Assembly: GCA_033065855.1 (NCBI GenBank)
Contig: JAVXUO010002618.1
Coordinates: forward strand, 1 to 64,000
Direction: 5' to 3'
From: Escallonia rubra
Taxonomy: Eukaryota > Streptophyta > Magnoliopsida > Escalloniales > Escalloniaceae
Length of the DNA stretch: 64,000 nt
Positions 1 to 64,000 of the stretch are shown here, in pieces (within the stretch, counting starts at the first letter, position 1; the number at the start of each line of letters is the position of its first letter). The position numbers were made by a program, and so were the translations under genes. The notes below the pieces were generated by a model, which worked only from the letters and a program-made list of their open reading frames with translations, was not told where the DNA came from and made no database searches.

Positions 1-2110
1 AACCTTAGAATAGCGTCTTAAAGCACTTTTGAGATTTTTCCCGATGCCAAGGGGCATCTTGGTATTTCGCCGTCCGAGCGGGGTATTTTCGTAGTTTTAC
101 GCCGTCACCTTTTTCGAACGTCCTTTCAGTCCGTAAATGTAAGCAAACCACCTGAAAGGCTGATTTGAAGCCGATTCCGCGGGGCGTTGGGGTCGCTAAA
201 GGTGAAAACTTAATTAGACAGTTTTTCATGAATTTATAAAAAATAGCTAGAGCTCGATTTTGCGAAAGTGAAAAACAAAGACCCTAGTTATTTTTAAAAG
301 ATAGTATCAGGTAAAAATTTCAGATTTTTTCAAAGATTGGAAAGGGGTTAACTGATACGCGCAACCTTGTAACTTTGCAGTGTAATTTAAAATATCAAGC
401 TAGCGCGATTTCGCGCGAATTTTTTTTGAGAACCCTAGGATGTTGGGAAGTTCCATTCCCCAGGAATTCGGGCCATTCCGAAGCCGGTAGCAATTTTTTG
501 CCGAACGGGCTTTTAAGCGCTCGATCCGGACACCGGTTCGGGATTTTTTGACGAAAAATCCCTAAAATGCTTTTTAGATCAAGGATGAACTCAGCAACCT
601 TAGAATAGCGTCTTAAAGCACTTTTGAGATTTTTCCCGATGCCAGGGGCATTTTGGTAATTCGCCGCCCGAGAGGGGTATTTTCGTAATTTTACGCTGTC
701 AACTTTTTCGAACGTCTTTTCAGTCCGTAAATGTAAGCAAACCCTAGCGAAGATGGGAAGTTCCATTCCCCAGGAATTCGGGCCATTCCGAAGCCGGTAG
801 CAATTTTTTGCCGAACGGGCTTTTAAGCGCTCGATCCGGACACCGGTTCGGGATTTTTTGACGAAAAATCCCTAAAGTGCTTTCTAGATCAAGGATGAAC
901 TCAGCAACCTTAGAATAGCATCTTAAAGCACTTTTGAGATTTTTCCCGATGCCAGGGGCATTTTGGTAATTCGCCGCCCGAGAGGGGTATTTTGGTAATT
1001 TTACCTTTCAACTTTTTCGAACGTCTTTCCAGTCCGTAAATGTAAGCAAACCCTAGCGAGGATGGGAAGTTCCATTCCCCAGGAATTCGGGCCATTCCGA
1101 AGCCGGTAGCAATTTTTTGCCGAACGGGCTTTTAAGCGCTCGATCCGGACACCGGTTCGGGATTTTTTTACGAAAAATCCCTAAAGTGCTTTCTAGATCA
1201 AGGATGAACTCAGCAACCTTAGAATAGCATCTTAAAGCACTTTTGAGATTTTTCCCGATGCCAGGGGCATTTTGGTAATTCGCCGCCCGAGAGGGGTATT
1301 TTGGTAATTTCACGCTGTCAACTTTTTCGAACGTCTTTCCAGTCCGTAAATGTAAGCAAACCCTAGCGAAGATGGGAAGTTCCATTCCCCAGGAATTCGG
1401 GCCATTCCGAAGCCGGTAGCAATTTTTTGTCGAACGGGCTTTTAAGCGCTCGATCCGGACACCGGTTCGGGATTTTTGGACGAAAAATCCGTAAAATGCT
1501 TTTTAGATCAAGGATGAACTCAGCAACCTTAAAATAGCATCTTAAAGCACTTTTGAGATTTTTCCTGATGCCAGGGGGCATTTTGGTAGTTCGTCGCCCC
1601 GAGAGGGGTATTTTGGTAATTTTACGGTGTCAAGTTTTTGAAACGACTTCTCAGTCCGTAAATGTAAGCAAAGCACCTGAAAGGCTGATTTGAAGCCGAT
1701 TCGCGGGGCGTTGGGGTCATAATGAACCCCGGGCCATTTCGGTAATTTGCCGCTCATCGGGGGCTATTTTCCTAATTTTACATTACACGAATTTCCTTAA
1801 AAACTTTTAGTTCAGGAAAGGGTGTGAGACACCCGAAAAGTTATTTTAAAGTTGTGAATTAGATAAAGCTTAAAAGTCGTTCGAAAAAACTATTCAGCTT
1901 TTCTGATGCCAGGGGGCATTTTGGTAATTCGCATTCCCGAGAGGGGTATTTTCATTACTTTGCCCCCTTCAGTTTTTCAAATGACTGCTTCGTCCAGAAA
2001 TGTAAGCAAAGCACCTGAAAGGTTGTTTCGAAGCTGATTTGGGGCGTTAGGGTGATAATGAACCCCCGAGGGCATTTCGGTAATTTGCCGCTCATCGGGG
2101 GCTATTTTGG
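1..2110. repeat. Left subterminal tandem array of MULE-1 (309-310 bp unit)
   Basis: The phrase TCAGCAACCT recurs at about 591, 901, 1210 and 1520, giving a 309-310 bp period; neighbouring units are nearly identical. A unit tail occupies 1-235. A unique inner-TIR segment lies at about 236-440, and its reverse complement is at about 10011-10220. Units at 1640-2110 are more diverged and contain short GGGGTATTTTGGTAATTT-like reiterations. The array is non-coding; open frames of ~110 codons inside each unit are incidental. Confidence 0.9.
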
Positions 2111-2232
2111 TAATTTTACATTATACAAATTTTCCAACGATTACACTGCAAATAATTTTTATTCTTCTTTTATTTAATTCTATGACTTGTTGAGAATGAT
2201 ATAATTTTTATTTTTTAGATTTCAGTATAAAT

Positions 2233-4539
2233 ATGGATGCAACTGGAGGAAGCAATTTTTGTGAAGGTTCTGATCCACCTTACTTGGATCAAGTTTTTCA
2301 AACACTGGACGAAGTCGAAGCATACTACAGAGCATATTCGAAAACGATGGGTTTCGGTATTAGAACTAAGACGACTAGAAAACGGGTGAATACCGATCAA
2401 ATTTGTGCAAGACTATTTGAGTGTCATCGAGGAGCACCGCATGTACCCCCGGTCGTTCAGATCAGTGACGAAGGGACAACAAAACAAAGAAAACGCGACA
2501 CATTTCCGGGTACCGGCTGCAAGGCCCATGTGTATGCAGTACACCGGAAAAAAGAAAACCATTGGGTTGTGACGGGAGTGGAGTTGAGTCATAATCATCA
2601 GTTGATGACCCCCAGTAAGATTGGTCAAATTCATCAACACCGAGAAATTAGCGCGGCACACAGACAACTGATTTTTACAATGGCCGGGGCTAAAATTCCA
2701 CCTTCTAAGATGATGGGGGTTTTCTCAAGCCAGGCTGGGGGGATTGACAGGTTGAGTTTCAACGAAGTAGACCTTCGAAATGAACTTCGTGCTCAGAAGA
2801 GAGAGTCTTTCGGTAGGAGTGATTCTCAAGCTACACTTGATCTCTTCAGGTGCCTTCAGAGTGAGAATTCTGGATTTTTCTACAGTCTCCAACTGGATGA
2901 TGAGAACCGCATTAGTACTATATTTTGGGCGGACCCCCGTTCTAGAGCTGCTTACCAAAATTTTGGGGATGTTGTGACGTTTGACACCACATACCGCACC
3001 AATAAGTACTCTATGCCTTTTGCTCCGTTCACCGGGGTGAACCACCACTATCAGTCAATCTCGTTTGGCTTTGCCCTGCTTAGGGATGAGACGGAGGAGT
3101 CATTTACGTGGTTATTTGAAACGTGGCTTCAAGCAATGTATCATATTCCTCCAAAGACCATCATCACCGACCAAGATCTGGCAATGAAAAATGCAATCGC
3201 TAAGGTCCTTCCAGATACTCACCATGGACTGTGCACGTGGCACATAAGCAACAAATATCCCGAACGGCTTCACAATGTATATGCAAACCATCCGGAATTC
3301 AAGACTGACTTTAATACATGTGTGAAGAAATCGTTGACGGTAGACGTGTTCGAGGAGAGGTGGGCCACGTTAATGGATGACTACAATTTGCACAATCATG
3401 CCTGGTTACAATCGTTGTATGCGATCAAGACACAGTGGGTCGGTGCCTACACCAAGAAGTTTTTTGCAGCCGGAATGACTACGACCTCGAGAAGCGAAGC
3501 TATGAATTCATTCTTTGATGGGTACGTAAGCCAGTCTTCAAGTATAGTGGAGTTCGTACTAGAGATGCAGAAAGCCGTTGATAGGCAATTGTACCGTGAG
3601 AGAGAAGCCGACGCGGCTACAGTTTACAGGGAAAGAGCCATACTACTCTTTTCACCTTTGGAGGTTCATGCGGCTCAAGTCTATACCAAGGAAATGTTTA
3701 GACAGTTTCAGAATGAACTACTAAAGTCTAATCAATATGGCATGACAAAGTTGCACGAGTATTCCACCAGAGATCTCAAGGTTTATGCTTTGACAAACGT
3801 GACGAATTTCGCCAATCCGTGCTCTTCGTCGACTCCGAGGAACAGAAGACATTTTACCGTTGCTAAATGTATGGACACCGGGTTGGTAAATTGCAACTGT
3901 CAATTGTTTGAGCATAAAGGTATACTTTGTCGACACGCGTTGAGGGTTTTGAGCTCCAAGAATGCTCGTGAAATCCCTCCACAGTATATCTTGGCCCGGT
4001 GGACGAAGGAAGCCAATAGAGTCCACGGTCACATTCCTTACGTGCCCAATGTTTCAGTTGATTTCGAGCAATCTGAGACGCTGCGATATAATCACCTTTG
4101 TAACATCATGCACGGTTTATCAATGGATGCAGCGTCAACATTTGATGGGTACAGGTATCAAGTTGAAGCAGCCGCACGGGATAAGGCTAAGCATGTGGAG
4201 TTTAGGATGGCTGATCCAGAAAGACGGGACACTCCGACTACTCGGACGACTCCAGCCGGTAGATTCAATCGAGCCAAACAGCCAGTCATTGACGGCACTA
4301 GCATGCAAGGTGAGGAGGACGACATTTTTGATCCAATTATTGCACAAACAAAAGGGCGAAAACGAGAAATACGCATGAAGAATCCGATTGAAAAACCAAC
4401 GGCTCAAAAAAAATTGCGAAAGTGTGCGTTGTGTAATAAGATGACTGATCATGACAAGAGAAACCATTATAAAGTGTTAGGTCTCGAACCTGGCAGTATG
4501 GTCGAGGAGGACGATGATGATGAAGAGTTTTGGGGTTAA
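2233..4539 (+). CDS. FAR1/FHY3-type MULE transposase (MURA-like), intact
   Basis: A 768-codon uninterrupted frame. The N-terminal third is a FAR1-type WRKY-GCM1 DNA-binding region ending in a VELSHNH motif. The central MULE catalytic domain has FDTTY (candidate catalytic D251) and TDQD (D313), then CTWH. A third acidic residue, E422 in SRSEAMNSFF, has the spacing expected of a DDE nuclease; this assignment is inferred from family pattern. A SWIM zinc finger follows (C554-x-C556 ... C566-x-H568). The C-terminus has a zinc-knuckle-like CALCNKMTDHDKRNH and an acidic tail. The enzyme should bind the element ends and cut and join DNA in the nucleus. It is not a domesticated FHY3/FAR1 gene, because it lies between matching MULE termini. 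The start is the first ATG of the frame; a 5' non-coding exon is possible (a TTTCAG lies just upstream). Confidence 0.93.
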   Translation: MDATGGSNFCEGSDPPYLDQVFQTLDEVEAYYRAYSKTMGFGIRTKTTRKRVNTDQICARLFECHRGAPHVPPVVQISDEGTTKQRKRDTFPGTGCKAHVYAVHRKKENHWVVTGVELSHNHQLMTPSKIGQIHQHREISAAHRQLIFTMAGAKIPPSKMMGVFSSQAGGIDRLSFNEVDLRNELRAQKRESFGRSDSQATLDLFRCLQSENSGFFYSLQLDDENRISTIFWADPRSRAAYQNFGDVVTFDTTYRTNKYSMPFAPFTGVNHHYQSISFGFALLRDETEESFTWLFETWLQAMYHIPPKTIITDQDLAMKNAIAKVLPDTHHGLCTWHISNKYPERLHNVYANHPEFKTDFNTCVKKSLTVDVFEERWATLMDDYNLHNHAWLQSLYAIKTQWVGAYTKKFFAAGMTTTSRSEAMNSFFDGYVSQSSSIVEFVLEMQKAVDRQLYREREADAATVYRERAILLFSPLEVHAAQVYTKEMFRQFQNELLKSNQYGMTKLHEYSTRDLKVYALTNVTNFANPCSSSTPRNRRHFTVAKCMDTGLVNCNCQLFEHKGILCRHALRVLSSKNAREIPPQYILARWTKEANRVHGHIPYVPNVSVDFEQSETLRYNHLCNIMHGLSMDAASTFDGYRYQVEAAARDKAKHVEFRMADPERRDTPTTRTTPAGRFNRAKQPVIDGTSMQGEEDDIFDPIIAQTKGRKREIRMKNPIEKPTAQKKLRKCALCNKMTDHDKRNHYKVLGLEPGSMVEEDDDDEEFWG

Positions 4540-4639
4540 TGTTTCAGTTGTATAACGAATAACTTTTATAATGAGCATAAATTTGTGATTTGGTTTGTTG
4601 AATCTTTAATTTGTGATTTGGTTTGTGGATTATTGATAT

Positions 4640-5371
4640 TTTTGGAAGGGACTATTCGCGCCGTCAATACTTCCGAACAATCTTGTAAATTTTTTTGTTC
4701 ATTGCACCTCAGGCACGCTAGTTAGCCCATTCGTAAGAATTTCGGCAAGATACGAGACACGTTATTTTTTGGGTTTTCCTATGGAAGGCCTATTCGGGCA
4801 CACTTCAGGGCCCAATTCATAGCTTCCGAAAAATCTCGTAATTTTTTTTGTCACTTTTTTTTTGTTCATTGCACCTCAGGCACGCTAGTTAGCCCATTCG
4901 TAAGAATTTCGGCAAGATACGAGACACGTTATTTTTTGGGTTTTCCTATGGAAGGCCTATTCGGGCACACTTCAGGGCCCAATTCATAGCTTCCGAAAAA
5001 TCTCGTAATTTTTTTTGTCACTTTTTTTTTGTTCATTGCACCTCAGGCACGCTAGTTAGCCCATTCGTAAGAATTTCGGCAAGATACGAGACACGTTATT
5101 TTTTGGGTTTTCCTATGGAAGGCCTATTCGGGCACACTTTAGGGCCCAATTCATAGCTTCCGAAAAATCTTGTAATTGTTGTTGTCATTGCCCCTTAGGC
5201 ACGCTAATAGGCCATATATATGAATTTCGGCGAAAATCGAGACAAATAATTTTTTTGAAAATCCTATAATGTATTAATATTCGTGCACACTGTATCGCCA
5301 AATTCATAGCAACAATAAAAAAATTATGTACATTTTTTTCAGGGGTTCTTTGCTCATTGCACCTTAGCCAC
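4640..5371. repeat. 167-bp tandem repeat between the convergent MULE genes
   Basis: GTTCATTGCACCTCAGG begins at 4697, 4864 and 5031, a period of 167 bp. The middle units are almost identical, and decayed units follow at about 5186 and 5350. The block fills the gap between the transposase stop (4539) and the PMD-ULP1 stop (5373). It is a plausible shared 3'-end or transcription-stop region, which is inference. No coding signal is seen. Confidence 0.85.
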
Positions 5372-5372
5372 T

Positions 5373-8302
5373 CTAGTTAGGATAATGGTAATTAAGGCGT
5401 CTAGCTTCATTCTTTTTCAGCTCCCAGGCTATCCTATACCTAAACGTCAAGGCAGCCTTCCTAGTCCACCATTTATATTTGAGCACCTCCGACCGAGCAA
5501 TGTAGTCCATGTACTTGAGGACGTAAATCCCGCAATCGTGACTGTTATATTGCTTTGGTCGGTCCTGTATCATCTCGACCGTCCAAGGCTCTACCGTCGA
5601 ATTCCTGGTGATGGATTCCCCCGAATAATCTCGGCACGCTAGCGAGAAGATAGTAGTCTGCATCCAACAATAAAAAAAGGTCATCAATATATGTTACAAT
5701 AAGAATATACTATGAGCCAAGGTCAACCGATAAAAACTAACCACTGCAGTGATGTACTCGCTGTATATCTGTGCCAGCGACCGAAAGGGAGAGTCCTCCC
5801 GTAGGCTATCGTATATGTTGACCGCTCTGTTCGCTGGATAGAGAACTAATAGGAACCAGTGGTGTTCATGATGGCAAGGTATCATGACAAGGTTCGCATG
5901 AGCAGCGTGACATTGATAGTCTGCGGTCAACAGGGCTAACAAGTTTCCAGCTGGTTTCCACTTACCCATGCCTGCCCCTCGCCTCCTCGATTCTGTGAAC
6001 TCCCTCATGCTGGTCACCATTAATGGGACAAGATAAGTGGGATACATGTTAAGCTTCAAATCTTCGCACTGGTTATAACGTAGCTCTCTAATCCGGAGCA
6101 GATCTATATAAGCGTTCATGACAAAATTTGAAATATCTGTCTCCGGTGCCAACATTCTCACATCCGCGTGACCTAGCAATGTTCCAAGAGGAAAGTCTGT
6201 TGAATCGACAGGCTCAGGCCCGAAGTAGTGCCGGTCGATCCAATCCCGCTTCCATCGCCTCAATGGCTTTGTCGCTTGTCCTTTATCCGACCGGTTGCTT
6301 GGGCGCGAGGCCTGGATTCCTACTTGGGTCACCTGACTCTGGCGCTGAGAGTCGTACGTGTCAGGAGGCAAGCGACTAGACGGCTCCCAGAATTCCCTCT
6401 GGGGCAAAGACGCGTCAGGAGGCAAGCGACTAGACAGCTCCCAGAATTCACTCTGGGGCACAAAGTCGTACGTGTCAGGAGGCAAGCGACTAAACGGCTC
6501 CCACACCTGACTCTGGGGCTGAAACCCGTACGCGTCAGGAGGCAAGCCACTAGACGGCTCCCACACCTGACTCTCGGGCTGAGAGCCGTACGCGTCAGGA
6601 GGCAAGCCACTAGACGGCTCCCCTTGGTAACCCCGGTACGCAAGACTAAAGTTGTGAAGATCAGTCTTGTACCTCTCAATGGAGCTCTTGAGACTGTCAG
6701 GCGCATGCGCGACATACCAGTCAAACTGCTCAAGCTGCTTGAACACCTTAGTGCCCTGGTCAACCTAAAAAAAATGCATAAATAAATCACCGTCATCATT
6801 TCAGGCATGGTCGAGAAGGTGCAAAAATAAATATTGAAACAACACTAGAGTTGACTTACAATGCTCAATGCCCAGAACTGGTCATAGACCTCACGTGGCG
6901 CGTACGATGTCTTCCTCACTTGGGAAGGACGATTCACCCTCGTGCGCGTCACCTTGAGAAACCATTGCAGGTAATCCTCAGTACTGGTGCCGTCGTCCTT
7001 GAGCGATACAAGGCTACCATACGTTTCTTGCCAAGTATTCCACTGTTGCACCTCGTCGCTCAGCAAATTCAAGGCATCAGGCACCTCAAAATTCGGACCT
7101 CGACCGCTCCTGTATGGCCGCATGTCTACAGCGGGTTTTGGTATCCCTTGTAGACAGCCAGCTTGTTTCATAGCTCGATCGGGCATCTGAAACTCACATA
7201 CTTCGAAATGAATAAGTGGCACCCGAACCAAACCTGCCAGCACGTACGACACCGGCAGTTGCCAACACGTCTCATCCAACCGATGCATCACCTTCCCATA
7301 TGGCTGCCACGTCACCTGGGATGCATCCATCATATCTAGTTCCCCCCGATAGAACATTAGATTGTGGTGAGGGTCTACCCGTCTACTCCGTTTGGGCCTA
7401 GGCCCCCAGGCCCACACCCTAGGCCACGTCTCATCGGAATCAGCTACGGGCTGTGGACGACCCGTGGGTAGCCTCTCGTAAGACCAAACCTGTGAATGCA
7501 AACATAATATGGAATTAGTTATTAATCACGAATATATTGGCACGTCAACGAAGAATATTAATGCTCAAACCTGTAACAGAGTGATGCAGGCGGCAATGGA
7601 CTTGGCACCCTTTCTCGTAGCTTTGTGCAATGCTCGATATAGGTGCGCAAGGACAGCTGAACCCCACGAATACGAGTATACCTCCTCAAGATCCTCCAAG
7701 AACACCAAATACTTCGGATGCACCGTGTTTTTTTTTTGCGTCGGAAGTAATATAGATCCAATAATATACAAAAGGAATGCCTTCGTATACACCGAAAAAT
7801 CATGAGGAGTGTATTCATCCGGTAGCTCGCCGTACTGCTCTCTCAGCCATTTAAGTTTTATGCCGTTGGTTGTAAGAGCTTCCCTCGGAATTCCCGGAAA
7901 ATACTGCCTAGCCATCTTCGCTATGGATGCAGACGTTTTACTCGAAGTAATGGGTCTACCGTGACATGGGATTCCAAGTATAAATCCAACGTCCTCTAAT
8001 GTAATAGTCATTTCACCAAACCGGAAGTGAAATGAGTTCGTCTCGCCCCTCCATCGTTCAACTAGAGCGGATATAAGGCAATCGTCGTGCCGAGCCCAAA
8101 TCCCGCAATCGGTGAACACCGTCAAATTTTGATTGTGTAGTAGTTCTATTTGTTCCTCGTTCAGTACCCATTCGTCGAGGTGACTTGTGCTTTGAATTGT
8201 TTCCAAAACACCCCTATCGACACCGTCAAATACGTGCCTCGCGACGTGGTCATCGTCATCGTATAGGATAGATGTATCATGAGGTCCAGGGTTGAAATCC
8301 AT
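5373..8302 (-). CDS. Plant mobile domain (PMD/MAIN-like) fused to ULP1-type C48 cysteine protease, four exons
   Basis: Exons on the minus strand: 8302-7571, 7489-6860, 6764-5742, 5657-5373, with three 81-95 bp GT-AG introns, all phase 0. The product is 889 aa. Residues 1 to about 450 are a plant mobile domain, with the diagnostic FGEMTITLEDVGFILGIP in exon 1. A proline-rich minisatellite linker follows (exon 3 start). The C-terminal third is a ULP1/C48 peptidase. Its triad is visible: H756 in HHWFLLVLY, D773 in NIYDSL and C837 in SHDCGIYVLKYMDY, with oxyanion Q831. ULP1 enzymes process SUMO or similar modifiers. PMD and ULP1 genes are both known cargo of plant MULEs; their role in transposition is unproven. 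The frame is intact through every junction, so the gene is probably expressed. Separate PMD and ULP1 transcripts remain possible. Confidence 0.88.
6354..6630 (-). repeat. ~60-bp coding minisatellite in PMD-ULP1 exon 3
   Basis: Five in-frame tandem units encode variants of EPSSGLPPDAYGSQPESQVW, one of them shortened by two codons. The repeat makes a flexible, proline- and glutamine-rich linker between the mobile domain and the protease. All units keep the frame open, so copy number can change without loss of the protease. Confidence 0.85.
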
Positions 8303-8484
8303 ATCTGTAAGAACAAAATATAATCGTAAACTAACTTAGCGTCCATAATATTTACATTCCGAAACTGTAACTGAATCGTTAACCTAGCTTACCAACGCAA
8401 TAACAATAGTCATTAAATCATTACTTTAATGTATGAAAACCATTCCTCACTTCCCACCACTCCGAACGCTTAATAACCCTAGCC

Positions 8485-10010
8485 GCCTTCGCTAGGGTTT
8501 GCTTACATTTACGGACTGAAAAGACGTTCGAAAAAGTTGACAGCGTAAAATTACGAAAATACCCCTCTCGGGCGGCGAATTACCAAAATGCCCCCTGGCA
8601 TCAGGAAAAATCTCAAAAGTGCTTTAAGACGCTATTCTAAGGTTGTTGAGTTCATCCTTGATCTAGAAAGCATTTTAGGGAATTTTCATCAAAAATTCCC
8701 GAACCGGTGTCCGGATCGAGCGCTTAAAAGTTTCATAGGCAAAAAATTGCTACCGGCTTCGGAAAATCCCGCAATCGTGGGGAATGGAACTTCCCATCTT
8801 CGCTAGGGTTTGCTTACATTTACGGACTGAAAAGGCGTTCGAAAAAGTTGACAGCGTAAAATTACGAAAATACCCCTCTCGGGCGGCGAATTACCAAAAT
8901 GCCCCTGGCATCGGGAAAAATCTCAAAAGTGCTTTAAGATGCTATTTTAAGGTTGCTGAGTTCATCCTTGATCTAGAAAGCATTTTAGGGATTTTTCGTC
9001 AAAAAATTCCGAACCGGTGTCCGGATCGAGCGCTTAAAAGCCCGTTCGGCAAAAAATTGCTACCGGCTTCGGAATGTCCCGAATTCGTGGGGAATGGAAC
9101 TTTCCAACATCCTTAGGGTTTGCTTACATTTACGGACAGTATTGACGCTCGAAAAAGTTGACAGCGTAAAATTACGAAAATACCCCTCTCGGGCGGCGAA
9201 TTACCAAAATGCCCCTGGCATCCGGAAAAATCTCAAAAGTGCTTTAAGACGCTATTCTAAGGTTGCTGAGTTCATCTTTGATCTAAAAAGCCGTTGTCCG
9301 GATCGAGCGCTTAAAATCCCGTTCGACAAAAAATTGCTACCGGCTTCGGAGTGGCCTGAATTCCTGGGGAATGGAACTTTCCAACATCCTTAGGGTTTGC
9401 TTACATTTACGGACTGAAAAGACGTTCGAAAAAGTTGACAGCGTAAAATTACGAAAATACCCCTCTCGGGCGGCGAATTACCAAAATGCCCCTGGCATCG
9501 AGAAAAATCTCAAAAGTGCTTTAAGACGCTATTCTAAGGTTGCTGAGTTCATCCTTGATCTAAAAAGCATTTTAGGGATTTTTCGTCAAAAAATTCCGAA
9601 CCGGTGTCCGGATCGAGCGCTTAAAAGCCCGTTCGGCAAAAAATTGCTACCGGCTTCGGAATGGCCCGAATTCCTGGGGAATGGAACTTTCCAACATCCT
9701 TAGGGTTTGCTTACATTTACGGACTGAAAAGACGTTCGAAAAAGTTGACAGCGTAAAATTACGAAAATACCCCTCTCGGGCGGCGAATTACCAAAATGCC
9801 CCCTGGCATCGGAAAAAATCTCAAAAGTGCTTTAAGACGCTATTCTAAGGTTGCTGAGTTCATCCTTGATCTAAAAAGTATTTTAGGGATTTTTCGTCAA
9901 AAAATCCCGAACCGGTGTCCGGATCGAGCGCTTAAAAGCCCGTTCGGCAAAAAATTGCTACCGGCTTCGGAATGGCCCGAATTCCTGGGGAATGGAACTT
10001 TCCAACATCC
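8485..10010. repeat. Right subterminal tandem array of MULE-1 (inverted ~310-bp units)
   Basis: GCTTACATTTACGGACTG-type starts occur at 8501, 8812, 9122, 9399 and 9709. This gives four ~310-bp spacings, except one of 277 bp where a unit is 33 bp short. The units are the reverse complement of the left array. The three rightmost units are the most alike, which suggests amplification near the outer edge. Confidence 0.9.
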
Positions 10011-10556
10011 TAGGGTTCTCAAAAAAATTTCGCGCGAAATCGCGCTAGCTTGATATTTTAAATTACACTGCGAAGTTACAAGGTTGCGCGTATCAGTTAA
10101 CCCCTTTCCAGTCTTTGGAAAAATCTGAAATTTTTACCTGATACAGATATTTTAAAAATAACTAGGGTCTCTTTTTTGCACTTTGGCAAAATCTAGCTCT
10201 AGCTATTTTTTATAAATTCGTGAAAGATCATAATTTTGACGCCCTAAAAAATCGCTATTTTCGAATCTTTCGAATGTAATACCCCGATTTGTAAAAACGT
10301 AATTTTGACGCCCTAAACACGAATTTTAGACTATGGTAAGAACAATTTAAGCGTACGAACAATTTAAATTAACATTGAATTATAAGAAAATTTAAAATAC
10401 TTACTTGTTTTGACTTGAAAAAAATGACGAAGAAATCCACCGATCTTCTAGCGTAAAAATTTTTTGGCTCGTATTGTTGTGGAGATTATGTAGGTGAGAT
10501 AGGGAGAATGATGAGAGTGTAAGAAATAATTCGGGGGAAGAGGGTTTTTATAGACA
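10011..10556. repeat. Unique inner-TIR segment of MULE-1
   Basis: The stretch 10011-10220 is the reverse complement of about 236-440, and 10430-10520 matches the reverse complement of about 62010-62100 in MULE-2. It holds CGCGCGAAATCGCGCTAGC, a CG-rich partial dyad. No gene is seen. As the promoter-proximal part of the terminal repeat it may act in transcription, which is inference. Confidence 0.75.
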
Positions 10557-10905
10557 GAAAAGTGAGCCGTGGGAGGGGGGGGGGGGCAACTAATGTTCTG
10601 CCATGTGTCGAAGAGGGGTGGGGGCCAAGCCATGGGAGGAGGTTTTGGGAGGGGGGAATCTGCCGAAGGGGGGTGGGGGCCTAGGGAGGGAGAATGACAC
10701 CCGGGGGGGGGGGGTGGGGAAGAAGGGTGGGGGCCAAGGGGGGGGGGGGGGGGGGGTGCCCGGGGGTGGAAATTCGGGTGAGAGGGGGTGGGGGCCGGGG
10801 GGGGGGGAATCTGCCAAAGGGGGGTGGGGGCCAAGGGAGGGAGAAGGACACGTGGGGGGGAAGAGAGGTGGGGGCCACGGGGGGAGGGGGGTTACTGCCG
10901 GGTTA
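10557..10905 (+). repeat. G-tract-rich terminal segment of MULE-1
   Basis: Runs of 4 to about 18 G separated by short spacers recur through 350 bp, with reiterated GGTGGGGGCC and GGGAATCTGCC phrases. The plus strand is suited to G-quadruplexes. The matching place in MULE-2 (61771-61912) is C-rich on the plus strand, as expected for the opposite end. Open frames here are low-complexity and not genes. Length may be misassembled, since a single N lies close by at 10927. Confidence 0.85.
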
Positions 10906-11205
10906 AGATTGGCCTTGGGCCAATCGNATGACTCTCGCGCGATTGGCCCAAAGCCCAATCGCCTGAGAGTCTGGCGATTGGCTTTGGGCCAATCGCGCGA
11001 GAGTCATGCGATTGGCCCAAGGCCAATCGCTGGACAGTCTGGCGATTAGCTTTGGGCCAATCGCGCGACAGTCATGCGATTGGCCCAAGGCCAATCGCGG
11101 CTCCTTTTTGGCCAGAAATGGCCCAATCAGCTGCTTTCTTTTTCTTTTTTTTATGCAATCGCTAGTAATACTAGCGATTCGGTGGGAAATTTTTTTTTCC
11201 CACCG
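10905..11205. repeat. Subterminal dyad array at right end of MULE-1
   Basis: About nine near-perfect ~23-bp dyads are packed here. Their arms are GCGATTGGCC and GGCCAATCGC around a 2-4 bp centre, alternating with GAGAGTC or GACAGTC spacers. A further dyad nearer the tip uses AATCGCTAGT and ACTAGCGATT (about 11157-11182). The dyads sit between the G-tract zone and the terminus and are candidate transposase-binding or hairpin sites, which is inference. An N interrupts one copy at 10927. Confidence 0.85.
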
Positions 11206-11223
11206 GTCGATGGGGATCGATCC

Positions 11224-11225
<2 letters not shown>

Positions 11226-11262
<37 letters not shown>
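11226..11262. repeat. (TA)n tract at MULE-1 right flank
   Basis: A pure TA microsatellite between the MULE-1 tip and the duplicated host segment. Homologous tracts flank the MULEs at 39151-43360 and 61602. Confidence 0.95.
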
Positions 11263-11265
<3 letters not shown>

Positions 11266-11766
11266 CCCATATTACCTATGTGTTACGACATCCGTCCAAA
11301 GCTTCAATAATCCATGAATCTACTACTCCGTTCTAAGGAATTTTTGAGTCTAAACAAAAATAAAGTGCCAAGGATTGTTCTAGGCGCCGCTTCCATTATT
11401 GTAGGTGATCCCGATGTAATCTGCATTAGGCAGACCAAAAAATTCCCAAATGTTAGTTTGGTTAGTTTTTCATGGATATAAATATTCCGAAATGCTAATC
11501 TGGAGACAATTAGAATTACGTTTATTCTAGTGGTGGTAGCAGCGTATCTTTTGGTTCTTGGATCTTTGCCAGTTTTGGTGGTTCCATTGTTGTGGATACT
11601 CACATTTAGAGTTTAGATTAACACGGAAATATTAAGCACATAAATACTAGTAATAACTAATAACAATACGGATGATAATGATGCATTTCACCCCCATAAA
11701 ACCCTGTCTTCGACTTCGACAAAAAATAGCAAATCCTTTATTCTCAGTTCCGAATAGAATGTGTAC

Positions 11767-12556
11767 CTTCGGGTTCTGATTCCTGACGACCTAAGGAATC
11801 CTTTAAAAATGTCCAAACATCTCTGGCGGTAGTAGACTTGCCATGGCACACCACAGTATCGAGGACCTGTTCACTCAGCGAACCCAGTATCCATCCCTTT
11901 ACCAGCAAGTCTGATTTTTTCCACAGCACATAATCTGGGTTCGTAACACCCTTGTTGGCATCTTTGGCGACAGTTGTTGCAGTCTCGGCCGGCGCAGGGG
12001 TTGTGCCATCAATGAAACCGACGAGATCTTGGCTCTCAAAGAGGCAAAGAATCTGTTCTCTCCATAAGAAGTAGTTGGCTTTAGTGAGCTTGAGTGTAAC
12101 AAAGTTGGCGACAACAAGCGTTGATGGGTGTGTACCTTCGGATTCTGATTCCGAGTCGTTATCGTCCGGATCTAAGGAATCCTTTAAACATGTCCAAACA
12201 TCTCTGGCGGTAGTAGACATGCCATGGTCCACCACAGTATCGAGGACCTGTTCACTCAGCGAACCCAGTATCCATCCCTTTACCAGCAAGTCTGATTTTT
12301 TCCACAGCAGATAATCTGGGTTCGGAACACCCTCGTTGGCATCATTGGCGACAGTTGTTGCAGTCTCGGCCGGCGCAGGGGTTGTGCCATCAATGAAACC
12401 GACGAGCTCTTGGCTCGCAAAGAGGCAAAGAATCTGCTTTATCCATAAGAAGTAGTTGGCTTTAGTGAGCTTGAGTGTAACAAAGTTGGCGACAACAAGC
12501 GTTGATGGGTGTGGGTAGTGTGGAGAAGAGGAGGAAAAAGAGCTTGAGGAAGCCAT
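11767..12556 (-). CDS. Gag-like first exon with doubled domain (paralogue 0 of ankyrin-PGG gene)
   Basis: From ATG at 12556 the frame starts MASSSSFSSSSPHYPHPSTL and contains a Ty1/copia-gag-like N-terminal domain (LKLTKANYFLWIKQILCLFASQ, then WILGSLSEQVLD, ending in an acidic tail). The domain is present twice in tandem through a 369-bp (123-codon) in-frame duplication. The exon can end at GAACCCGAAG|GTACAC, in the same phase as its homologue at 44528-44948; read through, the frame stops shortly after, at 11744. The ankyrin-PGG exons of this copy would lie left of MULE-1, outside the window. It could instead be a stand-alone short gag-derived protein. Confidence 0.6.
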
Positions 12557-12689
12557 AGGTTTCTTTCTTCAGAGTACGTACAGAGTGTTGACGAAGGCCA
12601 ATCAACAAGTTTATACCTGAGACAGGGAGCCAGCATGTGAATGATTGGAATCATGAACACCAAACAGTAGTTACATTTGGCCTCTAGAG

Positions 12690-13692
12690 TAAACCCGGCA
12701 AAAATTGATCCGGACCTGTGGGTCTACCCGTACCCGTGCAAAAAATCCGGGTACAGGTACACATTTTGAAGACCCACTGAAAACAGACCCGTACCCGAAT
12801 CAACCCGTAAAGTTCAGGTCGGTTACCGGGTACTCGGGTTTACCCGATTATATGCCTATATATATGTTTTTTTAGGGTTAAAACCTCTCATTCTCTCCTC
12901 TTCTCACTTGCTTCCGCCGCCTCTGCCTCTCAATTCTCCCTCACGAATCCCCTCTCACAGGTTCCCTCTCTCACGTCTCTCTCTTTCTCACAGATCTACC
13001 AAAGTCACGACCACCCAGGGCGCCACGTAGGTCAGTCACTCTCAATCTACCGCATCTCCGCTGCCACTGGTCGGTCACTCCGTGGCCCCGTCGCCACCGC
13101 CGGTCCATCACTCTGTGGCCCCGTCACCATCGTGGCCCTGTCGCCACCGATCCGTTTCCACTGTGGCCCCGTCGTCATCGATCAGTCACTCTGTGACCCC
13201 GTCACCACCGTGGCCTCGTCGTCATCGATCAGTCACTCCGTGACCCCGTCGCCACCGTCGTCGAACGCCTCTCTGTCTCTTTGTGGTTATTGGGTAGACT
13301 TTCAGTGTGGATTTTGATGGTTGTCATGTCTTCTCGATGTGCAAATTGTTTTTTTATTATTAATAGTATTGAAAAATGTTCAGATTGGTTTTATTTTTTG
13401 ATGGAAAGATGTTCAGATTTTTGTGTAATGAATTTTGATGGATAAACAATATATTATTTGATTGTTGGAGGTTAAAATGAGTGTAACTAGTAGGTAATTA
13501 AACTCTGTTTATTTTAAAAAGTAATTAATCAGAAATTGGTGATTTACCCGCAGGTAATACCCTACCCGTAGAGGTAGGGTACGGGTTCCCAAAAAAACTT
13601 ACCAGAGAAAAACCGAGTAAAATATACCCAACCTAATTTCACCTATACCCGACAGGATTTTACCCCGCGAGTATACCCGATTGTCAGGTCTA
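12690..13692. mobile_element. Non-autonomous hAT element (1003 bp)
   Basis: An 8-bp target duplication CTCTAGAG lies at 12682-12689 and 13693-13700. Imperfect termini TAAACCCGGCAA and TAGACCTGACAA face inward. The ends are rich in ACCCGTACCC-type repeats; the middle (12890-13320) is pyrimidine-rich and codes for nothing I recognise. There is no transposase. Confidence 0.8.
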
Positions 13693-14941
13693 CTCTAGAG
13701 TCTACACCAATATTAATGCGTTGTGGTCAGAAGCTCAGAGCATTTGATGTAGTCTTAAATGACGAGCACCAAAATGTAGTACCAAAACAGCCTTGCTGTG
13801 TCTCCTTGTGTTTTCTGTCATTGGGAGGACAGTTTCGTCAGATCCGCACAACTTGTCGCACACTCTTTTTACGGACAAAGTGACGGAAGTGCCCCCTTTC
13901 ACAAGTCAGAATTACCGTAGATTGGTGAGGTTTTTTGGGGGAGGGGGTACAATTAGATGGGCCCCACCGGAGCTGATTACGCACATTTTTAGCCTTTTTT
14001 TTCTCTCTTTCTTTCTTTTTTTTGGGGGGGTGGGGGGGTGGGGGGTTTTGGATTTGGTGTAGCAGTGGGTTCACTACTGGGTGATATTCTCATGGTGTTT
14101 GGTGAAGGAATTTTCCTGTGTGATGCGGGTGCATTGTGTTACGGTGTGGATTCCGGGTCATTGGCTGTTACAATACTACAATACGAGCTGGTTTGACCCG
14201 AAGAAATGTTTAGCTTGAAAGTTGAAATGTGAATCTAGTACTTTTGATCCTTTCCTACATTCTTTGGATTAATTGTCAAAATCGCCACGTTAGCAGATTT
14301 ATCGCTTTAATCAGTTTTATCTTAAAATCTCGAATCTGCAAAGTTTGTCCATCTCCCAAAAGTTTATTTCTATGAGGGTCCGATTGGATCACGGAATTAG
14401 CCTTGGAATTGAGGCAGATTTTGGAATTGGACCTTAAGAATTGTAATTCCGGTGATTGGACAACTTATTTAGAATTGGAATTACAATTCATATCTAATTC
14501 CATGAAATTAAAAACATACATTAAAGCCCACATTCCAATTCCTGAGGCCCAACCTCAAATTTGTAATTCCAGCCCACTCTTTCTTTCCATCCTCGGCTTG
14601 CAATTTTGCCCGACACAACCTTTCTCTCATCTCTGAGCTCTCTTTCTCTCTTCCTTTTCTTTTGTCTTTGATTCAATCTCACCATGGCAGCGACAATCTT
14701 CCTGCTCTTTTTTCTTTGACTCAATTCGCCATAGCAGCGGCAATCTACTGTGCCGATATCGCCGGCTACGATCTAGTATTTTAACGGCGGCGGCTTCGAC
14801 GATATACTCTTTTTGACGGCTACGATCTAGTACCAGCTCTTTGCAACCATGTAAGTCTACTTCTTGTAATCTGTACTGCTTGCAAATTGGGCAACATATT
14901 GCCAAAAATCGTTTGGTATCTATCTCTTTATGCCAAATTAG

Positions 14942-15000
14942 GATGCTCTAAAAAATGCACATCAACTGTTCGACGAAATGCCTGATAAAGTTTTTGTCAT
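14942..15000 (+). pseudogene. PPR-like fragment
   Basis: One frame reads DALKNAHQLFDEMPDKVF, which matches the start of a PLS-class pentatricopeptide motif. It is only about 19 codons long, so it could be chance. It is a likely captured scrap inside the Harbinger-like element. Confidence 0.4.
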
Positions 15001-16232
15001 TCGCATGGTTGTATTCTTGGCATGACTGTTTGTACAGACAGTTGGCAAAGTCGCAAAAACCTTTGGACAAAGTGGTTGTGCAGTTGCCCAAGCAGGTTGT
15101 ACAAGCTTCTAGGGTAAGCGTGTGTACTCATGGTAGACTTGTGTCCAAGTAAATATGGAGCAGCACACATCAATTAGTCAAAAATGTAATGGGCATTTCT
15201 GGAGAATATATGCTAGCATTTCTGGAGAATTCCTTAATTAGAATGTGTGAGCTTCAGCCTACAAGTTATCACTGTCATATCTACTTCAGAGTTGGAGCTG
15301 AAAGTAAACTACTTATGCTATTTCTTGGTTTACATTGGGAATTGACTAGCCAGTACCAGTACAGAGTGACATCGCGAAATCTCTAAAAAAAGTGCAAGTT
15401 TATCCACAGTGAGTGTGGATATGAAAATGCGGCTGAAACATGGAGTTCTAGTTTTAATTAGGAGAGCTCTAGTGTTCTAAAAATGTTAAAGGTAACACAG
15501 TTTATGTCAATGAACTTCATTAGAAGTAGTTTTTTGATCCAATAATACTCGAAAGTGTTCCTTAGTGTCTTGCCTGATAAGATCCATAATGCAACTAGGA
15601 AAGCAAGGAGATGCTCCGAGACAATATTAAATAAGGTCCTAGCTTAGTGCATCAAACATGCTTAGCTCCAAAACAGCTGGTGACATAATTATCTTGGGCC
15701 TTTATGACAAAAGGTGTCTGTGAGGAGTTTGTGAGAGGTGTGTGTATGTGTGTTGTAGTGTGATGGGTTAGTGTGTTAAGGGCTGGGTGGGTGGGGCAGC
15801 ACACTGCTGCTACAGTAGCAGTGTTGCTGGGTGAAGTGTGTGTGTTTTGTGGGTACAAAGTTGTGTGGGGGTGGGTTATGAGGAAGAAAAAGTGTAGCGG
15901 GAAGAGGTGGGGTTTGTTTGCAAGGTAAGTGTGAGTGGATGGAGGGCTATGTGCATGAGATGGGGTGAAGGGGGAGGACGGGGTAGCAACTGCTGCTGTT
16001 GTGCTGTGCTGTGTTTTAATCAGGTTGATGATGAACAGTGACTGCCAATTTTCTCTTTCTTTAGAACTTCTGCGAGGAATATGGAGTGAAATACTGAAAT
16101 GTGCCTGTGAGGAGTTGGTGAATACTGAAATACTGTGGTCTATCTCTATTTATTATTTTCTTATTGCTCTTTTTCTTAATATTCTAATTGAAATAGTTCT
16201 TCTTCTTATTGATTTTTGTGTTTGTAAATAGG

Positions 16233-17178
16233 ATGAGTACCGATAGCAATGCCTCGCAAGTTAGTCTTTCTAATAAAAGAAAGAATGTTGGTGATTTGAA
16301 GACAAATCATACCTTAGATGGACTGTGGAAATGGACCGCGTTCTTAATGTTGTCTTACTTGATCAACTTAATATTGGGAACAAAGTTCCTAATTGATGGA
16401 AACCAAGTGCGTACAATGCTGTGATTGATGCAATAAGTGATAAATGTAACGTAAAAGTTACAAAGGAGAATATTGTTGGTCATCTAAAAACATGGGACAA
16501 GCATTATGAGGTAGTGTCTAAGTTGTTGACCCAAAGTGGCTTTTCGTGGGATTGCTATTCCAATACGATTAGCGTTTATAGTGAAGCTGCTTGGAATGCC
16601 TATGTTCAGGTAAAAAGCATATTACTCTCTCTTATTTTTAAAACAATTGGGGCTTCTTATATAGTTTTATATTTACTTTTTTGTAGGATCATCCCGATGC
16701 AAAGCCATATAGAAGAAAGGTAATTGAAAATTGGGAAGATTTATCAGCTATATGTGGACAAGATCGAGCAACAGGGGAAGGAGCTGAGACTGGTGTTGAA
16801 GGTTACAATGAGCTGGCATCTAATTCCAATGTAGAGGAGGCTAGTGAAGATCTTGATAACACGAATCATCAAAAGGCAACTTCTACAACTAAGTTACAAC
16901 CATCGAGAAAGAAAAGTCGGACTAGTGATGCACTTGCTACAGCTGTTACATCAATGGCTAGTGCCATCGACAAGGTATGTGCATCAGAAGCTACAATTGC
17001 AAGTGCGAATTTCATTTATGAGAAGTTAGCAGAGGTGCCAGATTTGGATCAGGTTGAGTTGCTCAAAGCTTATGATGTGCTGACTGGCAACGCGAGGAAG
17101 TTTGAGTCATTCATGTCCCTTCCGTTTCACTTGAGGAAGCCATGGTTAATGATGCAAATCAGCATTCATAAGACTTAA
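16233..17178 (+). pseudogene. Myb/SANT-like ORF1 of PIF/Harbinger, damaged
   Basis: Two exons, 16233-16609 and 16687-17178, are joined by a 77-bp GT-AG intron. The first encodes a Myb_DNA-bind_3-type trihelix (MDRVLNVVLLDQL ... ITKENIVGHLKTW-type core ... SEAAWNAYVQ). The second holds DHPDAKPYRRKVIENWEDL, a basic RKKSR patch and an alpha-helical tail. In PIF/Harbinger transposons this protein binds DNA and helps bring the transposase to the ends. Here there is a frameshift near 16305, before the domain, and an in-frame TGA at about 16397, so it is not functional as it stands. A host L10-interacting-MYB-like gene is the alternative. Confidence 0.7.
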
Positions 17179-17737
17179 GATATGGAGCCTACAAAGAATT
17201 TATGAACTTTGAATTGTTTTCAAGCTTAGTTTTTTAGGAGCTATTATCTTATTTACTAATAGAGATCTAACTTGTTAATCGCTTGATACGTTTAAGAGCC
17301 ACTTCATTTTGTTAAGTCTAAGCACATTTTTATTTTTGAAAATATTTTCTTGTTGTCAAGTACTAGCATAGCATTAAAATTTTAATATACAGTTGTTAGG
17401 TTGCAAATTCAAGTTTTCTTATCAATTAGTTTTTTACATTTTGTACCTAAGTCTTCGTGTGTGTACTTTTTTTCCTTTTCTTTTGTTCTATAGGGTGGGT
17501 GGGCGGGCGGGTGGAGAAGTGTTGTTGGGTATGATTTGATGAGAAAAATACAACTCTCTTGTTTTGCATATTTACCTCTTATTTTTTTACTTTAACAATT
17601 TCAATTCTTGATATCATTTTTTGTGCTAACCAATCAATAGAATTACAAATTCTACTCAATTCCAAGTCAATTCCAATTCCCATGGAATTGGAATTGAATT
17701 ACAATTCTCAATTCCAATTTCAATTCCAATTACAATT

Positions 17738-20468
17738 GAGTGTAAAACATGGCGACTAGGACATGACTTGGCAAAATGAGATTAAACAAGTTAAAAGGAC
17801 CTCTTAAAACATTGAACCAAAAAACCAAATTAAAAATTCATTATTTTCCTCTACTCCTTTTTGATGAATCATTTTTACTTGAACGTTTTCACGTAAAGAG
17901 CAGCTTTCACCGGGCTTTTGATAGTGAACACGTGAAAAAGAAAGAGTAAAATAAAAGTGAAGTAGTGCAAAAAGCATCAATTCTATAACTTTCATTACTT
18001 GTCAGCTGATCGTAGTCAGCAATTTACCAGTTCGTCTAATTAGGTGCACTCCAGCAAATGCGAAACACGTAAATTGCATGTGGACATGCGGAATCCGTAT
18101 CATGTTGCTTCAAATGCGGCAATAAGTTTCTGGATTAGTCATAGTTCCTTCTCTGGCTTTATGCTTGGGTTTGTACAGCAGCTTTCGGCTCATCTTTTAT
18201 TTCATATTTACGCAATACCACTAATCTGCTTGGATAGTCTTGCATAGAAAAAACCCAGAGAGCCACTTTCCTTGAATATTACTGCATCATAGTTCACTTT
18301 GTACACCCGCCCCGGTCGGAGGAGGAACCTAGCATCTAGGAAGCAACGACACCTCTTATAGGACGAGGTATGGTGTCCGACACCTCACCGACACCTCTGG
18401 ACACGTGTCCGACACCTCTCAGAGTTGTTCAAATTTATTTATTATTTTTTTATTACCGGACATCGTGTCGGACACCTCTTGAAGAAGTGTCGGACACCTT
18501 GTGAAGAAGTGTCCACTCGTATGGGACCAAAATACAATATTTCAAATTTATTTTAAAGATAAATCTGAGATTTTTTAGAAATGAACTTTTAGGCCAAACC
18601 TTAATCAAATCGACCCAACAAAATATACCTTCTTCTTTCTCTCTCATCTCTGTCTTTTCCTTCTTTTGATTGTTTAAAGCATCAAAGCTTGTCAATCTAC
18701 AGTAAGATATGTCAACATCTCCGACCTCATTTACAGATCATCTGACTATATAAAACCTCTCATTCATGTCTTTGGTCTCATGTTTTTTTTTCTTCTCTTG
18801 TTTTGGGACTCTAACCCTTCCTTATCAAGTGGCATCTCATAAATATCATAAGCTCCTAACCAAAAATAAAATAACATAAAATAGATATAAGTACAAGACA
18901 TTAATGTGATATCACAATCCTAGCACTTAACTCATAATTAATGTTAGCAGTCAATTCGAATACAAGCACCTTCAGAAAAAAGGACGAGTGAATTAATCCA
19001 AATTATGGTCCTTTATCTAATAGTTGAAGTATTATTGATTTGATTTAGTCCAAATTTTGGCTATTTATCTTTGATCCTTTATCTTTTTGGGTAACTTATT
19101 TAGGAGTTAGTTATTGATACATCTACAGAATTTTGATACCTCCAACTTATCTAAATTGTCATTGCACGTAATTAAGTGAAATTTTTTATTCAATTTTGAA
19201 AACTGAAAAAAATATCAATATTTGACCGACAATTTTAGTTTTTTTTTCCTTCAGCTTTATAAACTAGTTTTCAGAATGGGGATGTTTTTGAATTTTCAGT
19301 TTTCAGGTATTTTTTTTTTCCTTGAATCCATCTTTTAACTTATGTTGGAAACATTTCATGTGTCTTCTACCCAAAACCCATGTCAAGTCTCCTTCCCTTG
19401 TTCGAGTCAAGAAAATCTTTAAAAATGACACAAAATAAAAATATTAATTAGTAAATAACTACCTATAAAAATATATTTAGTTTTTACAAGATAAAATTCA
19501 TCAGAAAATATAGTAAAAAAATTTAAAGGCCAAGTTTGATACGATAAATAATATTTTGTTAACTTATTTTTGAACACGTGGTTAACTTATTTTTATGTTA
19601 TTTAAGATTTTTTTTACTGAATATGACAATAAACATGTATACGTGATGTTTGATTTTTTCTTTTAGCAAAATTTATACGTAATTTTCTGTTATTTAAGAT
19701 TTATTTTACTGAATATGACAATAAACATGTATACGTGATGTTTGATTTTTTTTCTTTTAACAAAATTTATACTATTAATTTTATTTCCGCACACGCATCG
19801 CGTGTGCCATATTTACTCGTAATAAATTATAGTAAGAGCCATGATGCATGTGCGAATTTAATATATAGAGATTTTTAAAGTAATTTTGAGATGTTAGTAG
19901 TGAAAATGAAGACATTATATGTTAGTATATTGAATAGGTTTTCAACTCTTATAAAGTTTAGTGAAATTATGCCAATAATACATGTGAATTTTTTTAATAA
20001 TAAGTTATAGTATCGAGTCATAATGCATGTGTAACTTTAATAAGTAAAGGTTTTTAAAGTACTTTTGAGGCGTTAGTAATGAATATTAAGACCTTATATG
20101 TAAATATATTGAATAGGTAGAGTTTTAAGAGTTGCATAACTAGTTTTCAACTCTTATAAAGGTTAATAAAATTATGTCAATAATACCTGTGAATTTTTAA
20201 ATAGTAAATTATAGTATGAAGTCATGGTATATGTGCGTCTCTAACAAGTAGAAGTGAGAAAGGAATGTGATATCAAAATAAAGAGTCATGGTACATGTTT
20301 ATCTAGCTCTAATAAGTAGAAGTGAAAAATGAATGTGATATCAAAACAAACAGGATGACGTGTCACATAAATAAATGGCGACGATGTGTCGCAAAATTAA
20401 AATGGGTAAAAAGAAAAAAAGAACACGAAAAAAGTTTATGTGTCGCATCCGCAACGCATTATGCTTCG
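17738..20468. other. AT-rich intergenic stretch with dispersed repeat debris
   Basis: The first ~55 bp continue segment R, then homology to paralogue 2 stops. No gene is recognised. The stretch 18309-18530 has several GTGTCCGACACC/GTGTCGGACACC dyads of a degraded repeat. A 75-80 bp direct duplication lies at about 19597-19675 and 19693-19770. The stretch 19540-19830 is homologous, in inverted orientation, to 28970-29170 and 50790-51000. About 19830-20340 is three loose units of ~170 bp. Confidence 0.6.

Positions 20469-20537
<69 letters not shown>
20469..20537. repeat. Compound (TA)n(GA)n microsatellite
   Basis: About 26 bp of TA is followed by about 43 bp of GA. Directly after it begins the segment shared with 29797 and 53344, so it marks a duplication edge. 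Confidence 0.95.
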
Positions 20538-20541
<4 letters not shown>

Positions 20542-20931
20542 ACTATCCAAAGCAAGATGATATACGGAACTAATTCATTAAGGAGTTCTCTTGCTAATCC
20601 AGCCCACTTCTTCCGTCTCGTACAATGATGCATTCGCGCCATTGCAAAATACTGTGGTAGAAATTGTAGGAGAACATTGCAGAATGTGAATGGAAAATGC
20701 CCAAGTCAATGCTATCCGCTCTTTCTTTAAGACAATATATGCCGCACATATTGTAAAGGGTTACTATAAATCTGCTTCTCAAGATAAACCAGGCGAAAGG
20801 TGTATTTGAAGAGATTTAATAATTTATAACTACTATTAAGCCAAAAGTCAACATTAAAGGTTGCAAATTTCTACTAAAAAATTGACTGTCACAACATTTA
20901 AAATTGGATCAAGTGTCAATTATTGAAAACT

Positions 20932-22711
20932 CTACAACAATTTTAATGTGTGATAGACACTCCTTGGCTTCATTTGCAAACAATGTCCAAAGAATGGTCG
21001 ATCACTTTGTTTACCGAAAATCCCACGGCCATATGTTGAAGAGATGACTTGAACGAGCAGGGGAGTCTGCGAGAATAAGAACGAATTTACTGGTAGCCAT
21101 GCAAATGCAGCCACTGGAACAAGAACACAATCTCTTCCACAACCTCATGAACCTTTAGGCACGCAGCGACAATAACTGCTTCCTCAACATGGAGCATTAG
21201 TTCACTATGGTCACTTATAAATTCCATTTCGTTGCACAAGCATTTAACAAGTTGAAGGGCTTGATTGTGGACCAATTTTTTGTGACGAATGTAGCTGATA
21301 TGTGGCACTGCCATCGAAGAAGAGGAAGGATGTCATACACCAAACGAAATCAATATCAGCCAAATTGAAAAGTTAATTTTCCTGACCTAGTAATCCTACG
21401 CCTTCCCAAAGCGTGGCGCCGAGCTGCTGCAGAACTGTACAGTAAAACCAATTTAGATGAAGAATGAAAAAGCTTACTGGTGATGTAATGACTAGACAAA
21501 CTACTCATCTATTATATCCTCGAAGTGCTTATATTGTCCTATGCACGTAGCACTACTCGGCCTTTCAGATCAGTCACATGGCTAGAAAAACAAAAGTAGC
21601 ATATATGTACAAGCCAAACCAGGACTAAAGTAGCTACCTTGAAGCAATCGAATCCTGTCTACCATCTGCATCAGCCCTTGCGACGTGTCAGCTGGGTCCT
21701 CAATATCACCAACATTTTTGTTGTTAGAGCAGTTTTCCAAGATAATAGGAGCGCCTTGACATCAAAACATGTTAAACCCCATCAAGACTCGGACCATACA
21801 GTTACGTTATACAAGTAAAGTCAGTGTCATCCATTTGATGTCCAAGGGTTCCTCTTCCAAGCATATAAGGAAAACATTATAGACACCAATTAAGAAATGC
21901 TGTATGGTTCGGTAAAGACGCTCACAATAATAGATGAGTTTCTCCCAAAATTTGAGGGGGATTCCACTGCGAAAAGCAGAAGCCTTCCTAGATATTGCTG
22001 TTAAAGGAGAGTCTTCACCCTCCCTCGGATTCACTTTATTAGCCAAATCGGGGAAGCGCTTAACCAAATCCAAAGCTATATCTGTAAGTTACATACAATC
22101 CGATTACTGTCATTTCCGGTTCTTTGATTGTTCAAATTCAGTTCGTGTATCTTGCCTAGCTACTGGTATGAACTAAAGAAATAGGTCGAGAGATAAAACT
22201 GACCAAAAAATCCAGAATTAATGACATGAACCAGTAATTCAACCCCAGATTGGCCAGCGAAGGGAGGACTAGACCCCACGTCGTCTTCGGTGACCCTCAG
22301 TAAATACAGAAGTGTATCTTTGTGGGCAAACTCAGCAACCAGATGGAGTGGAAGATGTCCGCCTCGCGTCCTTATGTAAAGAGAACCTGGGTTCTTCTCC
22401 ACCAAGGCAGTTACAGCCTTGGTGTTGCCAACTGTTGCTGCAAAGCTAAGGGCAGTATCACCACTCTTACTCCGCAGAAGCAGTGCCCCCGGAGGCATCA
22501 CGTGGACCAACTTCTCCAAGAAAATGGGTTGCCTTTCCCGACCCAGCGGCAATTTGAACTGCTGTCTCAGAACGTACTGAAATCCTGGCTGGGACTGCAT
22601 GTTTGTCTTGGTGAAAGAATCCCTCAGCAGTCTTCCAGTCACCTCTGACTGCAGCTTTGTATAATGGCCGGTAATAGATTAAATCATTCTCTACTGCTTG
22701 CGCTTCTGAAC
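20932..22711 (-). pseudogene. Ankyrin-PGG gene, paralogue 1, decayed
   Basis: This matches the exons of paralogue 2 (33271-35817) in order. The ankyrin exon has a frameshift after GSGKATHFL (around 22520). About 845 bp corresponding to 33409-34255 is absent, at a short ACACA-type microhomology. That removes the first three PGG membrane segments and part of the preceding exon, fusing the last membrane helix (FAWLPVNSFLFSQTPLLV) to the upstream exon. The short exon encoding QLGATLWEGVGLL is still intact. No gag-like exon is found upstream; only a 45-bp remnant of segment R is present at 25318-25362. No working protein is expected. Confidence 0.85.
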
Positions 22712-24484
22712 CTGCACAGTTTACCTTGCGTAAATCATATTGATATATTGCCTTCAACAGTGAGCATGTTAAATTCTCAGATTCTAACCTTATAAGGGAA
22801 TGGATGGACGCGTTAAACCAAATAACAGAAACAAAGCTGATATGACATCTCTGTGGCAATCACGAAGCGTTGAGACGATGTCGCTGAAAAATAAATTTTA
22901 TTATTATTCTCTTATGTTATTAGAATGGTACATGTTAGTGGGGCATATATTACAAATGCACTACAAGTTTGTTTATGAACTTGAGCAATGGTCTAGTTAA
23001 TGAGTGGATATTGCGATGAGTCGTAGTGTTATTACAAGTTTAGGAGTTACATTAGTTATACTACTTGCCGTCTAAGAAGATGTAAAAAGGTGTATGGTGG
23101 AAGAGAGTGCATATTGCAAGTATAAGAAAGTAAGATACACAATTCTACATTGTTATTATGTGTTCACTTCAAGATCTCTCCATACTTGTCACTATATGAG
23201 TTTGAGTGACATTTTGTCTCCAAAAAAGTAGTAACTGAGCCACAATAATTCTGGGGGACGTTGCAGTGTTAGTTTGTTAAAGTCCCTATGGATTTGAAAA
23301 ACTATTCAAAATGGATGTTTCGTTTGAAAATTGATGTTCTCAAATTATGTGAAAATGAGGAGTGTCCTTTTATTATATCTCTAATCTTGTGATTTGTGGG
23401 ATGTGGTTGATCAAGAACCACATAGTAGCTTGTCAAAAGGAATTTGAAAAAATAAGGAAGAAAATGTGCTCCCAGTGTTGCAAACGGCCGTCAGTATAGA
23501 AATATGGATGCGCGTTGGAGATTTAAGATCTCTAAGTGATGTTTAGCAAATTATCGCGGTCATGGCTTCCAACCCTGAATATAACTTCTTACTGATCGAG
23601 TATTGAGTACAAAGCAGGGAAGAAGATGAGTTCACAAATAAAAATTGTCAAAACTTGAGAAAGAAACTCCAATTGAGTATGGAAACGAGTTCCACATTTC
23701 TGGAGCCAAAGAAACGGAAGAGACAAAGGATGAAGAAGAGTTGAAGGCTTTTGAAAGCAATGAGAACAAATAGTTGTTGAATAGAGAAGAGTCGTTTCAA
23801 ATTATGGACGAGAGTGTGAACACAAATGGTGGTGATGATAATGCTCAAAATGAAGAAATAGAGGATGAGAGCATTTATAAAGATGTTAAAGTTCACAGAT
23901 GTTAAAACATGAACATCTCGGGTATGACTTTTATTTTTATTTATTTTTTATTATATTTTTGTGTAAGAGAAGAAAATGTGGTTATCTCATATTCATTATA
24001 TGGCCTCGCAAGAAGAAAGTGATGATCATTCTTTCATGGCTGAGAATATTGGGGTGGTGCCACAAGGATATGCGGTTAAAGATGATGTTTTAGATACTCT
24101 ATCATTGAAAATCATCTGAAGGAGCTGTTTTTCATCCCAGTAAAGAAAAAATGGCTTGAGAAGAATTAAACAAGTTATTCTCAACTCGGTATGAATCAAA
24201 GAATTTTATTAAGTCATACAGGCTAGGTGAATATGGAAACATTCTTTGCCCGCAAGAGCGACAAGAAATGTTTAAAGGACATGGTCAAAGCAAATATCCA
24301 GACAGGTGACGAAGAAATGTTAGAAATAAATTATAAAGTTGCCCAACATGCGATACACATCAATGAAATGGCAAAAAACATTGCTACTTTGGATGGAATT
24401 TGAGATGAAGACCATTATGGACACCTACCAAGCCACACAAAGATAAATAATGTTAGGAGATATAAATCAACTTTAAAATGGGGG
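22712..24484. other. 5' flank/intron side of paralogue 1, with conserved degenerate coding-like stretch
   Basis: Shared with 35818-37444 and 56354-57970. About 23590-23900 reads, with breaks, as an acidic protein (REEDEFTN, EELKAFE, ESFQIMDESVNTNGGD, EEIEDESIYKDVKV). About 23997-24100 reads QEESDDHSFMAENIGVVPQG. I do not recognise the family. It is probably an old transposon or captured gene piece that was duplicated with the locus. Confidence 0.5.
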
Positions 24485-25195
24485 CTTTGAAAAATAAAAT
24501 TAACTTATTTTAATTAGATTTGATTGCATTGTAAACCCTGACCTTGGTTAAAACCCTAACTTTTATATTTAGGCACCAAAAATCACAAGGTTTGCCATAT
24601 TCCAATCCCCTGTGGCCAAACCCTTCTTCTTCCACCTCCACGACCACTTACTTTTTTGCATCCACCCTCGCCTCCTCCAGCCACCACATCTTCCCCCTCT
24701 GACCACCCCTGCCCCTCTCACCACTATTAACGGTCAATTCTCCATGCCCAACACAAGGCCACCTACACATCACCAACCGCAGCTTAGCAGCCCCTATATT
24801 TTCAAATCTCTTCCTTAATTTAACATACACAAATTACATTTAGAACTAAAATCTGAACTACACCTACTAATACAGAAGCAGTAGCAGCGCCATGATGTGC
24901 CACCATGAGCAACACCACCTTGGATGTGATGGTGGGTTTGAAGGTTGGTAGGCATGGCAGTGGGTTTATGAGTTAGTGGTCACAACGCTGGGTCAGCAGG
25001 TTCATTGGCATTGTTCCCGGAGGGGCGGCATGGGAGAGGCAAGCAGCGAACGTGGGTTGCTATGGTGGGTCGCGGTGGTGGGTTCGCGGGTTGGTTGGCA
25101 TGGGTTCACGGAGGAGGAGCAGCCGTGTTCTGGTTGTGGTGAGCGATGATCAGGAAATATTCTGGTAGTAGGGAGAAAGAGAGAAAGGAAAAGAA

Positions 25196-25244
<49 letters not shown>

Positions 25245-25317
25245 TCCTACACTTCCTCCTGCTTCGATCCGATCATCTAAAATTGGTTAAGAATAATTGC
25301 TGCAATAATATATATAA
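24485..25317. mobile_element. Long-TIR element copy 1 (right arm lost)
   Basis: The left arm (TTAGATTTGATTGCATTGTAAACC to GGCACCAAAAATCACAAGG) matches the left arms at 37445 and about 60060. The core has a proline-rich reading TTSS-type stretch, a G-rich stretch (24900-25140) and a (GA)n tract at 25196-25236. In copies 2 and 3 an inverted arm follows; here the sequence changes at 25318 to a scrap of segment R. Confidence 0.55.
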
Positions 25318-25362
25318 ATAGTAGTACCAAAACAGCCTTGCTGTGTCTCCTTGTGTTTTCTG
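25318..25362. other. Remnant of segment R at a deletion junction
   Basis: Forty-five bases equal 13773-13816 (GTAGTACCAAAACAGCC ... TTTTCTGTCATT). They join the long-TIR element directly to the Ty3 fossil. This implies that the gag-like first exon of paralogue 1 was lost by deletion here. Confidence 0.7.
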
Positions 25363-27640
25363 TCATTAACAAGTACCTTGTCGTGTTAAATTCCTCAGGT
25401 GGCAAATGCTTTGTCAAGAATTCCTCAGCAACATCTGGAAGAATGCGAAGTAATAGCCAAAGTGACTCCCTTATGGCAACAAGAGTTGCAGGACGGTATT
25501 GAATTTGATGAGGTTGCTCAACAAAAATCCATGAGGTGTTGTTAGAACCAATGGCAACCTCACTCGACTTATACCAGAGAGGGATCCTAAGGTTTAAAGG
25601 TAAGGTGTATGTTGGCAAAGGGGGAAACCTCATAGAACAGATACTGCATGAGCTGCACGCTGCTGGAATTAGAATTGCTGGACATTCAGCATTTGAAACA
25701 CCTATAAGAGGGCTAATATGTTCTTTTACTAGCCTAAGATGAAACAACAAGTGATACAATTTGTCAGTGAGTGTAATGTCTGTCAACAGAAAAAGCATGA
25801 GAATGTTCCCTATCCAGGGTTACTCCAACCCTTAGAGATACCTACTCAGCTGCGGACACACCTTACAATGGAGTTTGTGGAGGGTTTACACAAGCCAAGG
25901 GTAAAGATGCAGTGTTAGTAGTGGTGGATAGGCTCAGTAATTATGCACATTTTATTGGCCTTACACACCTTTTTCCTTCAAAGACTGTTGCTTAGCAATT
26001 CTTGGATCAGGTCTTCAAGCTAAACGGCATGCAAACTTTTATCACCAATAATAGGGACAAGGTCTTCTAATCCATATTTTGGACCAAACTCTTCAAATTG
26101 TTGGGTACTTAGTTGGCCTACAGCTCAGCTTACCACCCAAAGATTGATGGTCAAACTGAGAGGATAAACAAGTGTTTGGAGAATTATCTAAGGTGCATGT
26201 GTACTGATAGACCTCACGGTTGGGCCAATTGGTTCGCATTAGCTAAACATTGGTACAAACTAGCTTTTACTCATCCATCAAGATGACTCAATTTGAAGCT
26301 ATGTATGGATACAAGCCTAAGGCATTGAGCCTTGCTACCCAAAAATCCACCAATCTAGCTGACAAGGGCAAATGTTTGAAGGACAGAAGCAGGGTGTTGC
26401 ATCTATTAAAGGATAATTTAACTCAAGCACAAGCTTGGATGCAACGGTACGCCAACCTTCACCCCACTGAACGGCACTTTGCTATTAGGGATTGGGTTTG
26501 TTTAGATTACAGCTCTATAGACAGAGTTCCCTGGCCCTTGGAAGGAACCTGATGTAGTCTCCTAAGTTTTTGGGCTATACTAGGTAACACATAGAATTGG
26601 CAACGTAGCTTACAAGCTCCAGCTATCTAGCACGGCCAAAGTCCACCCTATATTCCATGTCCATATATCAAACCTTCTACCGCCTTTCCATATCTAGGCA
26701 CAGAATGACAGTCCATGATGGAGCCAATTGCAGTTATGAGTAGACGGATGATTAAAGACAATAATCAGCGTGTGTTACAAGTGTCGGGGAGAAAACAAAT
26801 GGGAGGATTTGGACGTAATCAAAGCCAGGTTCCCAAATTTTGACCCTTGGGGACGAGGGTTAACTAAAAGGGAAGATAATATCAAGACCCCAAATCAAGC
26901 AAATGACGAACAAGGGGAGACAGAAGATCAGAGCTCACGGCTAGAAGAATTGATGTTAGGGGAAGTGCCAGCTCAACATCTATCTTAGATGAGGGTTTTT
27001 CTGAGGATTAAGATCAAGAAACCAGCTGGAGGGTTCACCACCAATCAAGGATATAGAAGAAGTATTTGTGGGTCAAAGAAGAACGACATTATTTAGCTGT
27101 TAATTTTAAAATTCTGTTTGAATTACTTTGAGCGACACTTCTGTCTAAATTTCAAGTTTATAGCTCATTTCCATATTTTATTTTATTTTTTTGTAAAAGG
27201 TCATTTGTATTCCATTATGCACCGTACTTCTTCATTTTATGTATTACATACACTGTATCAAACTTCATCTAATTACATTGGAACATCAGATTATCCATGT
27301 CTTTGGTTCCTTCTTTGTGTGAGTAGCCTTTCATCCAGTCCCCATTCCCTGCATAGCCTGCTCATTTTTCATTGCTGGTTTCCAGCTCTGTACACGGTAT
27401 CTAATCCATTCCTAGCTCATTTCCATTTCATTTGAAAGTTGGTTGTAACCACCCTCAAAAGTGGGGAAATCAGGAAGAATTGGGCATGAAAATTGTGAAT
27501 CAAGAAATCTTCTCTCTCCCTCTCCCTCTCTCTAACAGAACTACAAATTCGCTCTCATTCACTTTATTCCCTATCTTCCTTGTTCTTTTCTCTTTTCACA
27601 GATCAAGCTTGTAAATACCAATTATCCTCACATTTGCAAA
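25363..27640 (+). mobile_element. Ty3/gypsy fossil, pol 3' part and 3' end (copy 1)
   Basis: In order: the end of RNase H (ALSRIPQQHLEECEV), the integrase zinc-binding region, the integrase core (VVDRLSNYAHFIGL; SSAYHPKIDGQTERINKCLENYL), the GKR-like/C-terminal region (WVCLDYSSIDR, VHPIFHVHISNLLP) and a chromodomain-like tail (WEDLDVIKARFPNFDPWG). A probable 3' UTR/LTR stretch follows to about 27640. The fossil is clearly broken, with several breaks in the coding part, and is old. It is shared with 45950-49440, so it predates the segmental duplication. Confidence 0.85.
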
Positions 27641-29821
27641 TCTATAGTCATAGCAGGTAGCATTTCTTCTCAGACATGCTACACATTAGAATTATTCTCA
27701 AAGTACATGGAAGTGAATAAACTAACTATTGAAGGCATACCCTACCTTCTAATTTATATGATCTGGTTGTAACCATAAATAAATAAAAAGGCCCTTATTT
27801 TTGGTTTGTCTTAAATGCAACTTGGGGGCTGGTATTTTGGTCCAAGATTGTCTTTATAAGCAAAACAAAGGTATGAAGGAGGCAAAAACGCCCGTGGAAA
27901 TGAAACCCAAAGAGAACAATACAAAAAAGTTGGTTAAGGGTTGACACGAATTTTGTGGGTCTTCTTTGGGTGTTGGGTGGTGGCGTTGAATGAAATGAGG
28001 GTGGTGGTGGGGTTTGGTGGGTCTTCTTTTTGGGTTGGATTTGGGTGCTCTATGTTTAACGCCAAGTGGTGTGTGTGTGGGTGGGGGGGGAGATTTAGGA
28101 TAGGTTTTTTTTTTTTTTTTTCTTTCTAATTTTTATAACTGATAATCCTAATTTACCTCTGTCGTTTAATTGCTATTTTGAACTATTTTAACACCTTCCG
28201 TCCAAAAAGTGAATGTAAGGTTTCACAAGACACGGACTTTTATCTCATGCACTTATCCGGCACAGAAAAAAGGAGAAGGGACTTGAGGGGTTAAAAGTTA
28301 AAACTTAAGAAGCATAAAAGAAATTACTCCTAAATAATTTTCAATACCAAGGTTCATAGATATTCAGTTTTGAACATGGTAAAATTAGCCAGCTCTTCTA
28401 ATTTTCTTTAGGTTAGCAAGTTATCATGCCATCGACGATGCATGTACAAAAATGAAGTTAGCAGTATCGTATTTTACAATGTCACGCTTGGCATTTAGCA
28501 GTATCGTATTTTACATGAAATCACTCCTCAATAATTTTGATTTGCGAGATTCATAGACATTAAGTTCTGAACATGGTAAATTAGCTACTTCTTTCTTGTA
28601 ACGAGTTATCGTGCCACATGCGGTGCATGGGCAAGAATGAAGTTAGTAATATCATATTTTTATAATATCACGCTGGCCTTTAGCATATAATTTAACTATA
28701 TATTTAATAATCTTTAAACTGATGAAAGACCAAATATGTCCTTATAGATAGTTATTTAGTATTTAAAATTTCATTTCGTGTCACTTTTGTAGCGACCCGA
28801 TCCATGGTCCCGTCACAGGCCAATGCCTCTCTAAAAAGGATTAGCCAAGTAGGTACTTATGAGTTCATGAGAATGGTCTTATAAGGCCAATCATGAACTA
28901 TCCCACTTCTAATCTGGGATATCATAGTTTTTTATCAATACTCTCACAATACCAAGTGTCATAATTTTAGATATCTAGTCACCGTAACACACGCGATGCG
29001 CGTGCAAAAATAAAAATAATAATATAAATTTTGTTAAAATAAATCAAACATCACGTACAAGTGTTCATTGCCACATTCGGTGAAATTAATCTTAAATTGC
29101 AGAAAATATGTTAGCAATACATGTGCAAAAATTAGTTAGCAAAATATTGTTGTAATACTAAGCTTGGCGTTTTTATTTTAACTATATTTTTTCAGTGAGC
29201 TTTAAATATAAAAACTAAATATGTCCTTAAGATAGTTATTTAGTATTTAATATGTTTGTTTGGGTCTTTTTTAAGAATTTTTTCATAGTGACAAGCGCTA
29301 TTATTGTAGATAGAATTTTATATAACACCAAAAAGGATGTTATAGTATAGATACATTGATGTTTCACCATCAACCCAAGGCAAACTGACCAAGTTAGTTG
29401 CAAACTGGTGCTAACCAAGCACCATTTTGAATGTAACGGTTTTAAAGTTGACATTTGGGTGCCACCGGATTTTTCAAATAAAGGACATTTGATTAGCAAA
29501 ACTAAACTCCGAAAATCACCCGTACAATCCATTGTCCTTTGCACTTACTTTCTCTTGAAAGAAGACCAGTTAAACAAAATCAAACTTCAGTTTTTGCATT
29601 TATGAAGGTTACTTGGAACTTGTCTTTTTTAGGATGGCATATCTTGTAAACTTGATTCGTCGTAAATCAGTCACTTGCCTTCATGCAAAATAACATAACG
29701 ATTTTTTCTCTCCAATCAATGAGATAACAGTTCATGACATTACAGTGTTGTTTAACACGAGTCAATCACTAATAGTAACACAAATTTGTCATATTAACTA
29801 TCCAAAGCAAGATGATATACG
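27641..29821. other. Non-coding duplicated segment 3' of the ankyrin-PGG genes
   Basis: Aligns with 49441-51042 plus 52781-53372. There is no recognised gene. It contains two direct units of ~185 bp (about 28319-28505 and 28516-28690), a GT-rich minisatellite (27950-28090) and a repeat with CACGCGATGCGCGTGC also found inverted at about 19790. The intact stretch around 29228-29245 is the empty site for the MULE at 51043. Confidence 0.7.
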
Positions 29822-32800
29822 TGTCACGCCCCAAAAACGAAAGCCGTGACTGCAATCAAAATTTCCTGATATACCGCTGTAATTCTAGTGATAACGGTAT
29901 AACAGAGCAACTAATTCCTCTAACATAAAATATCTCCATAAAACAAAAATCTAATGCAATCTGTTCTCTTAAAATCCATTACAAAACAAATTTACTAAAC
30001 GCAGCGGCTAAACCAATCATATGAAATCAATTCTATCAAATTACCCACTTTTGGGTAAAGTTCTCAAAACAAACTACAATCTAATTAACTAAGAAGGAAT
30101 CTCAAAGCTCCAACGCCGTCACACGGATCCTTAGTCACTTTCATGACCTATGGCAAGGGGCAAAGTAGAGTGAAAGGGTGAGCTCAAATAGCTCAGTAAG
30201 GTACAAAAACGACAAGATATCAAAGCAACAACTAACAGAGTCAAACATCAATACCTGATGGAATGGGTAAACCAAATTCTTATATCGAATGCCAAAACAA
30301 ACGTAATTAAGCATTAACCCTAACATATAAATAATATGCCGGGAACGCTACACAACAAAATATACGATGACTATGTTGGTCATAAGACCCAAACGTCGAA
30401 CCAAACGTACAAACATCAAACATGTGCTACCTTCTTATTTTGGTTCACCCACGCCTCAGCCTTCTCTGGATCGGGTTCCCCCTTAAAAACGGGCACTAAC
30501 TTCTTAAATTTTTCAACATCTCCAGTTCTAATTCCATCATTTTGCCCTTGGTTTTGATTTTGATTTTGATTCATCGGTATCCCGCCACCTCCGGCTATTA
30601 AGTTCGCCAAGTTCTGAAATCCTTGTACAATGGCGTCAGCAACTCCACCATCCGTTGGTGGATTGTGAAGACCGTTGGTGTCACGAGTAGCGCGTCTAGG
30701 AGGCATAGTTATCCTAACACACCAAATGAAACTGTATGAGCCTACAAATGTACGAAGGACACACGCTAAATAAAAAAAATGGTAGTAGAAAGAGACGAAT
30801 TTTAGTTCGCAACTATTTAACCTAGGCTCACACGAGTCTACAGAATCACAAACCTAAGCTCTGATACCAACCTTGTCACGCCCCAAAAACGGAAGCCATG
30901 ACTGCAATCAAAATTTCCTGATATACCGCTGTAATTCTAGTGATAACGGTATAACAGAGCAACTAATTCCTCTAACATAAAATATCTCCATAAAACAAAA
31001 ATCTAATGCAATCCGTTCTCTTAAAATCCATTACAAAACAAATTTACTAAACGCAGCGGCTAAACCAATCATATGAAATCAATTCTATCAAATTACCCAC
31101 TTTTGGGTAAAGTTCTCAAAACAAACTACAATCTAATTAACTAAGAAGGAATCTCAAAGCTCCAACGCCGTCACACGGATCCTTAGTCACTTTCATGACC
31201 TGTGGCAAGGGGCAAAGTAGAGTGAAAGGGTGAGCTCAAATAGCTCAGTAAGGTACAAAAACGACAAGATATCAAAGCAACAACTAACAGAGTCAAACAT
31301 CAACACTTGATGGAATGGGTAAACCAAATTCTTATATCGAATGCCAAAACAAACGTAATTAAGCATTAACCCTAACATATAAATAATATGCTGGGAATGC
31401 TACACAACAAAAGTATACAATGACTATGTTGGTCATAAGACCCAAACGTCGAACCAAACGTACAAACATCAAACGTGTGCTACTGGTAGCATGCTAAGCA
31501 TCTATTAATCGCCAGCATATAATCAAACGTGTGTCCAAAGGACCCTCTCAAATTTGAGAGTTGTTCAAACATAGTCATTAGCCATCGTCAATTGACGAGC
31601 ACCGAAAGAAAGGTTCAACGAGATTAAAGTCACTTAACTCTGAAATTTGATTGAACGGGATACGCTAACGAAAGTAGTACAAAAATATGAAAGATAGCAA
31701 AAATGTTGCCAATTTGGCAGTATACCCAATAAATGGCAAAGCACAGAGTGTTTAAGCAATGGCAACAGAACACTAACCAGACTGCAATGGAAATAAACAA
31801 ACCATGAAGAGATGATTTAGGACAAAGAAGATTACCACCACCTAAAGAAGAACAAGACCTTATTCTGAAGGTTTGGCTGTACTAGGACTAAAAGAAGACA
31901 GGAGACTAAAAGCACTACAGTTATACATATGTAGCAAAAGCACTAGAGTAATTAGAATGCTACTTAGAAAATGTACGAAACCACTAGGAAATTCTGAAGC
32001 ATTGCTGCAGTCCAATGATTACAAAGGAATGTTTTAAAATAAATTAAACTCACAGCTAGAGTGTATTAGAACCCAGCTACTAACCTGTACTGTTGTGGGA
32101 GAAGAGAAACATGAAGGCTTGTTTACTAACCAAAAACGAAGGACACTACCAAATGAATAAGGCATTGGCAATTGCTGAAACAAATTAAACCTTGCTGCCA
32201 ACAAGTCACAAAACTGAACGAAATTATAGCGGAGATGGTGAACTTAACACAGAAGAAATTCTAACGCCTAAATTGCAGCACTTAGCCATCTACGAGTTTG
32301 TGAAATTTTAATGTTACGAGGACTTAGGCAAACACCTACCATATAATCTAACATCACGAATTTGCCGAACAACATGTACATGTAAACATCCATGAATTAT
32401 ACACTAAGATTCAATCTTGGGTATAACGGGATTGAATTGTATAAACCCAAATAGAAGAGTAAACCCTTGCCACAGCAAAAAGAGCGATAAAATCCCGTAC
32501 CTTATACAAGCAATTCGGCGAAAGCTCAATCTCCCAGCGCTACAAAACTCGATTTACACCAAAATTCTTCAAAAAAAACGCAAGATTAGGGACTGAAATT
32601 AAGAAGAACCAAAGGAAGCAGCAAGAGGATCGAAAGAGGGCTGGAAGAAGAAGAAGAAGAAGAACTATTTATATTAAAGCCCTAATTGGAAAATTACCCA
32701 AAACCCCCTTGAACTTTATCCACTTACTCAGAATGCACCAAAACTTTTATAATATCATTAAAAGACCACAAACTTGTTTAATTAGTTATTTACTTATTTA

Positions 32801-32845
32801 TTCATTTTAAAGTGATAGAAAATTATTAAAATATGGGGTATTACA
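29822..32845 (-). mobile_element. LTR retrotransposon, Ty3/gypsy type, strongly reduced copy
   Basis: Flanked by the 5-bp duplication ATACG (29817-29821 and 32846-32850). The paralogous empty site is at 53360-53372. The terminal repeats run TGTCACGCCCC ... TATTACA on the plus strand. A primer-binding site complementary to initiator tRNA-Met (TGGTATCAGAGC on the minus strand) lies at about 30857-30869. A gag N-terminus starts MPPRRATRD at 30706 on the minus strand. The element is broken, with most of its coding interior missing. The shared ~600 bp of LTR differ at about 2 percent of positions, so the insertion is young and later than the locus duplication. Confidence 0.9.
30874..32845 (-). repeat. 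Long terminal repeat of the 29822-32845 element
   Basis: A 1972-bp repeat bounded by TG and CA, next to the primer-binding site at its lower-coordinate edge. The other LTR begins at 29822 and is incomplete. No gene is seen in it. Confidence 0.85.
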
Positions 32846-33270
32846 ATACGAAACTAATTCATTAAAGAGTTCTCTCGCTAATCAAACCCACTTTTTTCGT
32901 CTCGTACAACGATGCCTTCACTCCATTGCAAAATACTGTGGTAAAAATTGTTGGAGAACATTGCAGAATGTCAATGGCAAATGCCTAAGTCGAATGCTAT
33001 CCGCTCTTTTTTTAAGACAATATTTGCCACATATATTGTAAAGGGTTACTATAAATCTGCCTCTCAAGATAAACCAGGCGAAATGTGTATTTGAAGAGGT
33101 TTAATAATTTATAACTACTATTAAGCCAAAAGTCAACATTAAAGGTTACAACTTTCAACTGAAAAATTGACTGTCACAACATTTATAATTTGATCAAGTG
33201 TCAACTATTGAAAAATCTTCAACAATTTTATGGTGTGATAGATACTCCTTGGCTTCATTTGCAAACAATG

Positions 33271-35817
33271 TCAAAACAATGATCGATCACTTTGTTTACC
33301 GAAAATCCCACGGCCATATGTTGAAGAGATGACTTGTACGAGCAGGGGAGTCTGCGAGAATAAGAATGAACTTACTGGTAGCCATGCAAATGCAGCCACT
33401 GGAACAAGAACCCACACCTCTCTCTCGCCAAACACCAGATATACTGTGGCACCAAATGCTATGATCATAGATGTTATCGCCAAGAACAACGTAAGAAGAC
33501 CTATTATCAACCTCTTAGGCAGAGCATAGAGAAATTCCTCCTCTGCGTAGCGTGCAGTGAGGATGGACAAGAACATTAACAAGGAAGTAACTGATGTGAA
33601 AAGTGAGATCGTATCCGAAACAGCAAAGATCATGAAGGCCTGATATCCAGAAAAGATTGGGTAGCCACTGTCTTGATTATTGCCACCTGGTACAGTTATG
33701 GCAGCTGCAAAGACTATGGTGACAATAAGAGCTGCTGCAATCGAACATGAAGTTGCCGTCTCTTTCATCCATTTCTCTCCCTCTTTCACTAGGTCCTTGT
33801 GTTCCTTAGTAAATACCATTGCAGGAGTCTCTTTATTAGAGTTAGGCATGTCCTTGAAGGCGGGTTTTACAAACTTTTCGACTTCCTGTAATAAAGCTTT
33901 AACATCAGCAAGGCAGTGCTAGTATATTTGTGGATAAGGTAGAAAAAGAAATTTGCAAAGGGATCCATCCGCTATATGTAAATTATTTTATTACCTTAAA
34001 CCATTGCAGCTCCCTCTGCATCTGCAGTGCTGCACCAGAAGTAAGATTGAGTTTGTGTAGAGGTGCCAATATTCCAGCCAAATGCAGTATGTTGTTTTCT
34101 GAGCTGTCGGTTACCATATTCATGAATTGTTTATGCTCTCCCATCTGATAAATCAGGTTGAATACCTTTTCGGAACGGTTTAAAATTGCAATTTGAAATA
34201 TTCCACGACTAATATTTTCGTGAGAATACAACAAAATTGCTTGGGGAAAGGTATCCACAATCTCTTCCACAACCTCGTGAACATTTAGGCGCGCAGCGAG
34301 AATAACTGCTTCCTCAACGTGGCGCATTAGTTCACTATCGTCACTTATAAATTCCATTTTGTTGCACAAGCATTTAACAAGTTGAAGGGCTTGATTGTGG
34401 ACCAATTTTTTGTGACGAATGTCGTTGATATGTGGCACTGCAATCGAAGAAGAAGAAGAAGGATGTCATACACCAAACCAAATCAATATCAGCCAAATTG
34501 AAAAGTTAATTTTCCTGACCTAGTAATCCTACGCCTTCCCAAAGCGTAATGCCGAGCTGCCGCAGAACTGTACAGTAAAACCAATTTAGATGAGGAATGA
34601 AAAAGCTTACTGATGATGTAATGATTAGACAAACTGCTCATCTATTATATCCTCGAAGCGCTTATATCCTCGGCCTTTCAGATCAGTCACATGGCTAGAA
34701 AAATAAAAGTAGCATATATGTACAAGCCAAACCAGGACTAAAGTAGCTACCTTGAAGCAATCGAATCCTGTCTACCATCTGCGTCAGCCCTTGCGACGTG
34801 TCAGCTGGGTCCTCAATATCACCAACATTTTGGTTGTTAGAGCAGTTTTCCAAGATAATAGGAGCGCCTTGACATCAAAACATGTTAAACCCCATCAAGA
34901 CTCGGACCATACAGTTACATTATACAAGTAAAGTCAGTGTCATCCATTTGATGTCCAAGGGTTCCTCTTCCAAGCATATAAGGAAAACATTATAGACACC
35001 AATTAAGAAATGCTGTATGGTTCGGTAAAGACGCTCACAATAATAGATGAGTTTCTCCCAAAATTTGAGGGGGATTCCACTGCGAAAAGCAGAAGCCTTC
35101 CTAGATATTGCTGTTAAAGGAGAGTCACCCCCTCTCGGATTCACTAAAGCCAAATCAGGGAAGCGCATAACCAAATCCAAAGCTATATCTGTAAGTTACA
35201 TACAATCCGATTACTGTCATTTCCGGTTCTTTAATTGTTCAAATTCAGTTCGTGTATCTTGCCTAGCTACTGGTATGAACTAAAGAAACAGATCTAGAGA
35301 TAAAACTGACCAAAAAATCCAGATTTAATGACACCAACAAGTAATTCAACCCCAGATTGGCCAGCGAAGGGAGGACTAGACCCTACGTCCTCTTTGGTGA
35401 CACTCAGTAAATATAGAAGTGTATCCTTGTGCGCAAACTCAGCAGCCAGATGGAGTGGAAGTTGTTCGCTTTGCGTCCTTATGTAAAGAGAACTTGGGTT
35501 CTTCTCCACCAAGGCAGTTACTGCCTTGGTGTTGCCAAATGCCGCAGCAAAGCTAAGGGCAGTATCACCGGTCTTACTCCGATGAAGCAGTGTCTCCGGA
35601 GGCATCATGTCGACCAACTTCTCCAAAAAATGGGTCCCCTTTCCCGTCGCAGCGGAAATTTGAACTGCTGTCTCAGAACTTACTGAAATCCTGGCTAAGA
35701 CTGCATCTTTGTCTTGGTCAAAGAATCTCTCGGCAGCCTTCCAGTCACCTCTGACTACAGCTTTCAACAATGGCCTGTAATAGCTTAAATCACTCTCTAC
35801 CGCTTGCGCTTCTGAAC
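33271..35817 (-). CDS. Ankyrin-PGG membrane protein gene, paralogue 2, exons 2-7 (ITN1/ACD6-like)
   Basis: Minus-strand exons: 35817-35311, 35188-35039, 34867-34751, 34567-34520, 34437-33995, 33885-33271. All junctions are GT-AG and keep one open frame to the stop. The N-terminal part holds ankyrin repeats (GDTALSFAAAFGNTKAVTALVEKNP; LPLHLAAEFAHKDTLLYLL). The C-terminal PGG domain (TATSCSIAAALIVTIVFAAAITVPGG) begins about four membrane segments, ending with GIFGKQSDR. Such proteins sit in plant membranes and act in defence or stress signalling; the exact role is unknown. The acceptor TTGTGCAG at 35818 is chosen because it fits in phase with the gag-like exon at 44528-44948, giving 766 aa; no in-frame ATG precedes the ankyrin exon. 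This is the only copy here with no visible lesion. An LTR element lies ~420 bp beyond its stop. Confidence 0.8.
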
Positions 35818-37444
35818 CTGCACAATTTACCTTGCGTAAATCATATTGATATGTTGCGTTCAACAGTGATTATGTTAAATTCTCAGATTCTAACCTTAAA
35901 GGGAATGGATGTAAGCGATAAACCAAATAACAGAAACAAAGCTGATATGACATCTCTGTGGCAAGCATGAAGCGCTAAGACGATGTCGCTGAATAATAAA
36001 TTTTATTATTATATTCTTGTGGATATTGCAGTGAGTCGCAGTGTTATTATAAGCTTAGGAGTTACATTAGTTATACTACTCGCCGTCTATGAAGATGTAA
36101 AAAGGTGTATGGTGGAAGAGTGCATATTGCAAGTACAAGAAAGTAAGATACACAATTCTACATTGTTATTATGTGTTCACTTCAAGATCTCGCCATACTT
36201 GTCACCATATGAGTTTGAGTGACCTTTTGTCTCCAAAAAAGGAGTATCTAAGCCACAATAATTTTGGTGGACATTGTTGTGTTAGTTTGTTAAAGTCCCT
36301 ATGGATTTGAAAAACTATTCAAAATGGATATTTCGTTTGAAAATTGATGTTCTCAAACTATGTAAAAAAGAGGAGTGTCCTTTTATTATGTCTCTAGTCT
36401 TGTGATTTGTGGGATGTGGTCGGTCAAGAACCACATATTATCTTGTCAAAAGGAATTTGAAAAAAATAAGGAAGAAAATGCACTCCCAGTGTTGCAAACG
36501 GCCATCCGTACAGAAATATGGATGCGCATTGGAGATTTAAGATCTCTAAGTAATGTTTAGCAAATGATTGTGGTCATTGCTTCCAACCCTGGATATGACT
36601 TCTTACTGATCGAGTATTGAGTACAAAGCAGGGAAGAAGATGAGTTCACAAATGAAGATTGTCAAAATCTTGAGAAAGAAACTCCAATTGAGTACCGAAA
36701 CGAGTTCCACATTTCTGGAGCCAAATGGTTGTCGAATAGAGAAGAGTCGTTTCAAATTATGGACGAGAGCGTGAACACAAATGGTGGTGATGAAAATGCT
36801 CAAAATGAAGAAATAGAGGATGAAAGCATTTATAAAGATGTAAAAGTTCATGGATGTCAAAAGATGAACAGCTCAGGTATGACTTTTATTTTTATTAATT
36901 ATTTTATTTTTTTATTTTTTTGGTAAGAGAAGAAAATGTGGTCATATTCATTATATGGCCTCGCAAGAAGAAAGTGATGATCATTCTTTCATGGCTGAGA
37001 ATATTGGGGTGGTGCCACGAGGATATGCAGTTAAAGATGATGTTTTAGATACTCCATCATTGAAAATCATCTTAGGGAGTTATTTTTCATCCCTTTAAAG
37101 AAAAAATGGCTTGAGAAAAATTAAACAGGTTACTCTCAACTTGGTATGAATTAAAGAATGAATTAAAGAATTTTGTTAAGTCATATAGGCTGGGTGAATA
37201 TGGAGACATTATTTGCCAGTTAGAGCGACAAGAAATGTCTAAAGGACAGGGTCAAAGCAAATATCCACACGGGTGACGAAGAAATGTTAGAAATAAAATA
37301 TGAAGTTGACCAACATGCGATATACATCAATGAAATGGCAAAAAACATTGCTACTTTAATTTGGATGGAATTTGAGATGAAGAACATTATGGACACCTAC
37401 CAAGCCACTCAAAGATGAATAATGTTAGGAGATATAAATCAACT
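35818..37444. other. Intron 1 side / 5' flank of paralogue 2
   Basis: Homologous to 22712-24484 and 56354-57970. It holds the same degenerate acidic coding-like stretch (about 36600-37070), broken in the same general way, plus AT-rich sequence. It has no recognised gene of its own. Confidence 0.55.
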
Positions 37445-38215
37445 TTAAAAGGGGGGCTTTGAAAAATAAAACAAACTTATTTTAATTAGATTTGATTGCA
37501 TTGTAAACCTTGACCTTGGCTAAAACCCTAACTTTTATATTTAGGCACCAAAAATCACAAGGTTTGCCATATTGCAATTGAATTATTTCACTAACAGGAT
37601 TCAACGGTTCATTAGTGTTTAAAGGCAGTCCCATCTTTTCCAATCCCCTGTGGCCAAACCCTTCTTCTTCCACCTCCACCTCCACGACCACTTACTTTTT
37701 CGCATCCAGTCTCGCCTCCTCCAGCCACCACATCTTCCCCCTCTGACCACCCCTGTCCCTCCCACTACTATCAACGGTCAGTTTTCCATGCCCAACACAA
37801 GGCCACCTACACATCACCAACAGCAGCTTAGCAGCTCCTATATTTCTAAATCTCTTCCTTAATTTAACATACACAAAATATATTTAGAACTAAAATCTGA
37901 ACTACACCTACAAATACAGAAGCAGTAGCAGCGCCATGATGTGCCACCATGAGCAACACCACCTTGGATGTGACGGTGGGTTTGAAGGTTGGTAGGCATG
38001 GCAGTGGGTTTACGAGTTAGTGGTCACAACGCTGGGTCAGCAGGTTCATTGGCATTGTTCCCGGAGGGGCGGCAGGGGAGAGGCAAGCAGCGAACGTGGG
38101 TTGCGATGGTGGGTCGCGGTGGTGGGTTCGCGGGTTGGTTGGCGTGGGTTCACGGAGGAGAAGCAGCCGAGTTCTGGTAGTGGTGAGCGATGATCAGGAA
38201 AAGAGAAAGGGGAGG

Positions 38216-38248
<33 letters not shown>

Positions 38249-38600
38249 TCCTACACTTCCTCCTGCTTCGATCTGATCATCTAAAATTGGTTAAGTTAAT
38301 TGCTGCAATAATATATATAAATAGTAGATGATGTATAGCTTTGAATTGTAAAGTGAACTGCTATATTATTTTCTGAATGAAATACAATGGACTTTGACAA
38401 AAAAAAAGTATTTAAAAGGACAAAAATGCCGTTAAAACCCATGGAATCATTGACTCCCTTAGTAAAACCGTTCGCTTGCAATAGATAACAAACCTTAGGA
38501 TTTTTGGTGCCCAATTGAAAAAGTTGAGGTTTTGGTTACAGCTTTCAGTAAAGGTCAAGGTTTACAATGAAATTAAGCTTTTTATTTATGTTCCGTGAGT
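37445..38600. mobile_element. Long-TIR element copy 2, both arms present
   Basis: Inverted arms of ~190 bp: the left is about 37450-37640 and the right about 38415-38600. They share CATTGTAAACCTTGACC, GGCACCAAAAATC and CAAGGTTTG in mirror order. The core is proline-rich, G-rich and (GA)n. No coding gene is recognised and no clear target duplication is seen. It is a MITE-like foldback element of uncertain superfamily, present in all three array copies and so older than the duplication. Confidence 0.6.
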
Positions 38601-39128
38601 GGTGCATTAGTAACATGTTTGTGATGTTAGTCATGTGTTTGTGGTGAGCCTCCACAACCGCCGAAAGCCGCCAAATTTCTTACTTCGTTTTGGTCAACCA
38701 ATTTAAACACAAATATACTCACTCCATCCAACTTAAAACAACCCAACTCAACCTAATTGATTGATTTATTTATTTATTTTTATTTTTTTGGGTTAGAGCT
38801 TTGTTAGGTTTAAAAACGTATTGGTTTTCTTGGATTTGGTGCAAATCCAACTCATCTCATCCAAGTTGCAACCCTAAATTCTAGACTGGACTCTAAATTT
38901 CTTGCACCTCTAAACTTGTTGGGGGTGTGCGGTGTGCCCAAGGGCACCTCATCTTGTCATTCGTCCTTGCTGCTCTTTCCTGGTCTAGCAACTTTCAGAT
39001 ATGCCACTTGCCTTTTGAAGCTATAGCTAACAAGTCCACATAAAATTGCAAGGTTTCATGCATCATGTAGTTCGGTGTTATAGTGTTTAATATCTAAGAA
39101 AGCATAAGGGAGCAAAAAAGGAAACCTA
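38601..39128. other. Shared intron segment Q'
   Basis: Homologous to about 61011-61540. It runs up to the (TA)n tract where MULEs inserted. Nothing is recognised in it. Confidence 0.6.
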
Positions 39129-39150
39129 TATATATATATATATATATATA
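39129..39150. repeat. (TA)n tract, left flank of Pack-MULE
   Basis: A TA tract continued at 43361-43399 beyond the element. Together these form the homologous target site of intron 1. Confidence 0.95.
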
Positions 39151-39259
39151 GGGAGCTGATCCGTTGATGACGTTAGCAAACTGAGTTAAGTTCCTAGCGC
39201 GATCTGGCCGTCCATCCTAAAAGATGGACGGCCCAGATCGTGCCTTTTTTGAATACTGT

Positions 39260-39512
39260 CAGTCGTCCGCGACACTATGTCGCGGACGGTATTTTTTACC
39301 TTTTTGTCCTATGACCGTCCGCTACATTGTATCGCGGAGGGTCCAAAATTTTTTTTTTTACGTTTTTTTTAAGTTCGTCCGCTATATAATGTAGCGGACG
39401 CTTTTTTTACAATAATACCCTCATGTGCCGTCCGCTACATTATATAGCGGACGAGTAGACAGAACATTAAATTGTCTCCAACTCCGTCTGCTACATAATG
39501 TAACGGACAGGA
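39260..39512. repeat. Left TIR dyad array of Pack-MULE
   Basis: Five dyads at about 39266, 39306, 39373, 39430 and 39486. The first has arms GTCCGCGACA and TGTCGCGGAC; the others are mostly GTCCGCTACA and TGTAGCGGAC variants with a 3-bp centre. Mirrored copies are at 43005-43250. The change from CGCTACA to CGCGACA is matched in both arms. Confidence 0.9.
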
Positions 39513-39580
39513 GAGATGCACTTCTTATTCACTCCTGACATGTCTTCTGACCTCATTTCCCCCTCCTTTCTTCTTCTTTT

Positions 39581-39631
<51 letters not shown>

Positions 39632-39698
39632 CTCCTTGCAGAGCAACGACAACAGCCAATTTGTACCAGAGATTTGGAAATGAGTATATAGTGCCAGA

Positions 39699-40713
39699 CA
39701 GTGTTATAAAAAGCGCGCCTAGGCGCGCGTCTAGGCGCCAGGCGCAGCTAGGCTCACCCATCGCGCCTCGCCTAGGCCTAGGCGCAGCGCGTTCAAGAAG
39801 GCGCGCGCCTCTTGCGCCTAGGCGCCCAGGCGCGCCTAGTGAAGCGGCGGTGGAGGCGCAAGGCTGGGCGCATGCCTGTAGCCATTTGATTTTCTTCACA
39901 TGGGCTGTTGATTTTCTTTTTCCTTTTGTCTTTACTCTTTACCAAATCAAAACCCCCAAATCAGTTCCTGATTCATGGGTACTCACGACCCAAGCTCTCT
40001 GTCTCTCACAGTCTCTCACAGTCACCGCAAGAGACCCAAGCTCTCAGTCTCTCACAGTCACCTCGCGAGTCGCTCGCGACCTTCCATCGTCGTCGCATCT
40101 TCTTCCTCTGCTCGCCGTCGCATCTCCCATATCCTCCGGCCGTCTGCTCTTCAGTTGCCGGCGCTGCTTCAGACGCCATTGTTGGTCGGCTGGTCCTCTT
40201 CGTAGCTGCTGCTCCATTGGTCAATTGAAGCAGCTTCTCAGTTGCGGGCCTTGCAGCAGATTTCTCTCTCTCCCTTTCTTTCTCTCTCTCTCTCGGGTGA
40301 GCTTCATTGCTCCATGTTTATCATGAACATGAACAGTACATGTAATGAATTATTCTGTTTTGTGCCAAAGCCAGCTATGGTTTGCTGTGAGCCTGTGAGA
40401 ATGATTTGCTGCAATTGTTAATAGGTTGTTCATTGTTGGCTGAAACTTGGAATGGGCTTGGTTTATTAATGTAGTTTAGTCTTTCCACTGAGCTGCAATT
40501 GTTAATAGGTTGTTTTTGTAGCAGATGTTTTTGTATTGAAACTTGGAATGGGCTGTTTTTTTTACATAATATATTGTTTTAGTGTATTATTATTTATTTA
40601 TTTTATTTATTTTAATATTGCACCTCGCTTCGAAAAGGCGCGCGCCTGCGCCTTGCGCCTAGGCTCCAGGGACCTTTTGCGCCTTAAGTGCGCCTGCGCC
40701 TTTAACAACACTG
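39699..40713. mobile_element. Non-autonomous hAT element (1015 bp) rich in GCGCCTAGGCGC
   Basis: An 8-bp duplication GTGCCAGA lies at 39691-39698 and 40714-40721. Termini are CAGTGTTATAAA and TTTAACAACACTG. Both ends are packed with GCGCCTAGGCGC-type dyads (39716-39860 and 40637-40700). The interior, including pyrimidine-rich 39980-40300, has no recognised gene. It inserted in the 3' region of the captured aldo-keto reductase segment. Confidence 0.88.
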
Positions 40714-41193
40714 GTGCCAGAGATGTAAACCTAAACGCAAGAATAAAAAAAATATAACCAAAACCAGTTGCTTAGTCAAAAACAACCAACAACGTGAGGA
40801 CATCAACATCATGGGTTCTAGTTTAAGAAATAATGTTCATGACAAAGTTTGCAAAGAAATAGCAAGTCAGAGAGTGATAATAGGTCTTAAAGAGGAAAGA
40901 GTTATACTTGAGACTCTCCTTGATAGCCGGTACAACAAGGTCACGTTCTGCACGGTTGCACCACAGCTTGGTAGTGATGAAGACCTCAGCGCGGGACTGA
41001 ATCAAACCAAGACAAACAGCCTCTTGAATTGCTTGGCCAAGGGGCTGCTCCGTGCGGTACACAGCCGACGTGTCAAAGTGGCGGTAGCCGGCCTTGATGG
41101 CCTCAAGGATTACAGATTTTATGTTCTCCTCACCTACTAGCGGCTGCCCTGCGGTGCCCATGGCGATGACCGGCATGGTTACAACCGCACCCG

Positions 41194-42472
41194 TAGGGAT
41201 GGCAAAAAAATCCATACCCGCGGATATCCGCCCCGCCCCGCCCCAATAGGGGCGGGTTATTTTGACTTTGACCGGGGCGTGGGGCGGGTATGGTATTTTT
41301 TTTAAAAACCCGTAGCGGGTTAGGATCGGGTATGGTATACCCGTGATCCGCCCCGCCCCGCCCCGGTGTACCCTAGTTCTTTAGTTAATCTTAGCCGTAC
41401 CTTAATTGTTTAGTTGATCTTAGTCATCCATATCCTTGTTTTTTTTCTTGCAAACCCTAAAATCCCTAATATGTGGCTTTGTGTGGCTGTGCCTACTGCC
41501 TTCTCACTCTCACGGCTCTCCTCTCTTCACCCACCTCTTTCTCGGCGACTCCCCCACCAGCCAGGCAGCCACCGCAACTCCTCCTTCTTTGTTCTCTCCC
41601 TCTCGCCGCCGCAGCCGAACTTCCCCACCAGCCACCGCAGCTCTTCCTTCGATGTTCTCTTCCTGTCACCGGTCACCCCTCACCACCACCTCCACCGTCA
41701 CTACCACCTAACCGTTCATCGTCCACCATCACCATCGCAGCTCTCTGGACAAGCAACTTTCGAGGCCCGACCTCTGCTGGAATCTTGATTGCAGGAAAGA
41801 AGATCTTGGATTGATTTCCTCCTACTGATCGATAGCCAAGAATGAAGGCGCCTGACATAAATAATCCATAATCGATAGCTTTGAAGATGGACAATGTAGT
41901 CGGCGGTTTCTTGGAACAGCTGGTCGGGCTTTATGTCGCCTTTTCCGGCGGGTATGAGGTTTTTGAGAGCCTCCAAATTGTCGGAAACCGAAGAGCGCGC
42001 GTGTGAACCACCATTGATGACCACTTTTAAGCTCTTTTTTGGACGTCTGTGAGAGTTTGTTCTTCTTCTGGTGTTAATGTTGATGGGTCTCCTTGGCCTT
42101 GAGACCATGGCTATTGGCAAGGAGAGGAAGAAGGAGTGATTAAATTTCCCGTTCCCTAGTTCTTCTTTATGCTTCTGATTACCTAAATTTTTAGTTGGAA
42201 TTACTAGGTGTTTCATTTTCAGGTTTGTAATTTTTTTTTATTATTGATGTCCTCATCTTCAAGATCCTTTGGTTTTTGGTTCCTGGACTTTTGTAAAGCT
42301 CTGATTCATTATCCTCGGCTAGTCTTCTTCAACTCAGTTTGGTTTTGGCCAGAGAGTATCAGAAAATCCATTGCAAAGAAGATTAGGGCGGGGCGGGGTG
42401 GTTTAAAAGGACTACCGGGGCGGGTGCGGATTTTATAAGATCCGCATCCGACCCGCCCCATTGCCATCCCTA
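41194..42472. mobile_element. hAT element (1279 bp) with bHLH gene piece
   Basis: An 8-bp duplication CGCACCCG lies at 41186-41193 and 42473-42480. Perfect termini TAGGGATGGCAA and TTGCCATCCCTA are present, with GCCCCGCCCC-rich subtermini. It sits inside the captured aldo-keto reductase exon. It has no transposase but holds a piece of an atypical bHLH gene, so this hAT copy also appears to have taken up host sequence. Confidence 0.92.
41881..42108 (-). pseudogene. UPBEAT1-like atypical bHLH gene piece
   Basis: Seventy-six codons starting MVSRPRRPININTRRR. They contain a basic stretch and SDNLEALKNLIPAGKG ... LFQETADYIVHLQ, the helix-loop-helix pattern of short atypical bHLH regulators such as UPBEAT1. 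The frame then loses similarity, as at an exon edge. It is a captured piece, not expected to function. Confidence 0.6.
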
Positions 42473-42543
42473 CGCACCCGTGGTGGAGCTTATTGGGACC
42501 TCTGGAATGGTGGTTGCCATTTTCTTCTCACTTGTGTTTTTGA

Positions 42544-42687
42544 TTGCTCCAGACGAATCTGGTCAATTTGTACACAGTTGGTGGAGGGAAGGCTGGTTTG
42601 GCCAATACACGCAACGTGTTTGATGAAATGACTGAGAGAAGTGTTGTGAGTTGGAACTCAATGCTTGCCGGGTTTGTTAGGTGCGTG
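42544..42687 (+). pseudogene. Captured PPR gene piece
   Basis: About 47 codons read LQTNLVNLYTVGGG, then NVFDEMTERSVVSWNSMLAGFVR, a clear PLS-class pentatricopeptide motif. It joins abruptly to the aldo-keto reductase 5' region near 42535 and runs into unrelated sequence after 42690. A second host source in the same Pack-MULE. Confidence 0.85.
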
Positions 42688-42851
42688 CACCTGCTCTCCC
42701 TCTCCAAGCCAATTCGATATTCAAACAATTTCAATATTCAAACATGTTCGTTGCTGATCTGTTTTACAATTTTGATATTCAAACAACTCGCTTTCCAAAT
42801 TCAGATGCACTGAAACATGGTGAGAGAAAAAAGAGAGAGTCATAAATTGAT

Positions 42852-42882
<31 letters not shown>

Positions 42883-43002
42883 AAGGAAAGAGAGAGAAAG
42901 TGTAAAAAATTGATGAGAGAAATGAGAGAGAGAGACAGAGACATGTCAGAAGTACGAGAGAGAAAGGATAGAGAAAGAGGGAAAAAATCGTGTCTGCTTG
43001 TT

Positions 43003-43262
43003 TGTCCGCTACATTATGTAGCGGACGGAGTTGGAGACAATTAATGTTCTGTCTACTCGTCCGCTATATAATGTAGCGAACGGAACATGAGGGTATTATT
43101 GTAAAAAAAGCGTCCGCTACATTATATAGCGGACGAACTTAAAAAAAACGTAAAAAAAAAAATTTTGGACCGTCCGCGATACAATGTAGCGGACGGTCAG
43201 AAGGCAAAAAGGTAAAAAATACCGTTCGCGACATAGTGTCGCGGACGACTGACAGTATTCGA
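43003..43262. repeat. Right TIR dyad array of Pack-MULE
   Basis: Five dyads, at about 43005, 43060, 43108, 43170 and 43222. They are in mirror order to 39260-39512; the outermost again uses the CGCGACA arm. Several are perfect over 10-bp arms. Confidence 0.9.
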
Positions 43263-43358
43263 AAAAGGCGCGATCTGGGCCGTCCATCTTTCAGGATGGA
43301 CGGCCAGATCGCGCTAGCAACTTAACTCAGTTTGCTAACGTTAACAACGGATCAGCTC

Positions 43359-43399
<41 letters not shown>

Positions 43400-43401
<2 letters not shown>

Positions 43402-43640
43402 AGTTGATCCGTTGACTGTACGGGCAACTTGGGTTAAGTTGTTAGCACGATCTGGCTGTCCATACATAATTTGTGGACGGTCCAGTTCTTTTTTTTTTTT
43501 ATATTTTTTTTAGGTACGTCTGCTACATTATGTAGCAAACGATTTTTTTATAAAAATACTCAGCTATAAAAATACTCAACCCATCTGTTACATTATATAG
43601 CGGACAAGTAGATACTAGTCTTTTGACTTTTTTTTTCTCT
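43400..43640 (+). mobile_element. Remnant left end of a related MULE
   Basis: Begins GAGTTGATCCGTTGACTG and continues GTTAGCACGATCTGGCTGTCC, then decayed GTCTGCTACATTATGTAGC-type dyads. No right end is seen. Pyrimidine-rich simple sequence follows to 43852. It sits a few dozen bases from the Pack-MULE in the same TA tract. Confidence 0.75.
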
Positions 43641-43852
43641 TACTCTCTCCTTTCTCTCATTAATTTTCTTACTTGTTTCTCTTTCCCTCATTAATTTTCT
43701 TTCTCCTTTCTGACTTGTGTCTCTTTCTCTCTCCTTTCTCTCATCAATATTCTAACTTGTTTCTCTTTCTCTCTCTCTTCGGTCACCACTTTTTTCTTTT
43801 CTCTCTCATCATCCCTCTCATCATCATCATCTCTCTCTCTCTCTCTCTCTAT

Positions 43853-45640
43853 TGCTCATATTACCTATGTGTTAAGACATCCCTCCAAAGCTTCAATAAT
43901 CCATGAATCGACTACTCCGTTCTAAGGAATTTTTGAGTCTAAACAAAAATAAAGTGCCAAGGATTGACCTAGGCGCCGCTTCCATTATTGTAGGTGATCC
44001 CGATGTAATCTGCATTAGGCAGACCAAAAAATTCCCAAATGCTTGTTTGGTTAGTTTTTCATGGATATAAATATTCCGAAATGCTAATCAGGAGACAATT
44101 AGAATTACGTTTATTCTAGTGGTGGTAGCAGCGTATCTTTTGGTTCTTGGATCTTTGCCAGTTTTGGTGGTTCCATTGTTGTGGATACTCACATTTAGAG
44201 TTTAGATTAACACGGAAATATTAAGCACATAAATACTAGTAAATTTTTGTTACTGATAAGATTCTTTTTCAAATTGGCAAAATAGGATTGTACTCCAATT
44301 AGGTTTTGACAAAATCTTAGTTTCACACAGTATCCAAATGCCACATAAATACTAGTAAATTAACATTTAGAGTTTAGATTAACACGGAAATATTAAGCAC
44401 GTAAATACTAGTAATAACTAATAACAATACCGATGATAATGATGCATTTCACCCCCATAAAACCCTGTCTTCGACTTCGACAAAAATTATCAAATCCTTT
44501 ATTCTGAGTTCCGAATAGAATGTGTACCTTCGGGTTCTGGTTCCGAGTCGTTATCGTACGGATCTAAGGAATGCTTTAAACATTTCCAAACATCTCTGGC
44601 GGTAGTAGACTTGCCACGGTCCACGACAGTCTCGAGGACCTCTTCACTCAGCGAACCCAGTATCCATCCCTTTACCAGCAAGTCTGATTTTTTCCACAGC
44701 AGATAATCTGGGTTCGTAACACCCTCGTTGGCATCATTGGCGGCAGTTGTTGCAGTCTCGGCCGGCGCAGGGGTTCTGCCATCAATGAAACCGACGAGGT
44801 CTTGGCTCGCAAAGAGGCAAAGAATCTGCTTTATCCATAAGAAGTAGTTGGCTTTAGTGAGCTTGAGTGTAACAAAGTTGGCGACAACAAGCGTTAATGG
44901 GTGTGGGTAGTGTGGAGAAGAGGAGGAAAAAGAGCTTGAGGAAGCCATAGGTTTCTTTCTTCAGAGTACGTACAGATTGTTGTCGAAGGCCAATCAACAA
45001 GTTTATACCTGAGACTGGGAGCCAGCACACGATTGGAATCATGAGCACCAAAAAGTAGTTACAAAACACCCTTGCTGTGTCTCTTGTGTTTTCTGTCTTT
45101 GGGAGGACAGTTTCGTCAGATCCGCACAACTTGTCGCACACTATTTTTACGGACAAAGTGACGGAAGTGCCCCCAGTCACGAGTCAGAATTATCGTAGAT
45201 TGGCGAGTTTTTTTGGTCATTTTTTAGAGGGGGGGGTACAGTTAGATGGGCCCCACCGAAGCTGATTAAGTGCACTTTTTCTTTCTCTTTTTTCTCTTTT
45301 CCTTTTTTTTTTTTTTTTTTTTTTTGTGTAGCAGTGGGTAATATTCTGGTGGTGTTTGGTGAAGGAATTTTCCTGGGTGATGCGGGTGCATTGTGTTACG
45401 GTGCGGCTTTCGGTTCATTGGCTGTTACGATATTACAATACGAGCTGGTTTGACCCGAAGAAATGTTTAGCTTGAAAGTTGAAATGGGAATCTGGTACTT
45501 TTGATCCTTTCCTACATTCTTTGGATTAATTGTCAAAATCGCCATGTTAGCAGATTTATTGCTTTAATCAGTTTTATACCAAAATCTCGAATCTGCAAAG
45601 TTTGTCCATCTCCCAAAAGTTTATTTCTATGAGTGTAAAA
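43853..45640. other. Duplicated host segment R (paralogue 2)
   Basis: Homologous to 11263-14376. It holds the single gag-like exon (44528-44948) and its 5' region (44949-45640, no other gene seen, with a poly-T tract at 45303-45327). About 44190-44415 has an extra ~170 bp flanked by a repeat of TTTAGAGTTTAGATTAACAC. Confidence 0.8.
44528..44948 (-). CDS. Gag-like first exon of ankyrin-PGG paralogue 2
   Basis: ATG at 44948 starts MASSSSFSSSSPHYPHPLTL. One copia-gag-like N-terminal domain follows (LKLTKANYFLWIKQILCLFASQDLVGFIDG; WILGSLSEEVLETVV), then an acidic EPEPEG tail. The exon is 421 bp and can end GAACCCGAAG|GTACAC, leaving phase 1. The ankyrin exon acceptor at 35817 starts GTTCAG in the matching phase, so the join gives E-G-S-E in frame. 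Read through, the frame closes at 44499, giving a 149-aa alternative. The gag-like domain may bind RNA or mediate assembly; that is family-level inference. Confidence 0.65.
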
Positions 45641-45679
45641 AATGACTACTACGACATGACTTGGCAAAATGAGATTAAA

Positions 45680-45890
45680 CAAGTTATATAATCTCGAGAT
45701 GTAGAATTCTTTGAAAATAAGTTTTCTACTGATTTTGAAGTCATAAAGGATGATTCTCAAGGAAATGTTCCAAATGAACCTTAAGGATTAGGAAGGCAAC
45801 AACAGGATTAGCTTACTGATTCTAGAATTTAGCCAACAGAACCTAGAAGAAGCACTAGAGCAAGGAAAGAGAAGGAATTAAATTCAGATT
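45680..45890 (+). mobile_element. Ty1/copia fragment
   Basis: One frame reads DVEFFENKFSTDFEV and later PTEPRRSTRARKEKEL, typical of the segment between integrase and reverse transcriptase in copia pol. A short, broken fossil. It has no counterpart in paralogue 0, where homology stopped earlier. Confidence 0.65.
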
Positions 45891-47245
45891 TTATTTCTTC
45901 TCAAAATTATTGTGTTTCTTGTTGAAGGTAACATAAATAATAACATAATTAACAAGTACCTTGTCGTGTTAAATTCCTCAGGTGGCAAATGCTTTGTCAA
46001 GAATTCCTCAGCAACATCTGGAAGAATGCGAAGTAATAGCCACAGTGACTCCCTTATGGCAACAAGAGTTACAGGACAGTATTGAATTTGATGACGTAGC
46101 TCAACAAAAATCCATGAGGTGCTGTTAGAACCTATGGCAACCTCACTCGACTTATACCAGAGAGCAATCCTAAGGTTTAAAGGCAAGGTGTATGTTGGCA
46201 AAGGGGGAAACCTCATAGAACAGATACTGCATGAGATGCACGCTACTGGAATTAGAATTGGTGGACATTCAACATTCGAAACACCTATAAGAGGGCTAAC
46301 ACGTTCTTTTACTAGCCTAAGATGAAACAACAAGTGATACAATTGGTCAGTGAGTGTAATGTCTATCAACCGAAAAAGCATGAGAATGTTCCCTATCCAG
46401 GGTTACTCGAACCCTTAGAGATACCTACTCAGTTGCGGACACACCTTACAGTGGAGTTTGTGGAGGGTTTACACAAGCCAAGGGTAAAGATGCAGTGTTA
46501 GCAATGGTGGATAGGCTCAGTAATTATGCACATTTTATTGGCCTTACACACCTTTTTTTCCTTCAGAGACTGTTGCTTAGCAATTCTTGGATCAGGTCTT
46601 CAGGCTAAACGGCATGCCAACTTCTATCACCAATAACAGGGACAAGGTTTTCTAATCCATATTTTGGACCAAACTTTTCAAATTGTTGGGTACTTAGTTG
46701 GCCTACAGCTCAGCTTACCACCCAAAGATTGATGGTCAAACTGAGAGGATAAACAAGTGTTTGGAGAATTATCTAAGGTGCATGTGTACTGATAGACCTC
46801 ACAGTTGGGCCAATTGGTTCGCACTAGCTGAACATTGGTACAAACTAGCTTTTACTAATCCATCAAGATGACTCCATTTGAAGCTATGTATGGATACAAG
46901 CCTAAGCCATTGAGCCTTGCTACCCAAAAATCCACTAATCTAGCTGACAAGGGAAGATGTTTGAAGGACAGAAGCAGGGTGTTGCATCTATTAAAGGATA
47001 ATTTCACTCAAGCACAAGCTCGGATGCAACGGTACGCCAACCTTCAACCCACTAAACGGCACTTTGCTATTAGGGATTGGGTTTGTTTAGATTACAGCTC
47101 TATAGACAGAGTTCCCAGGCCCTTAGAAAGAACCTGATGTAGTCTCGTAAGTTTTTGGGCTATACTAGGTAACACATAGAATTGGCAACGTAGCTTACAA
47201 GCTCCAGCTATCTAGCACGGCCAAAGTCCACCTTATATTCCATGT

Positions 47246-48454
47246 TGAAACCAATAAAGTAATCCTAGAGGGGGGGGGTGAATAAGGTTTTAAGACTACT
47301 TTAAAAATTAACAAACAATAAACCTCAATCTCAATAACTCAAATAAGCAAACAACCAATCTCAACAAAAATGTAAAACGATAATGTAAAGAGATAAGGGT
47401 TTAGAGATACTTGACAAGGAGAATTAAATGGTTCGGCTTGATATACCCACAAGCCTACGTCCACCCCTTCAAGGAAGTCCCTTGAAAGGCCCTAAAATCC
47501 ACTAGTATGATCTTCCTTACGGGTCAAGATCAAACCTCTTACAATCCCTTGATGCTATGCCCACATCAAGAACAAGCTTTGACAAACCCAAAGCTCCAAA
47601 GCTTGACAACCCCAAGTTTGATACAAGAACCTTTCAATGAAGAAATGTGTACAAGATTTCACTCTCAAGAAGTAGATGAGTACAAGTTTAAGTACTAGAA
47701 CAAGAGAGATGAATGTATGATGACTTATGAAAGTGTATATCTCTCAAATGAAAGCTCGCAATAAATACTCTCTTGAAAAGGATGAGAAATCAATGAAAAC
47801 AAGAGAGATTTGAACAATTGCTTTGATCTTTGAGAATATGAAAGATAAGAGAGCTTTGAATGCAATTGATGAATGAAAACTATGCCCAAGATGAGTATTT
47901 ATAGTGGTGGAAATCAATATGACCGTTTGGAGTTAGGTAGGGCATTTATTGCGCCAAACGGTAAATGCAGTCGACTGCAATGTCCCATTGCAGTCGACTG
48001 TATTCCCAAAAGTAGCCGTTGGAAATTCAAATTTTCAACTTGCAGTCGACTGTAATAGGCTACTGGAAGTATTGCAGTCGACTGCAATCCAATGCAGTCG
48101 ACTGCATTCCTGAAAATGCAGTTTCCTTGTTTTTTAAAGCATGAAAAACTTTTATGCATGCAAGGGAAACCTATGGGCAAATTCTAGGTATACAGTCATC
48201 GTAACGATCATCTCTCTATGTCTAGTTTACAAAGAAGGAAATAAAGTGATGTAAAATTCAATCGACGAAATCCTTCTTTGATGCGTTCCGTTGAGAGTCT
48301 TTGACCGTGTTGCTCGTCTAATAATCTGTTTGCATGAGTATGAGATTGTTTCTATTGCTTCATCAACTCAATGCAAGTTAGACAACATAATCATCAATGT
48401 TAGTTATCATCAAAATCAAATATAATCCTAGGTTAAATAACCTTAGGGTTAACA
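47246..48454. mobile_element. Solo LTR, probably Ty1/copia SIRE-like
   Basis: Bounded by TGAAACC ... GTTAACA with a 5-bp duplication CATGT at 47241-47245 and 48455-48459. The homologous empty site is near 26657-26670 (CCATGTCCATATATC). It contains CTAGAGGGGGGGGGTGAAT, a phrase seen in SIRE/Maximus-type LTRs. No internal region is present, as expected after LTR-LTR recombination. Confidence 0.85.
47965..48125. repeat. Cluster of TGCAGTCGACTGCA palindromes inside the solo LTR
   Basis: GCAGTCGACTG occurs five times within about 160 bp, several as the perfect 14-bp palindrome TGCAGTCGACTGCA. They lie where an LTR promoter region is expected. The role is unknown. Confidence 0.85.
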
Positions 48455-49440
48455 CATGTCATCATATCAAACCTTCTACCACCTTTCCATATCTAGGCAC
48501 TAAAGGACAGTCCATGATGGAGCCAATTGTAGATATGAGTAGACGGATGATTAAACACAATAATCAGCATGTGTTACAAGTGTCAGGGAGAAAACAAATG
48601 GGAGGATTTGGACGTAATCAAAGCCAGGTTCCCAAATTTTGACCCTTGGGGACGAGGGTTAACTAAAGGGGAGGAGAATATCAAGACCCCAAATCAAGCA
48701 AATGACGAAGAAGGGGAGACAGAAGATCAGAGCTCACGGCTAGAAGAACTGATGATAGGGGAAGTGCCAGCTCAACATCTACCTTAGATGAGGGTTCCTC
48801 TAAGGATTAAGATCAAGAAACCAGCTGGAGGGTTCACCACCAATCAAGGATATAGAAGAAGTATTTGTGGGTCAAAGAAGAACGACATTATTTAGCTGTT
48901 AATTTTAAAATTTTGTTTGAATTACTTTGAGCGACACTTCTGTCTAAATTTCAAGTTTATAGCTCATTTCCATTTCTTTTCTTTTTTTGTTGGTAAAAGG
49001 TCCTTTTTATTCCATTATGCACCGTACTTCTTCATTTTATGTATATTACATACACTGTATCAAACTTCATCTAATTACATTGGAACATCAGATTATCCAT
49101 GTCTTTGGTTCCTTCTTTGTGTGAGCAGCCTTTCATCCAGTCCCCATTCCCTGCATAGCCTTCGATTCTGCTCATTTTTCATTGCTGGTTTCCAGCTCTG
49201 TACACGGTATCTAATCCATTCCTAGCTCATTTCAATTTCATTTGAAAGTTGGTTGTAACCACCCTCAAAAGTGGGGAAATCAGGAAGAATTGGGCATGAA
49301 AATTGTGAATCAAGAAATCTTCTCTCTCCCTCTCCCTCTCTCTAACAAAACTACAAATTCGCTCTCATTCACTTTATTCCCTATCTTCCTTGTTCTTTTC
49401 TCTTTTCACAGATCAAGCTCGTAAATTCTAATTAACCTCA

Positions 49441-51042
49441 CATTTGCAAATCTATAGTCATAGCAGGTAGCATTTCTTCTCAGACATGCTCTACACATTA
49501 GAGTTATTCTCAAAGTACATGCAGGTGAATAAACGAACTATTGAAGGCATACCCTACCTTCTAATTTATATGATCTCGTGGTAACCATAAAAAAAAAGGT
49601 CCTAATTTTTGGTTTGTCTTAAATGCAACTTAGGGGCTGGTATTTTGGTCCAAGATTGTGTCTTTATAAGCAAAACAAGGGTACGAAGGAGGCAAAAACG
49701 CCCATGGAAATGAAACCCAAAGAGAACAATACAAAAAAGTTGGTTAAGAGGTTGACACGGATTTTGTGGGTCTTCTTTGGGTGCTGGGTGGTGGCGTTGA
49801 ATGAAAGGAGGGTGGTGGTGGGGTTTGGTGGGTCTTCTTTTTGGGTTTGATTTGGGTGCTCTATGTTTAACGCCAAGTGGTGTGTGGGCGGGAGGCGGGG
49901 AAGAGAGATTTAGGATATGTTCTTTTTTTTTTCCTTCTAATTTTTATAAGTGATAATCCTAATTTACCCCTGTCGTTTAATTGCCATTTTGAATTCTTTT
50001 AACACCTTCCGTCCAAAAAGTGAATGTAAGGTTTCACAAGACACGGACTTTTACCTCATGGACTTATCCGGCACGGAAAAAAGGAGAAGGGACTTGAGGG
50101 GTTAAAAGTTAGAACTTAAGAAGCATAAAAGAAATCACTCCTAAATAATTTTCAATACCAAGGTTCATAGATATTCAGTTTTGAACATGGTAAAATTAGC
50201 CAGCTCTTTCTAATTTGCTTTAGGTTAGCGAGTTATCATGCCATCGGCGATGCGTGTACAAAAATGAAGTTAGCAGTATCGTATTTTACAATGTCATGCT
50301 TGGCCTTTAGCAGTATCGTATTTTACATGAAATCACTCCTCAATAATTTTGAGTTGCGAGATTCATAGACATTAAGTTCTGAACATGGTAAATTAGCTAC
50401 TTCTTTCTTGTAACGAGTTATCATGCCACATTCTCTGCATGGGCAAGAATGAAGTTAGTAATATCATATTTTTATAATATCACGCTGGCCTTTAGCATAT
50501 AATTTAACTATATATTTAATAATCTTTAAACTTGTGAAGACCAAATTTGTCCTTATAGATAGTTATTTAGTATTTAAAATTTCATTTCGTGTCACTTTTG
50601 TAGCGACCCGATCCATGGTCCCGTCACAAGCTAATGCCTCTCTAAAAAGGATTAGCCAAGTAGGTACTTATGAGTTCATGAGGATGGTCTTATAAGGCCA
50701 ATCATGAACTATCCCACGTCTAATATGGGATATCATAGTTTTTTTTATCAATTTTCTCACAATACCAAGTGTCATAATTTTAGATATCTAGTCACCGTGG
50801 CACACATGATGCGCATGCAAAAATAAAAAAAATAATATAAATTTTGTTAAAATAAATCAAGAATCATGTACAATAGTTCATTGTCACATTCAGTGAAATG
50901 AATCTTAAATTGTAGAAAATAAGTTAGCAATACATGTGCAAAAATTAGTTAGCAAAATATTGTTGTAATACTAAGCTTGGCGTTTTTATTTTAACTATAT
51001 TTTTTTAGTGAGCTTTAAATATAAAAACTAAATATGTCCTTA
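49441..51042. other. Non-coding duplicated segment (copy of 27641-29240)
   Basis: Aligned along its length to 27641-29240 with small differences, including the ~185-bp double unit. No gene is recognised. It continues beyond the MULE at 52781-53340. Confidence 0.7.
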
Positions 51043-52269
51043 AGGAGCTGATCCGTTGAGAGTGTTAGCAAAATAGGAGAAGTTGCAAGCGCGATCTGGC
51101 CGTCCATCCAGATCTTTTTTTTTTTTTTTTTGCGTTTTTTTAAGTACGTCCGCTACATTATGTAGCGGACAATTTTTTGACTTTTTTTGACAATAATACC
51201 CTCCGAGTCCGTAGCGGACAAGTTTTCAGATCTTTTTTCTCTTTCTGTCTTTAATGTTCTGACAGAAATGACAGAGTCCGTTACGTCCGCTACATTATGT
51301 AGCGGACAAGTTTTCAGATCTTTTTTCTCTTTCTGTCTTTAATGTTCTGACAGAAATGACAGAGTCTGTTACATCCGCTACATTATGTAGCGGACAAATA
51401 GACAGTCCGCTACATAATGTAGCGGACAAGTAGACAGTATATTTTCTGACACATCTCTCTTTCACGTCAATTTCTCACTTTCTCTTGTCATTTCTCTCTC
51501 TTCTTTTCTCCTCAGTATGTTTGGAACAAGCTCAGCATTCATCCTCCTATATTGATTCAGCAACTATACCTTTTAACAAACAGAAATTCCAACTGAATGA
51601 GAGCAGACAAATGAGCTAAGATTGGAAAGCTGGATGGAGGATTTTACCCGTATTTGGAACTCCGAAGCTCACCGCCTGACTCCTTTGAGCAGAATCCGTG
51701 GCTTTCAATTCCTCTGTCTACTCGGATAAACAATATAAACGCACACCCAGAGAGCTAAAAGGCCAGAAAACTCCTTCCCGAGGAAAGACTTGCCACAGTT
51801 TTCGGGATATGAAGCATATGTTTGTAGTATCAAGATGATAGGGTGGTGTTGTTCTCGAGAAAACAGAGGAAGAAGAAGAATCTGCTTGGTTAGAGAGGTT
51901 CTGAATTCAGAGATGGGGTCAGAGATCCTCGCCGTCCACATCATCGTCGATGTCCCGGCGCCGCTTGTCCTTGTAGTCTTCCTTCAATATCTTCTCCCAG
52001 TCCGGTATGTTCACAGGCAGTGACGACGACGTTCCCCCGACCACCGCCTCAGCCCTCTTCGCCGCTGCCAGCGGCTTCTTCCTCGAACTCACCACCAGTT
52101 TCCTGTAGTTCGGCGAGACGCCGCCGCCGCCGACCGAGCTCCACACGTCCGATTCGTCGAACTCCAAGCCCGAGTCTAGCCCGATGAAAAGAAAAGCAAA
52201 GCACAGATGAAAAGAATTTATTCGGTTGTTGAAGAAGAAGCAAAGGAGGAATGGGGGAGTGGAGTGGGG

Positions 52270-52347
<78 letters not shown>

Positions 52348-52780
52348 TCAGAACAGAAATGAGAAAGAAAGGACAGAGAAAGAGATAGTCAAAAAGTCCG
52401 CTACATTATGTAGCGGACAAGTTTTCAGAGAGTATTTTTATCAAAAAATTGTTCGCTACATTATGTAGCGGACGGATTTAAAAAAAAGTCAGAACAATAC
52501 AAGTTTTCAGAGAGTATTTTTATCAAAAAATTGTCCGCTACATAATGTAGCGGACGGATTTAAAAAAAAAGTCATAACAGTAGTCTCGATAGTCCGCTAC
52601 ATAATGTAGCGGATGGGCACAAAGGGTATTTTTGTCAAAAAATTGTCCGCTACATAATGTAGCGGACGTACTTAAAAAAACGCAAAAAAAAGATCTGGGC
52701 CGTCCATCTTTCGGGATGGACGGCCAGATCGCGCTTGCAACTTCTCCTATTTTGCTAACGCTCTCAACGGATCAGCTCCC
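51043..52780. mobile_element. Pack-MULE with S40 gene piece
   Basis: Termini GGAGCTGATCCGTTGAGAG and its complement with TIRs of ~130 bp, and dyads with arms GTCCGCTACA and TGTAGCGGAC at about 51148, 51285, 51374, 51403 and 52396, 52449, 52531, 52589, 52642. It has no transposase. The paralogue at 29228-29245 lacks it. A GTCC-starting flank on both sides hints at a worn 9-bp duplication, but this is not clean. A 75-bp direct repeat lies at about 51222-51370, and a (GA)n tract at 52275-52343. Confidence 0.88.
51919..52167 (-). pseudogene. Captured S40 (senescence regulator, DUF584) gene piece
   Basis: Eighty-two codons start MEFDESDVWSSVGGGG and continue YRKLVVSSRKKPLAAAKR ... SSLPVNIPDWEKILKEDYKD, then an acidic DDDVDGE. 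This is the N-terminal and core signature of plant S40 proteins. The usual conserved C-terminal region is absent; the frame stops soon after the acidic stretch. About 52168-52270 may be its 5' UTR. The unidentified 51520-51900 may be a second captured piece. Confidence 0.85.
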
Positions 52781-53372
52781 GTCCATCTTTAGTATTTAAT
52801 ATGTTTGTTTGGGTCTTTTTTAAGAATTTTTTCAGAGTGACAAGCGCTATTATTGTAGATAGAATTTTATATAACACCAAAAAGGATGTTATACTATAGA
52901 TACATTGACGTTTCACCATCAACCCAAGGAAAACTGACCAAGTTAGATGCAACCTGGTGCTAACCATGCACCAATTTGAAAGTAACGGTTTTAAAGGTGA
53001 CATTTGGGTGCCACCGGATTTTTCAAATAAAGGGCATTTGATTAGCAAACTAAACACCGAAAATCACCCGTACAATCCATTGTCCTTTGCCCTTACTTTC
53101 TCTTGAAAGAAGACCAGTTAAACAAAATCAAACTTCAGTTTTCGCATTTATGAAGGTTACTTGGAACTTATCTTTTTTAGGATGGCATATCTTGTAAACT
53201 TAATTCGTCGTAAATCAGCCACTTGCCTTCATGCAAAATAACATAGCGATTTTTTCTCTCCAATCAATGAGATAACAGTTCATGACATTACAGTGTTGTC
53301 TAACACGAGTCAATCACTAATAGTAACACAAATTTGTCATATTAACTATCCAAAGCAAGATGATATACGAAA
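52781..53372. other. Non-coding duplicated segment, right of the S40 Pack-MULE
   Basis: Homologous to about 29240-29821. It includes the uninterrupted site GATGATATACGAAACTAATT at about 53360, which is the empty site for the LTR element at 29822. No gene is recognised. Confidence 0.75.
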
Positions 53373-53789
53373 CTAATTCATTAAAGAGTTCTCTCGCTAA
53401 TCCAACCCACTTTTTTCGTCTCGTACAACGATGCCTTCGCTTCATTGCAAAATACTGTGGTAAAAATTGTTGGAGAACATTGCAAAATGTCAATGGCGAT
53501 TGCCTAAGTCGAATGATATCCGCTCTTTCTTTAAGACAATATTTGCCACATATATTGTAAAGGGTTACTATAAATCTGGCTCTCAAGATAAACCAGGCGA
53601 AAGCTGTATTTGAAGAGGTTTAATAATTTATAACTACTATTAAGCCAAAAGTCAACATTAAAGGTTACAACTTTCTACTGAAAACTTGATTGTCACAACG
53701 TTTATAATTGGATCAAGTGTCAATTATTGAAAAATCTTCAACAATTTTATGGTGTGATAGATACTCCTTGGCTTCATTTGCAAACAATG

Positions 53790-56353
53790 TCAAAACAATG
53801 ATCGATCACTTTGTTTACCGAAAATCCCACGGCCATATGTTGAAGAGATGACTTGTACGAGCAGGGGAGTCTGCGAGAATAAGAATGAACTTACTGGTAG
53901 CCATGCAAATGCAGCCACTGGAACAAGAACCCACACCTCTCTCTCGCCAAACACCAGATATACTGTGGCACCAAATGCTATGATCATAGATGTTATCGCC
54001 AAGAACAACGTAAGAAGACCTATTATCAACCTCTTAGGCAGAGCATAGAGAAATTCCTCCTCTGCGTAGCGTGCAGTGAGGATGGACAAGAACATTAACA
54101 AGGAAGTAACTGATGTGAAAAGTGAGATCGTATCCGAAACAGCAAAGATCATGAAGGCCTGATATCCAGAAAAGATTGGGTAGCCACTGTCTTGATTATT
54201 GCCACCTGGTACAGTTATGGCAGCTGCAAAGACTATGGTGACAATAAGAGCTGCTGCAATCGAACATGAAGTTGCCGTCTCTTTCATCCATTTCTCTCCC
54301 TCTTTCACTAGGTCCTTGTGTTCCTTAGTAAATACCATTGCAGGAGTCTCTTTATTAGAGTTAGGCATGTCCTTGAAGGCGGGTTTTACAAACTTTTCGA
54401 CTTCCTGTAATAAAGCTTTAACATCAGCAAGGCAGTGCTAGTATATTTGTGGATAAGGTAGAAAAAGAAATTTGCAAAGGGATCCATCCGCTATATGTAA
54501 ATTATTTTATTACCTTAAACCATTGCAGCTCCCTCTGCATCTGCAGTGCTGCACCAGAAGTAAGATTGAGTTTGTGTAGAGGTGCCAATATTCCAGCCAA
54601 ATGCAGTACGTTGTTTTCTGAGCTGTCGGTTACCATATTCATGAATTGTTTATGCTCTCCCATCTGATAAATTAGGTTGAATACCTTTTCGGAACGGTTT
54701 AAAATTGCGATTTGAAATATTCCACGACTAATATTTTCGTCAGAATACGCCAAAATTGCATGGGGAAAGGTATCCACAATCTTTTCCACAACCTCATGAA
54801 CATATTGGCGCTCAGCGACAATAACTGCTTCCTCAACATGGAGCATTAGTTTACTATGGTCACTTATAAATCCCATTTCGTTGCACAAGCATTTAACAAG
54901 TTGAAGGGCTTGATTTTGGACCAATTTTTTGTGACGAATGTAGCTGATATGTGGCACTGCCATCGAAGAAGAGGAAGGATGTCATACACCAAACCAAATC
55001 AATATCAGCCAAATTGAAAAGCTAATTTTCCTGACCTAGTAATCCTACGCCTTCTCAAAGCATGACGCCGAGCTGCTGCAGAACACTGTACAGTAAAACC
55101 AATTTAGATGAAGAATGAAAAAGCTTACTGGTGATGTAATGATTAGACAAACTGCTCATCTATTATATCCTCGAAGTGCTTATATTTTCCAATGCACGTA
55201 GCACTACTCGGCCTTTCAGATCAGTCACATGGCTAGAAAAACAAAAGTAGCATATATGTACAAGCCAAACCAGGACTAAAGTAGCTACCTTGAAGCAATC
55301 GAATCCTGTCTACCATCTGCGTCAGCTCTTGCGACGTGTCAGCTGGGTCCTCAATATCACCAACATTTTTGTTGTTAGAGCAGTTTTCCAAGATAATAGG
55401 AGCGCCTTGACATCAAAACATGTTAAACCCCATCAAGACTCGGGCCATACAGTTACGTTATACAAGTAAAGTCAGTGTCATCCATTTGATGTCCAATGGT
55501 TCCTCTTCCAAGCATATAAGGAAAACATTATAGACACCAATTAAGAAATGCTGTATGGTTCGGTAAAGACGCTCACAATAATAGATGAGTTTCTCCCAAA
55601 ATTTGAGGGGGATTCCACTGCGAAAAGCAGAAGCCTTCCTAGATATTGCTGTTAAAGGAGAGTCACCCTCTATCGGATTCACTTTAGCCAAATCAGGGAA
55701 GCGCTTAACCAAATCCAAAGCTATATCTGTAAGTTACGTACAATCCGATTACTGTCATTTCCGGTTCTTTGATTGTTCAAATTCAGTTCGTGTATCTTGC
55801 CTAGCTACTGGTATGAACTAAAGAAACAGGTCTAGAGATAAAACTGACCAAAAAATCCAGAAATAATGACATGAACCAGAAATTCAACCCCGGATTGGCC
55901 AGCGAAGGGAGGACTAGACCCTACGTCCTCTTTGGTGACCCTCAGTAAATATAGAAGTGTATCCTTGTGGGCATACTCAGCAGCCAAATGGAGTGGAAGT
56001 TTTCTGTCCCACGTCATAATGTTAAGAGAACTTGGGTTGTTCTCCAACAAGGCAGTTACAGCCTTGGTGTCGCCAACTGTTGCAGCAAAGCTAAGAGCAG
56101 TATAACCAGGCTTACTCCGCAGAAGCAGTGCCTCCGGAGGCATCATGTGGACCAACTTCTCCAAAAAATGGGTCCCCTTTCCCGCCCCAGCGGCAATTTG
56201 AACTGCTGTCTCAGAACATACTGAAATCCTGGCTGTGACTGCGTCTTTGTCTTGGTCAAAGAATCTCTTAGCAGTCTTCCAGTCACCTCTGACTGCAGCT
56301 TTGTATAATGGCCTGTAATAGCTTAAATCACTCTACTGCTTGCGTTTCTGAAC
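53790..56353 (-). pseudogene. Ankyrin-PGG gene, paralogue 3, with lesions
   Basis: Exon for exon the same as 33271-35817 at an offset of about +20519 in the 3' half. The PGG exon (53790-54404) encodes the same protein as paralogue 2 without change. The short exon has TGG changed to TGA (55055-55057) within the L-WEGVGLL motif. The first ankyrin exon has lost two bases near 56331, which shifts the frame just after the QAVE motif. No full protein is expected, though transcription could persist. Its gag-like exon would lie right of MULE-2, outside the window. Confidence 0.85.
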
Positions 56354-57970
56354 CTGCACAATTTACCTTGTGTAAATCATATTGATATATTGCCTTCAAC
56401 AGAGATCATTTTAAATTCTCAGATTCTAACCTTAAAGGGAATGGATGGACGCCATAAACCAAATAACAAGAACAAAGCTGATATGACATCTCTGTGGCAA
56501 GCATGAAGCTTTGAGAGGATGTCGCTGAAAAATAAATTTTATTATTATTTTCTTATGTTATTAGAGTGGTACATGTTAGTGGGTCATATATTATAAATGC
56601 ATTACAAGTTTGTTTATGAGCTTGTGTAATGGTCTAGTTAATATATGGCTATTGTGGTGAGTCGTTGTGTTATCACAAGTGTAGGAGTTACATTAGTTAT
56701 ACTACTTGCCGTCAATGAAGATATTAAAAGGTGTACGGTGGAAGAGTGTGCATATTGCAAGTATAAGAAAGTAAGATACAAAATTCCACGTTGTTATTAT
56801 GTGTTCATTTCAAGATCTCTCCATACTTATCACTAAGTGAGTTTGAGTGGCATTTTGTCTCCAAAAAAGTAGTATTTGAACCACAATAATTCTGATGGAC
56901 GTTGCGGTGTTGGTTTGTTAAAGTCCTTATGGATTTGAAAAACTATTCAAAATATATATTTCGCGTGAAAATTGATGTTCTCAAATTATTGGAAAATGAG
57001 GAATGTCCTTTTATTATATCTCTAGTCTTGTGATTTGTGGGATGTGGCCGGTCAAGAACCACAAAGTAGCATGTCAAAAGGAATTTGAAAAAATAAGGAA
57101 GAAAATGCACTCTTGGTGTTGCAAACGGCCGTCCGCACAAAAATATGGATGCGCATTGGAGATTTAGGATCTCTAAGTGATGTTTAGCAAATGATCGTGG
57201 TCATTGCTTCCAACCCTAAATATGACTTCTTACTGATCAAGTATTGATTAAAAAGCAGGGAAGAAGATGAGTTCACAAATGAAGAATGTCAAAATCTTGA
57301 GAAAGAAACTCCAATTGAGTACGGAAACGAGTTCCACATTTCTGGAGCAAAAGATATTGAAGTGACAAAGGATGAAGAAGAGTTGAAGGCTTTTGAAGGC
57401 AATGAGAACAAAGAGTTGTTAAATATAGAAGAGTCGTTTCAAATTATGGACGAGCGATGAACACAAATGATGTTATAAAATTGCTCAAAATGAAGACATA
57501 GAGGATGAGAGCATTTATAAAGACGTTAAAGTTCACAGATGTCAAAACGTGAACATCTCAGGTATGACTTTTTATTTATTTTTTATTTATTTATTTTTAT
57601 TCTAATAGATGAAAATGTGGTTAGGTTATATTCATTAAATGGCCTCGCAAGAAGAAAGTGATGATCATTCTTTCATGGCTGAAAATATTGGGGTGGTGCC
57701 ACAAGGATATGCGGCTAAAGATGATGTTTTAGATACTCTATCATTGAAAATCATCTTAGGGAGTTGTTTTTCATCCCTGTAAAGAAAAAATGGCTTGAGA
57801 AGAATTAAACAAGTTATTCTCAACTTGGTATGAATCAAAGAATTTTGTTAAGTCATACAGGCTGGGTGAATATGGAGACATTCTTTGCCCGTAAGAGCAA
57901 CAAGAAATGTCTAAAGGACATGGTCAAAGCAAATATCCACACAGGCGATGAAGAAATGTTAGATAATAAA
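56354..57970. other. 5' flank/intron side of paralogue 3
   Basis: Homologous to 22712-24484 and 35818-37444, with the degenerate acidic coding-like stretch at about 57230-57560 and 57640-57770. This copy keeps the segment reading EVTKDEEELKAFEG that paralogue 2 lacks. The family is not recognised. Confidence 0.55.
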
Positions 57971-58310
57971 GGCCCTGTTTGTTTCACAAAAAATACTTCA
58001 CGGAATATACTTTCCGGAAAACGGTTTCCGGAATATGCTTTCTAAAAATTAGCATTTCCTGAAAACATTTTCAAGAATTTCATTTTTTGTTGTTTGAGTG
58101 TCGTGCAATGATACAAATATTTATACACAAAAAGGATATGTTTTTCACTGTTTGGGCATTGTTGTGTGTCTGGGTGAGTGGGAGGGGTGTGTGGATGTGT
58201 GTAGGTAATGGGTATGGGTGTGGGTGGGTATGGGTATGGGTAAGGGGCGTGTGTGTGTTCGTGTATGTGTATGTGTGTGGGGGGGGTGGGGGTGGGCGTA
58301 GGGGTGGTAG

Positions 58311-59507
58311 AGGGTTAATTTTACGCTACACCCCGTACTTAGGGGTCAGTTGCACCCAGCACCTTATGGTTCTAATTTTGGCACCCAGCATCAAAATTTT
58401 GAAAAATCTTGGCACCCAGCACCAGATGACGGTCAAGAGGCACTTTGACCACACGTCTGTTATTGCCCCTTAAAGCATACATGTCATCCAGTCAGCTACA
58501 CATGGCCCAATTGGGCTCTCCACGTCACCAGCTCTGGACTTCTGGTCGCTAAACTCTCACCCACAGCATCTCCCCATCAACAATGGGTTGCTGTCTTAGC
58601 ACCACGCCCCCCCAAAACAAACCACCCACATTACATCCCTTCGACCCACCACCACCACCATTTGCCTAAATCTGGCTCCGATGGCAGAGACCCACCACCT
58701 CCACCGCCAGTACTATAGGAAGAGACTGTGAAAGAAGTCCTCTCGGAAACCCCCATCCCAAAATCACCAACACCGGTAGTAGCAGACAACACCAAACGGC
58801 CCAGAGTCCAAGAACCCAAGGTTGAATCATGGGCTCCGCCAAATCCGACGGACGAGATCGTCTCTGAGGTCTCCGAGATCTGCAGCTTCTCGACTACGAC
58901 GGTGACCGAGGTGAGGGACGACAACGGCGGAGAAGTGACCCAAAGGGTCCGTAAGTCTCCCGCGAAGATCCTGAGAAAACGGCCATACTCCGGCGAACTC
59001 CCCAGAACGACAGAGAGGGGCGCCCGGTCTCCGGTTAGAAGGTCAGCTCCATTGCCGGTCCCGGCGAGGATAGTGACGGGTCAGCAGTGGAATGCGGGGC
59101 CGACTAATGGCATCCGACGGGATCCCAGCGAAAGATGAATCCAGGTAACGGTACTGCGATAGGCTCTGTCGGCTCCATCTCCCTACGAATCGCCGATCGA
59201 TATGCCCCTCGAATAAACAGTTGGGAAATTTTGTAATTGGGGATTAATTGAGGGATATGTGGAAGGAGAGAGAGAATAAGGGCTGTTGGAGGGAAATGAC
59301 GTGGACAGCCAATTGGCCATGTGTCACTAACTGGGATGACATGTAAGCTTTAGGGGCAATAATCCTATTTTGCCCCTGAAAAACTAATAGCCGTCTAGTC
59401 AACAGGCAGTTTGACCGTCATTTGGTGGGTTGGGTGCCAATTTTAAAAACCCTAGGGTGCTGGGTGCAACTGACCCCTAAGTACAAGGTGCTGGGTAAAA
59501 TTAACCC
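58311..59507. mobile_element. Pack-MULE-like element (1197 bp) with captured gene piece
   Basis: Inverted termini begin AGGGTTAATTTTACGC / GGGTTAATTTTACCC and continue CACTTAGGGGTCAGTTGCAC-type sequence for ~190 bp. Nine-base flanks GGGTGGTAG (58302-58310) and GAGTGGTAG (59508-59516) match at eight positions, as expected of a MULE. The interior is GC-rich host-gene sequence. Confidence 0.75.
58583..59138 (+). pseudogene. Captured gene piece starting MGCCLS (acylation-type N-terminus)
   Basis: ATG at 58583 gives MGCCLSTTPPQN, a myristoylation/palmitoylation-like start. After a frame change near 58670 and one in-frame TAG at about 58716, a long frame reads ETVKEVLSETPIPKSP ... EIVSEVSEICSFSTTTVTEV ... 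VRKSPAKILRKRPYSGEL ... RSPVRRSAPLP. This resembles plant serine/arginine-rich MGC-starting proteins of unknown function. Truncated before the usual C-terminus. Confidence 0.7.
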
Positions 59508-60059
59508 GAGTGGTAGGCGTGTGTGTTGGTGGGGGGGAGGGAGGCACTTGTGTGTGTGTGTGTGTGTGTGCGTGTGTGCGTGTGTGTCGGCGTGTGTATG
59601 TGTGTATGTGTCGGTGTGTGTGTGTGTGTGTTTTGGGGTGTGCGCGCACGTGTGTGTGTGTGTGTTTAGTGGTCTGAAAAATGACTTACGGAAATTTAAA
59701 CGGTAAGTGGTTTTCCGATATTTTGTTCCTCAAAATGAGTGTGATTGGAAATCATTTTCCTTGGAAAATCTTATGCATGAACCAAACACAAGAAAACCTT
59801 TTCCGGAAAAAATTATTTTCAAGCACCAAACACCGGAAAATGCGAAAAACCTTTTCCGAAAAATCTTTTCCGTGAAACAAATAGGGCCAAAGTATGAAGT
59901 TGACCAACATGCGATACACATCAAATAGAATGGCAAAAACCATTGCTGCTTTGGATGGAATTGGAGATGAAGATCATTATGGACACTTCTCAAGCCACTC
60001 AAAGATGAATAATGTTAGGAGATATAAATCAACTCTAAAAAGGGAGCTTTGAAAAATAA

Positions 60060-61010
60060 AATTAACTTAATTTAATTAGATTTGATTGCATTGTAAACCT
60101 TGACCTTGGCTAAAACCCTACTTTTATATTTAGGCACCAAAAATCACAAGGTTCGCCATATTGCAATTGAATTATTTCACTAACAGGAGTCAACGGTATC
60201 GTTAGTGTTTAAGGGCAACCCATCTTTTCTAATCCCCTATGGCCAACCCTTCTTCTTCCACCTCCACGACCACTTACTTTTTCAAATCCAGCCTCTTCTC
60301 CTCCAGCCACCACATCTTCCCCCTATGACCACCCCTGCCATTCCCACCACTATCAACGGTCAATTCTCAATGCCCAACGCAAGGCCACCTACACATCACC
60401 GACTGTAGCTTAGCAACCCCTATATTTCTAAATCGCTTCCTTAATTTAACATACCCAAATTACATTTAGAACTAAAATCTGAACTAAACCAACTAATACA
60501 GAAGCATCACCAGTGCCATGATGTGCCACCTTGAGCAACACCACCTTTGATGCGACGGTAGGTTTGAAGGTTGGTAGGCATGGCAATGGGTTTACGATTT
60601 AGTGGTCACCATGCTAAGTCAGTGAGTTCATTGGCATTGTTCCTGGAAGGGCAGCAAGGGAGAGGCAAGCAGCGAACGTGGGTCGCAGTGCATGGTGGGT
60701 AAAGAGGAGAAAGAGAAAGGAAAAGAAGGAAAAAGAAAAAACAGAGAATGACCATCTTACACTTCCTCCTTCTTCGACCTGATCATCTAAAATTGGTTGA
60801 AAAAGTTAATTGCTGGAATAATATATAAAAGTACTTAAACGGACAAAAATGCCGTTAAAACATATGAAATTATTTGACTCGGTTAGTAAAACCATTCGCT
60901 TGCAATAGATGGCAAACCTTAGGGTTTTGGGTGCGTAATTGAAAATGTTGAGATTTTGGTTGCAACTTCTAGAAGGTCAAGGTTTACAATGAAATTAAGC
61001 TTTTTCTTTA
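60060..61010. mobile_element. Long-TIR element copy 3, both arms
   Basis: The left arm at about 60065-60220 and the right arm at about 60840-61010 are inverted copies of each other, as at 37445-38600. The core is shorter, with less (GA)n. No gene is recognised. Confidence 0.6.
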
Positions 61011-61535
61011 TGTTCCTTGAGTGGTGCATTAGTGACATGTTTGTGGTATTAGTCATGTGTTTGTGGTGGGCCTCCACAACGGCCGAAAGCCGCCAAATTT
61101 CTTACTTTATTTTGATCAACCAATTTAAATGCAACTATACTTGCTCAATCCAACCTAAAACAACCCAACTCAACCTAACTGATTAATTTATTTATTTTTT
61201 TGGGGTAAAGCTTTGTTGGGTGTAAAAATGTATTGGTGTTCTTGGATTTGGTGCAAATCTAACCTATCGCATCCAAGTTGCGACCCTAAATTCTGGACTG
61301 GACTCTAAATTTCATGCACCTCTAAACTTGTTGGGGGTATGCGGTGTGCTCAAGGGCACCTTATCTTGTCATTCGTCCTCGCTGCTCTTTCCTGATCTAT
61401 CAACTTTTAGATATGCCACTTGCCTTTGGAAGCTCTAGCTAACAAGTCCTCATAAAATTGCAAGGTTTCATGCATAATGTGGTTCGGTGTTATAGTGTTT
61501 AATAACTAAGAAACCATAAGGGAGGGAAAAAGAAA

Positions 61536-61542
<7 letters not shown>
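61011..61542. other. Shared intron segment Q' (paralogue 3)
   Basis: Homologous to 38601-39128, ending at a (TA)n tract. Nothing is recognised in it. Confidence 0.6.

Positions 61543-61601
<59 letters not shown>
61543..61601. repeat. (TA)n tract at MULE-2 left flank
   Basis: About 58 bp of TA, homologous in position to 39129-39150 and the tract at 11226-11262. Confidence 0.95.
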
Positions 61602-61603
<2 letters not shown>

Positions 61604-61649
61604 GAGCCGATCCCTGTCTACCGGTGGGAAAAACCTTATTTCTCTACCG

Positions 61650-61770
61650 AACCGCTGCTCTTTGTAGCGATTGCATAAAAAGGAAAAAAAAACCCAACCC
61701 CAACCGCAACAAAATGTTGCGATTGGAATTATTGCACCAAAAGACCAACCGCAACTCTTTGTTGCGGTCC
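61650..61770. repeat. Subterminal dyads of MULE-2
   Basis: Three dyads: CCGCTGCTCTTTGTAGCGAT (imperfect), one with arms ACCGCAACA and TGTTGCGAT, and one with arms ACCGCAACT and GTTGCGGT. They sit where MULE-1 has GCGATTGGCC/GGCCAATCGC dyads, but the arm sequence differs. Confidence 0.8.
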
Positions 61771-61912
61771 CCCCNCCCCCCCCCCCCCCCCCCACCACAC
61801 GTGGTGCCCCCCTTCCCCATGCCCCCCTCCCCCATGGCCCCCCTTCCCCTCCCCGTGATGCCACGTTGTGTCCTCCCCCCCCCAAGTGGTGTCCTTTCCA
61901 CCCCCCCCCCCT
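61771..61912 (-). repeat. C-tract zone of MULE-2
   Basis: C runs of up to about 19, with an N at 61775, broken by CCATG and CACGTGGTG. The counterpart of 10557-10905 seen from the other strand. Assembly length is doubtful. Confidence 0.85.
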
Positions 61913-62219
61913 CACGAATTTTTTTCTGTCTTCTTTCTTCTCTCTCCCTCACTTTTCTCTCTTTATAATACCTTCTCCCCGAACCCTTTCTTCCACACTT
62001 CATCATCTTTGCCAACTGTCTTCATACTCCATATCTCACCTACATAATCTCCACAACAATACAAACTATCGAAATTTTACGCTAGAAGATCGGTGGATTT
62101 TTTTTTAAATATATCAAGTCAAAACAAGTATTTTGAATTTTCTTATAATTCAATGTTAGGTTTATACAAATCAAGGTATTACATTTATAGATTCTAAAAT
62201 AGCGATTTTTTAGGGCGTC

Positions 62220-64000
62220 AAAATTAGGATTTTTCATGAATTTATAAAATATAGCTAGAGCTAGATTTTGCCAAAGTGCAAAAAATAGACACTAGTTATT
62301 TTTAAAAGATCTATATTAGGGAAAGATTTCAGATTTTTCCAAAGACTAGAAAGGGGCTAACTGATATGGGGAACCTTGTAACTTTGCAGTGTAATTTAAA
62401 ATATCAAGCTAGCGCGATTTCGCGCGAAACTTTTATGAGAACCCCATGATGTTGTGAAGTTCCATTTCCCAGGAATTCGGGCCATTCCGAACTCGTTAGC
62501 TATTTTTTTGGCCGAATAGGCTTTTAAGCGCTTGATCCGGACACTGGTTCGGGATTTTTGGGCGAAAAGTCCGTAAAATACTTTTTAGATCAAGAATGAA
62601 TTCGGGAAGCCTAAAATAGCATTTCAAAGCACTTTTGAGATTTTCTGATGCCAGGGGGCATTTTGGTAATTTGCCACCCCGAGAGGGGTATTTTGGTAAT
62701 TTTACGGTGTCAAGTTTTTCAAACGACTTTTTAGTCCAGAAATGTACGTAAAACGCCTGAAAGGTTGTTTTGAAGATGGTTTGGGGCGTTAGGGTGACAA
62801 TGAACCCCCGGGGGCAATTCGGTAATTTGCTGCCCATCGGGGGTATTTTGGTAACTGAATTAACACAACGGGAGGAAATAATTTTTAACACCATGTGTGT
62901 TCCTAGAGTGTAACACTATGTGTGTTTAATGTGAATACGAAACGTAATTGTCGTTAAAGGTGAGAACTTAATTAGACAGTTTTTTCACGAATTTATAAAA
63001 AATAGCTAGAACTAGATTTTGCCAAAGTGCAAAAAAGAGACCCTAGTTATTTTTAAAAGCTATATATCAGGGAAAATTTTCAGATTTTTCCAAAGATTAG
63101 AAAGGGGTTAACTGATACGGGGAACTTTATAACTTTGCAATGTAATTTAAAATATCAAGCTAGCGTGATTTCGCGCCAAACTTTTATGAGAACCCAAGGA
63201 TGTTGGGAAGTTCCATTCCCCAGGAATTCATTCCGAAGTTGTTAGCTATTTTTTTGGCCGAACGGGCTTTTAAGTGCTCTATCCAGACACCGGTTCAGGA
63301 TTTTTGGGTGAAAAGTCCGTAAAATACTTTTTAAATCAAGAATGAATTCAGGAAGCCTAAAATAGCATTTCAAAGCACTTTTGAGATTTTCTGATGCCAG
63401 GGGGCATTTTGGTAATTTGCCACCCCGAGAGGGGTATTTTGGTAATTTTACGGTGTCAAGTTTTTCAAACGACTTTTTAGTCCAGAAATGTACGTAAAAC
63501 ACCTAAAAGGTTGTTTTGAAGCTGGTTTGGGGCGTTCGGGTGACAATGAACACCCGGGGGCAATTCGGTAATTTGCCGCAATTGGGCGTATTTTGGTAAC
63601 TGAACATTGTAACACCACTGGAGGAAATAATTTTTAACACCATGTGTGTTCCTAGGGTGTAACACTATCTGTGTTTAATGCGAATACGAAACGTAATTGT
63701 CGTTGAAGGTGAAAACTTGATTAGACAGTTTTTTCACGAAGTTATAAAAAATAGCTAGAGCTAGATTTTTCCAAAGTAAAAAAAAAGGACCCTAGTTATT
63801 TTTAGAAGATCTATATCAGGGAAAATGTTCAGATTTTTCCAAAGATTGAAAAGAGGTTAACTGATACGGGGAACCTTGTAACTTTGCAGTTTAATTTAAA
63901 ATATCAAGCTAGCGCGATTTCGTGCAAAACTTTTATGAGATCCCAAGGATGTTGGGAAGTTCCTTTCTCCAGGAATTCGGGCCATTCCGAATTCGTTAAC
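62220..64000. repeat. ~752-bp higher-order tandem units of MULE-2
   Basis: GTGTAATTTAAAATATCAAGC-type phrases recur near 62389, 63140 and 63893, a period of about 752 bp. Each unit joins a copy of the unique inner-TIR segment (236-440-like) to one diverged ~310-bp unit and a spacer. This differs from MULE-1, where the 310-bp unit alone was amplified. Confidence 0.85.

Follow-up and report, generated by a model that had tools for sequence, protein, structure and literature searches.

Does a short gag-like open reading frame in Escallonia rubra form the first exon of an ankyrin gene whose next exon lies 8.7 kb away, or do the two merely sit side by side? The window analysed was the first 64 kb of the 187-kb contig C95, and the genome assembly (566 Mb, 3,222 contigs) was searched as a whole. 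A sequence-only reading of the window had proposed that seven exons, all on the minus strand, read as one frame of 766 aa. In this model exon 1 (44528..44948), a copia-Gag-like N-terminal domain that recurs at no fewer than 18 loci, starts with ATGGCT and ends in the phase 1 donor GAAG|GTACAC. Exon 2 (35311..35817) carries ankyrin repeats (Ank_2, 38.0 bits against a cut-off of 27.3) and exon 7 (33271..33885) carries the PGG membrane domain and the stop codon (PF13962, 93.5 bits against a curated cut-off of 24.1). Between these lie exon 3 (35039..35188), which has homologues in paralogues, exons 4 (34751..34867) and 5 (34520..34567), which were placed by the joined frame and by paralogue loci, and exon 6 (33995..34437), placed by the joined frame and by homologues. 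Two 150-nt placements of exon 3 were possible, and 35039-35188 had better splice signals, judged by eye, than the alternative 35033-35182.

When recomputed, the seven exons (421+507+150+117+48+443+615 = 2301 nt) encoded 766 aa, uninterrupted up to the final stop codon; AG/GT was seen at every inner junction, and the phases were those that had been proposed. The donor, which follows 44528, had been called good; it matched five of eight consensus positions and scored highest among all GTs from 90 bases before it to 60 after it. The acceptor TTGTGCAG ahead of 35817 takes phase 1, and the in-frame stretch 5′ of exon 2 held no ATG before a stop, so that the complementary phase and the missing start codon reported earlier were both seen. 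Left unspliced, the gag-like frame stops at 44499, after about 149-153 codons.

We suggest, with a probability of about 0.88, that the gene belongs to a duplicated host family of ankyrin-repeat proteins with a C-terminal PGG domain, and that the first exon of the family is a domesticated N-terminus of a copia Gag. The exon order, the splice signals with their phases, the frames that stay open once joined and the pairing of the two exons at 17 of 18 loci are what the sequence itself provides for this reading. In the history proposed here, a copia element or the beginning of a copia gag frame would have landed upstream of an ankyrin-PGG gene. The first ~125-140 gag codons, with their own start codon, would then have been joined to the ankyrin exon through a phase 1 donor, and the new 5′ module may have spread through duplication and through exchange between paralogues.

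Copia Gag profiles (Retrotran_gag_3 and Retrotran_gag_2, PF14244 / PF14223) matched 13 of 15 family members at E<0.01, in agreement with the earlier description of exon 1 as gag-like. The window exon alone scored 18.8 bits, under the Pfam cut-offs of 24.1 and 27, and a tandem copy at 11744-12568 reached 43.9 bits over both repeats against the cut-off of 24.1. The best PDB matches of a profile built from the 15 members were to the Drosophila Copia VLP protein (8s41/8vvw), though these were weak (E 0.03 and 0.07). A fold search for exon 1 was abandoned, as the AlphaFold2 model of exon 1 made with three window sequences was too poor (mean pLDDT 40.5). Three related long frames of the genome all matched copia Gag, Pol_BBD and GAG-pre-integrase in Pfam, and two of the three also had an integrase match, one of them just under the cut-off. 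The start MASSS...YPYP is common to exon 1 and some copia frames of the genome (L019, L020 and L023; L028 starts MAASS..YPYP), and several copia frames continue beyond the position that matches the end of the host exon. Because the start is shared and the copia frames run on, the host exon corresponds to the opening ~125-140 codons of a copia gag and includes its start codon. The window exon does not run on as a complete Gag into a polyprotein, its frame ending at 44499, and in every copy read the Gag frame was cut after the N-terminal domain. Exon 1 thus has N-terminal Gag sequence in common with copia-type Gag, the Drosophila Copia VLP protein included, but differs from it in being ~125-140 residues long, in ending at a splice donor and in having no Gag remainder in frame.

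A single phase match is expected in one case out of three and is weak, so the same exon pair was sought elsewhere in the genome. With exon 1 as query, the best 150 of 601 candidates were scored; seven rows among the matches listed were of the window type, representing six loci that were 83-100% identical. A diverged relative used as query gave 757 candidates, of which the best 150 were scored, and the first 12 loci were all on contigs with ankyrin exon-2 homologues. The genome contains at least 18 gag-exon loci, six of the window type and 12 of a diverged type whose exon 1 is 30-42% identical to that of the window type. For the pairing test, all 150 exon 1 rows and four hand-picked rows from the diverged query (154) were compared with 51 exon-2 rows, and a row was counted as paired if an exon-2 homologue followed it on its own strand at a distance of no more than 25 kb. 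Among the matches listed, 17 of the 154 rows were paired, at distances of 0.4-22.7 kb, and they account for all but one of the 18 host-type loci. The eighteenth locus, represented by two rows, was the doubled exon at 12 kb in the window, downstream of which the contig ends. None of the other 135 rows had a same-strand exon-2 homologue within 25 kb downstream among the matches listed. The same exon was therefore found in the same place at several loci, with splice sites and frame kept, as befits a host exon. This recurrence, together with in-frame joining in all eight short-intron relatives tested, is not chance. Many ankyrin-PGG relatives had no gag exon upstream among the matches listed, and this counts against the proposed reading.

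Splicing was followed through the paralogues in 20 genomic stretches, in which exons were located by tblastn. The order of exons 1, 2, 3, 6 and 7 was complete in five of them (L029, L030, L031, L033 and L034), and L032 had the same order on the plus strand with a frameshifted exon 1. In the relatives with a short first intron (361-905 bp), exons 1 and 2 joined in frame in 8/8 cases, in a test that did not require a particular phase but used splice sites chosen by eye. Seven of the joined frames were open to aa 306-337 and one leaves the stretch examined; the unspliced frames of the same loci end at aa 153-207. Scored regardless of phase at 10 loci, the donor ranked best in seven, tied best in two and second in one (C832), where the top donor was likewise in phase 1. 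Around the acceptor, most alternative AGs were offset by multiples of three and would give the same phase. The full seven-exon frame was open in four window-type loci: the window copy (766 aa) and three others, C95:101-108k (750 aa), C1839:201-215k (705 aa) and C1839:235-255k (746 aa), again with AG/GT at the inner junctions. The length of exon 1 was 1 mod 3 in 14/14 copies (421, 421, 415, 373, 382 and 382 nt in the six window-type loci, 400-415 nt in the eight short-intron loci, as measured in the joining test). In a separate trimming of eight copies not of the window type phase 1 was demanded, so that the lengths obtained there are no test of phase. In one C1010-type locus, C1010:325k, the donor GT has become AT, and this locus is in neither the joining test nor the phase-free donor scoring; in C1010:110k exon 1 is frameshifted. 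Some C1010-type loci have an in-frame ATG at or just past the exon 2 acceptor, and those ankyrin genes could therefore start without exon 1. Viewed together, the 17 of 18 paired loci, the eight joined frames and the four full frames argue for the splice across 8.7 kb that had been proposed for the window copy.

Whether the exon was captured once or twice is a separate matter. We would favour a single capture with later losses, because the start, the approximate end and the phase agree in both gag-bearing subfamilies. That two ankyrin-PGG subfamilies took up the exon independently, with related copia elements as the sources, is rather less probable and yet the most serious alternative. Window-type exons are closer to some copia Gags (45-50% identity) than to the C1010-/C832-type exons (30-42%) among the matches listed. 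In the exon-2 tree, moreover, C2135, C2941/C889 and C847/C116 sit between the two gag-bearing groups, and these are subfamilies in which the gag exon was not found: it was not seen in the ~1.2-1.4 kb read upstream of C2135, C847 and C2941, nor at the other intervening subfamily loci among the matches listed. Against two captures, the best Gag tree, in which 19 pieces of copia Gag were compared with 14 host exons, set the host sequences off from those of copia with moderate support (81.8 SH-aLRT / 83 UFBoot), but the AU test accepted alternative topologies (p 0.25-0.47), two captures among them. Two captures would also have to arrive twice at the same start codon and donor phase and at about the same 3′ end.

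Exchange between copies is suggested by C1894, which differs from C1010:231k by 13.7% in exon 1 and by 4.5% in intron 1, so that exon 1 and the upstream region of C1894 fit a different descent from the rest of the gene. Positive selection on exon 1 was considered for this pair and rejected. Synonymous change was raised too, divergence jumped at the border of exon 1 and intron 1, and the upstream region could not be aligned. Since synonymous change was raised and the jump fell at the border, exchange of a 5′ module fits better than positive selection.

If the two parts were not joined, the gag-like frame might be a short gene of its own, of ~149 aa and ending at 44499, that was duplicated together with the ankyrin gene. 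An unspliced open frame is indeed present, and about 110 bp past the donor look as conserved between window-type copies as exon 1 itself, as judged by eye. The unspliced end varies, however: of five window-type copies two stop at a shared TAA, two already at a TGA ahead of it, and the fifth continues. The exon pair and its matching phases are also kept across copies that are 30-42% identical in the gag part, and no in-frame ATG precedes the window exon 2, all of which makes a separate gene very unlikely.

Rates of change bear on the one remaining alternative. The pN/pS of exon 1 was 1.49, 0.93 and 0.70 in three groups; values around 1 give no sign of purifying selection on its amino acids and count against a domesticated exon. 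Values for exon 2 were 1.20, 0.74 and 0.90, and those for the PGG exon, in two groups, 0.97 and 0.45. In a substitutions-only simulation without selection, all six C1010-type tips stayed free of stops in 0.3% of 5000 runs; the window group did so in 27% of runs, and the simulation has no power there. The simulations assume no exchange between copies, which C1894 suggests has occurred, and they and the exon 1 pN/pS values leave out C1010:110k (frameshifted), C268, C1010:378k and C973:102k. The open frames and the frame-keeping indels of exon 1 point to constraint. For comparison, the intron gaps whose length was not a multiple of three numbered 8/8, 6/6, 16/16, 2/2, 14/18 and 16/18, a weak control in which three comparisons with C1010:177k use introns that are ~46% different and hardly alignable. 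In this alternative the gag-like stretch belongs to no mRNA and is a piece of copia sequence decaying beside the ankyrin gene. This agrees with pN/pS near 1 and with the abundance of copia-type Gag frames in the genome, but it is the least probable explanation: position and strand are shared by 17 of 18 loci (among the matches listed), exon 1 is free of stops at 17 of 18 (C1010:110k being frameshifted), indels in its alignment preserve the frame, and all copies read break off behind the N-terminal Gag domain.

Regarding function, ACD6, ITN1 and their relatives are membrane proteins of plants that combine ankyrin repeats with a PGG domain. The window gene resembles proteins of this type in having ankyrin repeats followed by PGG (PF13962) and differs from them in its copia-Gag-like first exon ahead of the ankyrin part. 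Gag domestication is best known from animals, where Arc, PEG10, PNMA and Fv1 are domesticated gag genes. As in these, a Gag-derived segment would be retained in a host protein; unlike them, exon 1 is the N-terminus of a plant copia Gag and one exon of an ankyrin-PGG protein. By analogy, the likeliest of the possible roles, though at less than even odds, would be that of an ACD6-like ankyrin protein in the membrane, with the Gag-derived domain as an N-terminal module for protein interaction or self-association. The ankyrin-repeat protein ACD6 is described as a regulator of cell death and immunity in PMC9194748, which also summarises a preprint on its ion channel activity, and PMC8832786 has the integrated domains of NLR genes as its topic. 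More speculative, and doubtful at present, is an ACD6-like immune membrane family whose Gag head might act as a decoy or sensor for Gag or virus capsids, or might hold together the oligomer of a channel-like protein; fast change and 5′ exchange would then reflect an arms race. A full-text search of the literature found no description of a gag exon in an ankyrin-PGG gene, although automatic domain databases may, at a guess, list the architecture. If our reading is true, the family is a clear plant case of the conversion of a transposon into an exon that survived old duplications. As the ankyrin-PGG class includes immune regulators, it also raises the question of what a capsid domain does on a membrane protein of the immune type. 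Gag-derived exons of this kind could be masked as repeats and dropped from gene models.

The window contains further copies of the gene. Self-comparison identified minus-strand repeats that correspond to three ankyrin-PGG copies, A (~20.5-25.2 kb), B (the 766-aa gene) and C (53.3-61.6 kb); B is open, and A and C are frame-broken. The remnant of copy A (20986..22709, minus strand) has one extra base pair in exon 2 and lacks ~870 bp from exon 6 into exon 7, and no gag-like exon was found between it and copy B. In copy C (exons at 53790..56335, minus strand) the frame is broken by the loss of 2 bp from exon 2 and the gain of 2 bp at the acceptor of exon 5; the gag-like exon of this copy lies beyond the window, at C95:78996-79403. 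Gag-like exons within the window are the single one at 44.5 kb and the doubled one at 11.7-12.6 kb. The latter, a related first exon (11744..12568, minus strand), holds two tandem gag-like domains in one frame, and no ankyrin exon 2 was present downstream of it in the 11.7 kb that remain before the contig end. Retention of the donor phase had been claimed for a "paralogue 0", a label whose referent was unstated; if this tandem copy was meant the claim holds, as both donor and phase are kept.

Intron 1 of the window copy (35818..44527, minus strand) is 8,710 bp long, against 361-905 bp for its counterparts in eight diverged paralogues. Self-comparison revealed a 4.26-kb terminal-inverted-repeat element inside it (39127..43385), inserted in (TA)n. 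The terminal inverted repeats are ~380 bp long (39127-39509 and 43003-43385) and 95.6% identical, and the element carries an aldo-keto reductase fragment. In the window copy the intron was probably enlarged later, partly through this insertion. A search with the element end gave 108 matches, many of them short, with the best 40 of 2,851 candidates scored; the end sequence occurs at tens of other genomic sites, often as facing pairs. Pfam matches in the window also include FAR1/MULE and Senescence_reg.

The paralogues seem to have swapped a 5′ module, comprising the gag-like exon 1 and the region upstream of it, since between two loci elsewhere in the genome, L029 (C1894) and L030 (C1010:231k), exon 1 had diverged by about 14%, a value that fell to about 4.5% for intron 1, and no alignment was obtained upstream of exon 1.

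Sequence comparison within the window, between the main ankyrin-PGG gene (copy B) and its frame-broken paralogue (copy C), detected about 880 bp without any difference, intron 6 included (about 33206-34089 in copy B and about 53725-54608 in copy C), against a divergence of several per cent in other parts of the two copies. This identity may reflect recent gene conversion or else an assembly effect. A senescence regulator frame (PF04520; 51919-52347, minus strand) sits between two ankyrin-PGG units.

The first exon at 11744-12568 (minus strand) was a single open frame holding two gag-like domains in tandem. Two stretches of it were matched by copia Gag profiles, and the donor sequence GAAGGTACAC was retained where the first repeat ends.

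Intron 1 of copy B contains a terminal-inverted-repeat element (39127-43385), set within a TA run and bearing a fragment of an aldo-keto reductase (PF00248). The sequence at the ends of this element recurred across the genome, frequently in facing pairs among the matches listed.

Domain matches also identified a Myb/SANT-like DNA-binding frame (PF12776; 16397-16723, plus strand) and a MULE transposase frame (FAR1, MULE and SWIM; 2200-4539, plus strand), the latter adjoined by an Ulp1-type protease frame (Peptidase_C48; 5694-6764, minus strand). The MULE/Ulp1 pair is flanked by repeats with a spacing of about 310 bp, which lie at 0.2-1.7 kb on one side and at 8.5-10.2 kb on the other.
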